In this document: piece by piece, positions 1 to 64,000 of the stretch
Numbering within the stretch: position 1 is the first letter of the stretch
How the letters are laid out: each line of letters starts with the position of its first letter
DNA from: Ashinkailepas kermadecensis
Taxonomy: Eukaryota; Arthropoda; Thecostraca; Neolepadidae
Assembly (NCBI GenBank): GCA_034440615.1
Contig: JAOTOM010005102.1
Span: 434,001 to 498,000, forward strand
Reading direction: 5' to 3'
Length of the DNA: 64,000 nt
Made by a program: the position numbers and the translations under genes
The notes under the pieces: generated by a model
Told to the model about the DNA's origin: nothing
Seen by the model: the letters and a program-made list of their open reading frames with translations, nothing else
Databases searched by the model: none

Positions 1-309
1 CGCTACCGAAGGGTAGCCGTCGAGAACGGCTACCCTTTCGTGGACGTGGAGGAGGTGCTGTCGGCGGCCCACCGCCTCCCTGCCGGTGGTGTGCCTCAGG
101 GGCCGGGCAGCCCCGACGTGCTGGACGCCGCCGCGATGGCTGCTGAGCGCGCCTGGGAGACCGAGTGTATGGCCGAAACCGCCAGGCTCTCTGTGGACGC
201 CCCACCAATGACTCCCACCACGTGGGACGAGGGGGGTGTCCACCTCTCCCAGGCGTCTGCTGAGATTCTCAGCGCCGCCGTGAAGAGTGCGATTAAGACT
301 GCTGCCTAG
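1..309 (+). CDS. 3' end of an unrecognised GC-rich reading frame (partial)
   Basis: The frame is open from the first base of the window and ends at TAG 307-309, giving about 102 residues. It is strongly GC-rich, with GC-ending codons, and the base composition drops sharply right after the stop, as expected for a last exon followed by 3' UTR. The visible protein has a Gly/Pro-rich stretch, an Ala-rich helical part (around DAAAMAAERAWETE) and ends in a short Ala/Lys helix (SAAVKSAIKTAA). I do not recognise the family. The start is outside the window; the first internal GTG/ATG should not be taken as the start. It could be a host gene or the end of a retroelement ORF. Confidence 0.5.
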   Translation, partial: RYRRVAVENGYPFVDVEEVLSAAHRLPAGGVPQGPGSPDVLDAAAMAAERAWETECMAETARLSVDAPPMTPTTWDEGGVHLSQASAEILSAAVKSAIKTAA

Positions 310-1099
310 GGTTTCCCACTTGCTTCAAAATTGTGTAATTCCTTATTTCTTACGTGATGACTCTTGCCATAGTTTTCCTGTATTTCTTTAAAGCTTATCA
401 AATAACATTATTTTGGCCTGTGCACAATGCAACTTTGCCATGTAGGTTATTGCTTCTTTCATCAAAAGTACTCATTCTCAAACAAGCGTGCTATTTGACT
501 TCCGTGTTCACTTAGTTCTTTCGTTATTTCGCCATTTATTTTATTTTGCCATCGCACTCTCCGGCCGGCGCTGGGGATAGCTGGTCATCCGGCACAGTCC
601 ACAGTCGGCGGTGTGCTCCGGCTCTGCGCCATGGTGGCAGCAAGCCTGGGTCCAGGTCCGTCGCCATGTCTAGGATGGGGAGGGGGTTTTGGGGCCATAC
701 CCATCATGCGACCTCTCCTTCCCTCCCTTTCCCCAGCCCCTCAAACCGCCAATGCATCGGTGCATGTGGGTGCCACGGCCTGGTCCGCAGCTGACGGTGA
801 CCACAGCCCGACTGATGATATTCAAAAAAATACACAGCAATGTTACGGACAGCTGTGTGTTGGAGTAACTGTGGTGTGCGGTATAGGTCGGGGTCAGGCG
901 GCAGTCGACCTGATGCAGCCGGGCATGGTTGCATCGCGGATATGAACCCGAGTGCTCTGAAGTGAGTTGCTTGAAGATGACGGCCAATAATGTTTCGGTG
1001 AGCGATCTCCGTAGCTATGACTCGTTGCCAACGAACGACTTTTTGAGATAATGTACACGATTGTCAGCATGGGAACGCTGTCGGAGACCCAACTATCCG
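310..1099. other. non-coding flank between the partial ORF and the tandem array
   Basis: AT-rich sequence immediately after the stop (possible 3' UTR, no clear AATAAA), then mixed sequence with only short overlapping frames on both strands that carry no recognisable motif. The sequence starts to resemble the tandem unit core at about 1,100 (around the GGTGCTGGGAAACGGATAAA block at 1,129). Confidence 0.5.
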
Positions 1100-2554
1100 T
1101 GATTATTGCGGTCCACTGCCAGAGTCCGGTGCTGGGAAACGGATAAAAGTAACGGTACGTCATTGCTTGCATTACCCGGCTCCATGTACCAGCTACACTT
1201 TCCCTATTGATTATGGGCACCTACGACATGCCAGGGGTCAGCCATCGCGACGAGAGTGACAAGTATCGTGACTCGCAAAACAAGCTCTGCTTTCCATCCC
1301 ATCAGCGTCTCGGTAAGACAACATTTTTGATACAAAGTGGTATACACGCATAGCTTAAGCGGTTGTGATTCATACGATACCTTTAAATTTCCCCAATCGA
1401 AGCAACTTTTCCTACAATCAAGGCTGCCCAGAAGCATTACGAAACATCATTTTCCGCCTTCTCAACCGGCTCGTTGCATAGACGAATCAGTGGGTTTCTT
1501 GGAGCGAACTTCATCGGTTGAAAATTATACAGGTCGCACGTGCTACCACGCCAGCCAATCTACCGTGGGAAGGATTTTATATAAGTGAATATAACTTATG
1601 GTGTATGCAGGGCAGTGCAGCTGTTTTATGGTGTGTATGGAAATGAAGTTAAGAAAGGGCAGGGTTATGTCAGATCAAATCTGGTCTACTTTGGTAAGGC
1701 CATGCTAGGCTAGGGTAGGGTAGATTGAGGACGACTATATAAAGTAACCAAATGCCAATATTAAGCAAAATAGAGCAACACATCGTCCTGACATATGTAT
1801 GGCATGACCATTCTTCCGAGACAGAGTATATATAAAGAGCCATCTTACGCACAGGATTTGTAGTACATGTTTTATGTATCAGGCCGTATACCAATATTAA
1901 CGAAGTGTATTAATCATCACCCAAACTCTGGTATCGGTCATATTTACATACGAACATAACAAGCAGGGTATGGAGGGTAGGGCAAAAGGGCAGGGTAGAT
2001 CAATTGAATGGGAAGGGTAGGATTAAATGAGGTCTGCTTGGGTTAGATCACGTCAGGTCATATTAGGTTAGGTTTGGTTTGGTTTGGTTAGGTTTGGTTA
2101 TATTTTATTAGGCTTGGCTAGGTTTGGTTCGGTTTGTTAAGGTTAGGTTAGGTTTGGTTTCGTTTCGTTTCGTTTGGTTAGGTTAGGTTTGGTTAAGGTT
2201 TGATTAGGTTTGGTTGGAATTCGTTTAGGATTGGTTCGGTTTGATTAGGTTTGGTTAGGTTTGGTTAGGTTAGGATTGGTTAGGTTAAGTTAGGCTTTGT
2301 TAGGTTTGTTTAGGTTTGTTTATGTTAGGTCAGGTTTGGTTAGATTTGGTTGGGTTTGGATAGGTTTGGTTGTGTTTGGTTAGGTTTGGTTAGGTTTGGT
2401 TAGGTTTGGCTAGGGCTGGTTAGGTCTGGCTATGTTTGGTTAGGGGTGGTTAGGTTTAGTTAGGTTAGTTTAAGTTAGGCTAGGTTATGCTAAGCTATGC
2501 TAGGCTAGGCCAGATTAGGATGCGTATCCGATGGAGCGCGTGGTGGCTTGGATC
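1100..2554 (+). repeat. array unit U0 (5'-truncated, tail type X)
   Basis: This copy starts inside the core and lacks the hairpins and microsatellite. Its tail (1,670-1,960) has TATATAAAG-type AT-rich sequence also found only at 6,535-6,860, followed by the longest TTAGG-like tract of the window. Confidence 0.85.
2040..2515 (+). repeat. degenerate TTAGG/TTTGG telomere-like tract (U0)
   Basis: About 475 bp dominated by GGTTA pentamers mixed with GGTTT, for example GGTTAGGTTTGGTTAGGTTT. This is the arthropod-type telomere unit in decayed, interstitial form, oriented as the G-rich strand on +. Confidence 0.85.
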
Positions 2555-2608
2555 GATTTTGAACACTCCAACATTATGGGTGGTTGGTGTGCATCTAGTT
2601 CAAAATCG
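2555..2608 (+). repeat. unit-initial foldback hairpin (representative of all units)
   Basis: GATTTTGAAC at the left pairs with GTTCAAAATC at the right. Inside it, in most units, ACACCAAC pairs with GTTGGTGT around a ~10-nt loop, with a bulge GCATCTA on the 3' side. The structure is present at the start of every full unit and at 42,917. In this unit the inner arm has one mismatch (ACTCCAAC). Confidence 0.85.
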
Positions 2609-2615
2609 TAGATTA

Positions 2616-2657
2616 AGACTTAGAGTGACGTCAGTCACGATAAGTCTTTATCGGAGA
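2616..2657 (+). repeat. second hairpin pair with CRE-like tip, competing folds (representative)
   Basis: AGACTTA (2616-2622) pairs with TAAGTCT (2641-2647). Inside it GTGAC pairs with GTCAC around loop GTCA, with GA/GA as a symmetrical internal loop. The tip contains the palindrome TGACGTCA. The 3' arm overlaps a second hairpin CGATAA-GTCT-TTATCG, so the two cannot form together. The same arrangement recurs in all ten full units. The function is unknown. Confidence 0.8.
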
Positions 2658-4866
2658 TTTATACATGGCGGTCGGTTTTCCAAAGTTGTCGCGAAATGTT
2701 TGTCTGTTGTCTGTGTGTGTGTGTCTGTCTGTCTGTCTGTCTGTCTGTATGTGCCGCTTCAACGCATGCTGTGCGAAAACGGCCGAGCGGATTTCGCTCA
2801 AATTTTCACACGTGATTCGCCGGTACGGGGGAAAGATTATGGCGGTGGTTTCGGGTTGCGCGTGTCACGTGCGCACGTGCCACGTGCCGTCAACTGGGGT
2901 CATGTCGAAATCAGTTAGCCAGGGCCACAGCATATACCACAGGTCGCACGAATGTGAAACTTTGTGCAAACACGCGCCCCACAGGGAACTGCGTGCTTTT
3001 GTGGTCGGCGGCCGGGTGCGCCGTACCGTGCGACCGCTGGGCGCGTGCATCTGTTTTGAGTTGGGCACCTACGAGCTCAGAGCGGCGCGTACTAGAGCCA
3101 TCAAATTTGGTGGACAGGTACTCCGTCACATGGGCTATCCGGCAATGTACAATTTGTAGGGGTGGGCGAAGCGTAGCGCGTGCTATGCGCTCTGATTCGG
3201 GCGACGCCTCCACTCCTGTTTAACATGGGGCTGAGACTTATCCGGACGAAAAACGCCACCGCCTTCATATTGGCGCCCGGCTCGGCTCACATCGTGGTGA
3301 ACGAGGCATGTGTCACACCACGTGAAAGCCCACAGTGTTGGCTACCCTTTGGGAGCAATTTCGGTGCGATCGAGTCAGTGTGCTGCACGTGAGCGACACC
3401 GATGTGATGGGAGAACAGGTTGCACCGAAATCTTCTGTTGTCAATTGGTTTAGCGTGTAAAACGGGGATTTTTAAGTCGGAATATGATCAATTTTCGTGC
3501 GCTGAATCGACTCCGTTTCAACCGGCATACCTCGCAAACCAATGGACCGATCGGCACCAAACCGACACCACGGCACAGCCCAGACAATCTCCAAGCGTGA
3601 CAGTGCAAACATGTTTGCCGCACGTGGCACGTGCACCCGGATGAGGGGTGTAAAGAAAAGGCGACCGTTTTCATCGTTTTTTACGATTGGGTCTGGTGCT
3701 GGAAAACGGATGATAGTGACGGTACGCCTTTGTTTGCATTACCCAGGTCCATGTACCGGCTACACTTTTCCCATTGACTATCGGCACCTGCCGTGTGCCA
3801 GGAGTCAGCCATCGCGACGAGAGTGACATGTGTCGTGACCCGCAAAACAGGCTCTGCTTTCCATCCCATCAACGTCTTGGTCAGTTCACATTTTGAATAA
3901 AATGTGGTACGCGCGCATAGCGCCAACTGTTGTGATTGCCACGATACCTTTAGATTTTCCCCATCGAAACTACATTTCCTGCAATCAAGGCTGCCCTGAA
4001 GCATTGCCAAACATCATTTTCGCGCCTCTCAACCGGCTCATTGCATCGATGGATCGGTGGGTTTGCTGGAACCAACTTCATCGGTTCAAAATTATGCAGG
4101 TCGCACGTGCTACCACGCCAGCCAAGCCACCATGGGAAGGATTCTACATTGGTGAATATATCTTCTGGTGTATCGAGAGATATACAGCTGTGTTATAAGG
4201 AATATAGAAGTGAAATTGAAAAAGGGCAGGGCAAATCAGATCAAATGAAGTCTGAATAGGTCAGGTCATGTCGGGTCAGGTCCTGCTAGGTTAGGTTAGG
4301 TTTGGTTGTATTTGGGTCAGGTTATGGTTGGATTGGATTAGGCTAGGTTAATGCAGATTAGTTAATTTCGTGTTACATCGGTTCAGAGCAACTTGGGGTG
4401 GCGGTATCCTACACGATCTATACATAAGCTATGCATACTTTTACGATCAATCGCTCGTGCTGCCACGCCAGCCAAGCTACCGTGAGAAGAATTTGCTAGG
4501 TGAATGTAACTTACTCTGCATACCGGGAATTGCAGCTGTGCTATATGAAGTATGGATTTGAAGGTAGGCGAGAGCAGGGAAGGTCAGATCAAATGTTGTT
4601 TGCTTAGGTCAGGTCATGTTAGGTTAAGGATAGGCTAGGTTAGGTTTGGTTAAGTTATGTCAGGTTAAGTTATGTTAGGTCAGATTACGTTTGGCTAGGT
4701 TAGGTTATGATAGGCTAGGATACGTTTGGTCAGGTAAGGGTGGGTTAGGTTAGTGAATGGTAGCTAATTTTTGGCTACTTCCATTAAAATTTGATCGGGT
4801 AGGGGACATGGGGGTGGGTGTAATCTCCACTGTGTATGCGTTAGCTATGCATTGAGGTACTTTTAC

Positions 4867-7212
4867 GATTTTGAACACACCAACATGGTAGTGGGGTTGG
4901 TGTGCATCTAGTTCAAAATCGTAGATTAAGACTTAGAGTGACGTCAGTCACGATAAGTCTTTATCGGAGATTTATACATGGCGGTCGGTTTTCCAAAGTT
5001 GTCGGGAAATGTTTGTCTGTGTGTGTGTGTGTCTGTCTGTCTGTCTGTCTGTATGTGCCGCTTCAACGCATGCTGTGCGTAAACGGCCGAGCGGATTTCG
5101 CTCAAATTTTCACACGTGATTCGCCGGTACGGGGGAAAGATTATGGCGGTGGTTTCGGGTTGCGCGTGTCACGTGCGCACGTGCCACGTGCCGTCAACTG
5201 GGGTCATGTCGAAATCAGTTAGCCAGGGCCACAGCATATACCACAGGTCGCACGAATGTGAAACTTTGTGCAAACACGCGCCCCACAGGGAACTGCGTGC
5301 TTTTGTGGTCGGCGGCCGGGTGCGCCGTACCGTGCGACCGCCAGGCGCGTGCATCTGTTTTGAGTTGGGCACCTACGAGCTGAGACTGGCGCGTACTAGA
5401 GCCATCAAATTTGGTGGACAGGTAGCCAGTCACACGGGCTATCCGGCAATGTACAACTTATAGGGTTGGGCGAAGCGTAGCGCGTGCCATGCGCTCATAT
5501 TCGAGCAACACCTCCATTCCTGTTTAACATGGGGCTGAGACTTATCCCGACGAAAAACGACACCACCTTCATATTGGCGCCCGGCTCGGCTCACATCGCA
5601 GGGAATGAGGGATATGTCACACCACATGAAAGCTCACAGTGTTGGCTACCCTTTGGGACAGATTTCGGTGCGATCGAGTCAGTGCGCTGCACGTGAGCGA
5701 CATCGATGTGATGGGAGAACTGGCTGCGCCTAAATCCTCCGTCGTCAGTTGGTTTAGCATGTAAAACGGGGATTTTTAAGTCGGAATATGATGAATTTTC
5801 GTGCGCCGAATCGGCTCGATTTCAACTGGCATAGCTCGCAAACCAATGGACCGATCGACACCAAACCGACACCACGGCACAGCCAAGACAATCTCGAAGC
5901 GTGGCAGTGCAAACATTTTTGCCGCACGTGGCACGTGCACCCGGAGGAAGGGTGTAAAGAAAAGGCGACCGTTTTCATCGTTTTTCACGATTGGGTCTGG
6001 TGCTGGGAAACGGATAAAAGTAACGATACGCCGTTGTTTGCATTGCCCAGGTCCATGTACCGGCTACACTTTTCCCATTGACTATCGGCACCTGCCGTGT
6101 GCCAGGGGTCAGCCATCGCGACGAGAGTGACAAGTGTCGTGACCCGCAAAACAGGCTCTGCTTTCCACCCCATCAGCGTCTCGGTTAGACAACATTTTGG
6201 ATAAAAAGTGGTATGCACGCATAGCTTAAACGGTTGTGATTCATACGATACCTTTAAATTTTCCCAGTCGGAGCAACTTTTCATACAATCAAGGCTGCCC
6301 TGAAGCATTACCAAACATCATTTTCCGCCTTCTCAACCGGCTCATTGCATCGAGGCAATTCCGTGGGTTTCCTGGAGCGAACTTCATCGGTGGAGAATTA
6401 TACAGGTCGCACGTGCTACCACGCCAGCCAATCTACCGTGGGAAGGATTTTATATAAGTGAATATAACTTATGGTGTATGCAGGGCAGTACAGCTGTGTT
6501 ATTGCGTGTATGGAAATGAAGTTAGCAAAGGGTAGGGTTAGGTCAGATCAAATCAGGTCTGCTTTGGTAAGGCCATGCTAGGCTAGGGTAGGTTAGGTTA
6601 AGGACGACTATATAAAGTAACCAAATGCCCATAATAAGCAAAATAGAGCCACACATCGTTCTGATATATGTATGGCATGACCATTCTTCCGAGACAGAGT
6701 ATATATCAAGAGCCATCTTACGCACAGGATTTGTAGTACATGTTTTATGTATCAGGCCGTATACCAATATTGACTAAGTGTTTTAATCATTACCCAATCT
6801 CTGGTATCGGTCATATTTACATACGAACATAACAAGCAGCGTATGGAGGGTTAGGGCAAAAGGGCAGGAGTAGGTCAATTGAATGGGAAGGGTAGGGTTA
6901 AATGAGGTCTGCTTGGGTTTAGGTCAGGTCAGGTCATATTAGGTTAGGTTTGGTTAGGTTTGGTTAGGTTTGGTTAGGTTAGGTTTGGTTTGTTGGTTTG
7001 GTTAGGTTTGGTTAGGTTATGGTTAGGTTAGGTTTGGTTAGGTTGGTTTGGTTAGTTGGTGTTTTGGTTTGGTTAGGTTTGGTTAGGTTTGGTTAGGTTA
7101 GGTTAGGTTAGGTTATTTTTGGCTAGGTTAATCTGGTTGGCTAGGGCATAGGCTGGTGCTAAGGCCACAGGTTAGGTATGCGTACCCAATGGAGAACATA
7201 GTGGCTTGGATC
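4867..7212 (+). repeat. array unit U2 (tail type X)
   Basis: Full unit. Its tail (6,535-6,860) pairs with that of U0 rather than with its neighbours. It ends in a TTAGG-like tract with a run of perfect GGTTA pentamers near 7,085-7,112. Confidence 0.9.
6910..7130 (+). repeat. TTAGG-like tract (U2)
   Basis: It contains four to five consecutive perfect GGTTA pentamers near 7,085-7,112 among GGTTTGGTTA variants. Same strand as the other tracts in the array. Confidence 0.85.
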
Positions 7213-9525
7213 GATTTTGAACACACCAACATGGCAGTGGGGTTGGTGTGCATCTAGTTCAAAATCGTAGATTAAGACTTAGAGTGACGTCAGTCACGAT
7301 AAGTCTTTATCGGAGATTTATACATGGCGGTCGGTTTTCCAAAGTTGTCGCGGAAATGTTTGTCTTTTTGTCTGTGTGTCTGTCTGTCTGTCTGTCTGTA
7401 TGTGCCGCTTCAACGCATGCTGTGCGTAAACGGCCGAGCGGATTTCGCTCACATTTTCACACGTGATTCGCCGGTACGGGGGAAAGATTATGGCAGTGGT
7501 TTCGGGTTGCGCGTGTCACGTGCGCACGTGCCACGTGCCGTCAACTGGGGTCATGTCGAAATCAGTTAGCCAGGGCCACAGCATATACCACAGGTCGCAC
7601 GAATGTGAAACTTTGTGCAAACACGCGCCCCACAGGGAACTGCGTGCTTTTGTGGTCGGCGGCCGGGTGCGCCGTACCGTGCGACCGCCAGGCGCGTGCA
7701 TCTGTTTTGAGTTGGGCACCTACGATCCGAGAGCGCCGCACACTAGAACTATCAAATTTGGTGGACAGGTACCCCGTCATATGGGCTATCCGGCAATGTA
7801 CAATTTGTAGGGGTGGGCGACGCGTAGCGCGTGCTATGCGCTCCGATTTGAGCGACGCCTCCATTCCTGTTTAACATGGGGCTGAGACTTATCCCGACGA
7901 AAAACGCCACCGCCTTCATATTGGCGCCCGGCTTGGCTCACATCGTGGTGAAAGAGGCATGTGTCACACCAGGTTAAAGCCCACAGAGTTGGCTACCCTT
8001 TGGGTACAATTTCGGTGCGATCGAGTCAGTGTGCTGCACGTGAGCGACACCGATGTGATGGGAGAACAGGTTGCACCGAAATCTTCTGTTGTCAATTGGT
8101 TTAACGTGTGAAACGTGGATTTTTACCTCCGAATATGATCAATTTTCGTGCGCCGAATCGGCTCGGTTTCAACCGGCATAGCTCGCAAACAAATGGGCCG
8201 ATCGGCACCAAACCGACACCACGGTGTAGCCGAGACAATCTCCAAGCGTGGCAGTGCAAACATTTTTGCCGCAGGTGGATACGTGCACCCGGAGGAGGGG
8301 TGTAAAGAAAAGGTGTCCGTTTTCATCGTTTTTCACGATTGGGTCTGGTGCTGGAAAACGAATAAAAGTGACGGTACACCGTTGCTTGCATTATCCAGGT
8401 CCAGGTACCGGCTACAGGTTTCCCATTCACTATCTACACCTGACATGTGCCAGGTGTCAGCCATCGCGACGAGAGTGACAAGTGTCGTGACCGGTAAAAC
8501 AGGCTCTGCTTTCCACCCCATCAGCGTCTTGGTCAGGTCACATTTTGAACAAAATGTGGTACGCGCTCATAGCGCCAACTGTTGTGATTGCCACGATACC
8601 TTTAGATTTTCCACATCGAAACTACATTTCCTGCAATCAAGGCTGCCCTGAAGCATTACCAAACATCATTTTCGGGCCTCTCAACCGGCTCATTGCATCG
8701 ATGGATCGGTGGGTTTGCTGCAACCAACTTCATCGGTTGAAAATTATACAGGTCGCACGTGCTACCACGCCAGCCAAGCCACCATGGGATGGATTCTACA
8801 TTGGTGAATATATCTTCTGGGGTATGGAGAGATATACAGCTGTGTTATAAGGAACATAGAAATGAAATTGGAAAAGGGCAGGGCAAATCAGATAAATGAA
8901 GTCTGAATAGGTCAGGTCATGTCAGGTCAGGTCCTGTTAGGCTAGGTTAGGTTTGGTTGTATTGGGTCAGGTTATGTTGGGTTGGGTTAGGCTAGGTTAA
9001 TGCAGATTAGTTAATTTCGTGTTGCATCTGTTCGGAGCAACTTGGGGTGGGGGTATCCTACACGATCTATACATAAGCTATGCATACTTTTACGATCAAT
9101 CGCTCGTGCTGCCACGCCAGCCAAGCTACCGTGAGAATAATTGGCTAGGTGAATGTAACTTACTCTGCATACGAGGAATTGCAGCTGTGCTATAGGAAGT
9201 ATGGAAATGAAGGTAGGCGGGAGCAGGGAAGGTCAGATCAAATGATGTTTGCTTAGGTCAGGTCATGTTAGGTTAAGGATAGGATAGGTTAGGTTTGGTT
9301 AAGTTATGTCAGGTTAAGTTATGTTAGGTCAGATTACGTTTGGCTAGGTTGGGTTATGATAGGCTAGGATACGTTTGGTCAGGTAAGGGTTGGTTAGGTT
9401 GGGTTAGGTTAGTGTATGGTAGCTAATTTTTGGCTACTTCCATTAAAATCTGTTCGGGTAGGGGACATGGGGGTGGGTGTAATCGCCACTGTGTATGCGT
9501 TAGCTATGCATTGAGGTACTTTTAC
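7213..9525 (+). repeat. array unit U3 (tail type Y)
   Basis: Full unit. It carries the derived core variant AGGTTAAAGCC (about 7,970), where most units read ACGTGAAAGCC. The variant is shared with U4 and U7 and marks a sub-lineage. Confidence 0.9.
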
Positions 9526-11824
9526 GATTTTGAACACACCAACATGGTAGTGGGGTTGGTGTGCATCTAGTTCAAAATCGTAGATTAAGACTTAGAGTGA
9601 CGTCAGTCACGATAAGTCTTTATCGGAGATTTATACATGGCGGTCGGTTTTCCAAAGTTGTCGGGAAATGTTTGTCTGTCTGTGTGTGTCTGTCTGTCTG
9701 TGTGTCTGTATGTGCCGCTTCAACGCATGCTGTGCGTAAACGGCCGAGCGGACTTCGCTCAAATTTTCACACGTGTTTCGCCGGTACGGGGGAAAGATTA
9801 TGGTGGTAGTTTCGGGTTGCGCGTGTCACGTGCGCACGTGCCACGTGCCGTCAACTGGGGTCATGTCGAAATCAGTTAGCCAGGGCCACAGCATATACCA
9901 CAGGTCGCACGAATGTGAAACTTTGTGCAAACACGCGCCCCACAGGGAACTGCGTGCTTTTGTGGTCGGCGGCCGGGTGCGCCGTACCGTGCGACCGCCA
10001 GGCGCGTGCATCTGTTTTGAGTTGGGCACCTACGATCCGAGAGCGCCGCACACTAGAACTATCAAATTTGGTGGACAGGTACCCCGTCACATGGGCTATC
10101 CGGCAATGTACAATTTGTAGGGGTGGGCGACGCGTAGCGCGTGCTATGCGCTCCGATTTGAGCGACGCCTCCATTCCTGTTTAACATGGGGCTGAGACTT
10201 ATCCCGACGAAAAACGCCACCGCCTTCATATTGGCGCCCGGCTTGGCTCACATCGTGGTGAAAGAGGCATGTGTCACACCAGGTTAAAGCCCACAGAGTT
10301 GGCTACCCTTTGGGTACAATTTCGGTGCGATCGAGTCAGTGTGCTACACGTGAGCGACACCGATGTGATGGGAGAACAGGTTGCACCGAAATCTTCTGTT
10401 GTCAATTGGTTTAACGTGTGAAACGTGGATTTTTACCTCCGAATATGATCAATTTTCGTGCGCCGAATCGGCTCGGTTTCAACCGGCATAGCTCGCAAAC
10501 AAATGGGCCGATCGGCACCAAACCGACACCACGGTGTAGCCGAGACAATCTCCAAGCGTGGCAGTGCAAACATTTTTGCCGCAGGTGATACGTGCACCCG
10601 GAGGAGGGGTGTAAAGAAAAGGTGTCCGTTTTCATCGTTTTTCACGATTGGGTCTGGTGCTGGAAAACGAATAAAAGTGACGGTACACCGTTGCTTGCAT
10701 TATCCAGGTCCAGGTACCGGCTACAGGTTTCCCATTCACTATCTACACCTGACATGTGCCAGGTGTCAGCCATCGCGACGAGAGTGACAAGTGTCGTGAC
10801 CGGTAAAACAGGCTCTGCTTTCCACCCCATCAGCGTCTTGGTCAGGTCACATTTTGAACAAAATGTGGTACGCGCTCATAGCGCCAACTGTTGTGATTGC
10901 CACGATACCTTTAGATTTTCCACATCGAAACTACATTTCCTACAATCAAGGCTGCCCTGAAGCATTACCAAACATCATTTTCGGGCCTCTCAACCGGCTC
11001 ATTGCATCGATGGATCGGTGGGTTTGCTGCAACCAACTTCATCGGTTGAAAATTATACAGGTCGCACGTGCTACCACGCCAGCCAAGCCACCATGGGATG
11101 GATTCTACATTGGTGAATATATCTTCTGGGGTATGGAGAGATATACAGCTGTGTTATAAGGAACATAGAAATGAAATTGGAAAAGGGCAGGGCAAATCAG
11201 ATAAATGAAGTCTGAATAGGTCAGGTCATGTCAGGTCAGGTCCTGTTAGGCTAGGTTAGGTTTTGTTGTATTGGGTCAGGTTATGTTGGGTTGGGTTAGG
11301 CTAGGTTAATGCAGATTAGTTAATTTCGTGTTGCATCTGTTCGGAGCAACTTGGGGTGGGGGTATCCTACACGATCTATACATAAGCTATGCATACTTTT
11401 ACGATGAATCGCTCGTGCTGCCACGCCAGCCAAGCTACCGTGAGAATAATTGGCTAGGTGAATGTAACTTACGCTGCATACCGGGAATTGCAGCTGTGCT
11501 ATATGAAGTATGGATTTGAAGGAAGGCGAGAGCAGGGAAGGTCAGATCAAATGATGTTTGCTTAGGTCAGGTCATGTTAGGTTAAGGATAGGATAGGTTA
11601 GGTTCGGTTAAGTTATGTCAGGTTAAGTTATGTTAGGTCAGATTACGTTTGGCTAGGTTAGGTTATGATAGGCTAGGATACGTTTGGTCAGGTAAGGGTG
11701 GGTTAGGTTAGTGTATGGTAGCTAATTTTTGGCTACTTCCATTAAAATCTGCTCGGGTAGGGGACATGGGGGTGGGTGTAATCTCCACTGTGTATGCGTT
11801 AGCTATGCATTGAGGTACTTTTAC
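9526..11824 (+). repeat. array unit U4 (tail type Y)
   Basis: Full unit, near-identical to U3 through the whole core (same AGGTTAAAGCC variant and same ATTTGAGCGACGCC segment), which suggests a recent duplication of adjacent units. Confidence 0.9.
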
Positions 11825-11966
11825 GATTTTGAACACACCAACATGGTAGTGGGGTTGGTGTGCATCTAGTTCAAAATCGTAGATTAAGACTTAGAGTGAC
11901 GTCAGTCACGATAAGTCTTTATCGGAGATTTATACATGGCGGTCGGTTTTCCAAAGTTGTCGCGAA

Positions 11967-12002
<36 letters not shown>

Positions 12003-14639
12003 CTGTCTGTCTGTCTGTCTGTATGTGCCGCTTCAACGCATGCTGTGCGTAAACGGCCGAGCGGATTTCGCTCAAATTTTCACACGTGGTTCGCCGGTAC
12101 GGGGGAAAGATTATGGCGGTGGTTTCGGGTTGCGCGTGTCACGTGCGCACGTGCCACGTGCCGTCAACTGGGGTCATGTCGAAATCAGTTAGCCAGGGCC
12201 ACAGCATATACCACAGGTCGCACGAATGTGAAACTTTGTGCAAACACGCGCCCCACAGGGAAATGCGTGCTTTTGTGGTCGGCGGCCGGGTGCGCCGTAC
12301 CGTGCGACCGCCAGGCGCGTGCATCTGTTTTGAGTTGGGCACCTACGAGCCGAGAGCGCCGCACACTAGAACTATCAAATTTGGTGGACAGGTACCCCGT
12401 CACATGGGCTATCCGGCAATGTACAATTTGTAGGGGTGGGCGAAGCGTAGCGCGTGCTATGCGCTCCGATTCGAGCGACGCCTCCACTCCTGTTTAACAT
12501 GGGGCTGAGACTTATCCCGACGAAAAACGCCACCGCCTTCATATTGGCGCCCGGCTCGGCTCACATCGTGGTGAACGAGGCATGTGTCACACCACGTGAA
12601 AGCCCACAGTGTTGGCTACCCTTTGGGCACAATTTCGGTGCGATCGAGTCAGTGTGCTGCACGTGAGCGACACCGATGTGATGGGAGAACAGGTTGCACC
12701 GAAATCTTCTGTTGTCAATTGGTTTAACGTGTGAAATGTGGATTTTTACGTCCGAATATGATCAAGTTTAGTGCGCCGAATCGGCTCGGTTTCAACCGGC
12801 ATAGCTCGCAAACAAATGGGCCGATCGACACCAAACCGACACCACGGTGTAGCCGAGACAATCTCCAAGCGTGGCAGTGCAAACATTTTTGCCGCAGGTG
12901 ACACGTGCACCCGGAGGAGGGGTGTAAAGAAAAGGTGTCCGTTTTCATCGTTTTTCACGATTGGGTCTGGTGCTGGAAAACGGATGAAAGTGACGGTACG
13001 CCGTTGCTTGCATTATCCAGGTCCAGGTACCGGCTACAGTTTTCCCATTCACTATCTACACCTGACATGTGCCAGGTGTCAGCCATCGCGACGAGAGTGA
13101 CAAGTGTCGTGACCCGCAAAACAGGTTCTGCTTCCCACCCTATCCAAGCCCCTGCCAGGACTCATTTTGGATGAAAAGTGGTATGCACGCATAGCCCCAA
13201 CTGTTGTGATTCCCACGATACCTTTAGATTTTCCCCATCGAAACTACTTTTCCTACAATCAAGACTACCCTAAAGCATTACCAAATGTCATTTTCGGGCC
13301 TCTCAACCGGCTCATTGCATCGACGGATCGATGGGTTTCCTGGAACCAACTTCATCGGTCGAAAATTATGCAGGTCGCACGTGCTTCCACACCAGCCAAG
13401 CTACCGTGGCAAGGATTCTATATAGATGAATATATCTTATGGTGCATGGAGAGATATACAGCTGTGTTATAAGGAATATGGAAAGGATATTGGAAAAAGG
13501 GCAGGGCAAATCAGATCAACTGACGTCTGCTTGGGTCAGGTCATATCGGATCAGGTCATGATAGGCTAGGCTAGGTGTGGTGGCATTCGGTTAGGTTGCG
13601 TAGGGTGGGGTCTGGTTGGGTTTGGTTGGGTTAGGCTAGGTTAATGCAGATTAGTTTATTTCATGTTATCTCGGTTCAGATCAGCTTGGGGGGGGGGGGT
13701 ATCCTACGCGGTCTATGCGTAATCTATGAATACTTTAACGACGTCAGTCGCTCGTGCTGCCACGCCAGCCAAGCTACCGTGAGAAGGATTTGCTAGGGGA
13801 AAGTAACTTACGCTGCATACCGGGAATTGCAGCTGTGCTATAGGGAGTATGTAAATGAAGGTAGGAAAGGGCAGAGGTCAGACCAAATGTGGATTGCTAA
13901 AGGTTAGGTCATGTCATGTTGGGTTAGATTATGTTAGGTTAGGTCACGTTACATTGAGTTATGTTAAGCCAGGTGAGTTTAGCTAATTAATACAGGCCCT
14001 GCTTCGCACCCTATCAGAGTCTCTGTCATGCACTATTTTGTATCAAAGTAGTATGCACGCCTGGTCCCAACTGCTGTGCTTCCCACGATACCTTTAGATT
14101 TTCCCCATCGAAACTACTTTTCCTATAATCAAGGCTGCCCTGAAACACCACCAAACATCATGTTCGACCTTCTCAGCCGGCTTATTGCATCGATGGATCG
14201 ATGGGTTTGCTGGAGCCAACTTCATCGGTTGTGCAAATTTTACGGTCGACTGCTGTCACACTAGCCAAGCTATCGTGGGAAAGATTCTATACGTGAATGT
14301 AACTTGTGGTTCATACAGGAAAATTGTAGCTATGTTAATGCGCGTATGGAAAATATGCTGTGAAAGGGCAGGATAGGTCAGGTTAAATAAAGTCTCCTTG
14401 GGTCAGATCAGGTCAGGTCAAGTTAGGTTGAGGTAGGTTAGGCTAGGTTAGGTTAGGTTTGTTAGGTTTGGTTAGGTTTGTTTAGGTTTGGTTAGGTTAG
14501 GTTAGGTTGGGTTATGCTATGATAGGTCAGGCTAGGTTAAGTTAGGCCTACCTAGGATTGGTTAGGCTAGGTTAGTATAGATCATCCAATTTTAGGTTAA
14601 CTCAGTTCAAGTCCGATCGGGAGCATATTGGCCTGGATC
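11825..14639 (+). repeat. array unit U5 (long, tail type Z with a third module)
   Basis: The microsatellite is expanded to a long pure GT run (about 11,975-12,001). The tail contains a G13-like homopolymer at about 13,689 and a third diverged copy of the core-end module (about 13,985-14,390), which accounts for the extra ~500 bp. Confidence 0.9.
14395..14580 (+). repeat. TTAGG-like tract (U5)
   Basis: Mixed GGTTA, GGTTT and GGCTA pentamers just upstream of the next unit hairpin. A matching tract lies at 17,605-17,795 in U6. Confidence 0.75.
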
Positions 14640-17005
14640 GATTTTGAACACACCAACATGGCAGTGGGGTTGGTGTGCATCTAGTTCAAAATCGTAGATT
14701 AAGACTTAGAGTGACGTCAGTCACGATAAGTCTTTATCGGAGATTTATACATGGCGGTCGGTTTTCCAAAGTTGTCGCGAAATGTTTGTCTGTCTGTGTG
14801 TGTGTCTGTCTGTCTGTCTGTATGTGCCGCTTCAACGCATGCTGTGCGAAAACGGCCGAGCGGATTTCGCTCAAATTTTCACACGTGGTTCGTCGGTACG
14901 GGGGAAAGATTATGGCGGTGGTTTCGGGTTGTGCGTGTCACGAGCGCACGTGCCACGTGCCGTCAACTGGGGTCATGTCGAAATCAGTTAGCCAGGGCCA
15001 CAGCATATACCACAGGTCGCACGAATGTGAAACTTTGTGCAAACACGCGCCCCACAGGGAACTGCGTGCTTTTGTGGTCGGCGGCCGGGTGCGCCGTACC
15101 GTGCGACCGCCGGGCGCGTGCATCTGTTTTGAGTTGGGCACCTACGAGCTGAGACCGGCGCGTACTGTAGCCATCAAATTTGGTGGACAGATAGCCCGTC
15201 ACATGGGCTATCCGACAATGTACAATTTGTAGGGGTGGGCGAAGCGTAGCGCGTGCCATGCGCTCCGATTCGAGCGACGCCTCCACTCCTGTTTAACATG
15301 GGGCTGAAACTTATCCCGACGAAAAACGCGACCGCCTCCATATTGGCGCCCGACTCGGCTCACATGGTGGCGAACGAGGGATGTGTCACACCACGTGAAA
15401 GCCCACAGTGTTGGCTACCCCTTGAGCTCAATTTCGGTGCAATCGAGTCAGTGTGCTGCACGTGAGCGACACCGATGTGATGGGAGAACGGGTTGCGCCG
15501 AAATCCTCCGTCGTCAATTGGTTTAGCATGTAAAACGGGGATTTTTAAGTCGGAATATGATGAATTTTCGTGCGCCGAATCGGCTCGGTTTCAATCGGCA
15601 TAGCTCACAAACAAATGGGCCGATCGACACCAAACCGACAGCACGGTGTAGCCGAGACAATCTCCAAGCGTGGCAGTGCAAACATTTTTGCCGCACGTGA
15701 CACGTGCACCCGGAGGAGGGGTGTAAAGAAAAGGTGTCCACTTTCATCGTTTTTCACGATTGGGTCTGGTGCTGGAAAACGGATGAAAGTGACGGTACGC
15801 CGTTACTTGCATTACCCAGGTCCATGTACCGGCCACAGTTTTCCCATTCACTATCTACACCTGCCATGAGCCAGGTGTCAGCCATCGCGACGAGAGTGAC
15901 AAGTGTCGTGACCCGAAAAACGGGTTCTGCTTCCCACCATATCCAAGCCCCTGCCAGGACTCATTTTGGATGGAAAGTAGTATGCACGCATAGCCCCAAC
16001 TGTTGTGATTCCTGCGATACGTTTAGATTTTCCCCATCTAAAATAATTGTCCTACAATCAAGACTGCCCTGAAGCATTACCAAACGTCATTTTCGGCCTT
16101 CTCAGCTGGCTCATTGTATCGATGGATCGGTGGGTTTCCTGGAACCAACTTCATCGGTCGAAAATTATGCAGGTCGCACGTGCTTCCACACCAGCCAAGC
16201 TACCGTGGCAAGGATTCTATATAGATGAATATATCTTATGGTGCATGGAGAGATATACAGCTGTGTTATAAGGAATATGGAAAGGAAATTGGAAAAGGGC
16301 AAGGCAAATCAGATCAAATGACGTCTGCTTGGGTCAGGTCATGTCGGATCAGGTCGTGATAGGCTAGGTTAGGTGTGGTGGCATTCGGTTAGGTTGGGTT
16401 GGGGTAGGCTGGGTTGGATCAGGCTAGGATAATGCAGATTAGTTTATCTCATGTTATCTCGGTTCAGATCAGCTTGGCGGGGGGGGGGGGTATCCTACGC
16501 GGTCTATGTGTAATCTATGAATACTTTAACGAGCAGTCGCTCGTGCTGCCACGCCAGCCAAGCTACCGTGAGAAGGATTTGCTAGGGGAAAGTAACTTAC
16601 GCTGCATACCGGGAATTGCAGCTGTGCAATAGGGAGTATGTAAATGAAGGTAGGAAAGGGCAGAGGTCAGACCAAATGTGGATTGCTAAAGGTTAGGTCA
16701 TGTTATGTTGGGTTAGATTATGTTAGGTTAGGTCACGTTACATTGAGTTATGTTAAGCCAGGTGAGTTTAGCTAATTAATACAGGCCCTGCTTCGCACCC
16801 TATCAGAGTCTCTGTCATGCACTATTTTGTATCAAAGTGGTATGCACGCCTGGTCCCAACTGCTGTGCTTCCCACGATACCCTTAGATTTTCCCCATCGA
16901 AACTACTTTTCCTATAATCAAGGCTGCCCTGAAACACCACCAAACATCATGTTCGACATTCTCAGCCTGCATATTGCATGGATGGATCGATGGGTTTGCT
17001 GGAGC

Positions 17006-17432
17006 CAAGGCTATAGAACACCAGGTAGAACGCTCCGCTTCCCAAAAAGGGAGACGCTTGAGAGGACCATCAATTCTATAAACTTGAGCCGACCAATCAG
17101 CGTTTGACGACCTCCGCCGATCGTGGCAATAGCAAAGGCCGTAGGACAAAACTTGTGGAAGGTATTATCCATATATTATTCCATTTTTTCGTGCTAATTT
17201 TCTACAAAGGCATTCTTGCTACTTTAATCTTGATCTTTAATACTACTTTATCACAATGTCACCGCTGATAGGGGAAACAAATTGGCATTTGTGTGGATAT
17301 CACCGGTTTCGCCGCACTAAAGACAAAATGTGTTGTTTAGACCGACGGAGGTCGTCAAACGCTAATTGGTCGGCTCAAGCGTCTCCCTTTTTTTATCGGA
17401 CTAAAATGCTGGAGCGAACCCCCCCCCCCCTG
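17006..17432. mobile_element. hAT-type MITE with 8-bp target duplication
   Basis: The 427-bp insertion is bounded by direct repeats GCTGGAGC (16,998-17,005 and 17,433-17,440). U5 shows the empty site. Ends are CAAGG...CCCTG, fitting the CA(A/G)GG start and 8-bp duplications of hAT elements. Long subterminal inverted arms: AAAAAGGGAGACGCTTGAG at 17,044 against its complement at about 17,374-17,392, continuing inward as CCGACCAATCAGCGTTTGAC (17,089) against its complement (17,354). The left arm has an extra ~26 bp ending in a second CTTGAG. There is no coding capacity. A C-run sits just inside the right end. Confidence 0.85.
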
Positions 17433-17604
17433 GCTGGAGCCAACTTCATCGGGTGCTAATTTTACGGTCGCACGTGCTGTCACACTAGCCAAGCCATTGT
17501 GGCAAAGATTCTATACGTGAATGTAACTTGTGGTTCATACAGGAAAATTGTAGCTATATTAATGCGCGTATGGAAAATATGCTGTGAAAGGGCAGGATAG
17601 GTCA

Positions 17605-17795
17605 GGTTCAATAAAGTCTCCTTGTGTCAGGTCAGGTCAGGTCAAGTTGGGCTGAGGTAGGTTAGGCTAGGTTAGGTTAGGTTTGGTTAGGTTTGTTTAG
17701 GTTTGGTTAGGTTAGGTTAGGTTATGCTATGATAGGTTAGGCTAGGTTAAGTTAGGCCTACCTAGGATTGGTTAGGCTAGGTTAGGATCATCCAA
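17605..17795 (+). repeat. TTAGG-like tract (U6)
   Basis: The counterpart of the U5 tract, with the same order of pentamer variants and the same GGCCTACCTAGGATTGG segment. Confidence 0.75.
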
Positions 17796-17845
17796 TTTTG
17801 GGTTAACTCAGTTCAAATCCGATCGGGAGCATATTGGCTTGGATC

Positions 17846-20158
17846 GATTTTGAACACTCCAACATTATGGGTGGTTGGTGTGCATCTAGTTCAAAATCGT
17901 AGATTAAGACTTAGAGTGACGTCAGTCACGATAAGTCTTTATCGGAGATTTATACATGGCGGTCGGTTTTCCAAAGTTGTCGGGAAATGTTTGTCTGTGT
18001 GTGTGTGTGTGTGTCTGTCTGTCTGTCTGTATGTGCCGCTTCAACGCATGCTGTGCGTAAACGGCCGAGCGGAATTCGCTCAAATTTTCACACGTGATTC
18101 GCCGGTACGGGGGAAAGATTATGGCGGTGGTTTCGGGTTGCGCGTGTCACGTGCGCACGTGCCACGTGCCGTCAACTGGGGTCATGTCGAAATCAGTTAG
18201 CCAGGGCCACAGCATATACCACAGGTCGCACGAATGTGAAACTTTGTGCAAACACGCGCCCCACAGGGAACTGCGTGCTTTTGTGGTCGGCGGCCGGGTG
18301 CGCCGTACCGTGCGACCGCCACGCGCGTGCATCTGTTTTGAGTTGGGCACCTACGAGTCCGAGAGCGCCGCACTACTAGAACTATCAAATTTGGTGGACA
18401 GGTACCCCGTCACATGGGCTATCCGGCAATGTACAATTTGTAGGGGTGGGCGACGCGTAGCGCGTGCTATGCGCTCCGATTCGAGCAACGCCTCCACTCC
18501 TGTTTAACATGGGGCTGAGACTTATCCCGACGAAAAACGCCACCGCCTTCATATTGGCGCCCGGCTCGGCTCACATCGTGGTGAAAGAGGCATGTGTCAC
18601 ACCAGGTTAAAGCCCACAGTGTTGGCTACCCTTTGGGTACAATTTCGGTGCGATCGAGTCAGTGTGCTGCACGTGAGCGACACCGATGTGATGGTAGAAC
18701 AGGTTGCACCGAAATCTTCTGTTGTCAATTGGTTTAACGTGTGAAACGTGGATTTTTACCTCCGAATATGATCAATTTTCGTGCGCCGAATCGGCTCGGT
18801 TTCAACCGACATAGCTCGCAAACAAATGGGCCGATCGGCACCAAACCGACACCACGGTGTAGCCGAGACAATCTCCAAGCGTGGCAGTGCAAACATTTTT
18901 GCCGCACGTGACACGTGCACCCGGAGGAGGGGTGTAAAGAAAAGGTGTCCACTTTCATCGTTTTTTACGATTGGGTCTGGTGCTGGAAAACGAATAAAAG
19001 TGACGGTACACCGTTGCTTGCATTATCCAGGTCCAGGTACCGGCTACAGGTTTCCCATTCACTATCTACACCTGCCATGTGCCAGGTGTCAGCCATCGCG
19101 ACGAGAGTGACAAGTGTCGTGACCGGTAAAACAGGCTCTGCTTTCCACCCCATCAGCGTCTTGGTCAGGTCACATTTTGAACAAAATGTGGTACGCGCTC
19201 ATAGCGCCAACTGTTGTGATTGCCACGATACCTTTAGATTTTCCACATCGAAACTACATTTCCTGCAATCAAGGCTGCCCTGAAGCATTACCAAACATCA
19301 TTTTCGGGCCTCTCAACCGGCTCATTGCATCGATGGATCGGTGGGTTTGCTGCAACCAACTTCATCGGTTGAAAATTATACAGGTCGCACGTGCTACCAC
19401 GCCAGCCAAGCCACCATGGGATGGATTCTACATTGGTGAATATATCTTCTGGGGTATGGAGAGATATACAGCTGTGTTATAAGGAACATAGAAATGAAAT
19501 TGGAAAAGGGCAGGGCAAATCAGATCAAATGAAGTCTGAATAGGTCAGGTCATGTCAGGTCAGGTCCTGTTAGGCTAGGTTAGGTTTTGTTGTATTGGGT
19601 CAGGTTATGTTGGGTTGGGTTAGGCTAGGTTAATGCAGATTAGTTAATTTCGTGTTGCATCTGTTCGGAGCAACTTGGGGTGGGGGTATCCTACACGATC
19701 TATACATAAGCTATGCATACTTTTACGATCAATCGCTCGTGCTGCCACGCCAGCCAAGCTACCGTGAGAATAATTGGCTAGGTGAATGTAACTTACTCTG
19801 CATACGAGGAATTGCAGCTGTGCTATAGGAAGTATGGAAATGAAGGTAGGCGGGAGCAGGGAAGGTCAGATCAAATGATGTTTGCTTAGGTCAGGTCATG
19901 TTAGGTTAAGGATAGGATAGGTTAGGTTTGGTTAAGTTATGTCAGGTTAAGTTATGTTAGGTCAGATTACGTTTGGCTAGGTTGGGTTATGATAGGCTAG
20001 GATACGTTTGGTCAGGTAAGGGTTGGTTAGGTTGGGTTAGGTTAGTGTATGGTAGCTAATTTTTGGCTACTTCCATTAAAATCTGTTCGGGTAGGGGACA
20101 TGGGGGTGGGTGTAATCTCCACTGTGTATGCGTTAGCTATGCATTGAGGTACTTTTAC
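17846..20158 (+). repeat. array unit U7 (tail type Y)
   Basis: Full unit with the U1-type hairpin loop and the U3/U4-type AGGTTAAAGCC core variant, so it is mosaic with respect to those markers. A one-base difference near 18,358 (TACGAGTCCGAG) shifts the short frame that is intact in the other full units. Confidence 0.9.
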
Positions 20159-22470
20159 GATTTTGAACACACCAACATGGTAGTGGGGTTGGTGTGCATC
20201 TAGTTCAAAATCGTAGATTAAGACTTAGAGTGACGTCAGTCACGATAAGTCTTTATCGGAGATTTATACATGGCGGTCGGTTTTCCAAAGTTGTCGGGAA
20301 ATGTTTGTCTGTGTGTGTGTGTGTGTGTCTGTCTGTCTGTCTGTCTGTATGTGCCGCTTCAACGCATGCTGTGCGTAAACGGCCGAGCGGATTTCGCTCA
20401 AATTTTCACACGTGATTCGCCGGTACGGGGGAAAGATTATGGCGGTGGTTTCGGGTTGCGCGTGTCACGTGCGCACGTGCCACGTGCCGTCAACTGGGGT
20501 CATGTCGAAATCAGTTAGCCAGGGCCACAGCATATACCACAGATCGCACGAATGTGAAACTTTGTGCAAACACGCGCCCCACAGGGAAATGCGTGCTTTT
20601 GTGGTCGGCGGCCGGGTGCGCCGTACCGTGCGACCGCCAGGCGCGTGCATCTGTTTTGAGTTGGGCACCTACGAGCTCAGAGCGGCGCGTACTAGAGCCA
20701 TCAAATTTGGTGGACAGGTACCCCGTCACATGGGCTATCCGGCAATGTACAATTTGTAGGGGTGGGCGACGCGTAGCGCGTGCTATGCGCTCCGATTCGA
20801 GCAACGCCTCCACTCCTGTTTAACATGGGGCTGAGACTTATCCCGACGAAAAACGCCACCGCCTTCATATTGGCGCCCGGCTCGGCTCACATCGTGGTGA
20901 ACGAGGCATGTGTCACACCACGTGAAAGCCCACAGTGTTGGCTACCCTTTGGGAGCAATTTCGGTGCGATCGAGTCAGTGTGCTGCACGTGAGCGACACC
21001 GATGTGATGGGAGAACAGGTTGCGCCGAAATCCTCCGTCGTCAATTGGTTTAGCGTGTAAAACGTGGATTTTTACCTCCGAATATGATCAATTTTCGTGC
21101 GCCGAATTGGCTCGGTTTCAACCGGCATAGCTCGCAAACAAATGGGCCGATCGGCACCAAACCGACACCACGGTGTAGCCGAGGCAATCTCGAAGCGTGG
21201 CAGTGCAAACATTTTTGCCGCACGTGGCACGTGCACCCTGAGGAAGGGTGTAAAGAAAAGGCGACCGTTTTCATCGTTTTTCACGATTGGGTCTGGTGCT
21301 GGAAAACGGATGAAAGTGACGGTACACCGTTGCTTGCATTACCCTGGTCCATGTACCGGCTACACTTTCCCCATTGACTATCGGCACCTGCCGTGTGCCA
21401 GGGGTCAGCCATCGCGACGAGAGTGACAAGTGTCGTGACCGGTAAAACGGGCTCTGCTTTCCACCCCATCAGCGTCTTGGTCAGGTCACATTTTGAATAA
21501 AATTTGGTACGCAGCGCATAGCGCCAACTGTTGTGATTGCCACGATACCTTTAGATTTTCCACATCGAAACTACATTTCCTGCAATCAAGGCTGCCCTGA
21601 AGCATTGCCAAACAACATTTTCGGGCCTCTCAACCGGATCATTGCATCGATGGATCGGTGGGTTTCCTGGAACCAACTTCATCGGTTGAAAATTATACAT
21701 GTCGCACGTGCTACCACGCCAGCCAAGCCACCATGGGAAGGATTCCACATTGGTGAATATATCTTCTGGTGTATCGAGAGATATACAGCTGTGTTAAAAA
21801 GAATATATAAGTGAAATTGAAAAAGGGCAGGGCAAATCAGATCAAATGAAGTCTGAATAGGTCAGGTCATGTCAGGTCAGGTCCTGTTAGGTTAGGTTAG
21901 GTTTGGTTGTATTTGGTTGAGTTATGTTGGGTTGGGTTAGGCTAGGTTAATGCAGATTAGTTAATTTTGTGGTACCTCGGTTCAGTTCAACTTGGGGTGA
22001 GGGTATCCTACACGATCTATGCATAAGCTATGCATGCTTTTACGATCAATCGCTCGTGTTGCCACGCCAGCCAAGCTACCGTGAGAAGAACTGACTAGGT
22101 GAATGCAACTTACTCTACATATCGGGAATTGCAGCTGTGCTAGAGGAAGTATGGAAAGGAAGGTAGGCGAGAGCAGGGAAGGTCCGATCAAATGATGTTT
22201 GCTTAGGTCAGGTCATGTTAGGTTAAGGATAGGCTAGGTTAGGTTTGGTTAAGTTATGTTAGGTCAGATTACGTTTGGCTAGGTTATGTTATGATAGGCT
22301 AGGATACGTTTGGTCAGGTTAGGTTAGGTTAGGCTAGGTTAGGTTGGGTTAGGTTAGTGTATGGTAGCTAATTTTTGGCTACCTCAATTAAAATATGCTC
22401 GGGTAGGGGACATGGGGGTGGGTGCAATCTCCACTGTGTATGCGTTAGCTATGCATTGAGGTACTTTTAC
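20159..22470 (+). repeat. array unit U8 (tail type Y)
   Basis: Full unit. The core reads ACGTGAAAGCC. The tail contains an uninterrupted copy of the giant element's target site at about 21,953-21,965. Confidence 0.9.
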
Positions 22471-24786
22471 GATTTTGAACACACCAACATGGCAGTGGGG
22501 TTGGTGTGCATCTAGTTCAAAATCGTAGATTAAGACTTAGAGTGACGTCAGTCACGATAAGTCTTTATCGGAGATTTATACATGGCGGTCGGTTTTCCAA
22601 AGTTGTCGCGAAATGTTTGTCTGTCTGTGTGTCTGTCTGTCTGTCTGTCTGTATGTGCCGCTTCAACGCATGCTGTGCGTAAACGGCCGAGCGGATTTCG
22701 CTCAAATTTTCACACGTGGTTCGCCGGTACGGGGGAAAGATTATGGCGGTGGTTTCGGGTTGCGCGTGTCACGTGCGCACGTGCCACGTGCCGTCAACTG
22801 GGGTCATGTCGAAATCAGTTAGCCAGGGCCACAGCATATACCACAGGTCGCACGAATGTGAAACTTTGTGCAAACACGCGCCCCACAGGGAACTGCGTGC
22901 TTTTGTGGTCGGCGGCCGGGTGCGCCGTACCGTGCGACCGCCAGGCGCGTGCATCTGTTTTGAGTTGGGCACCTACGAGCTGAGAGCGGCGCGTACTAGA
23001 GCCATCAAATTTGGTGGACAGGTACCCCGTCACATGGGCTATCCGGCAATGTACAATTTGTAGGGGTGGGCGACGCGTAGCGCGTGCTATGCGCTCCGAT
23101 TCGAGCGACGCCTCCACTCCTGTTTAACATGGGGCTGAGACTTATCCGGACGAAAAACGCCACCGCCTTCATATTGGCGCCCGGCTCGGCTCACATCGTG
23201 GTGAACGAGGCATGTGTCACACCACGTGAAAGCCCACAGTGTTGGCTACCCTTTGGGAGCAATTTCGGTGCGATCGAGTCAGTGTGCTGCACGTGAGCGA
23301 CACCGATGTGATGGGAGAACAGGTTGCACCGAAATCTTCTGTTGTCAATTGGTTTAACGTGTAAAACGTGGATTTTTACGTCCGAATATGATCAATTTTC
23401 GTGCGCCGAATCGGCTCGGTTTCAACCGGCATAGCTCGCAAACAAATGGGCCGATCGGCACCAAACCGACACCACGGTGTAGCCGCGACAATCTCCAAGC
23501 GTGGCAGTGCAAACATGTTTGCCGCACGTGGCACGTGCACCCGGATGAGGGGTGTAAAGAAAAGGTGTCCACTTTCATCGTTTTTTACGATTGGGTATGG
23601 TGCTGGAAAACGGATGATAGTGACGGTACGCCTTTGTTTGCATTACCCAGGTCCATGTACCGGCTACACTTTTCCCATTGACTATCGGCACCTGCCGTGT
23701 GCCAGGGGTCAGCCGTCGCGACGAGAGGGACAAGTGTCGTGACCCGCAAGACAGGCTCTGCTTTCCACCCCATCAGCGTCTTGGTCAGTTCACATTTTGA
23801 ATAAAATGTGGTACCCGCGCATAGCGCCAACTGTTGTGATTGCCACGATACCTTTAGATTTTCCCCATCGAAACTACATTTCCTGCAATCAAGGCTGCCC
23901 TGAAGCATTACCAAACATCATTTTCGGGCATCTCAACCGGCTCATTGCATGGATGGATCGGTGGATTTGCTGGAACCAACTTCATCGGTTGAAAATTATG
24001 CAGGTCGCACGTGCTACTCCGCCAGCCAAGCCACCATGGGAAGGATTCTACATTGGTGAATATATCTTCTGGTGTATGGAGAGATATACAGCTGTGTTAT
24101 AAGGAATATGGAAATGAAATTGGAAAAGGGCAGGGCAAATCAGATCAAATGAAGTCTGAATAGGTCAGGTCATGTCAGGTCAGGTCCTGTTAGGCTAGGT
24201 TAGGTTTGGTTGTATTGGGTACAGGTTATGGTTGGGTTGGGTTAGGCTAGGTTAATGCAGATTAGTTAATTTCGTGTTACATCGGTTCAGAGCAACTTGG
24301 GGTGGGGGGTATCCTACACGATCTATACATAAGCTATGCATACTTTTACGATCAATCGCTCGTGCTGCCACGCCAGCCAAGCTACCGTGAGAAGAATTTG
24401 CTAGGTGAATGTAACTTGCTCTGCATACCGGGAATTGCAGCTGTGCTATATGAAGTATGGATTTGAAGGTAGGCGAGAGCAGGGAAGGTCAGATCAAATG
24501 TTGTTTGCTTAGGTCAGGTCATGTTAGGTTAAGGATAGGCTAGGTTAGGTTTGGTTAAGTTATGTCAGGTTAAGTTATGTTAGGTCAGATTACGTTTGGC
24601 TGTTAGTGGGTTATGATAGGCTAGGATACGTTTGGTCAGGTTTTAAGGGGTTAGGTTAGGTTGGGTTAGGTTAGTGAATGGTAGCTAATTTTTGGCTACT
24701 TCCATTAAAATTTGATCGGGTAGGGGACATGGGGTGGGTGTAATCTCCACTGTGTATGCGTTAGCTATGCATTGAGGTACTTTTAC
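22471..24786 (+). repeat. array unit U9 (tail type Y)
   Basis: Full unit. Uninterrupted target site at about 24,258. A small rearrangement (TGTTAGTGGG, about 24,600) disturbs the TTAGG-like tail. Confidence 0.9.
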
Positions 24787-24929
24787 GATTTTGAACACAC
24801 CAACATGGCAGTGGGGTTGGTGTGCATCTAGTTCAAAATCGTAGATTAAGACTTAGAGTGACGTCAGTCACGATAAGTCTTTATCGGAGATTTATACATG
24901 GCGGTCGGTTTTCCAAAGTTGTCGCGAAA

Positions 24930-24968
<39 letters not shown>

Positions 24969-27091
24969 ATGTGCCGCTTCAACGCATGCTGTGCGAAAAC
25001 GGCCGAGCGGATTTCGCTCAAATTTTCACACGTGATTCGCCGGTACGGGGGAAAGATTATGGCGGTGGTTTCGGGTTGCGCGTGTCACGTGCGCACGTGC
25101 CACGTGCCGTCAACTGGGGTCATGTCGAAATCAGTTAGCCAGGGCCACAGCATATACCACAGGTCGCACGAATGTGAAACTTTGTGCAAACACGCGCCCC
25201 ACAGGGAACTGCGTGCTTTTGTGGTCGGCGGCCGGGTGCGCCGTACCGTGCGACCGCCAGGCGCGTGCATCTGTTTTGAGTTGGGCACCTACGAGCTGAG
25301 ACCGGCGTGTACTAGAGCCATCAAATTTGGTGGACAGGTATCCCGCCACATGGGCTATCCGGCAATGTACCATTTGTAGGGGTGGGCGAAGCGTAGCGCG
25401 TGCTATGCGCTCCGATTCGAGCGACGCCTCCACTCCTGTTTAACATGGGGCTGAGACTTCTCCCGACGAAAAACGCCACCGCCTTCATATTGGCGCCCGG
25501 CTCGGCTCACATCGTGGTGAACGAGGGCATGTGTCACACCACGTGAAAGCCCACAGTGTTGGCTACCCTTTGGGCACAATTTCCGTGCGATCGAGGCAAT
25601 GTGCTGCACGTGAGCGACACCGATGTGATGGGAGAACAGGTTGCACCGAAATCTTCTGTTGTCAATTGGTTTAGCGTGTAAAACGTGGATTTTTACGTCC
25701 GAATATGATCAATTTTCGTGCGCCGAATCGGCTCGGTTTCAACCGGCATAGCTCGCAAACCAATGGGCCGATCGACACCAAACCGACACCACGGTGTAGC
25801 CGAGACAATCTCCAAGCGTGGCAGTGCAAACATTTTTGCCGCACGTGGCACGTGCAACCGGAGGAGGGGTGTAAAGAAAAGGTGTCCACTTTCATCGTTT
25901 TTTCACGATTGGGTCTGGTGCTGGAAAACGGATGATAGTGACGGTACGCCTTTGTTTGCATTACCCAGGTCCATGTACCGGCTACACTTTTCCCATTGAC
26001 TATCGGCACCTGCCGTGTGCCAGGGGTCAGCCATCGCGACGAGAGTGACAAGTGTCGTGACCCGTAAAACAGGCTCTGCTTTCCACCCCATCAGCGTCTC
26101 GGTCAAGTCACATTTTGAATAAACTGTGGTACGCGCGCATAGCGTCAACTGTTGTGATTGCCACGATACCTTTAGATTTTCCCCATCGAAACTACATTTC
26201 CTGCAATCAAGGCTGCCCTGAAGCATTACCAAACATCATTTTCGGGCCTCTCAACCGGCTCATTGCATCGATGGATCGGTGGATTTGCTGGAACCAACTT
26301 CATCGGTTCAAAATTATACAGGTCGCACGTGCTACCACGCCAGCCAAGCCACCATGGGAAGGATTCTACATCGGTGAATATATCTTCTGGTGTATGGAGA
26401 GATATACAGCTGTGTTATAAGGAATATAGAAGTGAAATTGAAAAAGGGCAGGGCAAATCAGATCAAATGAAGGCTGAATAGGTCAGGTCATGTCAGGTCA
26501 GGTCCTGTTAGGTTAGGTTAGGTTTGGTTGTATTGGGTTAGGTTAGGTTGTGTTGGGTTAGGCTAGGTTAATGCAGATTAGTTAATTTCGTGTTACCTCG
26601 GTTCAGATGCAACTTGGGGTTGGGGTATCCTGCACGATCTATGCATAAGCTATGCATACTTTTACGATCAATCGCTCGTGCTGCCACGCCAGCCAAGCTA
26701 CAGTGAGAAGAATTTGCTAGGTGAATGCAACTTACTCTGCATACCGGGAATTGTAGCTGTGCTATAGGAAGTATGGAAATGAAGGTAGGGTGAGAGCAGA
26801 GAAGGTCAGATCAAGATGTTTGCTTAGGTCAGGTCGTGTTAGGTTAAGGATAGGCTAGGTTAGGTTTAGTTAAGCTATGCCTGGTTAAGTTATGTTAGGT
26901 CAGATTACGTTTGACTAGGTTAGGTTATGATAAGCTAGGATACATTTGGTCAGGTTAGGTTAGGCTAGGTTAGGGTGCTTAGGTTAATGTATGGTAGCTA
27001 ATTTTTGGTACCTCAATTAAAATCTGCTGGGGGAGGGGACATGGGGGTGGGTGTAATCTCCACTGTGTATGCGTTAGCTATGCATTGAGGT
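24787..27091 (+). repeat. array unit U10 (tail type Y)
   Basis: Full unit; its microsatellite is almost purely GTCT (about 24,934-24,967). It ends at a junction where the next unit should begin with the hairpin but does not. Confidence 0.88.
24822..25379 (+). other. conserved short frame in the unit core (doubtful coding, representative)
   Basis: The longest example of a frame found in every full unit: about 185 codons here, while elsewhere only its last ~115 codons have their own start (for example 5,116-5,463, 9,773-10,120 and 22,716-23,063). The N-terminal part runs through the microsatellite (Ser-Val-Cys repeats) and the rest is Cys/Arg/His-rich, without a recognisable domain. Open frames also exist on the opposite strand over the same bases, and U7 has a frameshift. 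I regard it as an artefact of high nucleotide identity, not a gene, but it is recorded because it is open in nearly all copies. Confidence 0.25.
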
Positions 27092-27432
27092 AGCTATCAT
27101 TGAGGAGGCGCTACCACGCCAGCCAAGCTCCCGTGGGAAATATTTTATATAGGTGAATATATTGTATGGTGCATGGAGAGATATACAGCTGTGTTATCAG
27201 GAATATAGAAATGAAATTGGAAAAGGGCAGGGCAAATCAGATCAAATGAGGTCTGCTTACGTCAGGTCATGTCAGGTCAGGTCATGATAGGTTAGGCTAG
27301 GTTTGGTGGTATTTGGTTAGGTTGGGTGGGGTAGGGTTGGGTTAGGTTAAGTTCGGTTAGTGCAGATTCATTATTTTCGTGTTGGGTTGGGTCGGGTTGG
27401 GTTAGGTTATGTTCGGTTAGTGCAGATTAATT
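27092..27432 (+). repeat. array unit U11, internally deleted, left part
   Basis: At about 27,092 the sequence jumps from the unit end (GCATTGAGGTA) straight into the CACGCCAGCCAAGC module, so hairpins, microsatellite and core are missing. A ~60-bp duplication around GTTCGGTTAGTGCAGATT (27,350-27,430) follows. The unit is then broken by the 14.9-kb insertion and its remainder resumes at 42,385. Confidence 0.8.
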
Positions 27433-28415
27433 GGTGACATATCAGAATGTCCACAGCTCGTAATGTCCACAGCTCGCAGTGTCCACAAATTCATAATGTC
27501 CACAGCTCATAGTGTCCACAGGTCACAATGTCCACACGTTCATAACTCCCACAAATCACAATGTGCACAGCTCATAATGTCCACAGGTCATAATGTCCAC
27601 AGCTCGCAATGTCCACAGGTCATAACGTCCACAGCTCACAGTGTCCACAGCTCGTAAGTACCACAAGCTCACAACGTCCACAAGTTCATAATGTCCACGA
27701 ATTCATAATATCAACGCGTTTGTAATGTCCACAGGTCATAGTGTCCACGAGCTCATAACGTCCACACGCTCATTGCGTTCACAGTTCATAATGTCCACAG
27801 CTCATAATGTCCACAGTTCATATTGTCCACAGCTTATAATATCCACAGCTCACGACTTCCACAGCTCGTAATGTCCACAGTTCGTAATGTCCACAGGTCA
27901 CAATACCCACAAGTTCATAATGTCCACAGTTCATAATGTCCACAGGTCACAATGTCCACACCGTGTCCGCGAAAATATGCTCCGTGAAATCATTTTCGAC
28001 CTTATCGTACTGGCGTGGCAAACCGGCAAATTTAGAGACCTCTAGTTCAACTCTAGTGAACAGATGGCAGGTCGATGAGTTCGTGCAAAATGCGGCAGGC
28101 CGAGGAATTCATACCAGACTGTGACTTGTGATCCAAATTGGATATTTTTGTACTTTGGTTTTGAGCCTGACATGTTTAGTCCTTATCGATGGATCATAAA
28201 TCGACCGACTATTGTCACTAACTTCTTAAATAAAATGTGATCGAGTGTAGACCCATTGGTAGCTTTCCGATTCTCCTTCATATTGGTGGGGCGATCAAGA
28301 AGTCGACCCGCTAACTTTTTGTTTCTAAACCGAATGGCATGAAATCTAGTGGGCATTATTGACGCCTGGGGACCTGTTCACGCTGAAAGATTCAAGATAA
28401 TATCTCTTATGGAAT
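27433..28415 (+). repeat. left inverted arm of the giant element
   Basis: 17-bp minisatellite (to ~27,965), then about 450 bp of single-copy sequence. Islands shared with the right arm in reverse complement include AACAGATGGCAGGTCGAT (28,058), TTTTGAGCCTGAC and the GACCCGCTAACTT block. Similarity fades near 28,415. Confidence 0.82.
27446..27965 (+). repeat. 17-bp minisatellite, left arm (about 30 copies)
   Basis: Consensus AATGTCCACAGCTCATA with frequent variation in the last six bases (GTTCAT, GGTCAT, GCTCGT). There is no spacer structure, so it is not CRISPR-like. Confidence 0.92.
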
Positions 28416-29960
28416 GTAAGTTGCGAAATGGTTATTACGAACATCTACGGGAATCCACAAGCGTTTACGGGAAATTACGAATGTGCCAGGGCCATTGCCA
28501 AAGTCTGCTGCACCTTTGAACGTTTGCGGTCCTTTATGTACGTCCACGGGCTCTAACGAACGTCTACACCAATACAACTAAATGTTAGCAAAAAATGAGT
28601 GAACAAACACAGTAAAATGCATAATTAACCAAATGCTTCGTAAACATCCCCACTCCTATAGCTCGGATGTATAGTTTTTCGAAGACAAATATATCAATAT
28701 CTCTCTTCAACGAGTCAAAATGCCGACCACGATCACAACCGAAGAATAACAGACACATAGGTAAGCACGCCATACGCGATTACTGCCCACATTTTCGTGC
28801 GCCTTTGGAGTGGACAAAACTAATCTTCCGATGCAGAAATATTGGTGAGCAATATTTTAACAGCGGTTCCTCTTCTGACGCCACAGGCACACACAATTCA
28901 CAAAAGTTGAAACACGCCTTTAGCGCGATAAAATGTATGAAGCCTCCGGAGACCCAATACCACGTTGGTTGGAAATTAAGGTTGGGATAGCAGTCAGGGA
29001 GTTCGAACAGAAAGGCGAAGGGATAAAATGATAAATGCATATTTTAGGTAGATTCGGTTAGATTAGAAACGGTTATGCAACATTTACCGGAAAGGTGTGC
29101 TAGGATACTTTTGCGGTGCTGTTAGATCTTCCACAAAATGTTGTCACTCCCCAGACACAAATAACACGTTGAGGTCATCCTGTGCTACTGACCTAGTGTC
29201 CCACTGACACTGGAAGTGATATTTAGCGCCGAAAGGCCATCATAGGTCGTTGGCCTAAGCTCACTCTGAGATCAGCCATTCATATGTTGCACATTAGCAA
29301 CGTCTTGCAACGATCTCATCGTTAACCTAGTTGTATGGGTACCGGCAAAGAACCGGCGCGTTTGACTGGTGCCGGCACCGGTATCGAATTTCGGACAATT
29401 TCGGTCAACATTTCCTGGTAGCGGCAAAGTACCAGCATTGTCAGCCCGGCCACCACTCCGATACCGCGGGCACTATTTCGGTACCGGTTGCCGCAACTGT
29501 TGTACTAAAATTTTACATTACGTTTGTGAATGTGGTTGGCGTTGAGATACGCCAGGTATATAACATTATCATATATTAATTGTATTACAACATTATTATA
29601 ATATTTCCGGGATATTATATACGCCGTCATAGCCGCCGGTGTATACCCAGAGATAGGTATAGGAACATTGGCTAAGACATAGGCAGGGGGGACCGTGGGC
29701 ACCATGGCACCCGCCCCCCCAAACACTTTTCGTGAAAGCTTAACATTAACCCCATGGCGATGTGCATCTAAGAATCGAACCCAAAAGGCCAAGTTGTAAA
29801 CAGCGAAGCAGGGTTTCTGAGGTTGGATAATTCCCCTGTCATTGACAGAACTCACGTGTCGGACCCCCACCCTCCACGCAACGGTGTCGCAAAGATAATC
29901 AAACCGAAACAACATTTAATAATAATCAGAATTAATGTGTTAATTAACGACGTTTTCAAT
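28416..29960. other. giant-element interior, no gene recognised
   Basis: Short frames only. 28,470-28,570 has degenerate ACGAACGTCTACGGG-like repeats. 29,150-29,260 has AGGTCAT and GACCT motifs like those inside the MITE at 38,775. 29,334-29,500 is rich in CCGGTA/GGTACCGG palindromic words. Confidence 0.5.
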
Positions 29961-29962
29961 TG

Positions 29963-30165
29963 CAATGGTTATTTAGCGTAGGCATCTCTCACGCCGTGCC
30001 CGCGAGGGGACAGGTCCTGCAGTTGGTAGCGGGATTCGAACCCACACAATATGGGGCACGGCCGTGAACAAAACAACAGTTGATGCATGTGCGCAAACGT
30101 GTAGACAACATTCGGTGCTAAATACAGGCTCACAAGCGTTGCTGGCACCTGGCCCGGGTTTCCCC
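29963..30165 (-). repeat. tRNA-related SINE-like fragment
   Basis: The minus strand carries a good pol III B box (GGGTTCGAATCCCGC, near 30,023-30,040) followed by a ~70-bp body ending GCCTACGCTAAATAACC. A convincing A box is not visible upstream, so this is a decayed or atypical copy; a tRNA gene is excluded by the missing cloverleaf. Confidence 0.4.
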
Positions 30166-30486
30166 ATGTAATTATATGACCCATTGACCCACCACTCATG
30201 AGAAGCGACACAATTACCGTTTTCTTAAAACTCGACTTTGCGCCTATCCCCTAACCACATTCCATTCTCGCGTTCCGAGCACGCTGGACACACCCGACGA
30301 CACTCCGTTGACCTCAGCCTTTTACTGGGGCTGCATATACTACATCTAGCTTGCCCGCCACTTGCAGCATTTTGCTGGCTGGAGTAAGTTCATGATGAAC
30401 CTCATATAGCAAACAAGCCACTCGCCAATGCAAGTCATCGTTTCTCGCGTGACCGCTAACTTATCCATAAGTTAGTTTCGTGTTGG

Positions 30487-32614
<2,128 letters not shown>

Positions 32615-32615
<1 letters not shown>

Positions 32616-34003
32616 TCTCATAGTGTGCACAGAATAAAACATGACCTTCAATACACCAGGAGGTACTGAGTTTGAATGCAAGAACAATGACATAGGTTAT
32701 ATTATAGTACTCAACGTTTCGGACAGTTGCCAGCGTCAGGAGTGATGCTCTAAAAAATGGATAACGGCAAAACCCGTGACAAAATACACGTGAAGTACAG
32801 AAAAATATCCTCAGTGCTGCAGACACTCACAAAAACTCACAACGAACCACAAATAGGGAAGTATTATCCACCGGCACATCATTAAGTCAAAGCAGATAAC
32901 CTACTCTAAATCGTACTGGAAAAAGCTGGAACCGGAAACAAAGCCAGGCGTTCAGTATTAAATCCTCTCTGAGGGAGAGTGAGTTAAATCTATTTTAAAG
33001 CCCATATTTCCTCAGGGTACCTGTGCAATCAGATAACCTACTCGTAAATGAGCCGGAAACATTGTTGGGTGTCTAGTACTAAATTATCGCTGAGAAAGTA
33101 TGAGCCGGAAATATATTTAGGCCAATATCTCCTCATGCCACCTTAACAATCAGATAACCTGGTACTAATCCCTCAGAGAGGATTTAGTACTAAACGTATG
33201 GCTTTGTTTCCGGTTACAGCTTGTTTACAGTGTGATTTAGAGTAGGTTATCTGTTTTGATTTAGAGGTGTGCCGGTGGATAATGTTTTACTATTTGTGGT
33301 TCGTTGTGAGTTTTTGTAATTGTCTGTAGCACTGAGGAGGCTTTTCTATATTCCACGTGTATGTTGTCACGGGTTTTGCCGTTTTAATTTTTTTTTAAAC
33401 ATCACTCCTGACCAAGGTTATATAAACAAGATAGAATATTCCGCTCGAAAAAGGGGTGCGAGACATTAGTGCCCAAAAAGCACTGGATGACATCATCCGG
33501 CTTGCATATGTGCTGACTATCCGAGGTTGCGATTCAGCATTGTCTATGGTTGCCATTATGGAGCATTGTTATGGTAATAGGTGAAGTCCTAAATGAAATA
33601 GATAAAGTCCCAGCAGACGTTCGGAATGCAAATACAAAAAGAAAGGAATGCGTTGATATCGCCGGATGTTGCGCAATTTTTGAGACTTTTAACTGTAATA
33701 ATCACATCCGCCACCGCTCCGCACTATCATGTCAGCCAGGCTGCGAGTTAGTTTACATCGTTGAGATCGGTTGCTATAGTTCTACACACTGTACGCCGTC
33801 TGACGTCACAAGTATTGGCCAATGTGCCCCACTTTTGCTTGTGTTATACAGCCGGAATTCACCCCCCCCCCCCCCTGCTCCTGACGCTGGCCACTGACCG
33901 AAACGTTCAGTACTATAATATAACGTGTGTCATTGTTCTTGCATTCGAACTCAGTACCTCCTGATATATTGAAGGTCGTGTTTTATTATGTGCACAATAT
34001 GTC
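32615..34003. repeat. palindromic foldback element with ~330-bp arms
   Basis: The left arm (about 32,615-32,970) matches, in reverse complement, the right arm, which is split into 33,160-33,412 and 33,878-34,003 by a later insertion. Shared landmarks: GTGCACAGAATAAAAC against its complement at ~33,990, AACGGCAAAACCCGTGACA against 33,366-33,384, and ATTATCCACCGGCACA against ~33,270. The centre has three CAGATAACCT-headed repeats of about 115-135 bp (32,895, 33,031, 33,152). No coding capacity; probably a non-autonomous transposon. Confidence 0.75.
33413..33877. mobile_element. hAT-type non-autonomous insertion in the foldback's right arm
   Basis: The 465-bp insertion is flanked by direct repeats CTCCTGAC (33,405-33,412 and 33,878-33,885). 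The left arm of the same foldback gives the uninterrupted site. Ends CAAGGTTATATAAAC and C-run + TG match the MITE at 17,006 (CAAGGCTATAGAAC ... C-run TG), so the two look like relatives. Confidence 0.75.
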
Positions 34004-35400
34004 TAAACCCCAGGAACATCTTAGGGACATTCTTCGCCGTATTAAAACCATCTCGATCATCCAAACTGCTGCGCAGTGCGGATGCGACCGAACTATGTCT
34101 CAAAATTGCGGAGTTAACTTGAATTTCATGTTGGTTAGCAAGCTGTAAAACAACTGACGGAATTTAATTACTATATCAAATAACCAACCCTGACAGTGGC
34201 TGACACTTTCCACAGCAGGTCGATGCTCATGTGCCTTGCATATAGTGCCATGTATTTGAAGAGGTATTGCAACGATGTTTTTTATTCGAAAGTTGAAAAC
34301 CTATAATTATTGTTCAAATCAGGTATTTTGTTCCCAGTCAAACCCATCAAGACTCTGGCTACGATTGGCGACTCAACTACTCCTACTCCGACTCCAACAA
34401 TTTTTCAAGTGAGTCGACTTCACCATAAAGCCGCCAAATTTTGGCTGATTTCTGAGTCAATTCATACTCCGATCGGAATCAAGAACAAGCCTAGTAAAAA
34501 AATTACATGATGTGCTTTTTAAATGTACATCGAAATCACCTGTTGACTTTAACGTCCTAAACAAACTTTGCAGAGATGTTGCGGCGAGTACATGACTGAG
34601 GAAATAATGGTACCACGCGATAGCTCGTACTTGTACCTGCGCCACTTTAAGTATTAGCTCATTAGATCCAATTGGCCCAAATAATGCAATAGACGTTATG
34701 ATTCGGGGTATAAATTCGCGCGCCAGTCATGTTATATATAAAGCTGCGCTACTTTTGTTGTCTCTGCTGAAGTGTTAAAAAGAAATGCCGAAAAATAACG
34801 CAACTTTGGACGGAGCTGCATGATTTAAGTGGCCAAATCCAAGAAGAGTAAGCATTTATGATAAGTGTTCTGACGTGATATTTTACGTTCCGCGTCAAAT
34901 TATCTGACACAGTGGCCATGCTCCTTATCGGGAAAAAAGTACGCCTCCCGTAGCTATCGGACCTGCGTGATATGCTAAACCTGGAACCCAGTGCGCCTGG
35001 CAGTCGCTATATCACAACAGGACCGGCGTTCTGTATCCACCAGAGCACGCATGCCGCTCGAAGGCATCAACTTCGAAGGTCGAAGGCCGGTCCATAAAGT
35101 ACATTATATATGGTCTTGAAATATTTATACATTGCTGAAAACGGAAAATTGGTTCCCGACCATTCCGCACTCCACACCTGCATAAGAAGTTGCAGCTCCT
35201 TCCTCCGTCAAAAGGTGGGATCTGGATGCACCGTAGTTGGGATGAAGGAATATTTGCGAAAAGAATCATCAAGTCATGTGTGGACGTCATGGGTGCAGAA
35301 TGAAGTGGATATAATCTGTATATCACGTTTTGACGTAGATTAGGTCATATGACCGACCCTCAAATACATTTTGAGAATAAATTGAGGTGCCCCCCCCCTC
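34004..35400. other. giant-element interior, no gene recognised
   Basis: Only short frames without motifs. There is a TATATATAAAG stretch at about 34,730, and the region ends in a short C-run (35,390). Confidence 0.45.
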
Positions 35401-35525
35401 TTAACTGAGGTCGTTCCGCTGCCACTGGCAGGGGCTCTTCTTGGTTGCACTCTGTGGACACAATTAACTAGTTAATGACCAAATTTGTCAATTAGCTTTC
35501 CCGGGAATGCTGAAAATGAACCTCT

Positions 35526-35720
35526 CTAATCCTTATAATGCTTGCCTGAGTTGTTTTTAAAGATGTCCAGGGTACTGCTACTTACAATGGAGTTTGATAG
35601 CTGATTCAAATGTTCAACTACCCTGTTGGTGGAGAATGACTGTCTTAACCTTGTCCTGCTATGGTTAACTATAAGTTTAAATTGATGACCTCTAATTGCA
35701 TACTTTCTATTTGTTATTAA
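35526..35720 (-). pseudogene. C-terminus of a CR1-like LINE ORF2 (fragment)
   Basis: The minus-strand frame from about 35,720 to a TAG at 35,526-35,528 encodes the typical C-terminal block of CR1/L2-type retrotransposon ORF2: IRGHQFKLIVNHSRT, then FSTNRVVEHLNQLSNS and IFKNNSGKHYKD before the stop. In the family, the RGH..KL and F.NRVV..WN.L motifs follow the reverse transcriptase domain; here W is replaced by L. It faces the larger LINE fragment at 36,040-37,900 head to head across a TA microsatellite. Confidence 0.78.
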
Positions 35721-35800
35721 TGTTGTTCATCTTCGTATTATTATACAAAGAAAGCTAATGGTAGCCTGCATTCAAACAATCTCTGGCTTCATATATTACT

Positions 35801-35805
<5 letters not shown>

Positions 35806-35887
<82 letters not shown>
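35806..35887. repeat. (TA)n microsatellite
   Basis: About 82 bp of pure TA between two LINE fragments of opposite orientation. Confidence 0.95.
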
Positions 35888-35892
<5 letters not shown>

Positions 35893-36039
35893 GGAACGGG
35901 CATGCGCCCCATTATGAACATAAAAGAGCCCTGGCTGGGCACAGGCTCAATATCCACGGGTCGGTCTTGTCCTGGTTATTGTTTTGATGAGCCCGTAGCA
36001 CTGATGCCAACTGGGCATTAGGGTGTAGTAGGCCAAAGC

Positions 36040-37900
36040 CGGAAGGGTTGAATCCCATCAGGAGGGGCTGCGTCCCTCCTGAGATGAGATTTAAAGCACA
36101 TGTATCAGGTAAAATTAAGGATAATCTAACAAAGGTTCCAAACTTTAACAGGGCAGACTTTGATAGCATAAGAGTGACTTTAGGTGACATTAGATGGGAA
36201 GAAATGTTCTGCAATTTGAATGCCTGCGAAATGTGGGAAAAATTCAAGTCTTACTTAAGGGAAGCTCAGATGAGACATGTGCCCCAAAAGCAAAGGCACA
36301 AAATACAAGTAGGAAAGCCGGCATCGCTTACACCAGATTTGAACAGAGCAATTAAGGCTAAGAAGGATGCATTTAGAATGTTGAAGGAAGCTTCAACTAT
36401 CATAAATCTAAGGAGGTATCAAAAAGCTAGAGATTCTGTAAAGCAGAAAACCAGAGCAGAAAAGCGAGCAAAAGAATTGGACTTGGCTAGAAACTGTAAT
36501 GGAGATAGCAAAAAGTTCTTTAATTTTACAAGCTGAGTAAAGTTTCTAGCACAGTGGGTCCACTGGAGGTGAACAACACTATATTGAGTGAGGATGTTGA
36601 GATGGTTGAGAAGCTCAGCAAACAGTTTAAATCAGTATTTACAGTGAAAGATATGACCAATCTGCCAGCCGTAGATCATGGGTCAGTGACAGGGGATAGG
36701 ATAAGTGATGTTGACTTGATTGATAGTGATGTTGTTCTCAATCATATCAGGAAAATAAAGTCAAACAATGCAGCAGGACCTGCTGAAATTTATGCTAGGC
36801 TACTGCGTGAAGCTGAAAAGGAACTGGCAATTCCACTTAGTGTAATATTTTGTAGATCAGTTTCACGAAATGAAATTCCAGAAGATTGGAAAATGGCAAA
36901 TGTAGTTCCAATTTTCCAGGAAGGCGAAAGAGGGAAAGTTGAGAACTATAGACCCGTAAAAATATTACACTAAGGCTGTCCCACATCCATAGGCTGCAAG
37001 ATACTTGAATCAATTATCAAGGATATAATGGTTAGTTTTCTGGAGGGAGACCGATTGATTCAAGATTATCAGCATGAGTTTAGAAAAGGTCGATCATGTC
37101 TCAAAAATATCTTGGACTTCTTTAATTTTGCTACAGACCAGTTTGATCGATGACATCAGGTTGATGTAGCATGTCTTGATTTCAGTAAGGCCTTTGATAA
37201 GGTGCCCCATAAACGGTTAATATGCAGTTTCCGGTCCATGGTATTGCAGGTAGCCTTCTAAAATGGATAGAGTTATGGCTTTCAGACAGGCAGCAGAGAG
37301 TGATGCTAAATGGTACAAAGTCATCATGGCAAGACGTCCTAAGTGGAGTCCCCCAGGGGTCAGTACTGGGACCACTATCGTTCATTATATTTGTACATAA
37401 CATCGAAAGTGGCCTAAGCAGTATGGTTTTGAAATTTGCCGATGATTTAGAAGGTCTTTAGGGCAATCACAGGGCAAAATGAGGGCCTCACTACAGAGGG
37501 ACTTGGATGAGCTGGTGAAGTGGTCTGAAAAGTGACAAATGAAATTTAACTTTGATAAGTGTAAAATCATACATGTAGGTAGACAGCATATCAGGGATCC
37601 ATACTTGATGGGTGGCCAAGTACTAGCTGTGACTCAACAGGAGAAGGATTTAGGTGTTATTTTGCGCACAAAATTGGAGGCATCAGAGCAGACTAAAGAA
37701 GCTAGGAAAAGAGCACTAAGAAGGCTTGGGGAAATAAATAGGAATGTATCGTACACAAGTGAAGAAATCATCAGGCAGCTTTACTGTGCCTATGTCAGGC
37801 CGCATTTGGAATACTGTGTCCAAGCTTGGTCCCCTAGCTACGAAAAAGATTGTTGGCTTCTAGAGAGAGTGCAAAAGAGGGCTACACAAATGGTTAGTGG
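36040..37900 (+). pseudogene. CR1-like non-LTR retrotransposon ORF2, internal fragment, disabled
   Basis: A decayed reverse transcriptase frame in several pieces. 36,048-36,536 is the linker upstream of RT. 36,554-36,973 has NHIRKIKSNNAAGPAEIY, PEDWKMANVVPIF and ENYRPVKIL (RT N-terminal blocks). About 37,155-37,215 gives ACLDFSKAFDKVPHKRL (motif A). 37,336-37,405 gives SGVPQGSVLGPLSFIIF (motif B), then FADD at ~37,440 (catalytic motif C). 37,539-37,890 gives FNFDKCKIIHVGR, EKDLGVIL and LYCAYVRPHLEYCVQAWSP (thumb). In-frame stops at 36,534, 36,971, ~37,151 and ~37,533 and frame changes kill it. Endonuclease domain and natural 3' end are absent; it stops abruptly after RATQMVSG. Confidence 0.9.
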
Positions 37901-38770
37901 TACAAGCGCCTTCGGCCCTTGCTCCGCTGCGGTAAGACAAAAAATTTGGCGTTGGTTTCATGTCAATCGGTCACATGGTTCGGCGGCTATGCCCATTTTA
38001 GTGGAATTTATTTTCCTGCTCCCGAATATTTATATTTACAGAATCTGTCCCGCGGAGGTGTCACCGCCGAGAAAGCGCGCGCACCCCATCGTTTTATCAC
38101 GGATAATAGTAAACGGATCGGAAACTCTTGGGCGGCACTTTGATGTTTGCGACCACCGACCGAAACTAGCGACATCTATCGGACGATCGCAGAAGTAATC
38201 CTGGATAGGTGGTGCGAAGGACACCCCATCGAAAAAGCTTGACGGGATGGGGAAATATAGCTGAATCGGCCATCTACCATGCGTCGTTTGAAAAAAAAAC
38301 TGTGCCTTCGGCGCCAGCCGGGGACGCATACTCCAGTAGCCGCCATCCCTTCGGCCGCCGTATAGAACTATGAAGCGCGTCACCAACTAACCTGTGCCGA
38401 CTAACTGAGGGAAACGGAGTGTCATGAGAGCCGGCAGAAAAACAAGGGAGAGCATCTGCCCCCCCCCCCCCCTCCCATTCCAGCCGTATATGCCTGGGAC
38501 TCGTCTGGGGAAGGCCAATTCCATTCCGATGCCCCCGCCCCACAAACAAAAATGCTGCTGATTGGCCAAAGACCGATTGGCTGATTGGCCCTGGCAGTCA
38601 CATTTCCCCCTGAGGTATATTATTTGACAAACGAGGGGACCCTGAGCAGGCACAGGAGCACATGACGAAAATTGATTGGGCCGAGGGGCCCCGGAACAGC
38701 CATTGGAGCCCTCTGAGGAACTGTCAGGTGCCCCCTGCATGACCCCATTGCAGCTGCCACGTCTCCCATG
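37901..38770. other. giant-element interior, no gene recognised
   Basis: GC-rich repeat-like sequence with a CCCCCCCC run at 38,460. The minus-strand frames over 38,036-38,832 show no motif and overlap each other. Confidence 0.45.
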
Positions 38771-38774
38771 TTAA

Positions 38775-39664
38775 CCCTCGCACGCCCGGGTGGGTGGGTA
38801 GATACCCCCCCCCCCATGACGTTTCGTACCACACCCTAAAACGGTTTGCACTAGAGCTCTGACATTTGCAATACCTTAAGCTACATCAATTTGACACATC
38901 CTCCAAAATTATCAGGTCAAGATCATGTCAGGTCAATGACCTACAACACTTTTAGTGGCAGCATGTCGGACCAAACTGCGGAAAATCTCACATATTGTGA
39001 CAATATAGATACACGATCGATCAACAGATTGCATATCGTTCTCAATAACCATTTCACACATTGAAGCATACCTTACCATAATGACCCTAACAAGGTCATC
39101 ATAGGTCTCCGACCGACTTCACCTGAAAATTGACTTTGACCTTTGAAATCACATGACAAATTTATCGCAAAAGCTATAAAATTGTCAGTACCATGCGTTG
39201 GATACATATTTGGTGTGGCGAATGTCAGGTGCAGGTCATCCTAGGTCAGTGACCTATGCAGTGCCGATAACATGTGTGATAATATGGTAAACTGGCTTCT
39301 TTTGCCTCCGGTTTATCAAATTTTGAACCGTCACTTCAGGTCATTATAGGTCAAGGACTAAATTGATCTACAAATCAGTTTTGGCCGCGCAGTATAATAA
39401 TAATTGTGCACTATAGTTCTTGAAGTCTTTGTGCCGCCTGCGTTATCAATTTGTATTTGTTTGACCTGATATGACCTCTACGTTGACCTCGGATCAAAAA
39501 AGGACTGAACCAATTCCTTCTTAGAATCACCCAATGTATCTGTTGCCGTTATGTATATGGGGAGGGGTAGGTAACCTACCCACCTCCCCGGCCGGTGGGT
39601 AGGGAACAATCCCCCCCCCTCCCCGACCGGACGAAGTTTACGCGGAGCATCGGCCGTGCGAGGG
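38775..39664. mobile_element. TTAA-type (piggyBac-like) MITE with AGGTCA direct repeats
   Basis: The left end TTAA|CCCTCGCACGCCC (38,771 on) mirrors the right end GGCCGTGCGAGGG|TTAT (39,652-39,668): 10 bp of perfect terminal inverted repeat (CCCTCGCACG) and a TTAA target site with one change on the right. piggyBac-group elements duplicate TTAA and usually start with CCC; Kolobok also uses TTAA. The 890-bp interior has no ORF. It has several AGGTCA half sites, including AGGTCATCCTAGGTCA (39,234) and AGGTCATTATAGGTCA (39,339). Confidence 0.65.
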
Positions 39665-41060
39665 TTATGGTCGTCGGCGGCGGGCTGCTGGTGGGTGAGG
39701 CAGCTAGATTAGGTGCCGCGACCCATCGGAATAACGACGCCATGCGAGTACTGGTTTGCAAATGTTCAATTTTGGGCACCCATAATGCGATATTATTGGG
39801 AATGATATCAATTAAAAAAACAAGCTATTGACCCATCTCCATAAAAAAAACTCGGAAGTTCTATCATATTATATTCTTCTGAAATATGTAGCGACGGCAA
39901 CCCGATGAGAACCGAATCAGACAATTGCTATGCTTCAGGGTGGCCAGAAGGGCCCTGTAGTCCTGCAGCAGCTCCTCACTCCTAGCTCCCCACTCGCACC
40001 TATGTTATTTACTCCTACCTGCGCTACAACTGCCCTATACTGGTTCTCACTGGTGGCCTGTGTCACCACTGGCACCAAGTCTTTGACCTTGGCACCAGGC
40101 CTGGTGATGCACCGATCCTTTCACTTAATTGTAGTGAGACTGCTGGTAGGGAGGGCGGGTGGGGCGGGGGTCAAAACCCCCCCGGGGCAAAAGGGGTTTT
40201 TGAGGGGGGGGGGTTGTTGGGGGGGGGGGGGGGGGGGGGGGGGGGGAGACCAGCAATTAAGTTGGGTTTGTCGGCGGGGAAAAAAAAATTTTTTTTACAA
40301 TCTTTCAAAATATTCAGCCATGTACCTTAGGTAACGATTGCAATATTTCTGTCAGACAATTTCTCCTTCGGACTGCTCCTCAGCCTCAAATCGGACATCC
40401 TCCAGCCAAAACCCTTAGTTTCAGAGCTGCATATGCAGGTGAAAATTGGTACATTTACGGCGCCCCCTTTGACCAATGCTTCAAGCCAAGCAAAAGCTCA
40501 AACAGACTAAATACCACTGATTCATATTTTATCGTGATTTAGAGTAAATAAGTAAATAACTGGGCAATGCAATGGAGAATTACATGCTTCACGTGATCCA
40601 AAACAGATAAGTTGCTCCCAAAAACACACACAACGCGCCATAAACGTAGTACACCACGCCATGCGTTTAAATGTTCCCTGAAACAAAGAAATGAAGGCAG
40701 AGATGTTTTTAATTAATTCCTTACCGCCACAAAGTTCCATGCAGCAGAATCACGGTTCTCTGGCTTCTCCAAAAAGCGGAAATTGGCCGAAACTAAACCA
40801 CGCTTTACTCTCCAACGCGGGAATGTGCTGCTGGAATCAAACAATATCCTATCCAGGATTAGCTTCGGCCTCCAACCGCTAGGTGGCAATAGCCCGTCCT
40901 TGGTCGCCGATTCCGGGGAGTTTCCTATCCGTTTACTATTATCCGTGGTTTTATCGACGGCTGGCGAAACTCGTGGGAACGGGTGGTCAGGCCGGCTCCC
41001 AGCTTGAAGCGCAAACTGCCGGCGAAAAATGTCGTCTGGTAAGGGTTGCGGGCATCAACG
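39665..41060. other. giant-element interior, no gene recognised; G-run
   Basis: 40,206-40,246 is an almost pure G tract (about 40 nt), the strongest G-quadruplex candidate in the window, or possibly a sequencing artefact. The sequence around 40,878-40,930 (CTAGGTGGCA ... GGAGTTTCCTATCC) recurs at 43,852-43,915. No gene evident. Confidence 0.45.
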
Positions 41061-41175
41061 ATTGCAACCAAATTATTTGCGATGGGGAAAATCCGAAGGA
41101 ACCGTGGGCATCACAAAACTTGGGGCTATCTGCGCATGCAACTTTCTCCCCGAAATGTCATCGGGCAGTGGTGTG
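41060..41175 (-). repeat. diverged copy of the tandem-unit core-end module, inside the giant element
   Basis: The reverse complement reads GCATGCGCAGATAGCCCCAA, then GATGCCCACGGTTCC and GATTTTCCCCATCG. This parallels the array block GCACGCATAGCCCCAACT, GATTCCCACGATACC, GATTTTCCCCATCG (for example 13,185-13,240). It is far more diverged than any array copy, and on the other strand. Confidence 0.6.
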
Positions 41176-41304
41176 GGGACAGTGTAAAGCGGAGCTGGTA
41201 AACATTTTACGACCGGGCCCCCGGGCGGCCGGGCCGATGGCCTGATGTGGCAAATCGTCGGTTGTGCCGGGCAGCCGACCAAAATATCACAATAACTTTA
41301 ATTA

Positions 41305-42376
41305 TGTCAGGTATATTGTCTTACAATTTTTAGCGTGAGCAAGTCCCAATGCATCGATTGCGTCCACCAAATTACATGTCATTCGGATCAGAAACAAGAA
41401 GTTAGCGGGTTGGTTTCTAGAACCCGCCACCAATACGAAGGAGGATTGGGACGTCACCAATGCGAGGGTTAAGACTAGATCCCATTGCATTTAAGAATTT
41501 AGCCACAAGAGTAGGTGCATTTACCTACTATGCATCGATATTGACTAAGAAACGTCAGGCTCAAAATAAAACGCAAGCCAATATCCAACTCGGATTACGA
41601 GAAACTTGAATGAACTTCTTGAATGAATTCATCGTCCTGCAGCATCTCGCGCGAATTAATCGACCTGCCATCTGTTAACAAGAGGTGAACCAGAGGTTTC
41701 TACGTCTTCCCGTTTGCCGCGCCGTCAAATGCCATCAGGTCGAACATGATTTTACGTAGCATATTTTCGCGGGAACGGTGTGGACATTGTGACCTGTGGA
41801 CGTTATGAACTGTGGACATTATGAACTTGTGGGCTTTGTGACCTGTGGACATTACGAGCTGTGGATATTACGAGCTGTGGAAGTTGTGAGCTGTGGATAT
41901 TATAACCTGTGGACAATATGAACTGTGGACATTATGAGCTGTGGACGTTATGAACTGCGAAAATTATGAACGTGTGGACATTATGAGCTCGAGCTCGTGG
42001 ACATTATGAGCTGTGGACAATATGACCTGTGGACATTATGAACTCGTTGATATTTTGAACTCGTGGATATTATGAACTTGTGGACGTTATGAGCTTGTGG
42101 TACTTACGAGCTGTGGACACTGTGCGCTGTGGACATTGTGACCTGTGGACAGTGCGAGCTGTGGACGTTATGACCTGTGGACACTATGAACTGTGGACAT
42201 TGTGAGCTGTGGAAGTTATGAATATGTGGACATTGTGACCTGTGGACACTATGAGCTGTGGACATTATGAATTTGTGGACACTGTGAGCTGTGGACACTG
42301 TGACCTGTGGACACTGTGACCTGTGGACACTGTGACCTGTGGACACTGTGACCTGTGGACATTATGAATGCCCCCC
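41305..42376 (-). repeat. right inverted arm of the giant element
   Basis: Reverse-complement counterpart of the left arm in the same order: single-copy part 41,305-41,777, minisatellite 41,778-42,370, terminal C6. It is slightly longer than the left arm because its minisatellite has more copies. Confidence 0.82.
41778..42370 (-). repeat. 17-bp minisatellite, right arm (about 35 copies)
   Basis: The same unit on the opposite strand (GTGGACATTATGAGCT on +). Near the outer end there are several perfect copies of GTGGACACTGTGACCT in a row (42,290-42,357), which points to local homogenisation. Confidence 0.92.
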
Positions 42377-42384
42377 GATTAATT

Positions 42385-42837
42385 AATATCGTGTTTCCTC
42401 GGTTCAGATCAGCCAACACGTTATGGGACTGAACTAGACCTGATACAACAGTATGGGGATGGAACGAGGGCACAGCTGGTCGTGTCGAGAACGGGCATAC
42501 AATACGAGCCGGGATGGAGCAGGGCAATGACAGAGGATGGCGACCGAACTTCACCAGCATGTAGGTGGTAGCCCAAGCGGTATTGTCGAGCAAATTGACT
42601 ACGGTGTCGTAAGCAGTACACAGATAGCTGATATCAGTACACTGACAAGTGCACTGATAAATTGTGTCGAAACCGTGGGCTTGCATTAATAAATGCACGT
42701 GACTGAGCATATTTTAGGTACTTGTAAACGTGATCCCGACGCTGGATGAAATTCCGCGTCGATTTTGCTCATAGGGATTCATAGGGAGAAGCGAGGAGAT
42801 TGTCACGTCCTCCAAGCTCATATTGAGACCCGTTGAG
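42385..42837. other. resumed unit U11 fragment followed by unrelated DNA
   Basis: 42,377-42,416 is tandem-unit tail (GTTTCCTCGGTTCAGATCAG). 42,417-42,837 does not match other units and contains no gene that I can support; the unit end resumes at about 42,838 (GATCTGCTCGGGTAGGGGAC). Confidence 0.6.
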
Positions 42838-43290
42838 ATCTGCTCGGGTAGGGGACATGGGGGGTGGGTGTAATCTCCACTGTGTATGCGTTAGCTATGC
42901 ATTGAGGTACTTTTACGATTTTGAACACACCAACATGGTAGTGGGGTTGGTGTGCATCTAGTTCAAAATCGTAGCTATATGATCAACATGGTCGACGCGA
43001 CCTAAAGCCCAAATAACTAACTAACTAGTTCAAAATCGTAGATTTCGATTCAGTGACTAAGTCACGATAAATCTCTATCGGAGATTTAATACATGGCGGT
43101 CGGTTTTCTAAAGTTGTCGAAAAATGTTTGTCTGTGTGTCTGTGTGTCTGTATGTGCCGCTTCAACGCATACTGTGCCAAAACGGCCGAGCGGATTTCGT
43201 TCAAATTTTCACACGTGATTCGCCGGTACGGGGGACAGACCATGGCGGTGGTTTCGGGTTGCGCGTGTCGGGTTGCGCGTGTCAAAAAGA
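42838..43290 (+). repeat. last, truncated and diverged array unit (U12)
   Basis: The unit end plus the start of a further unit: hairpin at 42,917, a ~57-bp insertion that duplicates GTTCAAAATCGTAG (42,975-43,041), a changed second hairpin (43,047-43,073), a short GTCT/GTGT microsatellite (43,129-43,150), and core up to about 43,290 where GCGCGTGTCGGGTT is duplicated. It then ends. More diverged than any other copy. Confidence 0.82.
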
Positions 43291-43920
43291 AATTGGTTGG
43301 TACGCCGAAGTCTGTACTCACCCATTCAGTTGTGTAAACCACTCCACCGGAAAATATAAGCGACATATCTAGAGAGCAAGGAGGGTGGGGTCGAAAGCAG
43401 AACCGCCCATTCTTATCTTTGAGGGTTAAACTGCCTCCTCAATGCTTGCTTCCCCCTACCCGCAATAATTTCAACTTCTAACATGGAAGCCTATGGAATG
43501 TGATCCCTTATTTATTTTGGTCTGCCAATTGCCTTCATGTATTTTGCCCCCTCCAATCCTTTTAAGAAATCAACATCGGTGGGCCGACCCTTTCGTCGAA
43601 ATGGGCTCCCTCTCACAGATGCATTCACTTCGAATCACAACAACTTCGGAACGGAGCGTAATAAATCAATAGGGTAAGGTGAAAGAATGGTAAGGTTCCT
43701 TGATCAATTCTGTATCATGAAAGGCAGATGCAATCCTCCTGGGATGGCTGAATCAATTGGAAAAAAATCCAATACGAAATGCGTACCCCGAACTCCCATA
43801 GGCGCGCGGCCTAAAACTGGCCGCGTTTCCGTGTTTTTGCTTACCCTCCGTTAGGTGGCAGGTTGGTGCCGCTGATACGCGTAGATCAAAGGCGCCGACG
43901 CGGAGTTTCCTATCCAGGCG
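43291..43920. other. no gene recognised
   Basis: Mixed sequence after the array. 43,848-43,915 shares CGTTAGGTGGCA and CGGAGTTTCCTATCCAG with 40,878-40,930, indicating a dispersed repeat fragment. Confidence 0.45.
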
Positions 43921-43961
43921 TATGTATGTATGTATGTATGTATATATGTATGTCTATATGG

Positions 43962-44047
<86 letters not shown>

Positions 44048-44048
44048 A

Positions 44049-44135
<87 letters not shown>

Positions 44136-44139
44136 CATT
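43920..44139. repeat. (TA)n microsatellite with GTAT/CATA interruptions
   Basis: TATG/GTAT tetramers from 43,920, then about 170 bp of TA with a few C/G interruptions. Confidence 0.95.
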
Positions 44140-44269
44140 GAAATACGACAATATGCTGTGGTCACCAGAGGCACAGCTAAGCGGGGCGGTTTGCCCGACC
44201 CCCACCCCCTTTGCAACCAAAAATACACTAGACAAGATACGAAATGTTGGATTTTCACAACGCAACACC

Positions 44270-44453
44270 GGGGCGGGGATGGCCGAGTGGTTAAGGTGTC
44301 GGGCTCTGGGTACCAAAGGTCCCGGGTTTGACACTCGCACCGCTCGGGACATTTCCCAATCCGGCGGCCCACCGGCGAAACAGTGTGGGCGGCGCCATTA
44401 GCCGTGAATGTGCAAAAAGCGCGTCGTGAACCACCCAATAAACAAACAAACAA
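44270..44453 (+). mobile_element. tRNA-derived SINE with 13-bp target duplication
   Basis: A box ATGGCCGAGTGGTTAAGG (44,279) resembles tRNA-Ser/Leu; the B-box-like GGGTTTGACACTC follows near 44,326. A GC-rich body and an (AAAC)n tail (to 44,453) complete it. Direct repeats ACAACGCAACACC at 44,257-44,269 and 44,454-44,466 mark a target-primed insertion of 184 bp. It is not a functional tRNA gene. Confidence 0.85.
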
Positions 44454-44544
44454 ACAACGCAACACCAGAAATTCTCCAAAACCAGAACCAGAAAGCGATT
44501 TTTGTTTCATGACATTTTTTTGGTGCTGCTCCCTTAAGGAAATT

Positions 44545-44752
44545 CTGGCCGGGCCCCTGGTGATGACCAAATTCTCACCGGGAACCTGGTGATGACCAAA
44601 TTCTTGCCGGGCTCCTGGTGATGACCAAATTCTGGCCGTGCCCCTGGTGATGACCAAATTCTGGCCGGGCCCCTGGTGATGAACAAATTCTGGCCGGGCC
44701 CCTGGTGATGACCAGATTCTGACCGGGCCCCTGGTGATGACCAAATCGCCTT
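44545..44752. repeat. 29-bp minisatellite (about 7 copies)
   Basis: Unit around CTGGTGATGACCAAATTCTG plus GCCGGGCCC, diverged between copies. It lies directly upstream of the first exon of the signal-peptide gene, within its presumed promoter region. Confidence 0.9.
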
Positions 44753-44882
44753 AGCGACTCGTAGCGTCAGGTTTGCGGAAGCATTGCCCATGCAGACATA
44801 TAGACGGCCGCAGTGTCCCACTAACGGTTCGCAGGCGAGGCCCAGCTGGCGGGCCGGCTTGTGCCCTCACTTGGTCGTCAAC

Positions 44883-45189
44883 ATGCGGGGCGCGTGCTGC
44901 ACTGTGCTGCTGCTGGTGGTGCTGCTTGGCGCGGCCACCGCCTCCCCTGACCCACTGAGTCTGCTGCCAGCCGACCTTCACCCCCTCATCGGCAACGGCG
45001 CCGACTCCGACCCAGCCGAGCCCGCAACTGACGGCTCGATCGGCGGCAGCGACGGAGCCGACGCCGAGGCTACTGGGTCGGCGACAGATGACGCCAGCGG
45101 CAGCAGCGACGTCATCGGCGTCGACACACAGGCGGCCACCGACACCAACATCTACGACTCGCTTTTCGCCAGGATACTCGGCACTAATG
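44883..45189 (+). CDS. exon 1 of a secreted or membrane protein gene (signal peptide)
   Basis: ATG 44,883 is preferred over the upstream in-frame ATG at 44,784. It gives a clean signal peptide (MRGACCTVLLLVVLLGAATA, cleavage probably after ATA or AS) and has a CAAC-ATG context. The next ~80 residues are acidic and Ser/Ala/Asp/Gly-rich (DGSIGGSDGADAEATGSATD), then NIYDSLFARILGTN. The exon ends at 45,189 with donor ATG|GTGAGC in phase 1; reading through meets TGA at 45,201. Joining to 51,181 keeps the frame (the split codon becomes GTC). High GC at third positions contrasts with the AT-rich surroundings. I do not recognise the family. Confidence 0.78.
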
Positions 45190-45951
45190 GTGAGCGGGCC
45201 TGATGAATGCTGTCTGATCGATGCGGTGGACATGCATTTCTGGTTAAAAAACAAAGCTTTTTAGCCGATCAAAAGCTGGTTTACATGTCTGGCTGTTGCG
45301 CTTCTAGCGAGACCTTCACAGTCAGGGCTCTCCCTATCCGAAGACGAGCAGATGAAATCATGTACAATGGATGGGATTTCTTATCTTTCAACCACTACTT
45401 CATCATTCCTTACTTTGCAGCATCGCTATATTAAGTATACACTATCATGAGTGCAAAATGCATGGGTGGAGAACATAGACAATTATTCGTCGGGCTCAAC
45501 GCATGGAGGCAACGAGTGCTGTCAATTTGGTTGGTGAGGCCCATCCCATAAGGTCCCCTGTTGAGAGTGCAAGAAGTTGGTGGAGCCAACGCAAATATGG
45601 TTGGCCTCAGGCCCCACCAGTCATAAGGTCATAAAGCGTGACTTAATAAGAGCCACAAGAGCCCATCCAGGCTAAGTATGTAAAGGGAGGATACCATACC
45701 ATAAGCCTGGACAAAAAAGACAGTCATCGCCCCAACCAACACCACATCCCAAATTCCAAAGAAACCATCCACCAATATCCCACACACCCATCCATGCCTA
45801 TGTATCTTACCTATTCAGCCATATTCACTCGATCCCGCATAGCACACACGTGGATCGAGTGCCCTACCAAAAATTGTCACTCCATCCATGCCTGCTTAAA
45901 AAGGCTTGCACCGTGCACACCTACTTAGCATAAATCTCACCTCATCCACCA

Positions 45952-46125
45952 CTAATTTGAACACAAAAACAAGATTTTCCGGCGTAAAAAACTGCCCACC
46001 CTATTTTTAAATGCATTCATTGAGGGACTTCCCACAACATCAGCAGGCGGCCTATTCCATTGATCAACAACCCTTTGACTGAAGAACTGTTCTCGCTTGA
46101 CTGTCCTAATTGTCTTAACCTCGAC
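45952..46125 (-). pseudogene. C-terminus of a second LINE ORF2 (fragment)
   Basis: The minus-strand frame encodes REQFFSQRVVDQWNRPPADV and SMNAFKNRVGSFLRR before a TAG at 45,952-45,954. This is the F.NRVV..WN.LP..VV.S.S...FK..L block typical of CR1/L2-like ORF2 ends. It differs from the fragment at 35,526, so it is another family or subfamily. Upstream of 46,125 the frame is closed (TGA TAA). The downstream sequence toward about 45,560 is probably its 3' UTR. Confidence 0.72.
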
Positions 46126-46356
46126 TTATCAAAAGAAGAACAGGTCGCATGCGATGGCACGCGACGGTGCCATAGCTCCATCTCTCGCCATTTGTCTCTC
46201 ATCCATTGGACACGCACACCGCGCGTCCACTCGCACTGCAACGAGCGATCTCATCTGGCACCTCGTGCATCCAACGTGATCGGATAGGGCCACGTTTGTC
46301 GAAAGAACTACTGGCAGTTCTCATTGCGCGTCTAACATAAAGCTTTGCGCCGGACG

Positions 46357-46519
46357 GACGTGTGACGACCACACCTGGGCGGCGTCCCCGCGACGCTAGT
46401 CTGCTGTCTGGACGTGTGTCGACCACACCTGGGCGGCGTCCCCGCGACGCTAGTCTGCTGTCTGGACGTGTGTCGACCACACCTGGACGGCGTCCCCGCG
46501 ACGCTAGTCTGCTGTCCGA
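46357..46519. repeat. 54-bp tandem triplicate
   Basis: Three near-identical copies headed by GACGTGTG(A/T)CGACCACACC and containing GGCGGCGTCCCCGCGACGCT. Confidence 0.92.
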
Positions 46520-47925
46520 ACTTAAGTAAAGCTGTAGAGAACTTATAAATATAGGGAACTCCATACCTGGTAAGTGGTAAGTGTACTCTCTGTCAGAGGG
46601 TGAATTCGTCTCAATTGTGAACGGGTTCACACCAACCTATTGCATGCTCCCACCCGGCAAGGTAACTCAGAATACTTGATGTGCAATAGAAACCTTATTG
46701 ATTTACTCGCCACAAGGGAGTAAATACTATTGTTTCACATCCCGTTCGATATAAAATGAACACACTTGTGAAGATGAAGAAAACTCGCTACGGAAACAAT
46801 GAACTTGATTTATTTTTGTAATGACACTTAAATATTCGTTCCATTTACCCTTGAAGAGAAAGTTAATTATTTCCCTTTACTCAATGACTTGCGTTTATCG
46901 CGATTACAGCTGCATTCACATTCACGCAGCGTGATGTTGCTTACTCATTCCACACACACACTGCACTTAACAGAAAATCGCTATTATTCACTCTACAGAA
47001 AGCAACCTAGCGATATCTCTGTTTGATGAAGAGTTCACGTTGCAAATGTAATCTTCCCTGGATGATTTACCCTTTTGATATACCATGAATGGAGAAAATC
47101 ATATCCGTTTAGTCAAGCGACAGTCTAGGTAGCCATGCAGCTCTTTGCGCCTATTGACACCAGTGATAACGATGGTGCAGACCGACAGTTACCCCTTCCG
47201 AACTCCTCCGCCCCGAGAATGCCCTTCTCTCCAATAGGCGAACTAAAAGGACGTCCTCTGTGATAGTCACGCATTCTTATGACAGGGTACAGCTATGCCC
47301 TGAAAAACATGACAGCTGTGATCACTATGATAAACTATGACAGCTGTGCCCTGAAAACAGGGTAAGCAGTGGATTTACTGAAGTGGATGAAAGCAAGATA
47401 TCCTTCCGGTACGTGTGACTTTAAGGAGAGGGGATGCGCACTAGCAATATAATCATGTAATTACTTCACCTGAATGTAATTACTTCGATTTTTGTCAGCA
47501 AATTAACAAGGTGCACCCTTACAATGTTCGGTAGACACTGGCAGCAACCCGGTGCAGTCAAACCACATTGGCGTATCTAATAACCGTGCATTGATTGTAC
47601 GTCCATCCCCGGCTTGAAAGCGCGTGTCCCCAGCTTCCATGCTGGTCTCGTGCAGAGAACGACTGGCCCGTCGTTGCCGCCGGTTGAACGGGCGGCGGCA
47701 CGAACGGTCGGGACAGGTCGACGGCGCACCGGTCTGGAAGCCGGTCAGCCGGCCTAGCCGCCCAATCTGTACCGGGTCATCGCTGGGGCGGCTCAGCAAA
47801 CCGGTTCCCCATGCGGTGGCACCCTTGCAATAAATTGCCGGCCGCGCGGCCGGATCCCAAAAACCACTCGATGCTGGCCTACTTCCTGCAACCGGTAAAG
47901 TGCTGGATCGACGTGGCGTGCCGAC
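46520..47925. other. intron sequence, nothing recognised
   Basis: AT-rich, then a short ATGACAGCTGTG repeat at 47,280-47,350 (three copies of ACAGCTGTG-type words) and GC-rich sequence from 47,600. No coding potential that I can support. Confidence 0.45.
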
Positions 47926-49758
47926 ACGGGGGGAGGGGGAGGGAGGGGAGGGGTGCACGTCTGAACGGCCCACTGCCGGTGGGAGGGAGGGGTGCACGTC
48001 TGAACGGCTCACTCCCGGTGGGAGGGAGGGGTGCACGTCTGAACGGCTCACTCCCGGTGGGAGGGAGGGGTGCACGTCTGAACGGCCCACTCCCGGTGGG
48101 AGGGAGGGTGCACGTCTGAACGGCCCACTCCTGGTGGGAGGGGTGTACGTCTGAACGGCTCACTCCCGGTGGGAGGGGTGTACGTCTGAACGGCTCACTC
48201 CCGGTGGGAGGGAGGGTGCACGTCTGAACGGCCCACTCCTGGTGGGAGGGAGGGTGCACGTCTGAACGGCTCACTGCCGGTGGGAGGGAGGGGTGCACGT
48301 CTGAACGGCTCACTCCCGGTGGGAGGGAGGGTGCACGTCTGAACGGCCCACTCCCGGTGGGAGGGAGGGTGCACGTCTGAACGGCCCACTCCCGGTGGGA
48401 GGGGTGTACGTCTGAACGGCTCACTCCCGATGGGAGGGAGGGTGCACGTCTGAACGGCCCACTCCTGGTGGGAGGGAGGGTGCACGTCTGAACGGCTCAC
48501 TCCCGGTGGGAGGGAGGGTGCACGTCTGAACGGCTCACTCCCGGTGGGAGGGAGGGTGCACGTCTGAACGGCCCACTCCTGGTGGGAGGGAGGGTGCACG
48601 TCTGAACGGCTCACTGCCGGTGGGAGGGGGGATGCAGTCTGAACGGCTCACTGCCGGTGGGAGGGAGGGTGCACGTCTGAACGGCTCACTGCCGGTGGGA
48701 GGGAGGGTGCACGTCTGAACGGCTCACTGCCGGTGGGAGGGAGGGTGCACGTCTGAACGGCTCACTGCCGGTGGGAGGGAGGGTGCACGTCTGAACGGCT
48801 CACTGCCGGTGGGAGGGAGGGTGCACGTCTGAACGGCCCACTCCTGGTGGGAGGGAGGGTCCACGTCTGAACGGTTCACTGCCGGTGGAAGGGAGGGTGC
48901 ACGTCTGAACGGCTCACTCCTGGTGGGAGGGAGGGTGCACGTCTGAACGGCTCACTGCTGGTGGGAGGGAGGGATGCAGTCTGAACGGCTCACTCCTGGT
49001 GGGAGGGAGGGTGCACGTCTGAACGGCTCACTGCCGGTGGGAGGGAGGGTGCACGTCTGAACGGCCCACCCCGGTGGGAGGGTGCACGTCTGAACGGCCC
49101 ACTCCTGGTGGGAGGGAGGGATGCAGTCTGAACGGCTCACTCCTGGTGGGAGGGAGGGTGCACGTCTGAACGGCCCACTCCCGGTGGGAGGGAGGGTGCA
49201 CGTCTGAACGGCTCACTGCTGGTGGGAGGGAGGGTGCACGTCTGAACGGCTCACTGCCGGTGGGAGGGAGGGTGCACGTCTGAACGGCTTACTGCCGGTG
49301 GGAGGGAGGGTGCACGTCTGAACGGCCCACTCTTGGTGGGAGGGAGGGTGCACGTCTGAACGGCTCACTGCCGGTGGGAGGGAGGGATGCAGTCTGAACG
49401 GCCCACTCCCGGTGGGAGGGAGGGTGCACGTCTGAACGGCTCACTGCCGGTGGGAGGGAGGGTGCACGTCTGAACGGCTCACTGCCGGTGGGAGGGAGGG
49501 TGCACGTCTGAACGGCCCACTTTTGGTGGGAGGGAGGGTGCACGTCTGAACGGCTCACTGCCGGTGGGAGGGAGGGATGCAGTCTGAACGGCCCACTCCC
49601 GGTGGGAGGGAGGGTGCACGTCTGAACGGCTCACTGCCGGTGGGAGGGAGGGTGCACGTCTGAACGGCCCACTCCCGGTGGGAGGGAGGGTGCACGTCTG
49701 AACGGCTCACTGCCGGTGGGAGGGAGGGTGCACGTCTGAACGGCCCACTGCCGGTGGG
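47926..49758. repeat. 38-bp G-rich minisatellite, about 48 copies, in intron 1
   Basis: Unit: GGGAGGGAGGGTGCACGTCT followed by GAACGGCTCACTCCCGGT. Variants (CCC/TGCC, CTC/CCC, ATGCAGTCT without CAC) recur in blocks, a sign of internal duplication. Each unit carries GGTGGGAGGGAGGG, which has G-quadruplex potential on the + (coding) strand. The long Pro/Arg-rich minus-strand frames are by-products. Confidence 0.97.
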
Positions 49759-51180
49759 CGACACGGCTGCCGGTCACGACCAAACCTGCCCGCGGATATC
49801 GAAACAGCCACCACAACCGACCACCGACCGAGGCAAAACTGTGCCCTGCTACACAGAGGGTTACCTGACGAGGTGGCTCCGGGCCATTGTTGGGCGCCGT
49901 TCACCGGCCTCTAGTCGGGGAAAACAAACTTAGGCACGATACTTATCGGTGCTCTGAAAATGTGATTGATGATTGGAGGTGTTCAGCATGTCCGCATTCA
50001 TCAACAACGACGGCATTCATTCTGATGAGATCATTGATCATGGTGACTAATTAGGAAGTTTTATTGGCTCAAATATTGCAGATACAGAAGAAAAAAATTG
50101 GTAGATCGACATCTTAATACTGGATCTTGAGCAGCGGCCAATGGAAAAGAACAACAAAAATCGCGTAGTCATGAACAATCACGACTCTCAACGAACTGCC
50201 ACCGAAAATCATATCGTGATGCCAGGAGTAGTCCAGCGGCATAGAATGGTGAACGGTACTTCAAGGCATTTCCAAAGCAAAGCTAATGCACATGGTTCAG
50301 TGCATATTCGGATTTTTCGCTCCATTTTATTTTGGCGACATCCATATAGATCCTGTTCAACACAAATAATAAAAATGCATGCAAATACATTTAATGTTAT
50401 ATATCTTGAGAGATTAAACATTCAACCCAAATAGTTAGTGTCAACACTCGTGATTCTGGCACATTTTCCTAGGGGTTGATAAGTACCCGAGTCGAGTCCG
50501 AGGGGCACCGTCAGTTTGTGGATTCTATGGAATGCGGAACATCTGGACAAACGTCCGATAGGACCTTTGAAGCAATTAGTACTGGATTCCGGGTCCGGTT
50601 TTATGCGTATGCAAAACTGCTAGCGTAGATCTGGTGAACACCGAATGCCAGGAACATGACCTGATCTGTGGGCCGCGGAACCAAGCAGATGTGCCATTGG
50701 GTGCGGCACCCACCACCCTCAATGAAAAAATACAGCCTTAGCACTGTGGCATTGACCGCAATGAGATGAACCCGAATGTGGCTTACGCTCTTCTTCCCTC
50801 CACGCGAACTCGAATGTTCCACCACCACGAGCTGATCCTATGGTGTGCTTTTTCAGGAATCTCAAATATAATGCGAAAATAAATATTAGTGAACGTATTT
50901 CATGGTTTGTTTTCTGAACATTCCACCATTTGCCGTGGGCAAGTCGAACGCATTTTGTGTGTTGTTTTATGTTGTAATTTGCCTGGTCTGTTTAGCATTA
51001 AGAACAGCCATTACACACGAATAATCACTTCAAACTAATTCCGAATCAGTTCACATGTTGTTGAGTTTGGAATTAGACAACAGACTTCAGTTGCCAGGGA
51101 TATCCTGCACCTCGCTCAGGTGTTGTTTTGCTCTACGATGTTGTGTGCGCGATCCTCCGCTAACTAGGATCGTTCTGCAG
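49759..51180. other. intron 1 3' part, nothing recognised
   Basis: Single-copy-looking AT-rich sequence with short frames and no motifs, ending in a pyrimidine-containing acceptor (GATCGTTCTGCAG). Confidence 0.45.
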
Positions 51181-52511
51181 TCCCGGAGGCGAGTCGCGTG
51201 TTCTTCAACTACGGCGCCGCGCTGACGTTACTGACCTACGGCGCCATGGGCATCAGCTACTTCTACGGCCCTTACTCGGTCGACGCCTACCTCGCCAAGA
51301 GGCGCCAAAAATACCGCATTCACTACCTCAAGTCAAAGCTGAGCATAACGGAGGCGCAGAAGGCCGAGGCGGCCGAGACAGACTACGGCTACTACATCGA
51401 TGAGGAGATCGAAAGCCTCAACGACGACGGCGGGTACGAAGAGTACGACACGGCCCACGAATACGTCGAAGGAGCGGGCAACGACGACACCAGCTCGTAC
51501 ACATCGTACGACGGCCAGTTGGCTCGCAGGCGCGGTGCGCCGGCTGCCGCTGGCCGGCAGGGCAGCGGACTGCTGGGTCAGCTCCGTCCGCGAGCACCGC
51601 CGGTGGTCAGCCCCGCCAGCTGGCCGCTCCAGGCGCGGCACGCCGCCACTGCCAGCGGCCGGCTCCTGCCATCTCACCGCAGGCGCCTGGAGCGGCTGCC
51701 TTTCGTGCCGGCCGGCCAGCCGCAGCCGGTCCGCGCGGTGCGCGTGCGTCAGGGGCCGCTGCGGCCTGCCGTGCTGCGTCAGGGTCGGCCGAGAGCCGCC
51801 GCCCTGCGTCAGGGGACTCCGGGGCCTGTAGCCCAGCGTCAGGACCGGCCGGGAGCCGCCGCCCTGCGTCAGGGGACTCCGGGGCCTGTAGCCCAGCGTC
51901 AGGACCGGCCGGGAGCCGCCGCCCTGCGTCAGGGGACTCCGGGGCCTGTAGCCCAGCGTCAGGACCGGCCGGGAGCCGCCGCCCTGCGTCAGGGGACTCC
52001 GGGGCCTGTAGCCCAGCGTCAGGACCGGCCGGGAGCCGCCGCCCTGCGTCAGGGGACTCCGGGGCCTGTAGCCCAGCGTCAGGACCGGCCGGGAGCCGCC
52101 GCCCTGCGTCAGGGGACTCCGGGGCCTGTAGCCCAGCGTCAGGACCGGCCGGGAGCCGCCGCCTTGCGTCAGGGGACTCCGGGGCCTGTAGCCCAGCGTC
52201 AGGACCGGCCGGGAGCCGCCGCCCTGCGTCAGGGGACTCCGGGGCCTGTAGCCCAGCGTCAGGACCGGCCGGGAGCCGCCGCCCTGCGTCAGGATCGGCG
52301 GCCGTCTCCGGTCGCCGCGTCGGCCGCACACAGCGCCGCGGCCGGGGCGAACAGCGGGCCTAACCCGGCGCGTCGGCCGCTGCTGTCGGTCGGAGCTGGT
52401 CGGGCACCGCCTCGGGATCCTGCCGCGCCAGCGCCGGCGGGCACCACTGGGACGCCATCGACACCGCACACGGCCGCCGGCCACGAGCCAGACGCGCCGA
52501 CACGACGGTGA
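51181..52511 (+). CDS. exon 2 of the signal-peptide gene (hydrophobic segment, 20-residue repeats)
   Basis: Entering in phase 1 from exon 1, the frame reads VPEASR then a hydrophobic stretch FFNYGAALTLLTYGAMGISY (possible transmembrane helix, about residues 108-128). A basic KRRQKYRIHYLKSK segment follows, then an acidic Tyr-rich region (DYGYYIDEEIESLNDD, YEEYDTAHEY), then an Arg/Pro/Ala-rich tail with decapeptide-type repeats (RQGRPRAAAL, RQGTPGPVAQ, RQDRPGAAAL). The frame stops at TGA 52,509-52,511, but a good donor (ACG|GTGAGC) overlaps the stop at 52,508, so the exon may end at 52,507 in phase 2 and continue. With exon 1 the product is about 540 residues: a type I membrane protein or a secreted repeat protein. 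The repeat tail may be in a shifted frame if array copies changed length; the N-terminal 100 residues of this exon are the most trustworthy. Confidence 0.72.
51781..52290 (+). repeat. 60-bp coding minisatellite (8.5 copies)
   Basis: Eight copies plus a half, in register with codons (20 residues each), essentially identical apart from the first copy and a single C-to-T at about 52,164. Each copy is itself two related 30-bp halves ending in GCGTC. The identity implies very recent expansion or strong conversion. Confidence 0.97.
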
Positions 52512-53570
52512 GCCGCGCACACTGGGCACAGTCTCACCGTACATTGCTGCTGATGTCACAAAACTTGGCACAGTCGCACCGTACACTGCTGCACATGTCA
52601 CGACACTGGGCACAGTCTCACCGTACACTGCTGTACATGTCACAACACTGGGCACAGTCGCACCGTACACTGCTGTACATGTCAGACACTGGGCACAGTC
52701 GCACCGTACACTGCTGCACATGTCACAACACTGGGCACAGTCTCACCGTACACTGCTGCACATGTCACGACACTGGGCACAGTCTCACCGTACACTGCTG
52801 CACATGTCACGACACTGGGCACAGTCGCACCGTACACTGCTGCACATGTCACGACACTGGGCACAGTCTCACCGTACACTGCTGTACATGTCAGACACTG
52901 GGCACAGTCGCACCGTACACTGCTGCACATGTCACGACACTGGGCACAGTCTCACCGTACACTGCTGTACATGTCAGACACTGGGCACAGTCGCACCGTA
53001 CACTGCTGCACATGTCACGACACTGGGCACAGTCTCACCGTACACTGCTGTACATGTCACGACACTGGGCACAGTCTCACCGTACACTGCTGCACATGTC
53101 ACGACACTGGGCACAGTCTCACCGTACACTGCTGCACATGTCACGACACTGGGCACAGTCCCCGTACACTGCTGCACATGTCACAACACTGGGCACAGTC
53201 GCACCGTACACTGCTGTACATGTCACAACACTGGGCACAGTCGCACCGTACACTGCTGCACATGTCACAACACTGGGCACAGTCGCACCGTACACTGCTG
53301 CACATGTCACAACACTGGGCACAGTCGCACCGTACACTGCTGCACATGTCACGACATTGGGCACAGTCGCACCGTACACTGCTGCACATGTCACAACACT
53401 GGGCACAGTCGCACCGTACACTGCTGCACATGTCACGACACTGGGCACAGTCTCACCGTACACTGCTGTACATGTCACGACACTGGGCACAGTCGCACCG
53501 TACACTGCTGTACATGTCACAACACTTGGCACAGTCTCACCGTACACTGCTGCACATGTCACGACACTGA
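52512..53570. repeat. 42-bp minisatellite (about 25 copies) downstream of exon 2
   Basis: Unit CACTGGGCACAGTCGCACCG, TACACTGCTGCACATGTCAC, plus GA or AA. Some copies are 41 bp (TCAGA in place of TCACAA), which shifts frame, so long open frames on both strands arise by chance from the 14-codon period. It probably lies in intron 2 or the 3' flank. Confidence 0.96.
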
Positions 53571-53588
53571 ACTGCACCTCGTGCGCAG

Positions 53589-53738
53589 CCTGCCGCTGAA
53601 CTATTCGTGTGCGATGTACTATGCCTGGAGATGCAATGTCGCCAATCTCAAACTGCACCCCAAAACGTCTTCTTGGACAGGTTCCGCGCCCAGGTCCACG
53701 GCATGTGCCGTGAGTGCATCACCTGCTCGGAACTGTGA
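53589..53738 (+). CDS. candidate terminal exon with Cys-rich C-terminus
   Basis: After an acceptor GTGCGCAG (53,588), a 49-codon frame ends at TGA 53,736-53,738. It contains ELFVCDVLCLEMQCRQSQ, NVFLDRFRAQVHGMCRECIT and CSEL, with a protein-like composition and spaced cysteines unlike the repeats around it. Joining in this frame needs a phase-0 donor. The visible donor at 52,508 is phase 2 and would force a different frame (LPLNYSCAMYYAWRC...). So either another exon or donor intervenes, or exon 2's end is mis-framed. It is assigned to the same gene only by position and base composition. Confidence 0.4.
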   Translation, partial: PAAELFVCDVLCLEMQCRQSQTAPQNVFLDRFRAQVHGMCRECITCSEL

Positions 53739-54871
53739 TACTACCAAACGTTTTCACAATTGCTGTTTTGGGTACCGTCCGGTGTCGAGTATCGGGATTG
53801 GTTTGAATGTTATGCACTACTCACATTGGAACAGTTTCAAATCTATTCGATTGAGGCCTCTTATTTTTCAACACGTTGAAGTTTTAACAATTCGATCTGT
53901 TTTCCCAGTATCTAATTAAAAGTTCTGCACGCCTGTGGCCGTAGCATATTAAAGAGGTGGACACCCGGTTTATGCAGCATAGCCCTCCGCAAACTATGCG
54001 GTTCTCTAATTTGGATATGGCACCACGTTGGAAAAATGCTTACCCTTTTCACTTAGCATTCAAATTTTAAGTACGAAAATATTTGCTTCCATTTTGCCTT
54101 CACTCCACAGTCCTCAAATACACAAAGCTGATCGGGTATCTGACGGGCTGCGATGTCGATGCGAATTTTTTAACATTGCGGCAAGTGCCGCACCACCCAT
54201 ACGGGCGGCGTGGCAGTTACTGCCAGGGGCGTCGATTTGTATCCTTTTGTGGGGGCCATGGCCCCACTAATGTTGATCTTGCCCCCCCATGTTGATTTGG
54301 GCCCCCCCCCAATAACCTATGCCATTTTATGCTGATAAGAAAGCTAAAGGGTAAAAATGAAAAACACCATGCTAAGTAGAAACATTGATGTTAACCAGCA
54401 CATTTTGTACTGAAAAGAAACAGATTTGGATTAGATAGCGGACTGACTCTCCACCTTTTGCTGAAAAATGTAAAATTGTGTGCAAAAACAAACAAAATAG
54501 CTGGAATTCCCTCCACTGTGGAAGTACAGCTTACATCATAAAATGTTCGGATTAGCGATGCTGATGCATTTTAAACGATTGTCTGAAAAAATATGCTAAG
54601 CAACTAAACAACAATTGCATGGTCATACTGATGTTTGTACACACCACCAATGGCAAAACCACATGCATATTTTATTTATTTATTTATTTTTATTATTATT
54701 TTTTTATATAATTTAATCCGAGTTATTGCTGGGGTGGCTTTGTGAACCAGGGTTCTATTGCTAAGCAGAGCTTGTTGCGTGAACTCTGGCCCCACCACCC
54801 GATCCACGAATTCCAGTTCAACGGAAGAATTTTGACCGAAAGTTTAACGTGCCGTCAATGCACCGACACGG
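53739..54871. other. no gene recognised; hAT-like terminus at 54,224
   Basis: AT-rich sequence. At 54,224 CAGGGGCGTCGATTTGTATC resembles a hAT/CACTA-style terminus and is repeated exactly at 60,310. Next to it are a perfect palindrome GGGGCCATGGCCCC (about 54,253) and two C-runs. A TTTATTTATTTATT tract lies at about 54,670. Confidence 0.45.
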
Positions 54872-55029
54872 CCGCCCGGTAGCTCGTCCCCGGCCCTATC
54901 GGGCCAGCTGCCAACTGACCCTCCCAGCCGGGGCTAAATGCGAGCGCGCGAAGCGGCTCGAACCTTGTGTTGCCAGGACAGGGGAGACCAGTGCAGGCCA
55001 GCGCTCTAGCCAACTGAGCTACCGGGCGG
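54872..55029 (-). repeat. tRNA-like element with 14-bp inverted ends
   Basis: The minus strand carries an A box (GGTAGCTCAGTTGGCTAGAG, 55,004-55,023) and a B box (GGTTCGAGCC, 54,955-54,964), with spacing longer than a tRNA allows. The outer ends are inverted: CCGCCCGGTAGCTC (54,872-54,885) and GAGCTACCGGGCGG (55,016-55,029). It may be a SINE flanked by an inverted A-box copy, or a small TIR element that captured a tRNA-like head. Confidence 0.6.
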
Positions 55030-58000
55030 TTTAAATATGGAGCTTTAAGATGATTAATTCCATTCTCAATTTCCAGTCATTGTGAAACTTGCATGCAAAT
55101 CATGGTTATCATTGAGATTGTGGATATACAAACTATAATTATCTTCAGCAACCTACCCATCACACCATCAGCTTGATATTTACCAAGATACCTACCTACA
55201 TGCCCTATGACAATTTGCATGCATTGATTATTGATATGGGCAACCCAATCTCAAACTGAACCAACAAAATCAAAGTGTGGGCCAATCTGCCAGCCTATGA
55301 AAACATGAGAGAAAAGTCAGCAAGAAGCCGTATAGACACCTCATTATAATTAATATTCCTGAAAAACAATAGATATTAAGCTACGGCCACACATAACTTC
55401 CTAAACAAACCCTATACAGTCATACAAGATCAATGTCTGGCAGCCCGCATTGTAACCCACTATTACCTTAGTAGGTACACCAAAGTTCGCCTTCAAGCTT
55501 TGGTGACGTCATAGTTATGTTTTCTCTTATATTGCAGAAATTGGTAACATCAGGCGTGTTTCAATTTCATTGCGCATGAGACAGTTAAAACATTTTTCAA
55601 TTTTCCATTTTCAAAGTTTAAAGAACCTAACACAGCCAAACCTAACCTATCATAAGTTGCTGTTGAATACAAAATGATTGGTAAATTTGCAGTTTAAGGT
55701 GATTTTTTGTTCGTTTGAATTTTTCTTCAGAATACCATGCTCATGACGGTGACTAAGATGATGGTACCACTTATTTTTGGTAAAATTCATTTTATTTTAA
55801 TTTGAGAAAAAAAATTGACAAATTTTCCAACTTAAACAACCTCAATCAACCTACCCTAACCAAACCCAACCAATTTGTTTCCTTTATGATGACAAATGTG
55901 TGTAAAAACTTTTCTGGGTTGGTTGGTTGGTTATTTGGGTTTACGGCCGCATTGACTGCGTTGGTCATACAGCGCCCATACAACTTTTCTTGTTCCCACC
56001 TTAAAGCACAATAATACCCAAAAGTTTCCGAAAAAAATTTACAAACATGTTGACCAAAAATATAATTGTTTTCTTCAAAATCAGCTTAGGTTAGGTTAGG
56101 CTCGGTTAGGTTTCTTTTTTAAGGTTGATAATTTTCAGAAAATAAATTAATTTACATTTTAATTTAATTTAATTTTGTGTTCTTAAAAGATAGGTTAGGC
56201 TAGGTTAGGTTAGGTTTTGTTGCATTTAAAAAATGCATTTATGTTTATGCTATGTTACCGAACTCAAAGCAATTTTTGGCATTATTTTGCTCACAACCTG
56301 AAGAGTAAGCATTTGCACAGAAAATAAGTGGGTCCAGTCATCTTAGTCACCTTCATAAACATGGTATTCTGCATAATTTTTTGTTTGTTTAAAGTTTCCA
56401 ACTTGAAAAGCCTAAACTAACCTAACTTAACCAAACCTGACCCATTTGCTTGCTATATGGAGGCAAATGTGTGTAAAAACTTGTCTTGTTACTGTAGGGG
56501 TGGCGGCTCTGCCGTCGGTGGGGTGTGGGGGTGGTGGCTTCGGTGGTTTGGCGGGTGTGGCTGGTGAGGGGTGTGTAACTGGGGATGCTGCGTGTGTGAG
56601 AGTAGCTGTGCTGGGAATGTGTGCGGTGTACAATGGGTGTGTGAAAAGGTATAAGTGTGTGAAACTATAATGGGTGTGTGAAAAGTAATAGGGGTGTGTG
56701 AAAGTTAGGCCAACCGAGCCTTAACTGAAACTGTTCTGATTGATGATTGAGGCTTTATTTTAACTGAGACTGCACTTTAACAAGGCTGAACATGGGCTGA
56801 CTCTAAATTTAGACTGGGCTAATTATCTCCTTTGCTGATTGTGCCTCCGTCGGGGGTGTGTTGTGCTGTGTTTCCCCGCCACCTCCACCACACATTCCCC
56901 AAACCCCAGCCGGCTTGATGTTGTTTGAGCTACCGTCCCTAACACGAATTTATATGTGTGCGAGGTCAAAGTTTTGGGAACACCATATAGGTAAATGAGT
57001 GCGTCTAGCCAAATTAGAAAGATTACGTTGTATTTATAAAATTAATGATAAGGCAATTTGCCCTTGGTTTCAATGACTTGTCCCGAGATGGGACTTTTGG
57101 ATGCTAATAGTAGTATAATTTTGTGCAATGTTCCACTCGAAATAGGTGCTTGTGATTGAGTCCCAAGTGGCTTCCGCTGGTCCTTAAAGCTACCTAAAGC
57201 ACATCCATTCTCCTCATTCACTTGACATTCGCTCGTCCCATTCATTCTATCCTTATTAATTAATGAAATACTTGGCCCCCAAATTTTGCTCCCCCCCCCC
57301 TCAGCGGTACACCAACACATATATCGACGGATCATTGCTCTATTTTGGTTGTAGGTTGGCCGAATATATAAATCTTCCACTGCCATCATAGCTGGCCTCG
57401 CCATTATTGACAGTGTTCCTCGCCTGGATGAAGGCTTAATGCTAGGGGGCTCATCGTACTGGCTCCGAGGGCTTATACAAGTGCTCTGGTATCCTTGACT
57501 GACATACCCTAGCCTTAAAGAAAGGTCGGTGCCGCACCGGGCCTTACCCGCCGTATACTGATACTGTGCGACCAGGTGAACGTGCTCACGAGCGGGCACT
57601 ACCACGTTGGGCACGTCCCCTGGCCGTCTTTATAGCCTAGCCTGCCCTACCCTTTCAGCCTCGGGGCTTATGGCACGCCAAACCCGTCCGAACGTTCCCC
57701 CCGCCCCGAAAGGCTAGACGGCTCCGTGCCGAAACGTATAGCGAACGGGGGGCGGACTCACGACTGTGCAGTGTTTTGCCTTAACCTAGTGTTTGGCGCC
57801 AAACTCGACGGACGCAAGGTGGGGCTCGACAGCCCATCCGACCTTGCATACTGTGCCCGCCCCCAGCTGTACCCCTGGATCACAGAGGCCAGCGGGCTTT
57901 TGCAGTCAAAGAACCAGAGCATGTGCTTAATGCCCCCAAAGTATACAGTCATCGCACCCCTTCTCGCAATTGGACATCATCCAAACGCAGATCATATATG

Positions 58001-58622
58001 TTTATATAAACAACATTAATATTCTAGTCAAGTTAAAACTGGCTTTCACACTCATTACCCTTACCCGGGAACGTTTAGTCCATAAGAGAACGGCTAGCAG
58101 GTCGTCTGCCTCGCTTATATGTAGATTTACTTCATATGGCAAATTAATATCAGGCACATATCTAAACATCATGTGTGAAACTCTTGTGTCGGAAAGTACA
58201 CACGGTACTATCTACACCTACTTGTCGGCTGTTGGTCACCCGGTCAAAGCGAAACGCGCGGCGCGCACCCCTCAGCGCCCGCGGCACGTACGCCATTTCT
58301 GTTCTGGATGTAAACACTCTGTCCTCCGTCCATCTGATCGCCGAGCTATTTACTATGCTACCGTTCGGGGAGGGTCGTATCCTGTCGTCATCGAGTTGCG
58401 TTATTTCCCACGGAGGGTCACTGACTCGGCCATCGGCATCCGACCTCAATGTTATCTGGGTTATCACGAAAGTTACGTCACTGAACACACGGCTGGATGG
58501 CGCCCCTAGAGTTTGTGATTTGTGAATGAGCTTGCACCACGGCGGGTAGATAGGCTATAACATCACTTCTTTATCTCCGGTTAATGTGATGGTCGAACGC
58601 TTTGGACGAGGAGGGAAAAACA

Positions 58623-58805
58623 TGGATATTGCAAGCACAGTTTTCAACGTGCTTACTGTCAGACCGAACGATAATCATTTTCACGATCCATTCTGGCCCG
58701 GGGGCGGTGGCAAGGCGGATGTTGCGCGTACAGTTTTCAACGTACGGCACATTGCGCTGAGCGATGGTCATTTTCACGACCCACGCAGCCCAGGGTCACA
58801 AGATG
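58623..58805. repeat. ~93-bp tandem duplication
   Basis: Two diverged copies sharing ACAGTTTTCAACGT and TCATTTTCACGA(T/C)CCA. Confidence 0.7.
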
Positions 58806-59339
58806 ATGTGAGGATCCGATGTGTGCACAGTACCCCTGATCGTTATTTCAAGCTATGCCCCTTTCTGTATCCCAAGTATTACCTTTCACCGCTAATCCTG
58901 CACGTCAAAGGCTGGGCAACTGCTCCGTGTCTCCGCTGATGCCACCACAGAATTTCTATGCATAATCTAATATATTTACATTGATATACACCGCATCACA
59001 TTACGTCCACGCACTGCTTACACACACACTACTCGCCATCTCCCACCTCTCCATTCTTGCACGCGACATACTTCCTCCCCATACCTACATACCCTGCCCT
59101 TTTATACAATGCGTGCGACGTCGGCGCCACCGGCCGTGTCACACATACCGCACACATCACATAGTCTAATTGCCCCCCCCCCCCCAAGATGGGTCGCTCC
59201 TTTCAACAATGAATTAGGTTGAGGGGGAAATAATAGCTGTGATAGAAAATAGGCCGGTTTGGAAGAAGGAAAAAGGCATGGCAGACCGATGGCACTCACA
59301 TGTTAGTTGCTCGGCTGGCCTCTTCGGTCGTCTCCACGC

Positions 59340-59545
59340 TGCCTGAGCTCCGTGAGTGAGAGACTGCCCGAGTGCGAGAGTCTCCGAGCGAGAGCGAGAT
59401 CGAGAGAGCTCGTGCCAGAGAGAGAGTATCCGAGCGAGAGTGAGCTCGAGCGCGAGAGCGTCCCCGAGAGAGTGAGTTCGAGCGCGAGAGCGTCCCCGCG
59501 AGAGTGAGCTCGAGCGTGAGCGCGTCCCCGAGAGAGTGAGAGCGT
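59340..59545. repeat. GAGAGC-rich minisatellite (32-bp unit)
   Basis: Three copies of a 32-bp unit (GAGCGCGAGAGCGTCCCCGA then GAGAGTGAGTTC) from about 59,448, preceded by a shorter, less regular GAGAGC/GAGCGA tract. Confidence 0.85.
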
Positions 59546-62500
59546 TTTCTCTCTGCCTTCCAGTTTTTCTTCGATGGCTGTAGCCCCGCCTCCTCCACTC
59601 TTGGCCACTCCCAGGGCTCCGGATTGTATTCTTTCTCTTGATTGGTGGGAGTGCTTTTTTCTTTTTTTTCTTCCCCTTAGACCGTATGTATGATGAAGCC
59701 GCCTGGGGCTGTCGGGGCGGTCTGTATGTCTGGAAATTTCCACTGACTTCACCGGTGTCACCGACCTCACAGCTGGCCGGCCTTTCTCCTTATGTCGATC
59801 GGGATCGGCTTGTCATGAGAGCATTCTTGTTGTTGACTGGTTGGGACGGGGTAGCGGGCCAGAACGAGGTGATTAATCCGGGTTCGGCGCTTAATTGCTC
59901 CAGAGTTTTCGCTCCCGCCATTAATCCGCACAGGTGCGCGCTGATCGGGTCCAGTCGGGTAGATAAAAAACACGCAGTGAAAAGGGACAGCTGGTGGCTG
60001 GGATCTGACCGGGCGTCTTGCAGCCTGGTCGGGTATGAAAATATTGGAAAGTGCATGCCAAAAAAATGTAAGCCTTCTTACATTAACACCTTAAAGCACA
60101 ATAATACCGATTTGGCTAGGTTAGGCTAGTTTAGTTGTTAACCTTTGAAAAATTGTTCAATCATTTTCAAAAATAAAATAATATCGGAAATGTTCCTTCA
60201 AAAGCAGCTGACATTAGGTTCGGGTAAGTTGGGTTCGGTTGTTCAATTTAGACAATTTTCAGAATATATATTGCTTAATTTTTGTTTCTAATTTTTTTTA
60301 TCTCCAAAGCAGGGGCGTCGATTTGTATCGATAGACACTAGCGCGCATTAAATGTCACAAATCGTGATGGGCGTTCCTCAGAACATCCAAAATCGTAACA
60401 TCCAAATAAAAAATTCCAGTTACAGAAATTCCAGCGCCTAAAGTCTAAATTTGAGGTTACTGTAAACAAATGTGACGGAGGTAAGACATTTGTGGTGCAA
60501 TTGCGCGCAGTGTTTAATCCGGAGGCCAATCTCATGTGACGTCGTACTGATTCGTTTTTGTACTTCGCACATTCTGATGTATCTGCGGATTGGTGTGATT
60601 TTAAATAGTGAATAAATAGCTTGCTGATATTTAATTCCCAAAGGACCAGTAGTTGAAGAAGTTGGCAGGTAAGCTTGAAAAAGTACAGTCCATGCCTTTT
60701 TCTGATTTGTGCTCAGGGTTTCCATGTTAATATCACATAACTACCACGTTTGTCTTCAAGAAGAGCTGTTTTTAGTTTACTTTTATTAATATTTTCATTC
60801 CATTGCTCTTAGTGCCCTTTTTGCCCAGGATTGGGGCACCTAGTGTTGCATTTCCGTCCAGGGGCTGGCACACCTTTTGGTAAATTTACAGCTTAAGGTA
60901 ATTTCTGATTAATTTTTTTCATGCAATGTTTAGGAATGTGATGAACATGATGTTATTGCTCATTTTGGTAAATTTATGTTTTAAGATGTTTTATGAATTC
61001 GTGGAATGTATCATTTCAATGCAATGTTTATGAATGTGACTCAGATGATGGGACCACTCATTTTCTATACAAATGCCTACATTTCAGGTTGTGAGCAAAA
61101 TAACACCAAAAAAGGCTTTGAATTAGGTGACATAGGGTAAAATATTTTTTTTTTAATTACAAAAATGCAACATAACGTGACCTAACCTAGCTTAACCTCC
61201 CCTTGGAGAAAAACAAAACCAAAACATCAAGTTGTAAAAATTCCAAGCAATGTATTTTTTTTACAATAAAAAATGTAACCCAACTTAACCTAACCTAACA
61301 TAAGCTGCTTTTAAAGAAAAAAGATCCATTTCTTTCAAATTTTGGAACAATTTTTGACACAAATGTCCAACTTAAAACACTTATTACTCTTATACAAAAT
61401 TTTATTTAACACTTATACAAAACTCATCTAACATAACCAAACATAGCCCATTTGTATGCTCTATGGAGGCAAATGTGTAATAACTTGCCTTGTTACCACC
61501 TTAAAGCACAATAATTCTGGTTAGATTAGGTTGGGTTAGATTTTTTCATTTGTAAAATTTCAAGAAAATAAATTGCTAGATATTTTTCCAATTTTGTTTT
61601 TATAGTTGTTTTCTCCAAAGTCAGGTTAGGCTAGGTTAGGTTAGGTTATGTTGCATTTTTAATGTATTTCTTTTAATTGCTATGTTACCTAACTCAAAGC
61701 CCATTTTTAATGTTATTTTGCTGACAACCTGGAAAGTAAGCATTTGCACAGAAACTGAGTGGTGCCATCAGCTTAGTGACATTCATAAACATTGCATTGG
61801 AAATTTAAATAAACAAATATTAATCAAACACAAAAGAACAAATTTAATGTCCTTTCCTCTGCAAATGCATGCTTTTCAATTGGGAGTAAAAAATAACACC
61901 AAAAAAAGGGTCTGGAGTACGGAAATATAGCATACACATGATGTTCAAGATGTATGATAACCTTACCTAACATAGTTCAACTTCCCATACAAAAAATTAA
62001 TTATTTTTAATTTAAATTGTCCAGGCATTTTTCTCAAATATATTCAACTTAAAAAACCTAACCTAAGCTAGCCTGAACTGTTTATTATTTTTTGTCGAAA
62101 AATCATTAACAAAAATTATTTACCAACAAATAATTTTTTTTTAATAACTTACAACAAAAGCCTACCTAACCTGACAAACCTAACCCCTTTGTATGCTTTA
62201 TGGAGGTAAAATGTGTGTAAAACTTGTCTTGTGGTTACCTTAAACTGTGATAATACCTGGCTTTTTGGGTAATTTTTCAGTTCATGGTACTCTCTGACTT
62301 CTTTGAATTTCTTTTTTAATGCAGTGTTTATTAATGTGCTGAACATGATGTAACCGCTCATTTCCTCTGCAGGTGCACACTTTTCAATTGTGAGGCAAAA
62401 TAACATGAAAAAGGGGCTTGGATTTGAGTAATATAGGATGAAAAATAATGTTCAGATAAAAAAAGATGTAACATAACCTAACCTAACCTAGCCTAGACTT

Positions 62501-62760
62501 CCATGCAAGAAATGATTATTTGTACGCCCAATTTCCCCCCCCCCAAAAAAAAATTTGTTCTCAAACATTTTCAACTTAAAAAGTCTAACATAACCTAATC
62601 TAGCTTGAACCGTTTTTGAAGCCTTTTTCAAACTTACTAACTTACAACAAAAGCCTAGCCTAACGCAACTAGGCGAAACCTAGCGCCTTTGAATGATTCG
62701 TGGACGTAAAATGGGTGTAAAACCTGTCTTGTGGTTACCTTAGACTGCAATAATATCTCT

Positions 62761-63702
62761 TTGTGTGCTACCTGGTACACGTGATGAACCTCCATCTGCA
62801 TGCTGCATGAGAGCATTGCACTTATTGGTTCACAAAGAACAATAACATGTTGAAAGTACTATATTTTCAGGAATGGAATCCTGTGCTGATAACATTTTCT
62901 GAGTTATAAATTTGCAGATCAGATCTACATCATTTGTGTTATTAAATATGAGAAATTTATAGAAATGGATACACCGGTTTGTGGACAAGAAGTTATTCTG
63001 ATGATTTCTGATGTATTGGAAAATGACAAATTTTAATGATGGAAGCAGGCAAAGTTAAAGTACTTATATCTCAATAAGTATTCAGTTCACTAACAAGAGA
63101 GCAAATTCACTCAAATAGCACTCAAAATGCCAGGTGGCCCACTCTTTTTGCAAGTTTAAAATCGATGACAGTGCTTTCTTGAATCATGTTTAAAGCACAT
63201 GAAGGAAATGTATTGCTGACACTTGTAAGGAACTTATGTGTGTAACGTTAATTAACATTTCTAACGTCCTGATGTTTGTACACAAAATATAGCTCACTAT
63301 TCTAAATAGCATGGGAAGTATGATGCCATATATCATGGCTAATTTATGGGCAAACTGTTATGCAGCAGATTCCCTGCATTGTTACTTAGTTATTTGGGCT
63401 TTAGGGCACAGACCATGTTGATCACATAGCTCCCTGCATTGTTGTTAACTGATATATCAGTATGTTTGCAAATTCACTTATGAGTGAATCCATACCATTC
63501 TCACTGGGGTATAAAAGCTACATTATAACATTGCTTCTACAATGCATATAACAGAAACCCATCTCGATTGTCCTACTTACTCAGGACACCATAGAAGTCA
63601 ATGAAGCCAATGAAAACCATAGAAGTCAATGAAAATGTTACTTCATCCCCTGTATTGTTAATGGAAACAGAAGTCTCTTGAACCATATGTTATGTCCTTC
63701 AG
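62761..63702. other. AT-rich, apparently single-copy DNA, nothing recognised
   Basis: No motifs or repeats beyond a short CATAGAAGTCAATGAA duplication at 63,590-63,635. Confidence 0.45.
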
Positions 63703-63782
63703 TGTTGCTCCATCCACCTCCAACTCCATCCCTGACCAAACTTCAGGAGCTCATCCATCTCCAAAGCAGTCTGTTGAAGAAG
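63703..63782 (+). CDS. candidate internal exon (weak)
   Basis: Bounded by GTCCTTCAG (acceptor, ends 63,702) and GAAGAAG|GTATGT (good donor). In the frame that joins the next candidate exon it reads LHPPPTPSLTKLQELIHLQS without a stop; another frame (MSFSVAPSTSNSIPDQTSGA) is also open. No family recognised. Confidence 0.28.
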
Positions 63783-63868
63783 GTATGTATTGCAGCATAA
63801 CTACTGTGACCGGAATTCCATGGTATCCATGTTGCCTTAAAATCCATCCTTGCTGATCCATGTAGCAG

Positions 63869-64000
63869 ATGTTTGACTTTCCTCAAACTGTCTGGATAAC
63901 TGGGGAGTTGAAATCACATGTGAATGATGAAACAGATAAACTATTCCTGGATTCTTATGTTGCATCATTGCATGGCACAGTGACATACCGAATGGGGAGG
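63869..64000 (+). CDS. candidate exon running off the right edge (weak)
   Basis: After CCATGTAGCAG the frame MFDFPQTVWITGELKSHVND continues open to the end of the window (44 codons), with mixed, protein-like composition. In phase 0 it joins the exon ending at 63,782 without a stop. No domain recognised. Confidence 0.3.
   Translation, partial: MFDFPQTVWITGELKSHVNDETDKLFLDSYVASLHGTVTYRMGR

Follow-up and report, generated by a model that had tools for sequence, protein, structure and literature searches.

A giant foldback-like insertion in Ashinkailepas kermadecensis and the probable non-autonomous transposon family to which it belongs

Within the 64,000-nucleotide stretch of Ashinkailepas kermadecensis DNA analysed here (contig JAOTOM010005102.1, positions 434,001 to 498,000 of the forward strand; hereafter the window), a long sequence with inverted arms is found together with an array of 2.3-kb satellite units. 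This raises the question of whether the sequence was inserted as a single mobile element and, if so, how a unit of such a size has been moved. The explanation that we favour, at a probability of about 0.84, is that it belongs to a family of giant, non-autonomous, foldback-like DNA transposons, mostly 11-20 kb long, which a transposase supplied in trans mobilizes by cut and paste.

Boundaries, target site and arms of the insertion

The insertion covers 27,433-42,376 and is flanked at both ends by the 8-bp duplication GATTAATT, which occurs four times in total within the window, two of these being the flanks of the element. A single insertion with an 8-bp target duplication, as proposed in the first-pass annotation, was thereby borne out. 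The ends could be settled because the tips, GGTGACATATCAG on the left and ATGAATGCCCCCC on the right, recur elsewhere with different flanks. The outer features are as follows.

27,425-27,432, no strand: left target duplication GATTAATT, from the repeat of the right flank and the empty-site alignments
27,433-27,441, plus strand: left tip GGTGACATA, outside the minisatellite; its terminal motif GGTGACATATCAGAATGTCCACA recurs genome-wide
27,442-27,960, plus strand: left arm, outer domain, a 16-17-bp minisatellite, from repeat finding and unit spacing
27,961-28,403, plus strand: left arm, inner single-copy domain, sharing 76.7% identity with its right-hand counterpart
41,313-41,778, minus strand: right arm, inner single-copy domain, from the arm alignment
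41,779-42,368, minus strand: right arm, outer domain, minisatellite, from repeat finding and unit spacing
42,369-42,376, minus strand: right tip, ending in CCCCCC; its terminal motif TGTGGACATTATGAATGCCCCC recurs genome-wide
42,377-42,384, no strand: right target duplication GATTAATT, from the repeat of the left flank

The empty targets are units of the 2.3-kb satellite array within the window. All seven sites that had been named as empty copies (near 4,352, 9,002, 11,309, 19,633, 21,953, 24,258 and 26,571) indeed aligned as targets, each of them reading GATTAGTT, one base off from the duplication GATTAATT. Joining the flanks after removal of the element gave GCAGATTAATTAATATCG, as compared with GCAGATTAGTTAATTTCG in most of the array units. 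The weak point of the empty-site case lies to the right of the insertion, where the similarity to the array spans only 33 bp (42,377-42,409, 91%); about 420 bp unlike the array units then follow before the array is again found at 42,830-42,974 and 43,025-43,269.

Alignment of 27,442-28,403 with the reverse complement of 41,313-42,319 gave 81.0% over 1,007 columns (reported E 0.0), in agreement with the foldback-like inverted arms initially perceived, and an inverted similarity of 81% over 1 kb implies that the two arms could pair with each other within one strand. Each arm had been described as a 17-bp minisatellite plus a single-copy stretch; both domains were found, with the unit length corrected to mostly 16 bp (47 of 63 spacings, with 17 bp in 12 of the 63). 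CACA was invariant in all 47 of the 16-bp units, taking both arms together. A protein search using the translated minisatellite gave 27 candidates with none reaching E<=0.01, and one using an ORF of the window gave 3, none reaching E<=0.001. Viral contigs and prokaryote genome contigs, in which an animal repeat would hardly be expected, gave 0 matches each when scanned for exact patterns. As an impression by eye, 28,430-28,580 may hold degenerate minisatellite units.

Copies in the assembly and their interiors

In the 908-Mb assembly, at least 66 left ends (GGTGACATATCAGAATGTCCACA) and at least 64 right ends (TGTGGACATTATGAATGCCCCC) were found at no more than one mismatch each, with distinct flanks in nearly all cases, as compared with none for the reversed patterns. 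Further copies of the arms with their own duplications, which the first-pass annotation had suggested looking for, were thus present: 14 of 37 same-contig, properly oriented left/right pairs had exact duplications of at least 8 bp. One of these 14 elements measures 289 bp and the other 13 measure 10.7-19.6 kb. No exact 8-bp duplication was present in the remaining 23 pairs, two of them being near misses, and these pairs count against the favoured explanation. The duplications of the family are 8 or 9 bp, with five pairs fitting 9 bp if the right end is taken as six C. A smaller comparison of 14 left/right stretch pairs had three matched duplications and seven that clearly did not match. Across contigs, duplications matched in 14 cases, against a shuffled mean of 0.33, and contig ends or runs of 5,000 N occur inside copies, which together suggest contig switching. 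Three loci carried only a left tip of 40-58 bp, and at two of these three a host-flank repeat followed the tip. A complete solo arm with its own duplication, which had been put forward as something that would contradict a single element, was not seen at the loci examined in a non-exhaustive search.

The interior of the window copy comprises the following features.

28,404-31,772, plus strand: left part of the middle, common to type A and type B copies by copy alignments, with length varying around microsatellites
31,773-41,021, plus strand: type A middle by copy alignments; type B copies have a different, 5.24-kb middle instead
32,619-34,001, no strand: inverted-repeat element carried in type A copies, interrupted at 33,413-33,877
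33,413-33,877: 465-bp insert within that inverted-repeat element, with the duplication CTCCTGAC as read by eye from the alignment
35,991-37,910, plus strand: broken non-LTR reverse transcriptase fragment (RVT_1), from a Pfam profile scan
38,098-40,947, no strand: nested 2.85-kb element with 30-bp inverted ends and the duplication GTTTTAT
41,022-41,312, plus strand: right part of the middle, common to type A and type B copies by copy alignments

Among 20 fetched copy stretches, 12 had the type A interior and six that of type B, while two were cut by contig ends. The window copy had been thought to have accumulated 13 kb of other repeats; this was not supported, as other copies hold the same interior at identities of mostly 95-98%, and what was amplified is therefore the whole unit of about 12 kb. 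The nested 2.85-kb element, absent from both of the other copies where the site was read, was the only large interior block found to be missing elsewhere. The whole unit is hence present at other places with 8-9-bp target duplications, with both arms and middle being recurrent and with two alternative middles held within the same arms. The element accordingly has what characterizes the foldback type in structure, namely long inverted arms in which tandem repeats predominate and insertion with duplication at many places.

Across copies, left arms diverged from each other by 1.2% in the outer and 2.4% in the inner domain, and left from right arms by 7.8% and 23%, respectively. The left/right differences were equal within one copy and between copies in a test of 12 'copies', of which only four had a matching duplication (the window copy together with L010, L012 and L021; left/right difference within a copy 7.0-8.4%), so that some of the remaining ones may join ends of different copies. 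On the equality found in that same set, the idea that the arms of a copy exchanged sequence with each other once inserted was rejected. Judged at the level of sequence comparison, the copies show that left and right arms had diverged already, ahead of the spread of the family.

Source of the transposase and rival explanations

Pfam scans of the window copy in six frames, and of most of the type B middle, gave no transposase, in keeping with the early impression that none is visible; RVT_1 was the only Pfam domain that the window copy had in six frames, whereby a Polinton or virus was ruled out. A Helitron-type element was ruled out by the presence of target duplications and an LTR-type element by the inverted arms. 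Neither Rfam families at gathering score nor tRNAs were found in the window. Of six ORFs aligned across copies, one had variable sites skewed over codon positions (11/5/15), which counts against the favoured explanation, and the two ORFs in the left part of the middle common to both types varied evenly over codon positions (19 rows).

With regard to superfamilies, Mutator elements make duplications of 8-11 bp, a range within which the 8 or 9 bp of the family fall; a MULE transposase was found neither in the window copy nor in most of the type B middle, and of 39 MULE matches elsewhere in the assembly the nearest one sharing a contig with an end was 62 kb away. Merlin elements have 8-9-bp duplications and GG-type termini, which fit the duplications and GG/CC ends of the family, although the ends of the single Merlin element read differ. 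Pfam PF12762, which we take to be the IS1016-type transposase of the Merlin superfamily, had no match in the copies scanned, and none of its 31 matches elsewhere in the assembly was on the 82 contigs carrying a family end. The P superfamily, including Galileo, uses a P transposase with 7-8-bp duplications, and no P-type Pfam transposase was found in the copies scanned (the window copy and most of the type B middle). For hAT, where duplications are strictly 8 bp, the five pairs that fit 9 bp with a right end of six C argue against membership, and no hAT transposase lay between paired ends among the 150 matches listed of 791 candidates. Since duplications of both 8 bp and 9 bp occur within the family, a Mutator-like or Merlin-like enzyme is the most likely. 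Such a transposase, supplied by another element, would bind the tips and probably also the repeated units of the arms, cut the element out and paste it elsewhere, with the gap left behind being filled by host repair.

Could the element instead encode an enzyme that Pfam misses because of strong divergence or because introns break it up? Such autonomy would agree with the high copy number of the 12-kb unit, six-frame profile scans overlook short exons, and an intact gene may exist in some unread copy because most copies have been read only in part. The scanned frames are nonetheless without a Pfam transposase, the two shared ORFs vary evenly over codon positions, and the same arms hold two unrelated middles, leaving this explanation improbable.

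It is still less probable that a small foldback element landed here and grew to 15 kb through nested insertions at this one place. The interior does contain a retrotransposon fragment, an inverted-repeat element and the nested 2.85-kb element, but apart from the latter it recurs in copies at other places, which already contradicts such growth. We regard it as equally far-fetched that two solo arms, or two foldback elements, by chance came to flank 13 kb and then moved jointly. The 19% difference between the arms and the two different middles within them could be seen in that light, whereas in the window each end consists of just one arm, in one orientation, and the left/right difference is fixed in the copies compared, so that the two arms have moved together; the unit may nonetheless have been composite when it first arose. 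More tentatively than the trans-mobilized family that we prefer, and with the odds rather against it, a non-coding transposon of about 12 kb may have propagated intact and exclusively in trans, swapping whole middles of 5-9 kb between fixed, unequal arms, with the left tips of 40-58 bp being excision scars left by gap repair in which the empty homologue was taken up as template.

Relation to known foldback elements

The TU elements of Strongylocentrotus purpuratus reportedly have outer tandem repeats of about 15 bp and an inner single-copy domain, and are also said to have 8-bp duplications and varied middles within shared arms. All of these traits are found here when the descriptions are compared; the present copies are, however, much longer (mostly 11-20 kb), have duplications of 8 or 9 bp, and consistently carry one version of the arm on the left and another on the right. 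The FB element of Drosophila, likewise compared by description only, shares the long inverted arms of tandem repeats and differs by its 9-bp duplications. Galileo makes 7-bp duplications. Unlike the present family with its 8-9 bp, Galileo thus has these shorter duplications together with a P-superfamily transposase, while the long and internally repetitive arms are alike. For this P-superfamily element of Drosophila (PMC3688188, PMC3573991, PMC4079207), multiple transposase binding sites in those arms are reported by PMC3688188. The Tm1 Mutator/Foldback family of root-knot nematodes has (PMC3169594) arms with 13-15-bp tandem repeats, duplications of 8-10 bp (mostly 9), short asymmetric motifs outside the inverted repeat and two non-identical arms in one element, with some elements encoding a Phantom-type transposase. 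The tandem-repeat arms, asymmetric outer motifs, unequal arms and duplications within 8-10 bp are shared, in contrast to the mostly 9-bp duplications and to the Phantom-type transposase, none being found in the present copies. Tetris of Drosophila virilis (PMC4079207) has outer and inner arm domains, a variable middle, no coding capacity and 8-9-bp duplications in three complete copies, with tandem units of about 220 bp and a flanking domain outside them. The two-domain arms, variable middle, lack of coding capacity and duplications resemble ours, unlike the 220-bp units and the outer flanking domain.

The present family is a large and unusually uniform version of an already known kind of element. 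Foldback elements are usually a few kilobases in size and ragged. In the present genome, tens of copies exist of a unit of about 12 kb that is largely non-coding; their ends are clean, and empty sites, a miniature of 289 bp and abortive tips accompany them. The family thereby allows asking which sequences the movement of very large cargo requires, and how foldback elements grow without carrying an enzyme of their own.

The window copy and its family in the assembly

The window copy of the element comprised 14,944 bases (27,433-42,376) with GATTAATT on both flanks, and its architecture is that of a foldback transposon. The inverted ends claimed by the first-pass annotation were borne out by the arm-against-arm alignment it had asked for, giving arms of about 1 kb with 81.0% identity over 1,007 columns, and the empty sites it had described were likewise found, with the target uninterrupted at seven sites of the host array. 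This array is built of units about 2.3 kb long; on the right-hand side of the insertion its likeness extended for just 33 bp, followed by about 420 bp of unlike sequence and then array again. Near the right arm, at 41,026-41,158, some 100-130 bases were similar in reverse to a stretch of the host array units (71-74%, e.g. 13,175-13,294).

Repeats surrounding the insertion (window coordinates)
1,124-27,432 and 42,830-43,269: higher-order array, unit about 2.3 kb, with many units more than 90% alike and abundant TTAGG-like and TGTC tracts
47,941-49,758; 51,776-52,293; 52,519-53,569: long minisatellites of the right flank, with units of 38, 60 and 42 bp, respectively

Searching the whole assembly (G000; 907,663,968 bases in 4,689 contigs, here C with a number), we obtained at least 47 matches to the left arm (641 candidates, 40 scored). 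Allowing at most one mismatch, there were at least 66 left and at least 64 right ends, while neither end pattern gave any match in the assembly when read backwards. Almost every flank was distinct (62 different sequences for the 66 left ends and 62 for the 64 right ends). Twenty stretches were fetched inward from left arms (family loci, here L with a number), of which 12 had the interior of the window copy (type A, 31,773-41,021), six had a different middle between the same arms (type B) and two were interrupted by contig ends; the type A interior at L016 belongs to an adjacent copy in opposite orientation. The fetched pieces were 92-99%, mostly 95-98%, identical to the window element. The type B middle measured 5.24 kb in L012 and was 96.3-98.5% alike in L010, L013, L020 and L027 as far as those extend, and 96.5% alike in L009 over 3.3 kb. 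The left part of the middle, to about 31,772, and its final 0.3 kb are common to both types. In a second sample of 20 left ends absent from the left-arm match list, one lay past its contig's end; the remaining 19 were probed some 1 kb inward and gave element interior in 13 cases (95-98%), right arm in one, unrelated sequence in three and only N in two.

Target duplications and insertion sites

We paired left and right ends that lay in proper orientation no more than 45 kb apart on a single contig, which gave 37 rows, a few ends appearing in more than one. At least eight exact flank bases were shared in 14 rows, with sizes of about 0.29, 10.7, 11.3, 11.5, 11.5, 11.8, 11.8, 13.2, 13.5, 13.7, 14.9 (the window), 16.1, 16.2 and 19.6 kb, and two of the remaining 23 came close (one mismatch at C844; one extra base at C3456, judged by eye). 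When the right end was taken as six C, five of the 14 rows fitted a duplication of 9 bp and five one of 8 bp, with a shorter or changed C run in four, the exact length hinging on where this run stops. An earlier comparison of 14 left/right stretch pairs had yielded three matches (L010, L012 and L021) and seven clear mismatches (L011, L014, L015, L020, L023, L024 and L028); in the last four, the left arm of L022 was truncated, a different arm had been matched instead of the right end for L017, and no right end was found for L025 and L026. In the pair-row comparison, L017 (C3806) and L026 (C2851) did prove to have matching duplications.

Ends on different contigs also matched each other, in 14 cases, whereas 200 shuffles gave 0.33 on average and 3 at most; these 14 are not independent cases, because four involve one right end, on C213, and others repeat a flank. 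The left flank of L023 also equals the right flank of L028 over eight bases. Since contigs ended inside copies (C148 and C2793) and runs of exactly 5,000 N lay inside others (L009 and L057), contig switching in the assembly is likely; real recombination between copies is a possible source of such exchanged ends.

Eleven of the 66 left flanks were similar to the minisatellite of the family itself over 10 bases (up to one mismatch), two of the 11 sharing a single flank. Shuffled flanks gave a mean of 1.4 such cases and never more than 3 in 30 rounds, and random sequence from the window a mean of 1.7 and never more than 5 in 20 rounds. A preference for self-insertion is possible, and one of these flanks, at C3806, has its matching duplication to the right of the copy as well; rearranged arms could lie behind some of the others.

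Arms and interior of the element

Both arms of the window copy have a minisatellite outside and a single-copy part inside. The minisatellite had been noted with a 17-bp unit; the arrays held, but the predominant unit was 16 bp (47 of 63 spacings, with 17 bp in 12), and CACA was invariant in the 47 units of 16 bp, with adjoining bases almost so. Possible degenerate units were seen by eye just inside the left arm (28,430-28,580). Copy L010/L042 (G000:C4471) lies within a short TGTGGAGGTTATGA run, with units resembling the family's own repeat.

When the two arms of the window copy were aligned, they differed at 43 of 519 sites in the outer domain and at 103 of 443 in the inner one (Fisher p=1.4e-10); the two domains have had different histories. 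We compared 12 left/right sets, one of them from the window; four of the 12 (window, L010, L012 and L021) had a matching duplication. In the outer domain the mean difference was 1.2% among left arms and 2.5% among right arms (66 pairs each). Between left and right arms it was 7.75% within a set versus 7.81% between sets (132 pairs), and 7.0-8.4% within the four duplication-matched sets. In the inner domain, left arms differed from one another by 2.4% (66 pairs) and right arms by 1.8% (6 pairs), and left from right arms by 23% in the four sets with sufficient sequence. Because differences were small among left and among right arms and large between them, the two arms were distinct already in the ancestor of the compared copies, and among the 12 sets nothing pointed to exchange between them afterwards. 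The lower divergence of the outer domain may reflect constraint from transposase binding.

The middle of the element appears to be cargo rather than a gene. Six-frame profile scanning of the window copy (X at stops) detected RVT_1 alone, at 33.7 bits in one frame (cut-off 29.6) and below the cut-off, at 23.3 bits, in a second; in most of the type B middle (L012:500-5,450) RNase_H alone appeared, below cut-off at 21.4 bits. Eight open reading frames were tried for codon-position bias, two yielding no other copy and six having 11-19 rows; variable sites were about evenly spread over codon positions in five of the six and skewed (11/5/15) in one, within the non-LTR retrotransposon remnant (35,991-37,910). 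The remnant's stop at 37,459 was present in all six aligned rows, that at 36,534 in five of 13 and that at 36,971 in the window only (one of 12).

Elements nested in the type A middle (window coordinates)
38,098-40,947: 2.85-kb element with 30-bp inverted ends (CACGGATAATAG...), 7-bp duplication GTTTTAT and no coding match
32,619-34,001: inverted-repeat element, interrupted by a 465-bp insert

The 2.85-kb element was absent from both copies read at that site (L016 and C4466). The 465-bp insert (CAAGG...CCCTG), with an 8-bp duplication, CTCCTGAC, seen by eye, would be hAT-like judging from its ends.

Small derivatives, candidate transposases and family relations

One copy, L056 (G000:C4507:268,600-269,300), was a 289-bp miniature with both tips and the duplication AGTAAGTA, consisting mainly of left outer domain closed by the last right-end units; it may have transposed at 289 bp or lost its middle after insertion. 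Solo left tips of 40-58 bp, putative excision scars, occurred at three loci. At C4402 (L079+L081) a 40-bp tip was followed by the preceding 68-base host flank again, with two differences, before the host continued, CACAG preceding each flank copy; at C4128 (L080+L082) a 44-bp tip was followed by about 50 repeated flank bases with one difference, GGG preceding both copies. The 58-bp tip at C737 (L078), and at a second copy of that locus on C4408 (L083), ran directly into other sequence. At the two loci with repeated flanks, the few letters shared where the sequence switches suggest aborted gap repair with a template switch, and the base differences between flank copies would be consistent with the other homolog having served as the new template; the repeats could instead have arisen by tandem duplication and subsequent deletion. 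On C1748 of G000, two left ends lay 107 bp apart (near 72,960 and 73,067) with CCCCCCGATCC ahead of the inner one, as if the right end of a tiny copy and part of its duplication had been joined to a full copy.

Candidate transposase domains in the assembly comprised 39 MULE matches (80 candidates scored), at least 150 hAT matches (791 candidates) and 31 matches to PF12762, which we take to be a Merlin-type domain (59 candidates). Among the matches listed, none of the three kinds lay between paired ends, and the nearest on a shared contig was 16 kb outside them. The inverted ends of the one Merlin element read were unlike the family tips. Merlin elements produce a mix of 8- and 9-bp duplications, and the mix of these lengths in the window family fits either Mutator-like foldbacks or Merlin. 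It agrees with the Mutator-like foldbacks Tm1 and Tetris as the relevant passages describe them, with duplications of 8-10 bp in 45 of 53 cases for Tm1 (PMC3169594) and of 8-9 bp, from three complete copies, for Tetris (PMC4079207).

In a search of the literature readable without subscription, no published description of the window family was recognised. Its elements are large, their non-coding cargo is nearly uniform, two alternative middles occur and the unequal arms are fixed, which makes the family an unusual variant of foldback transposons.
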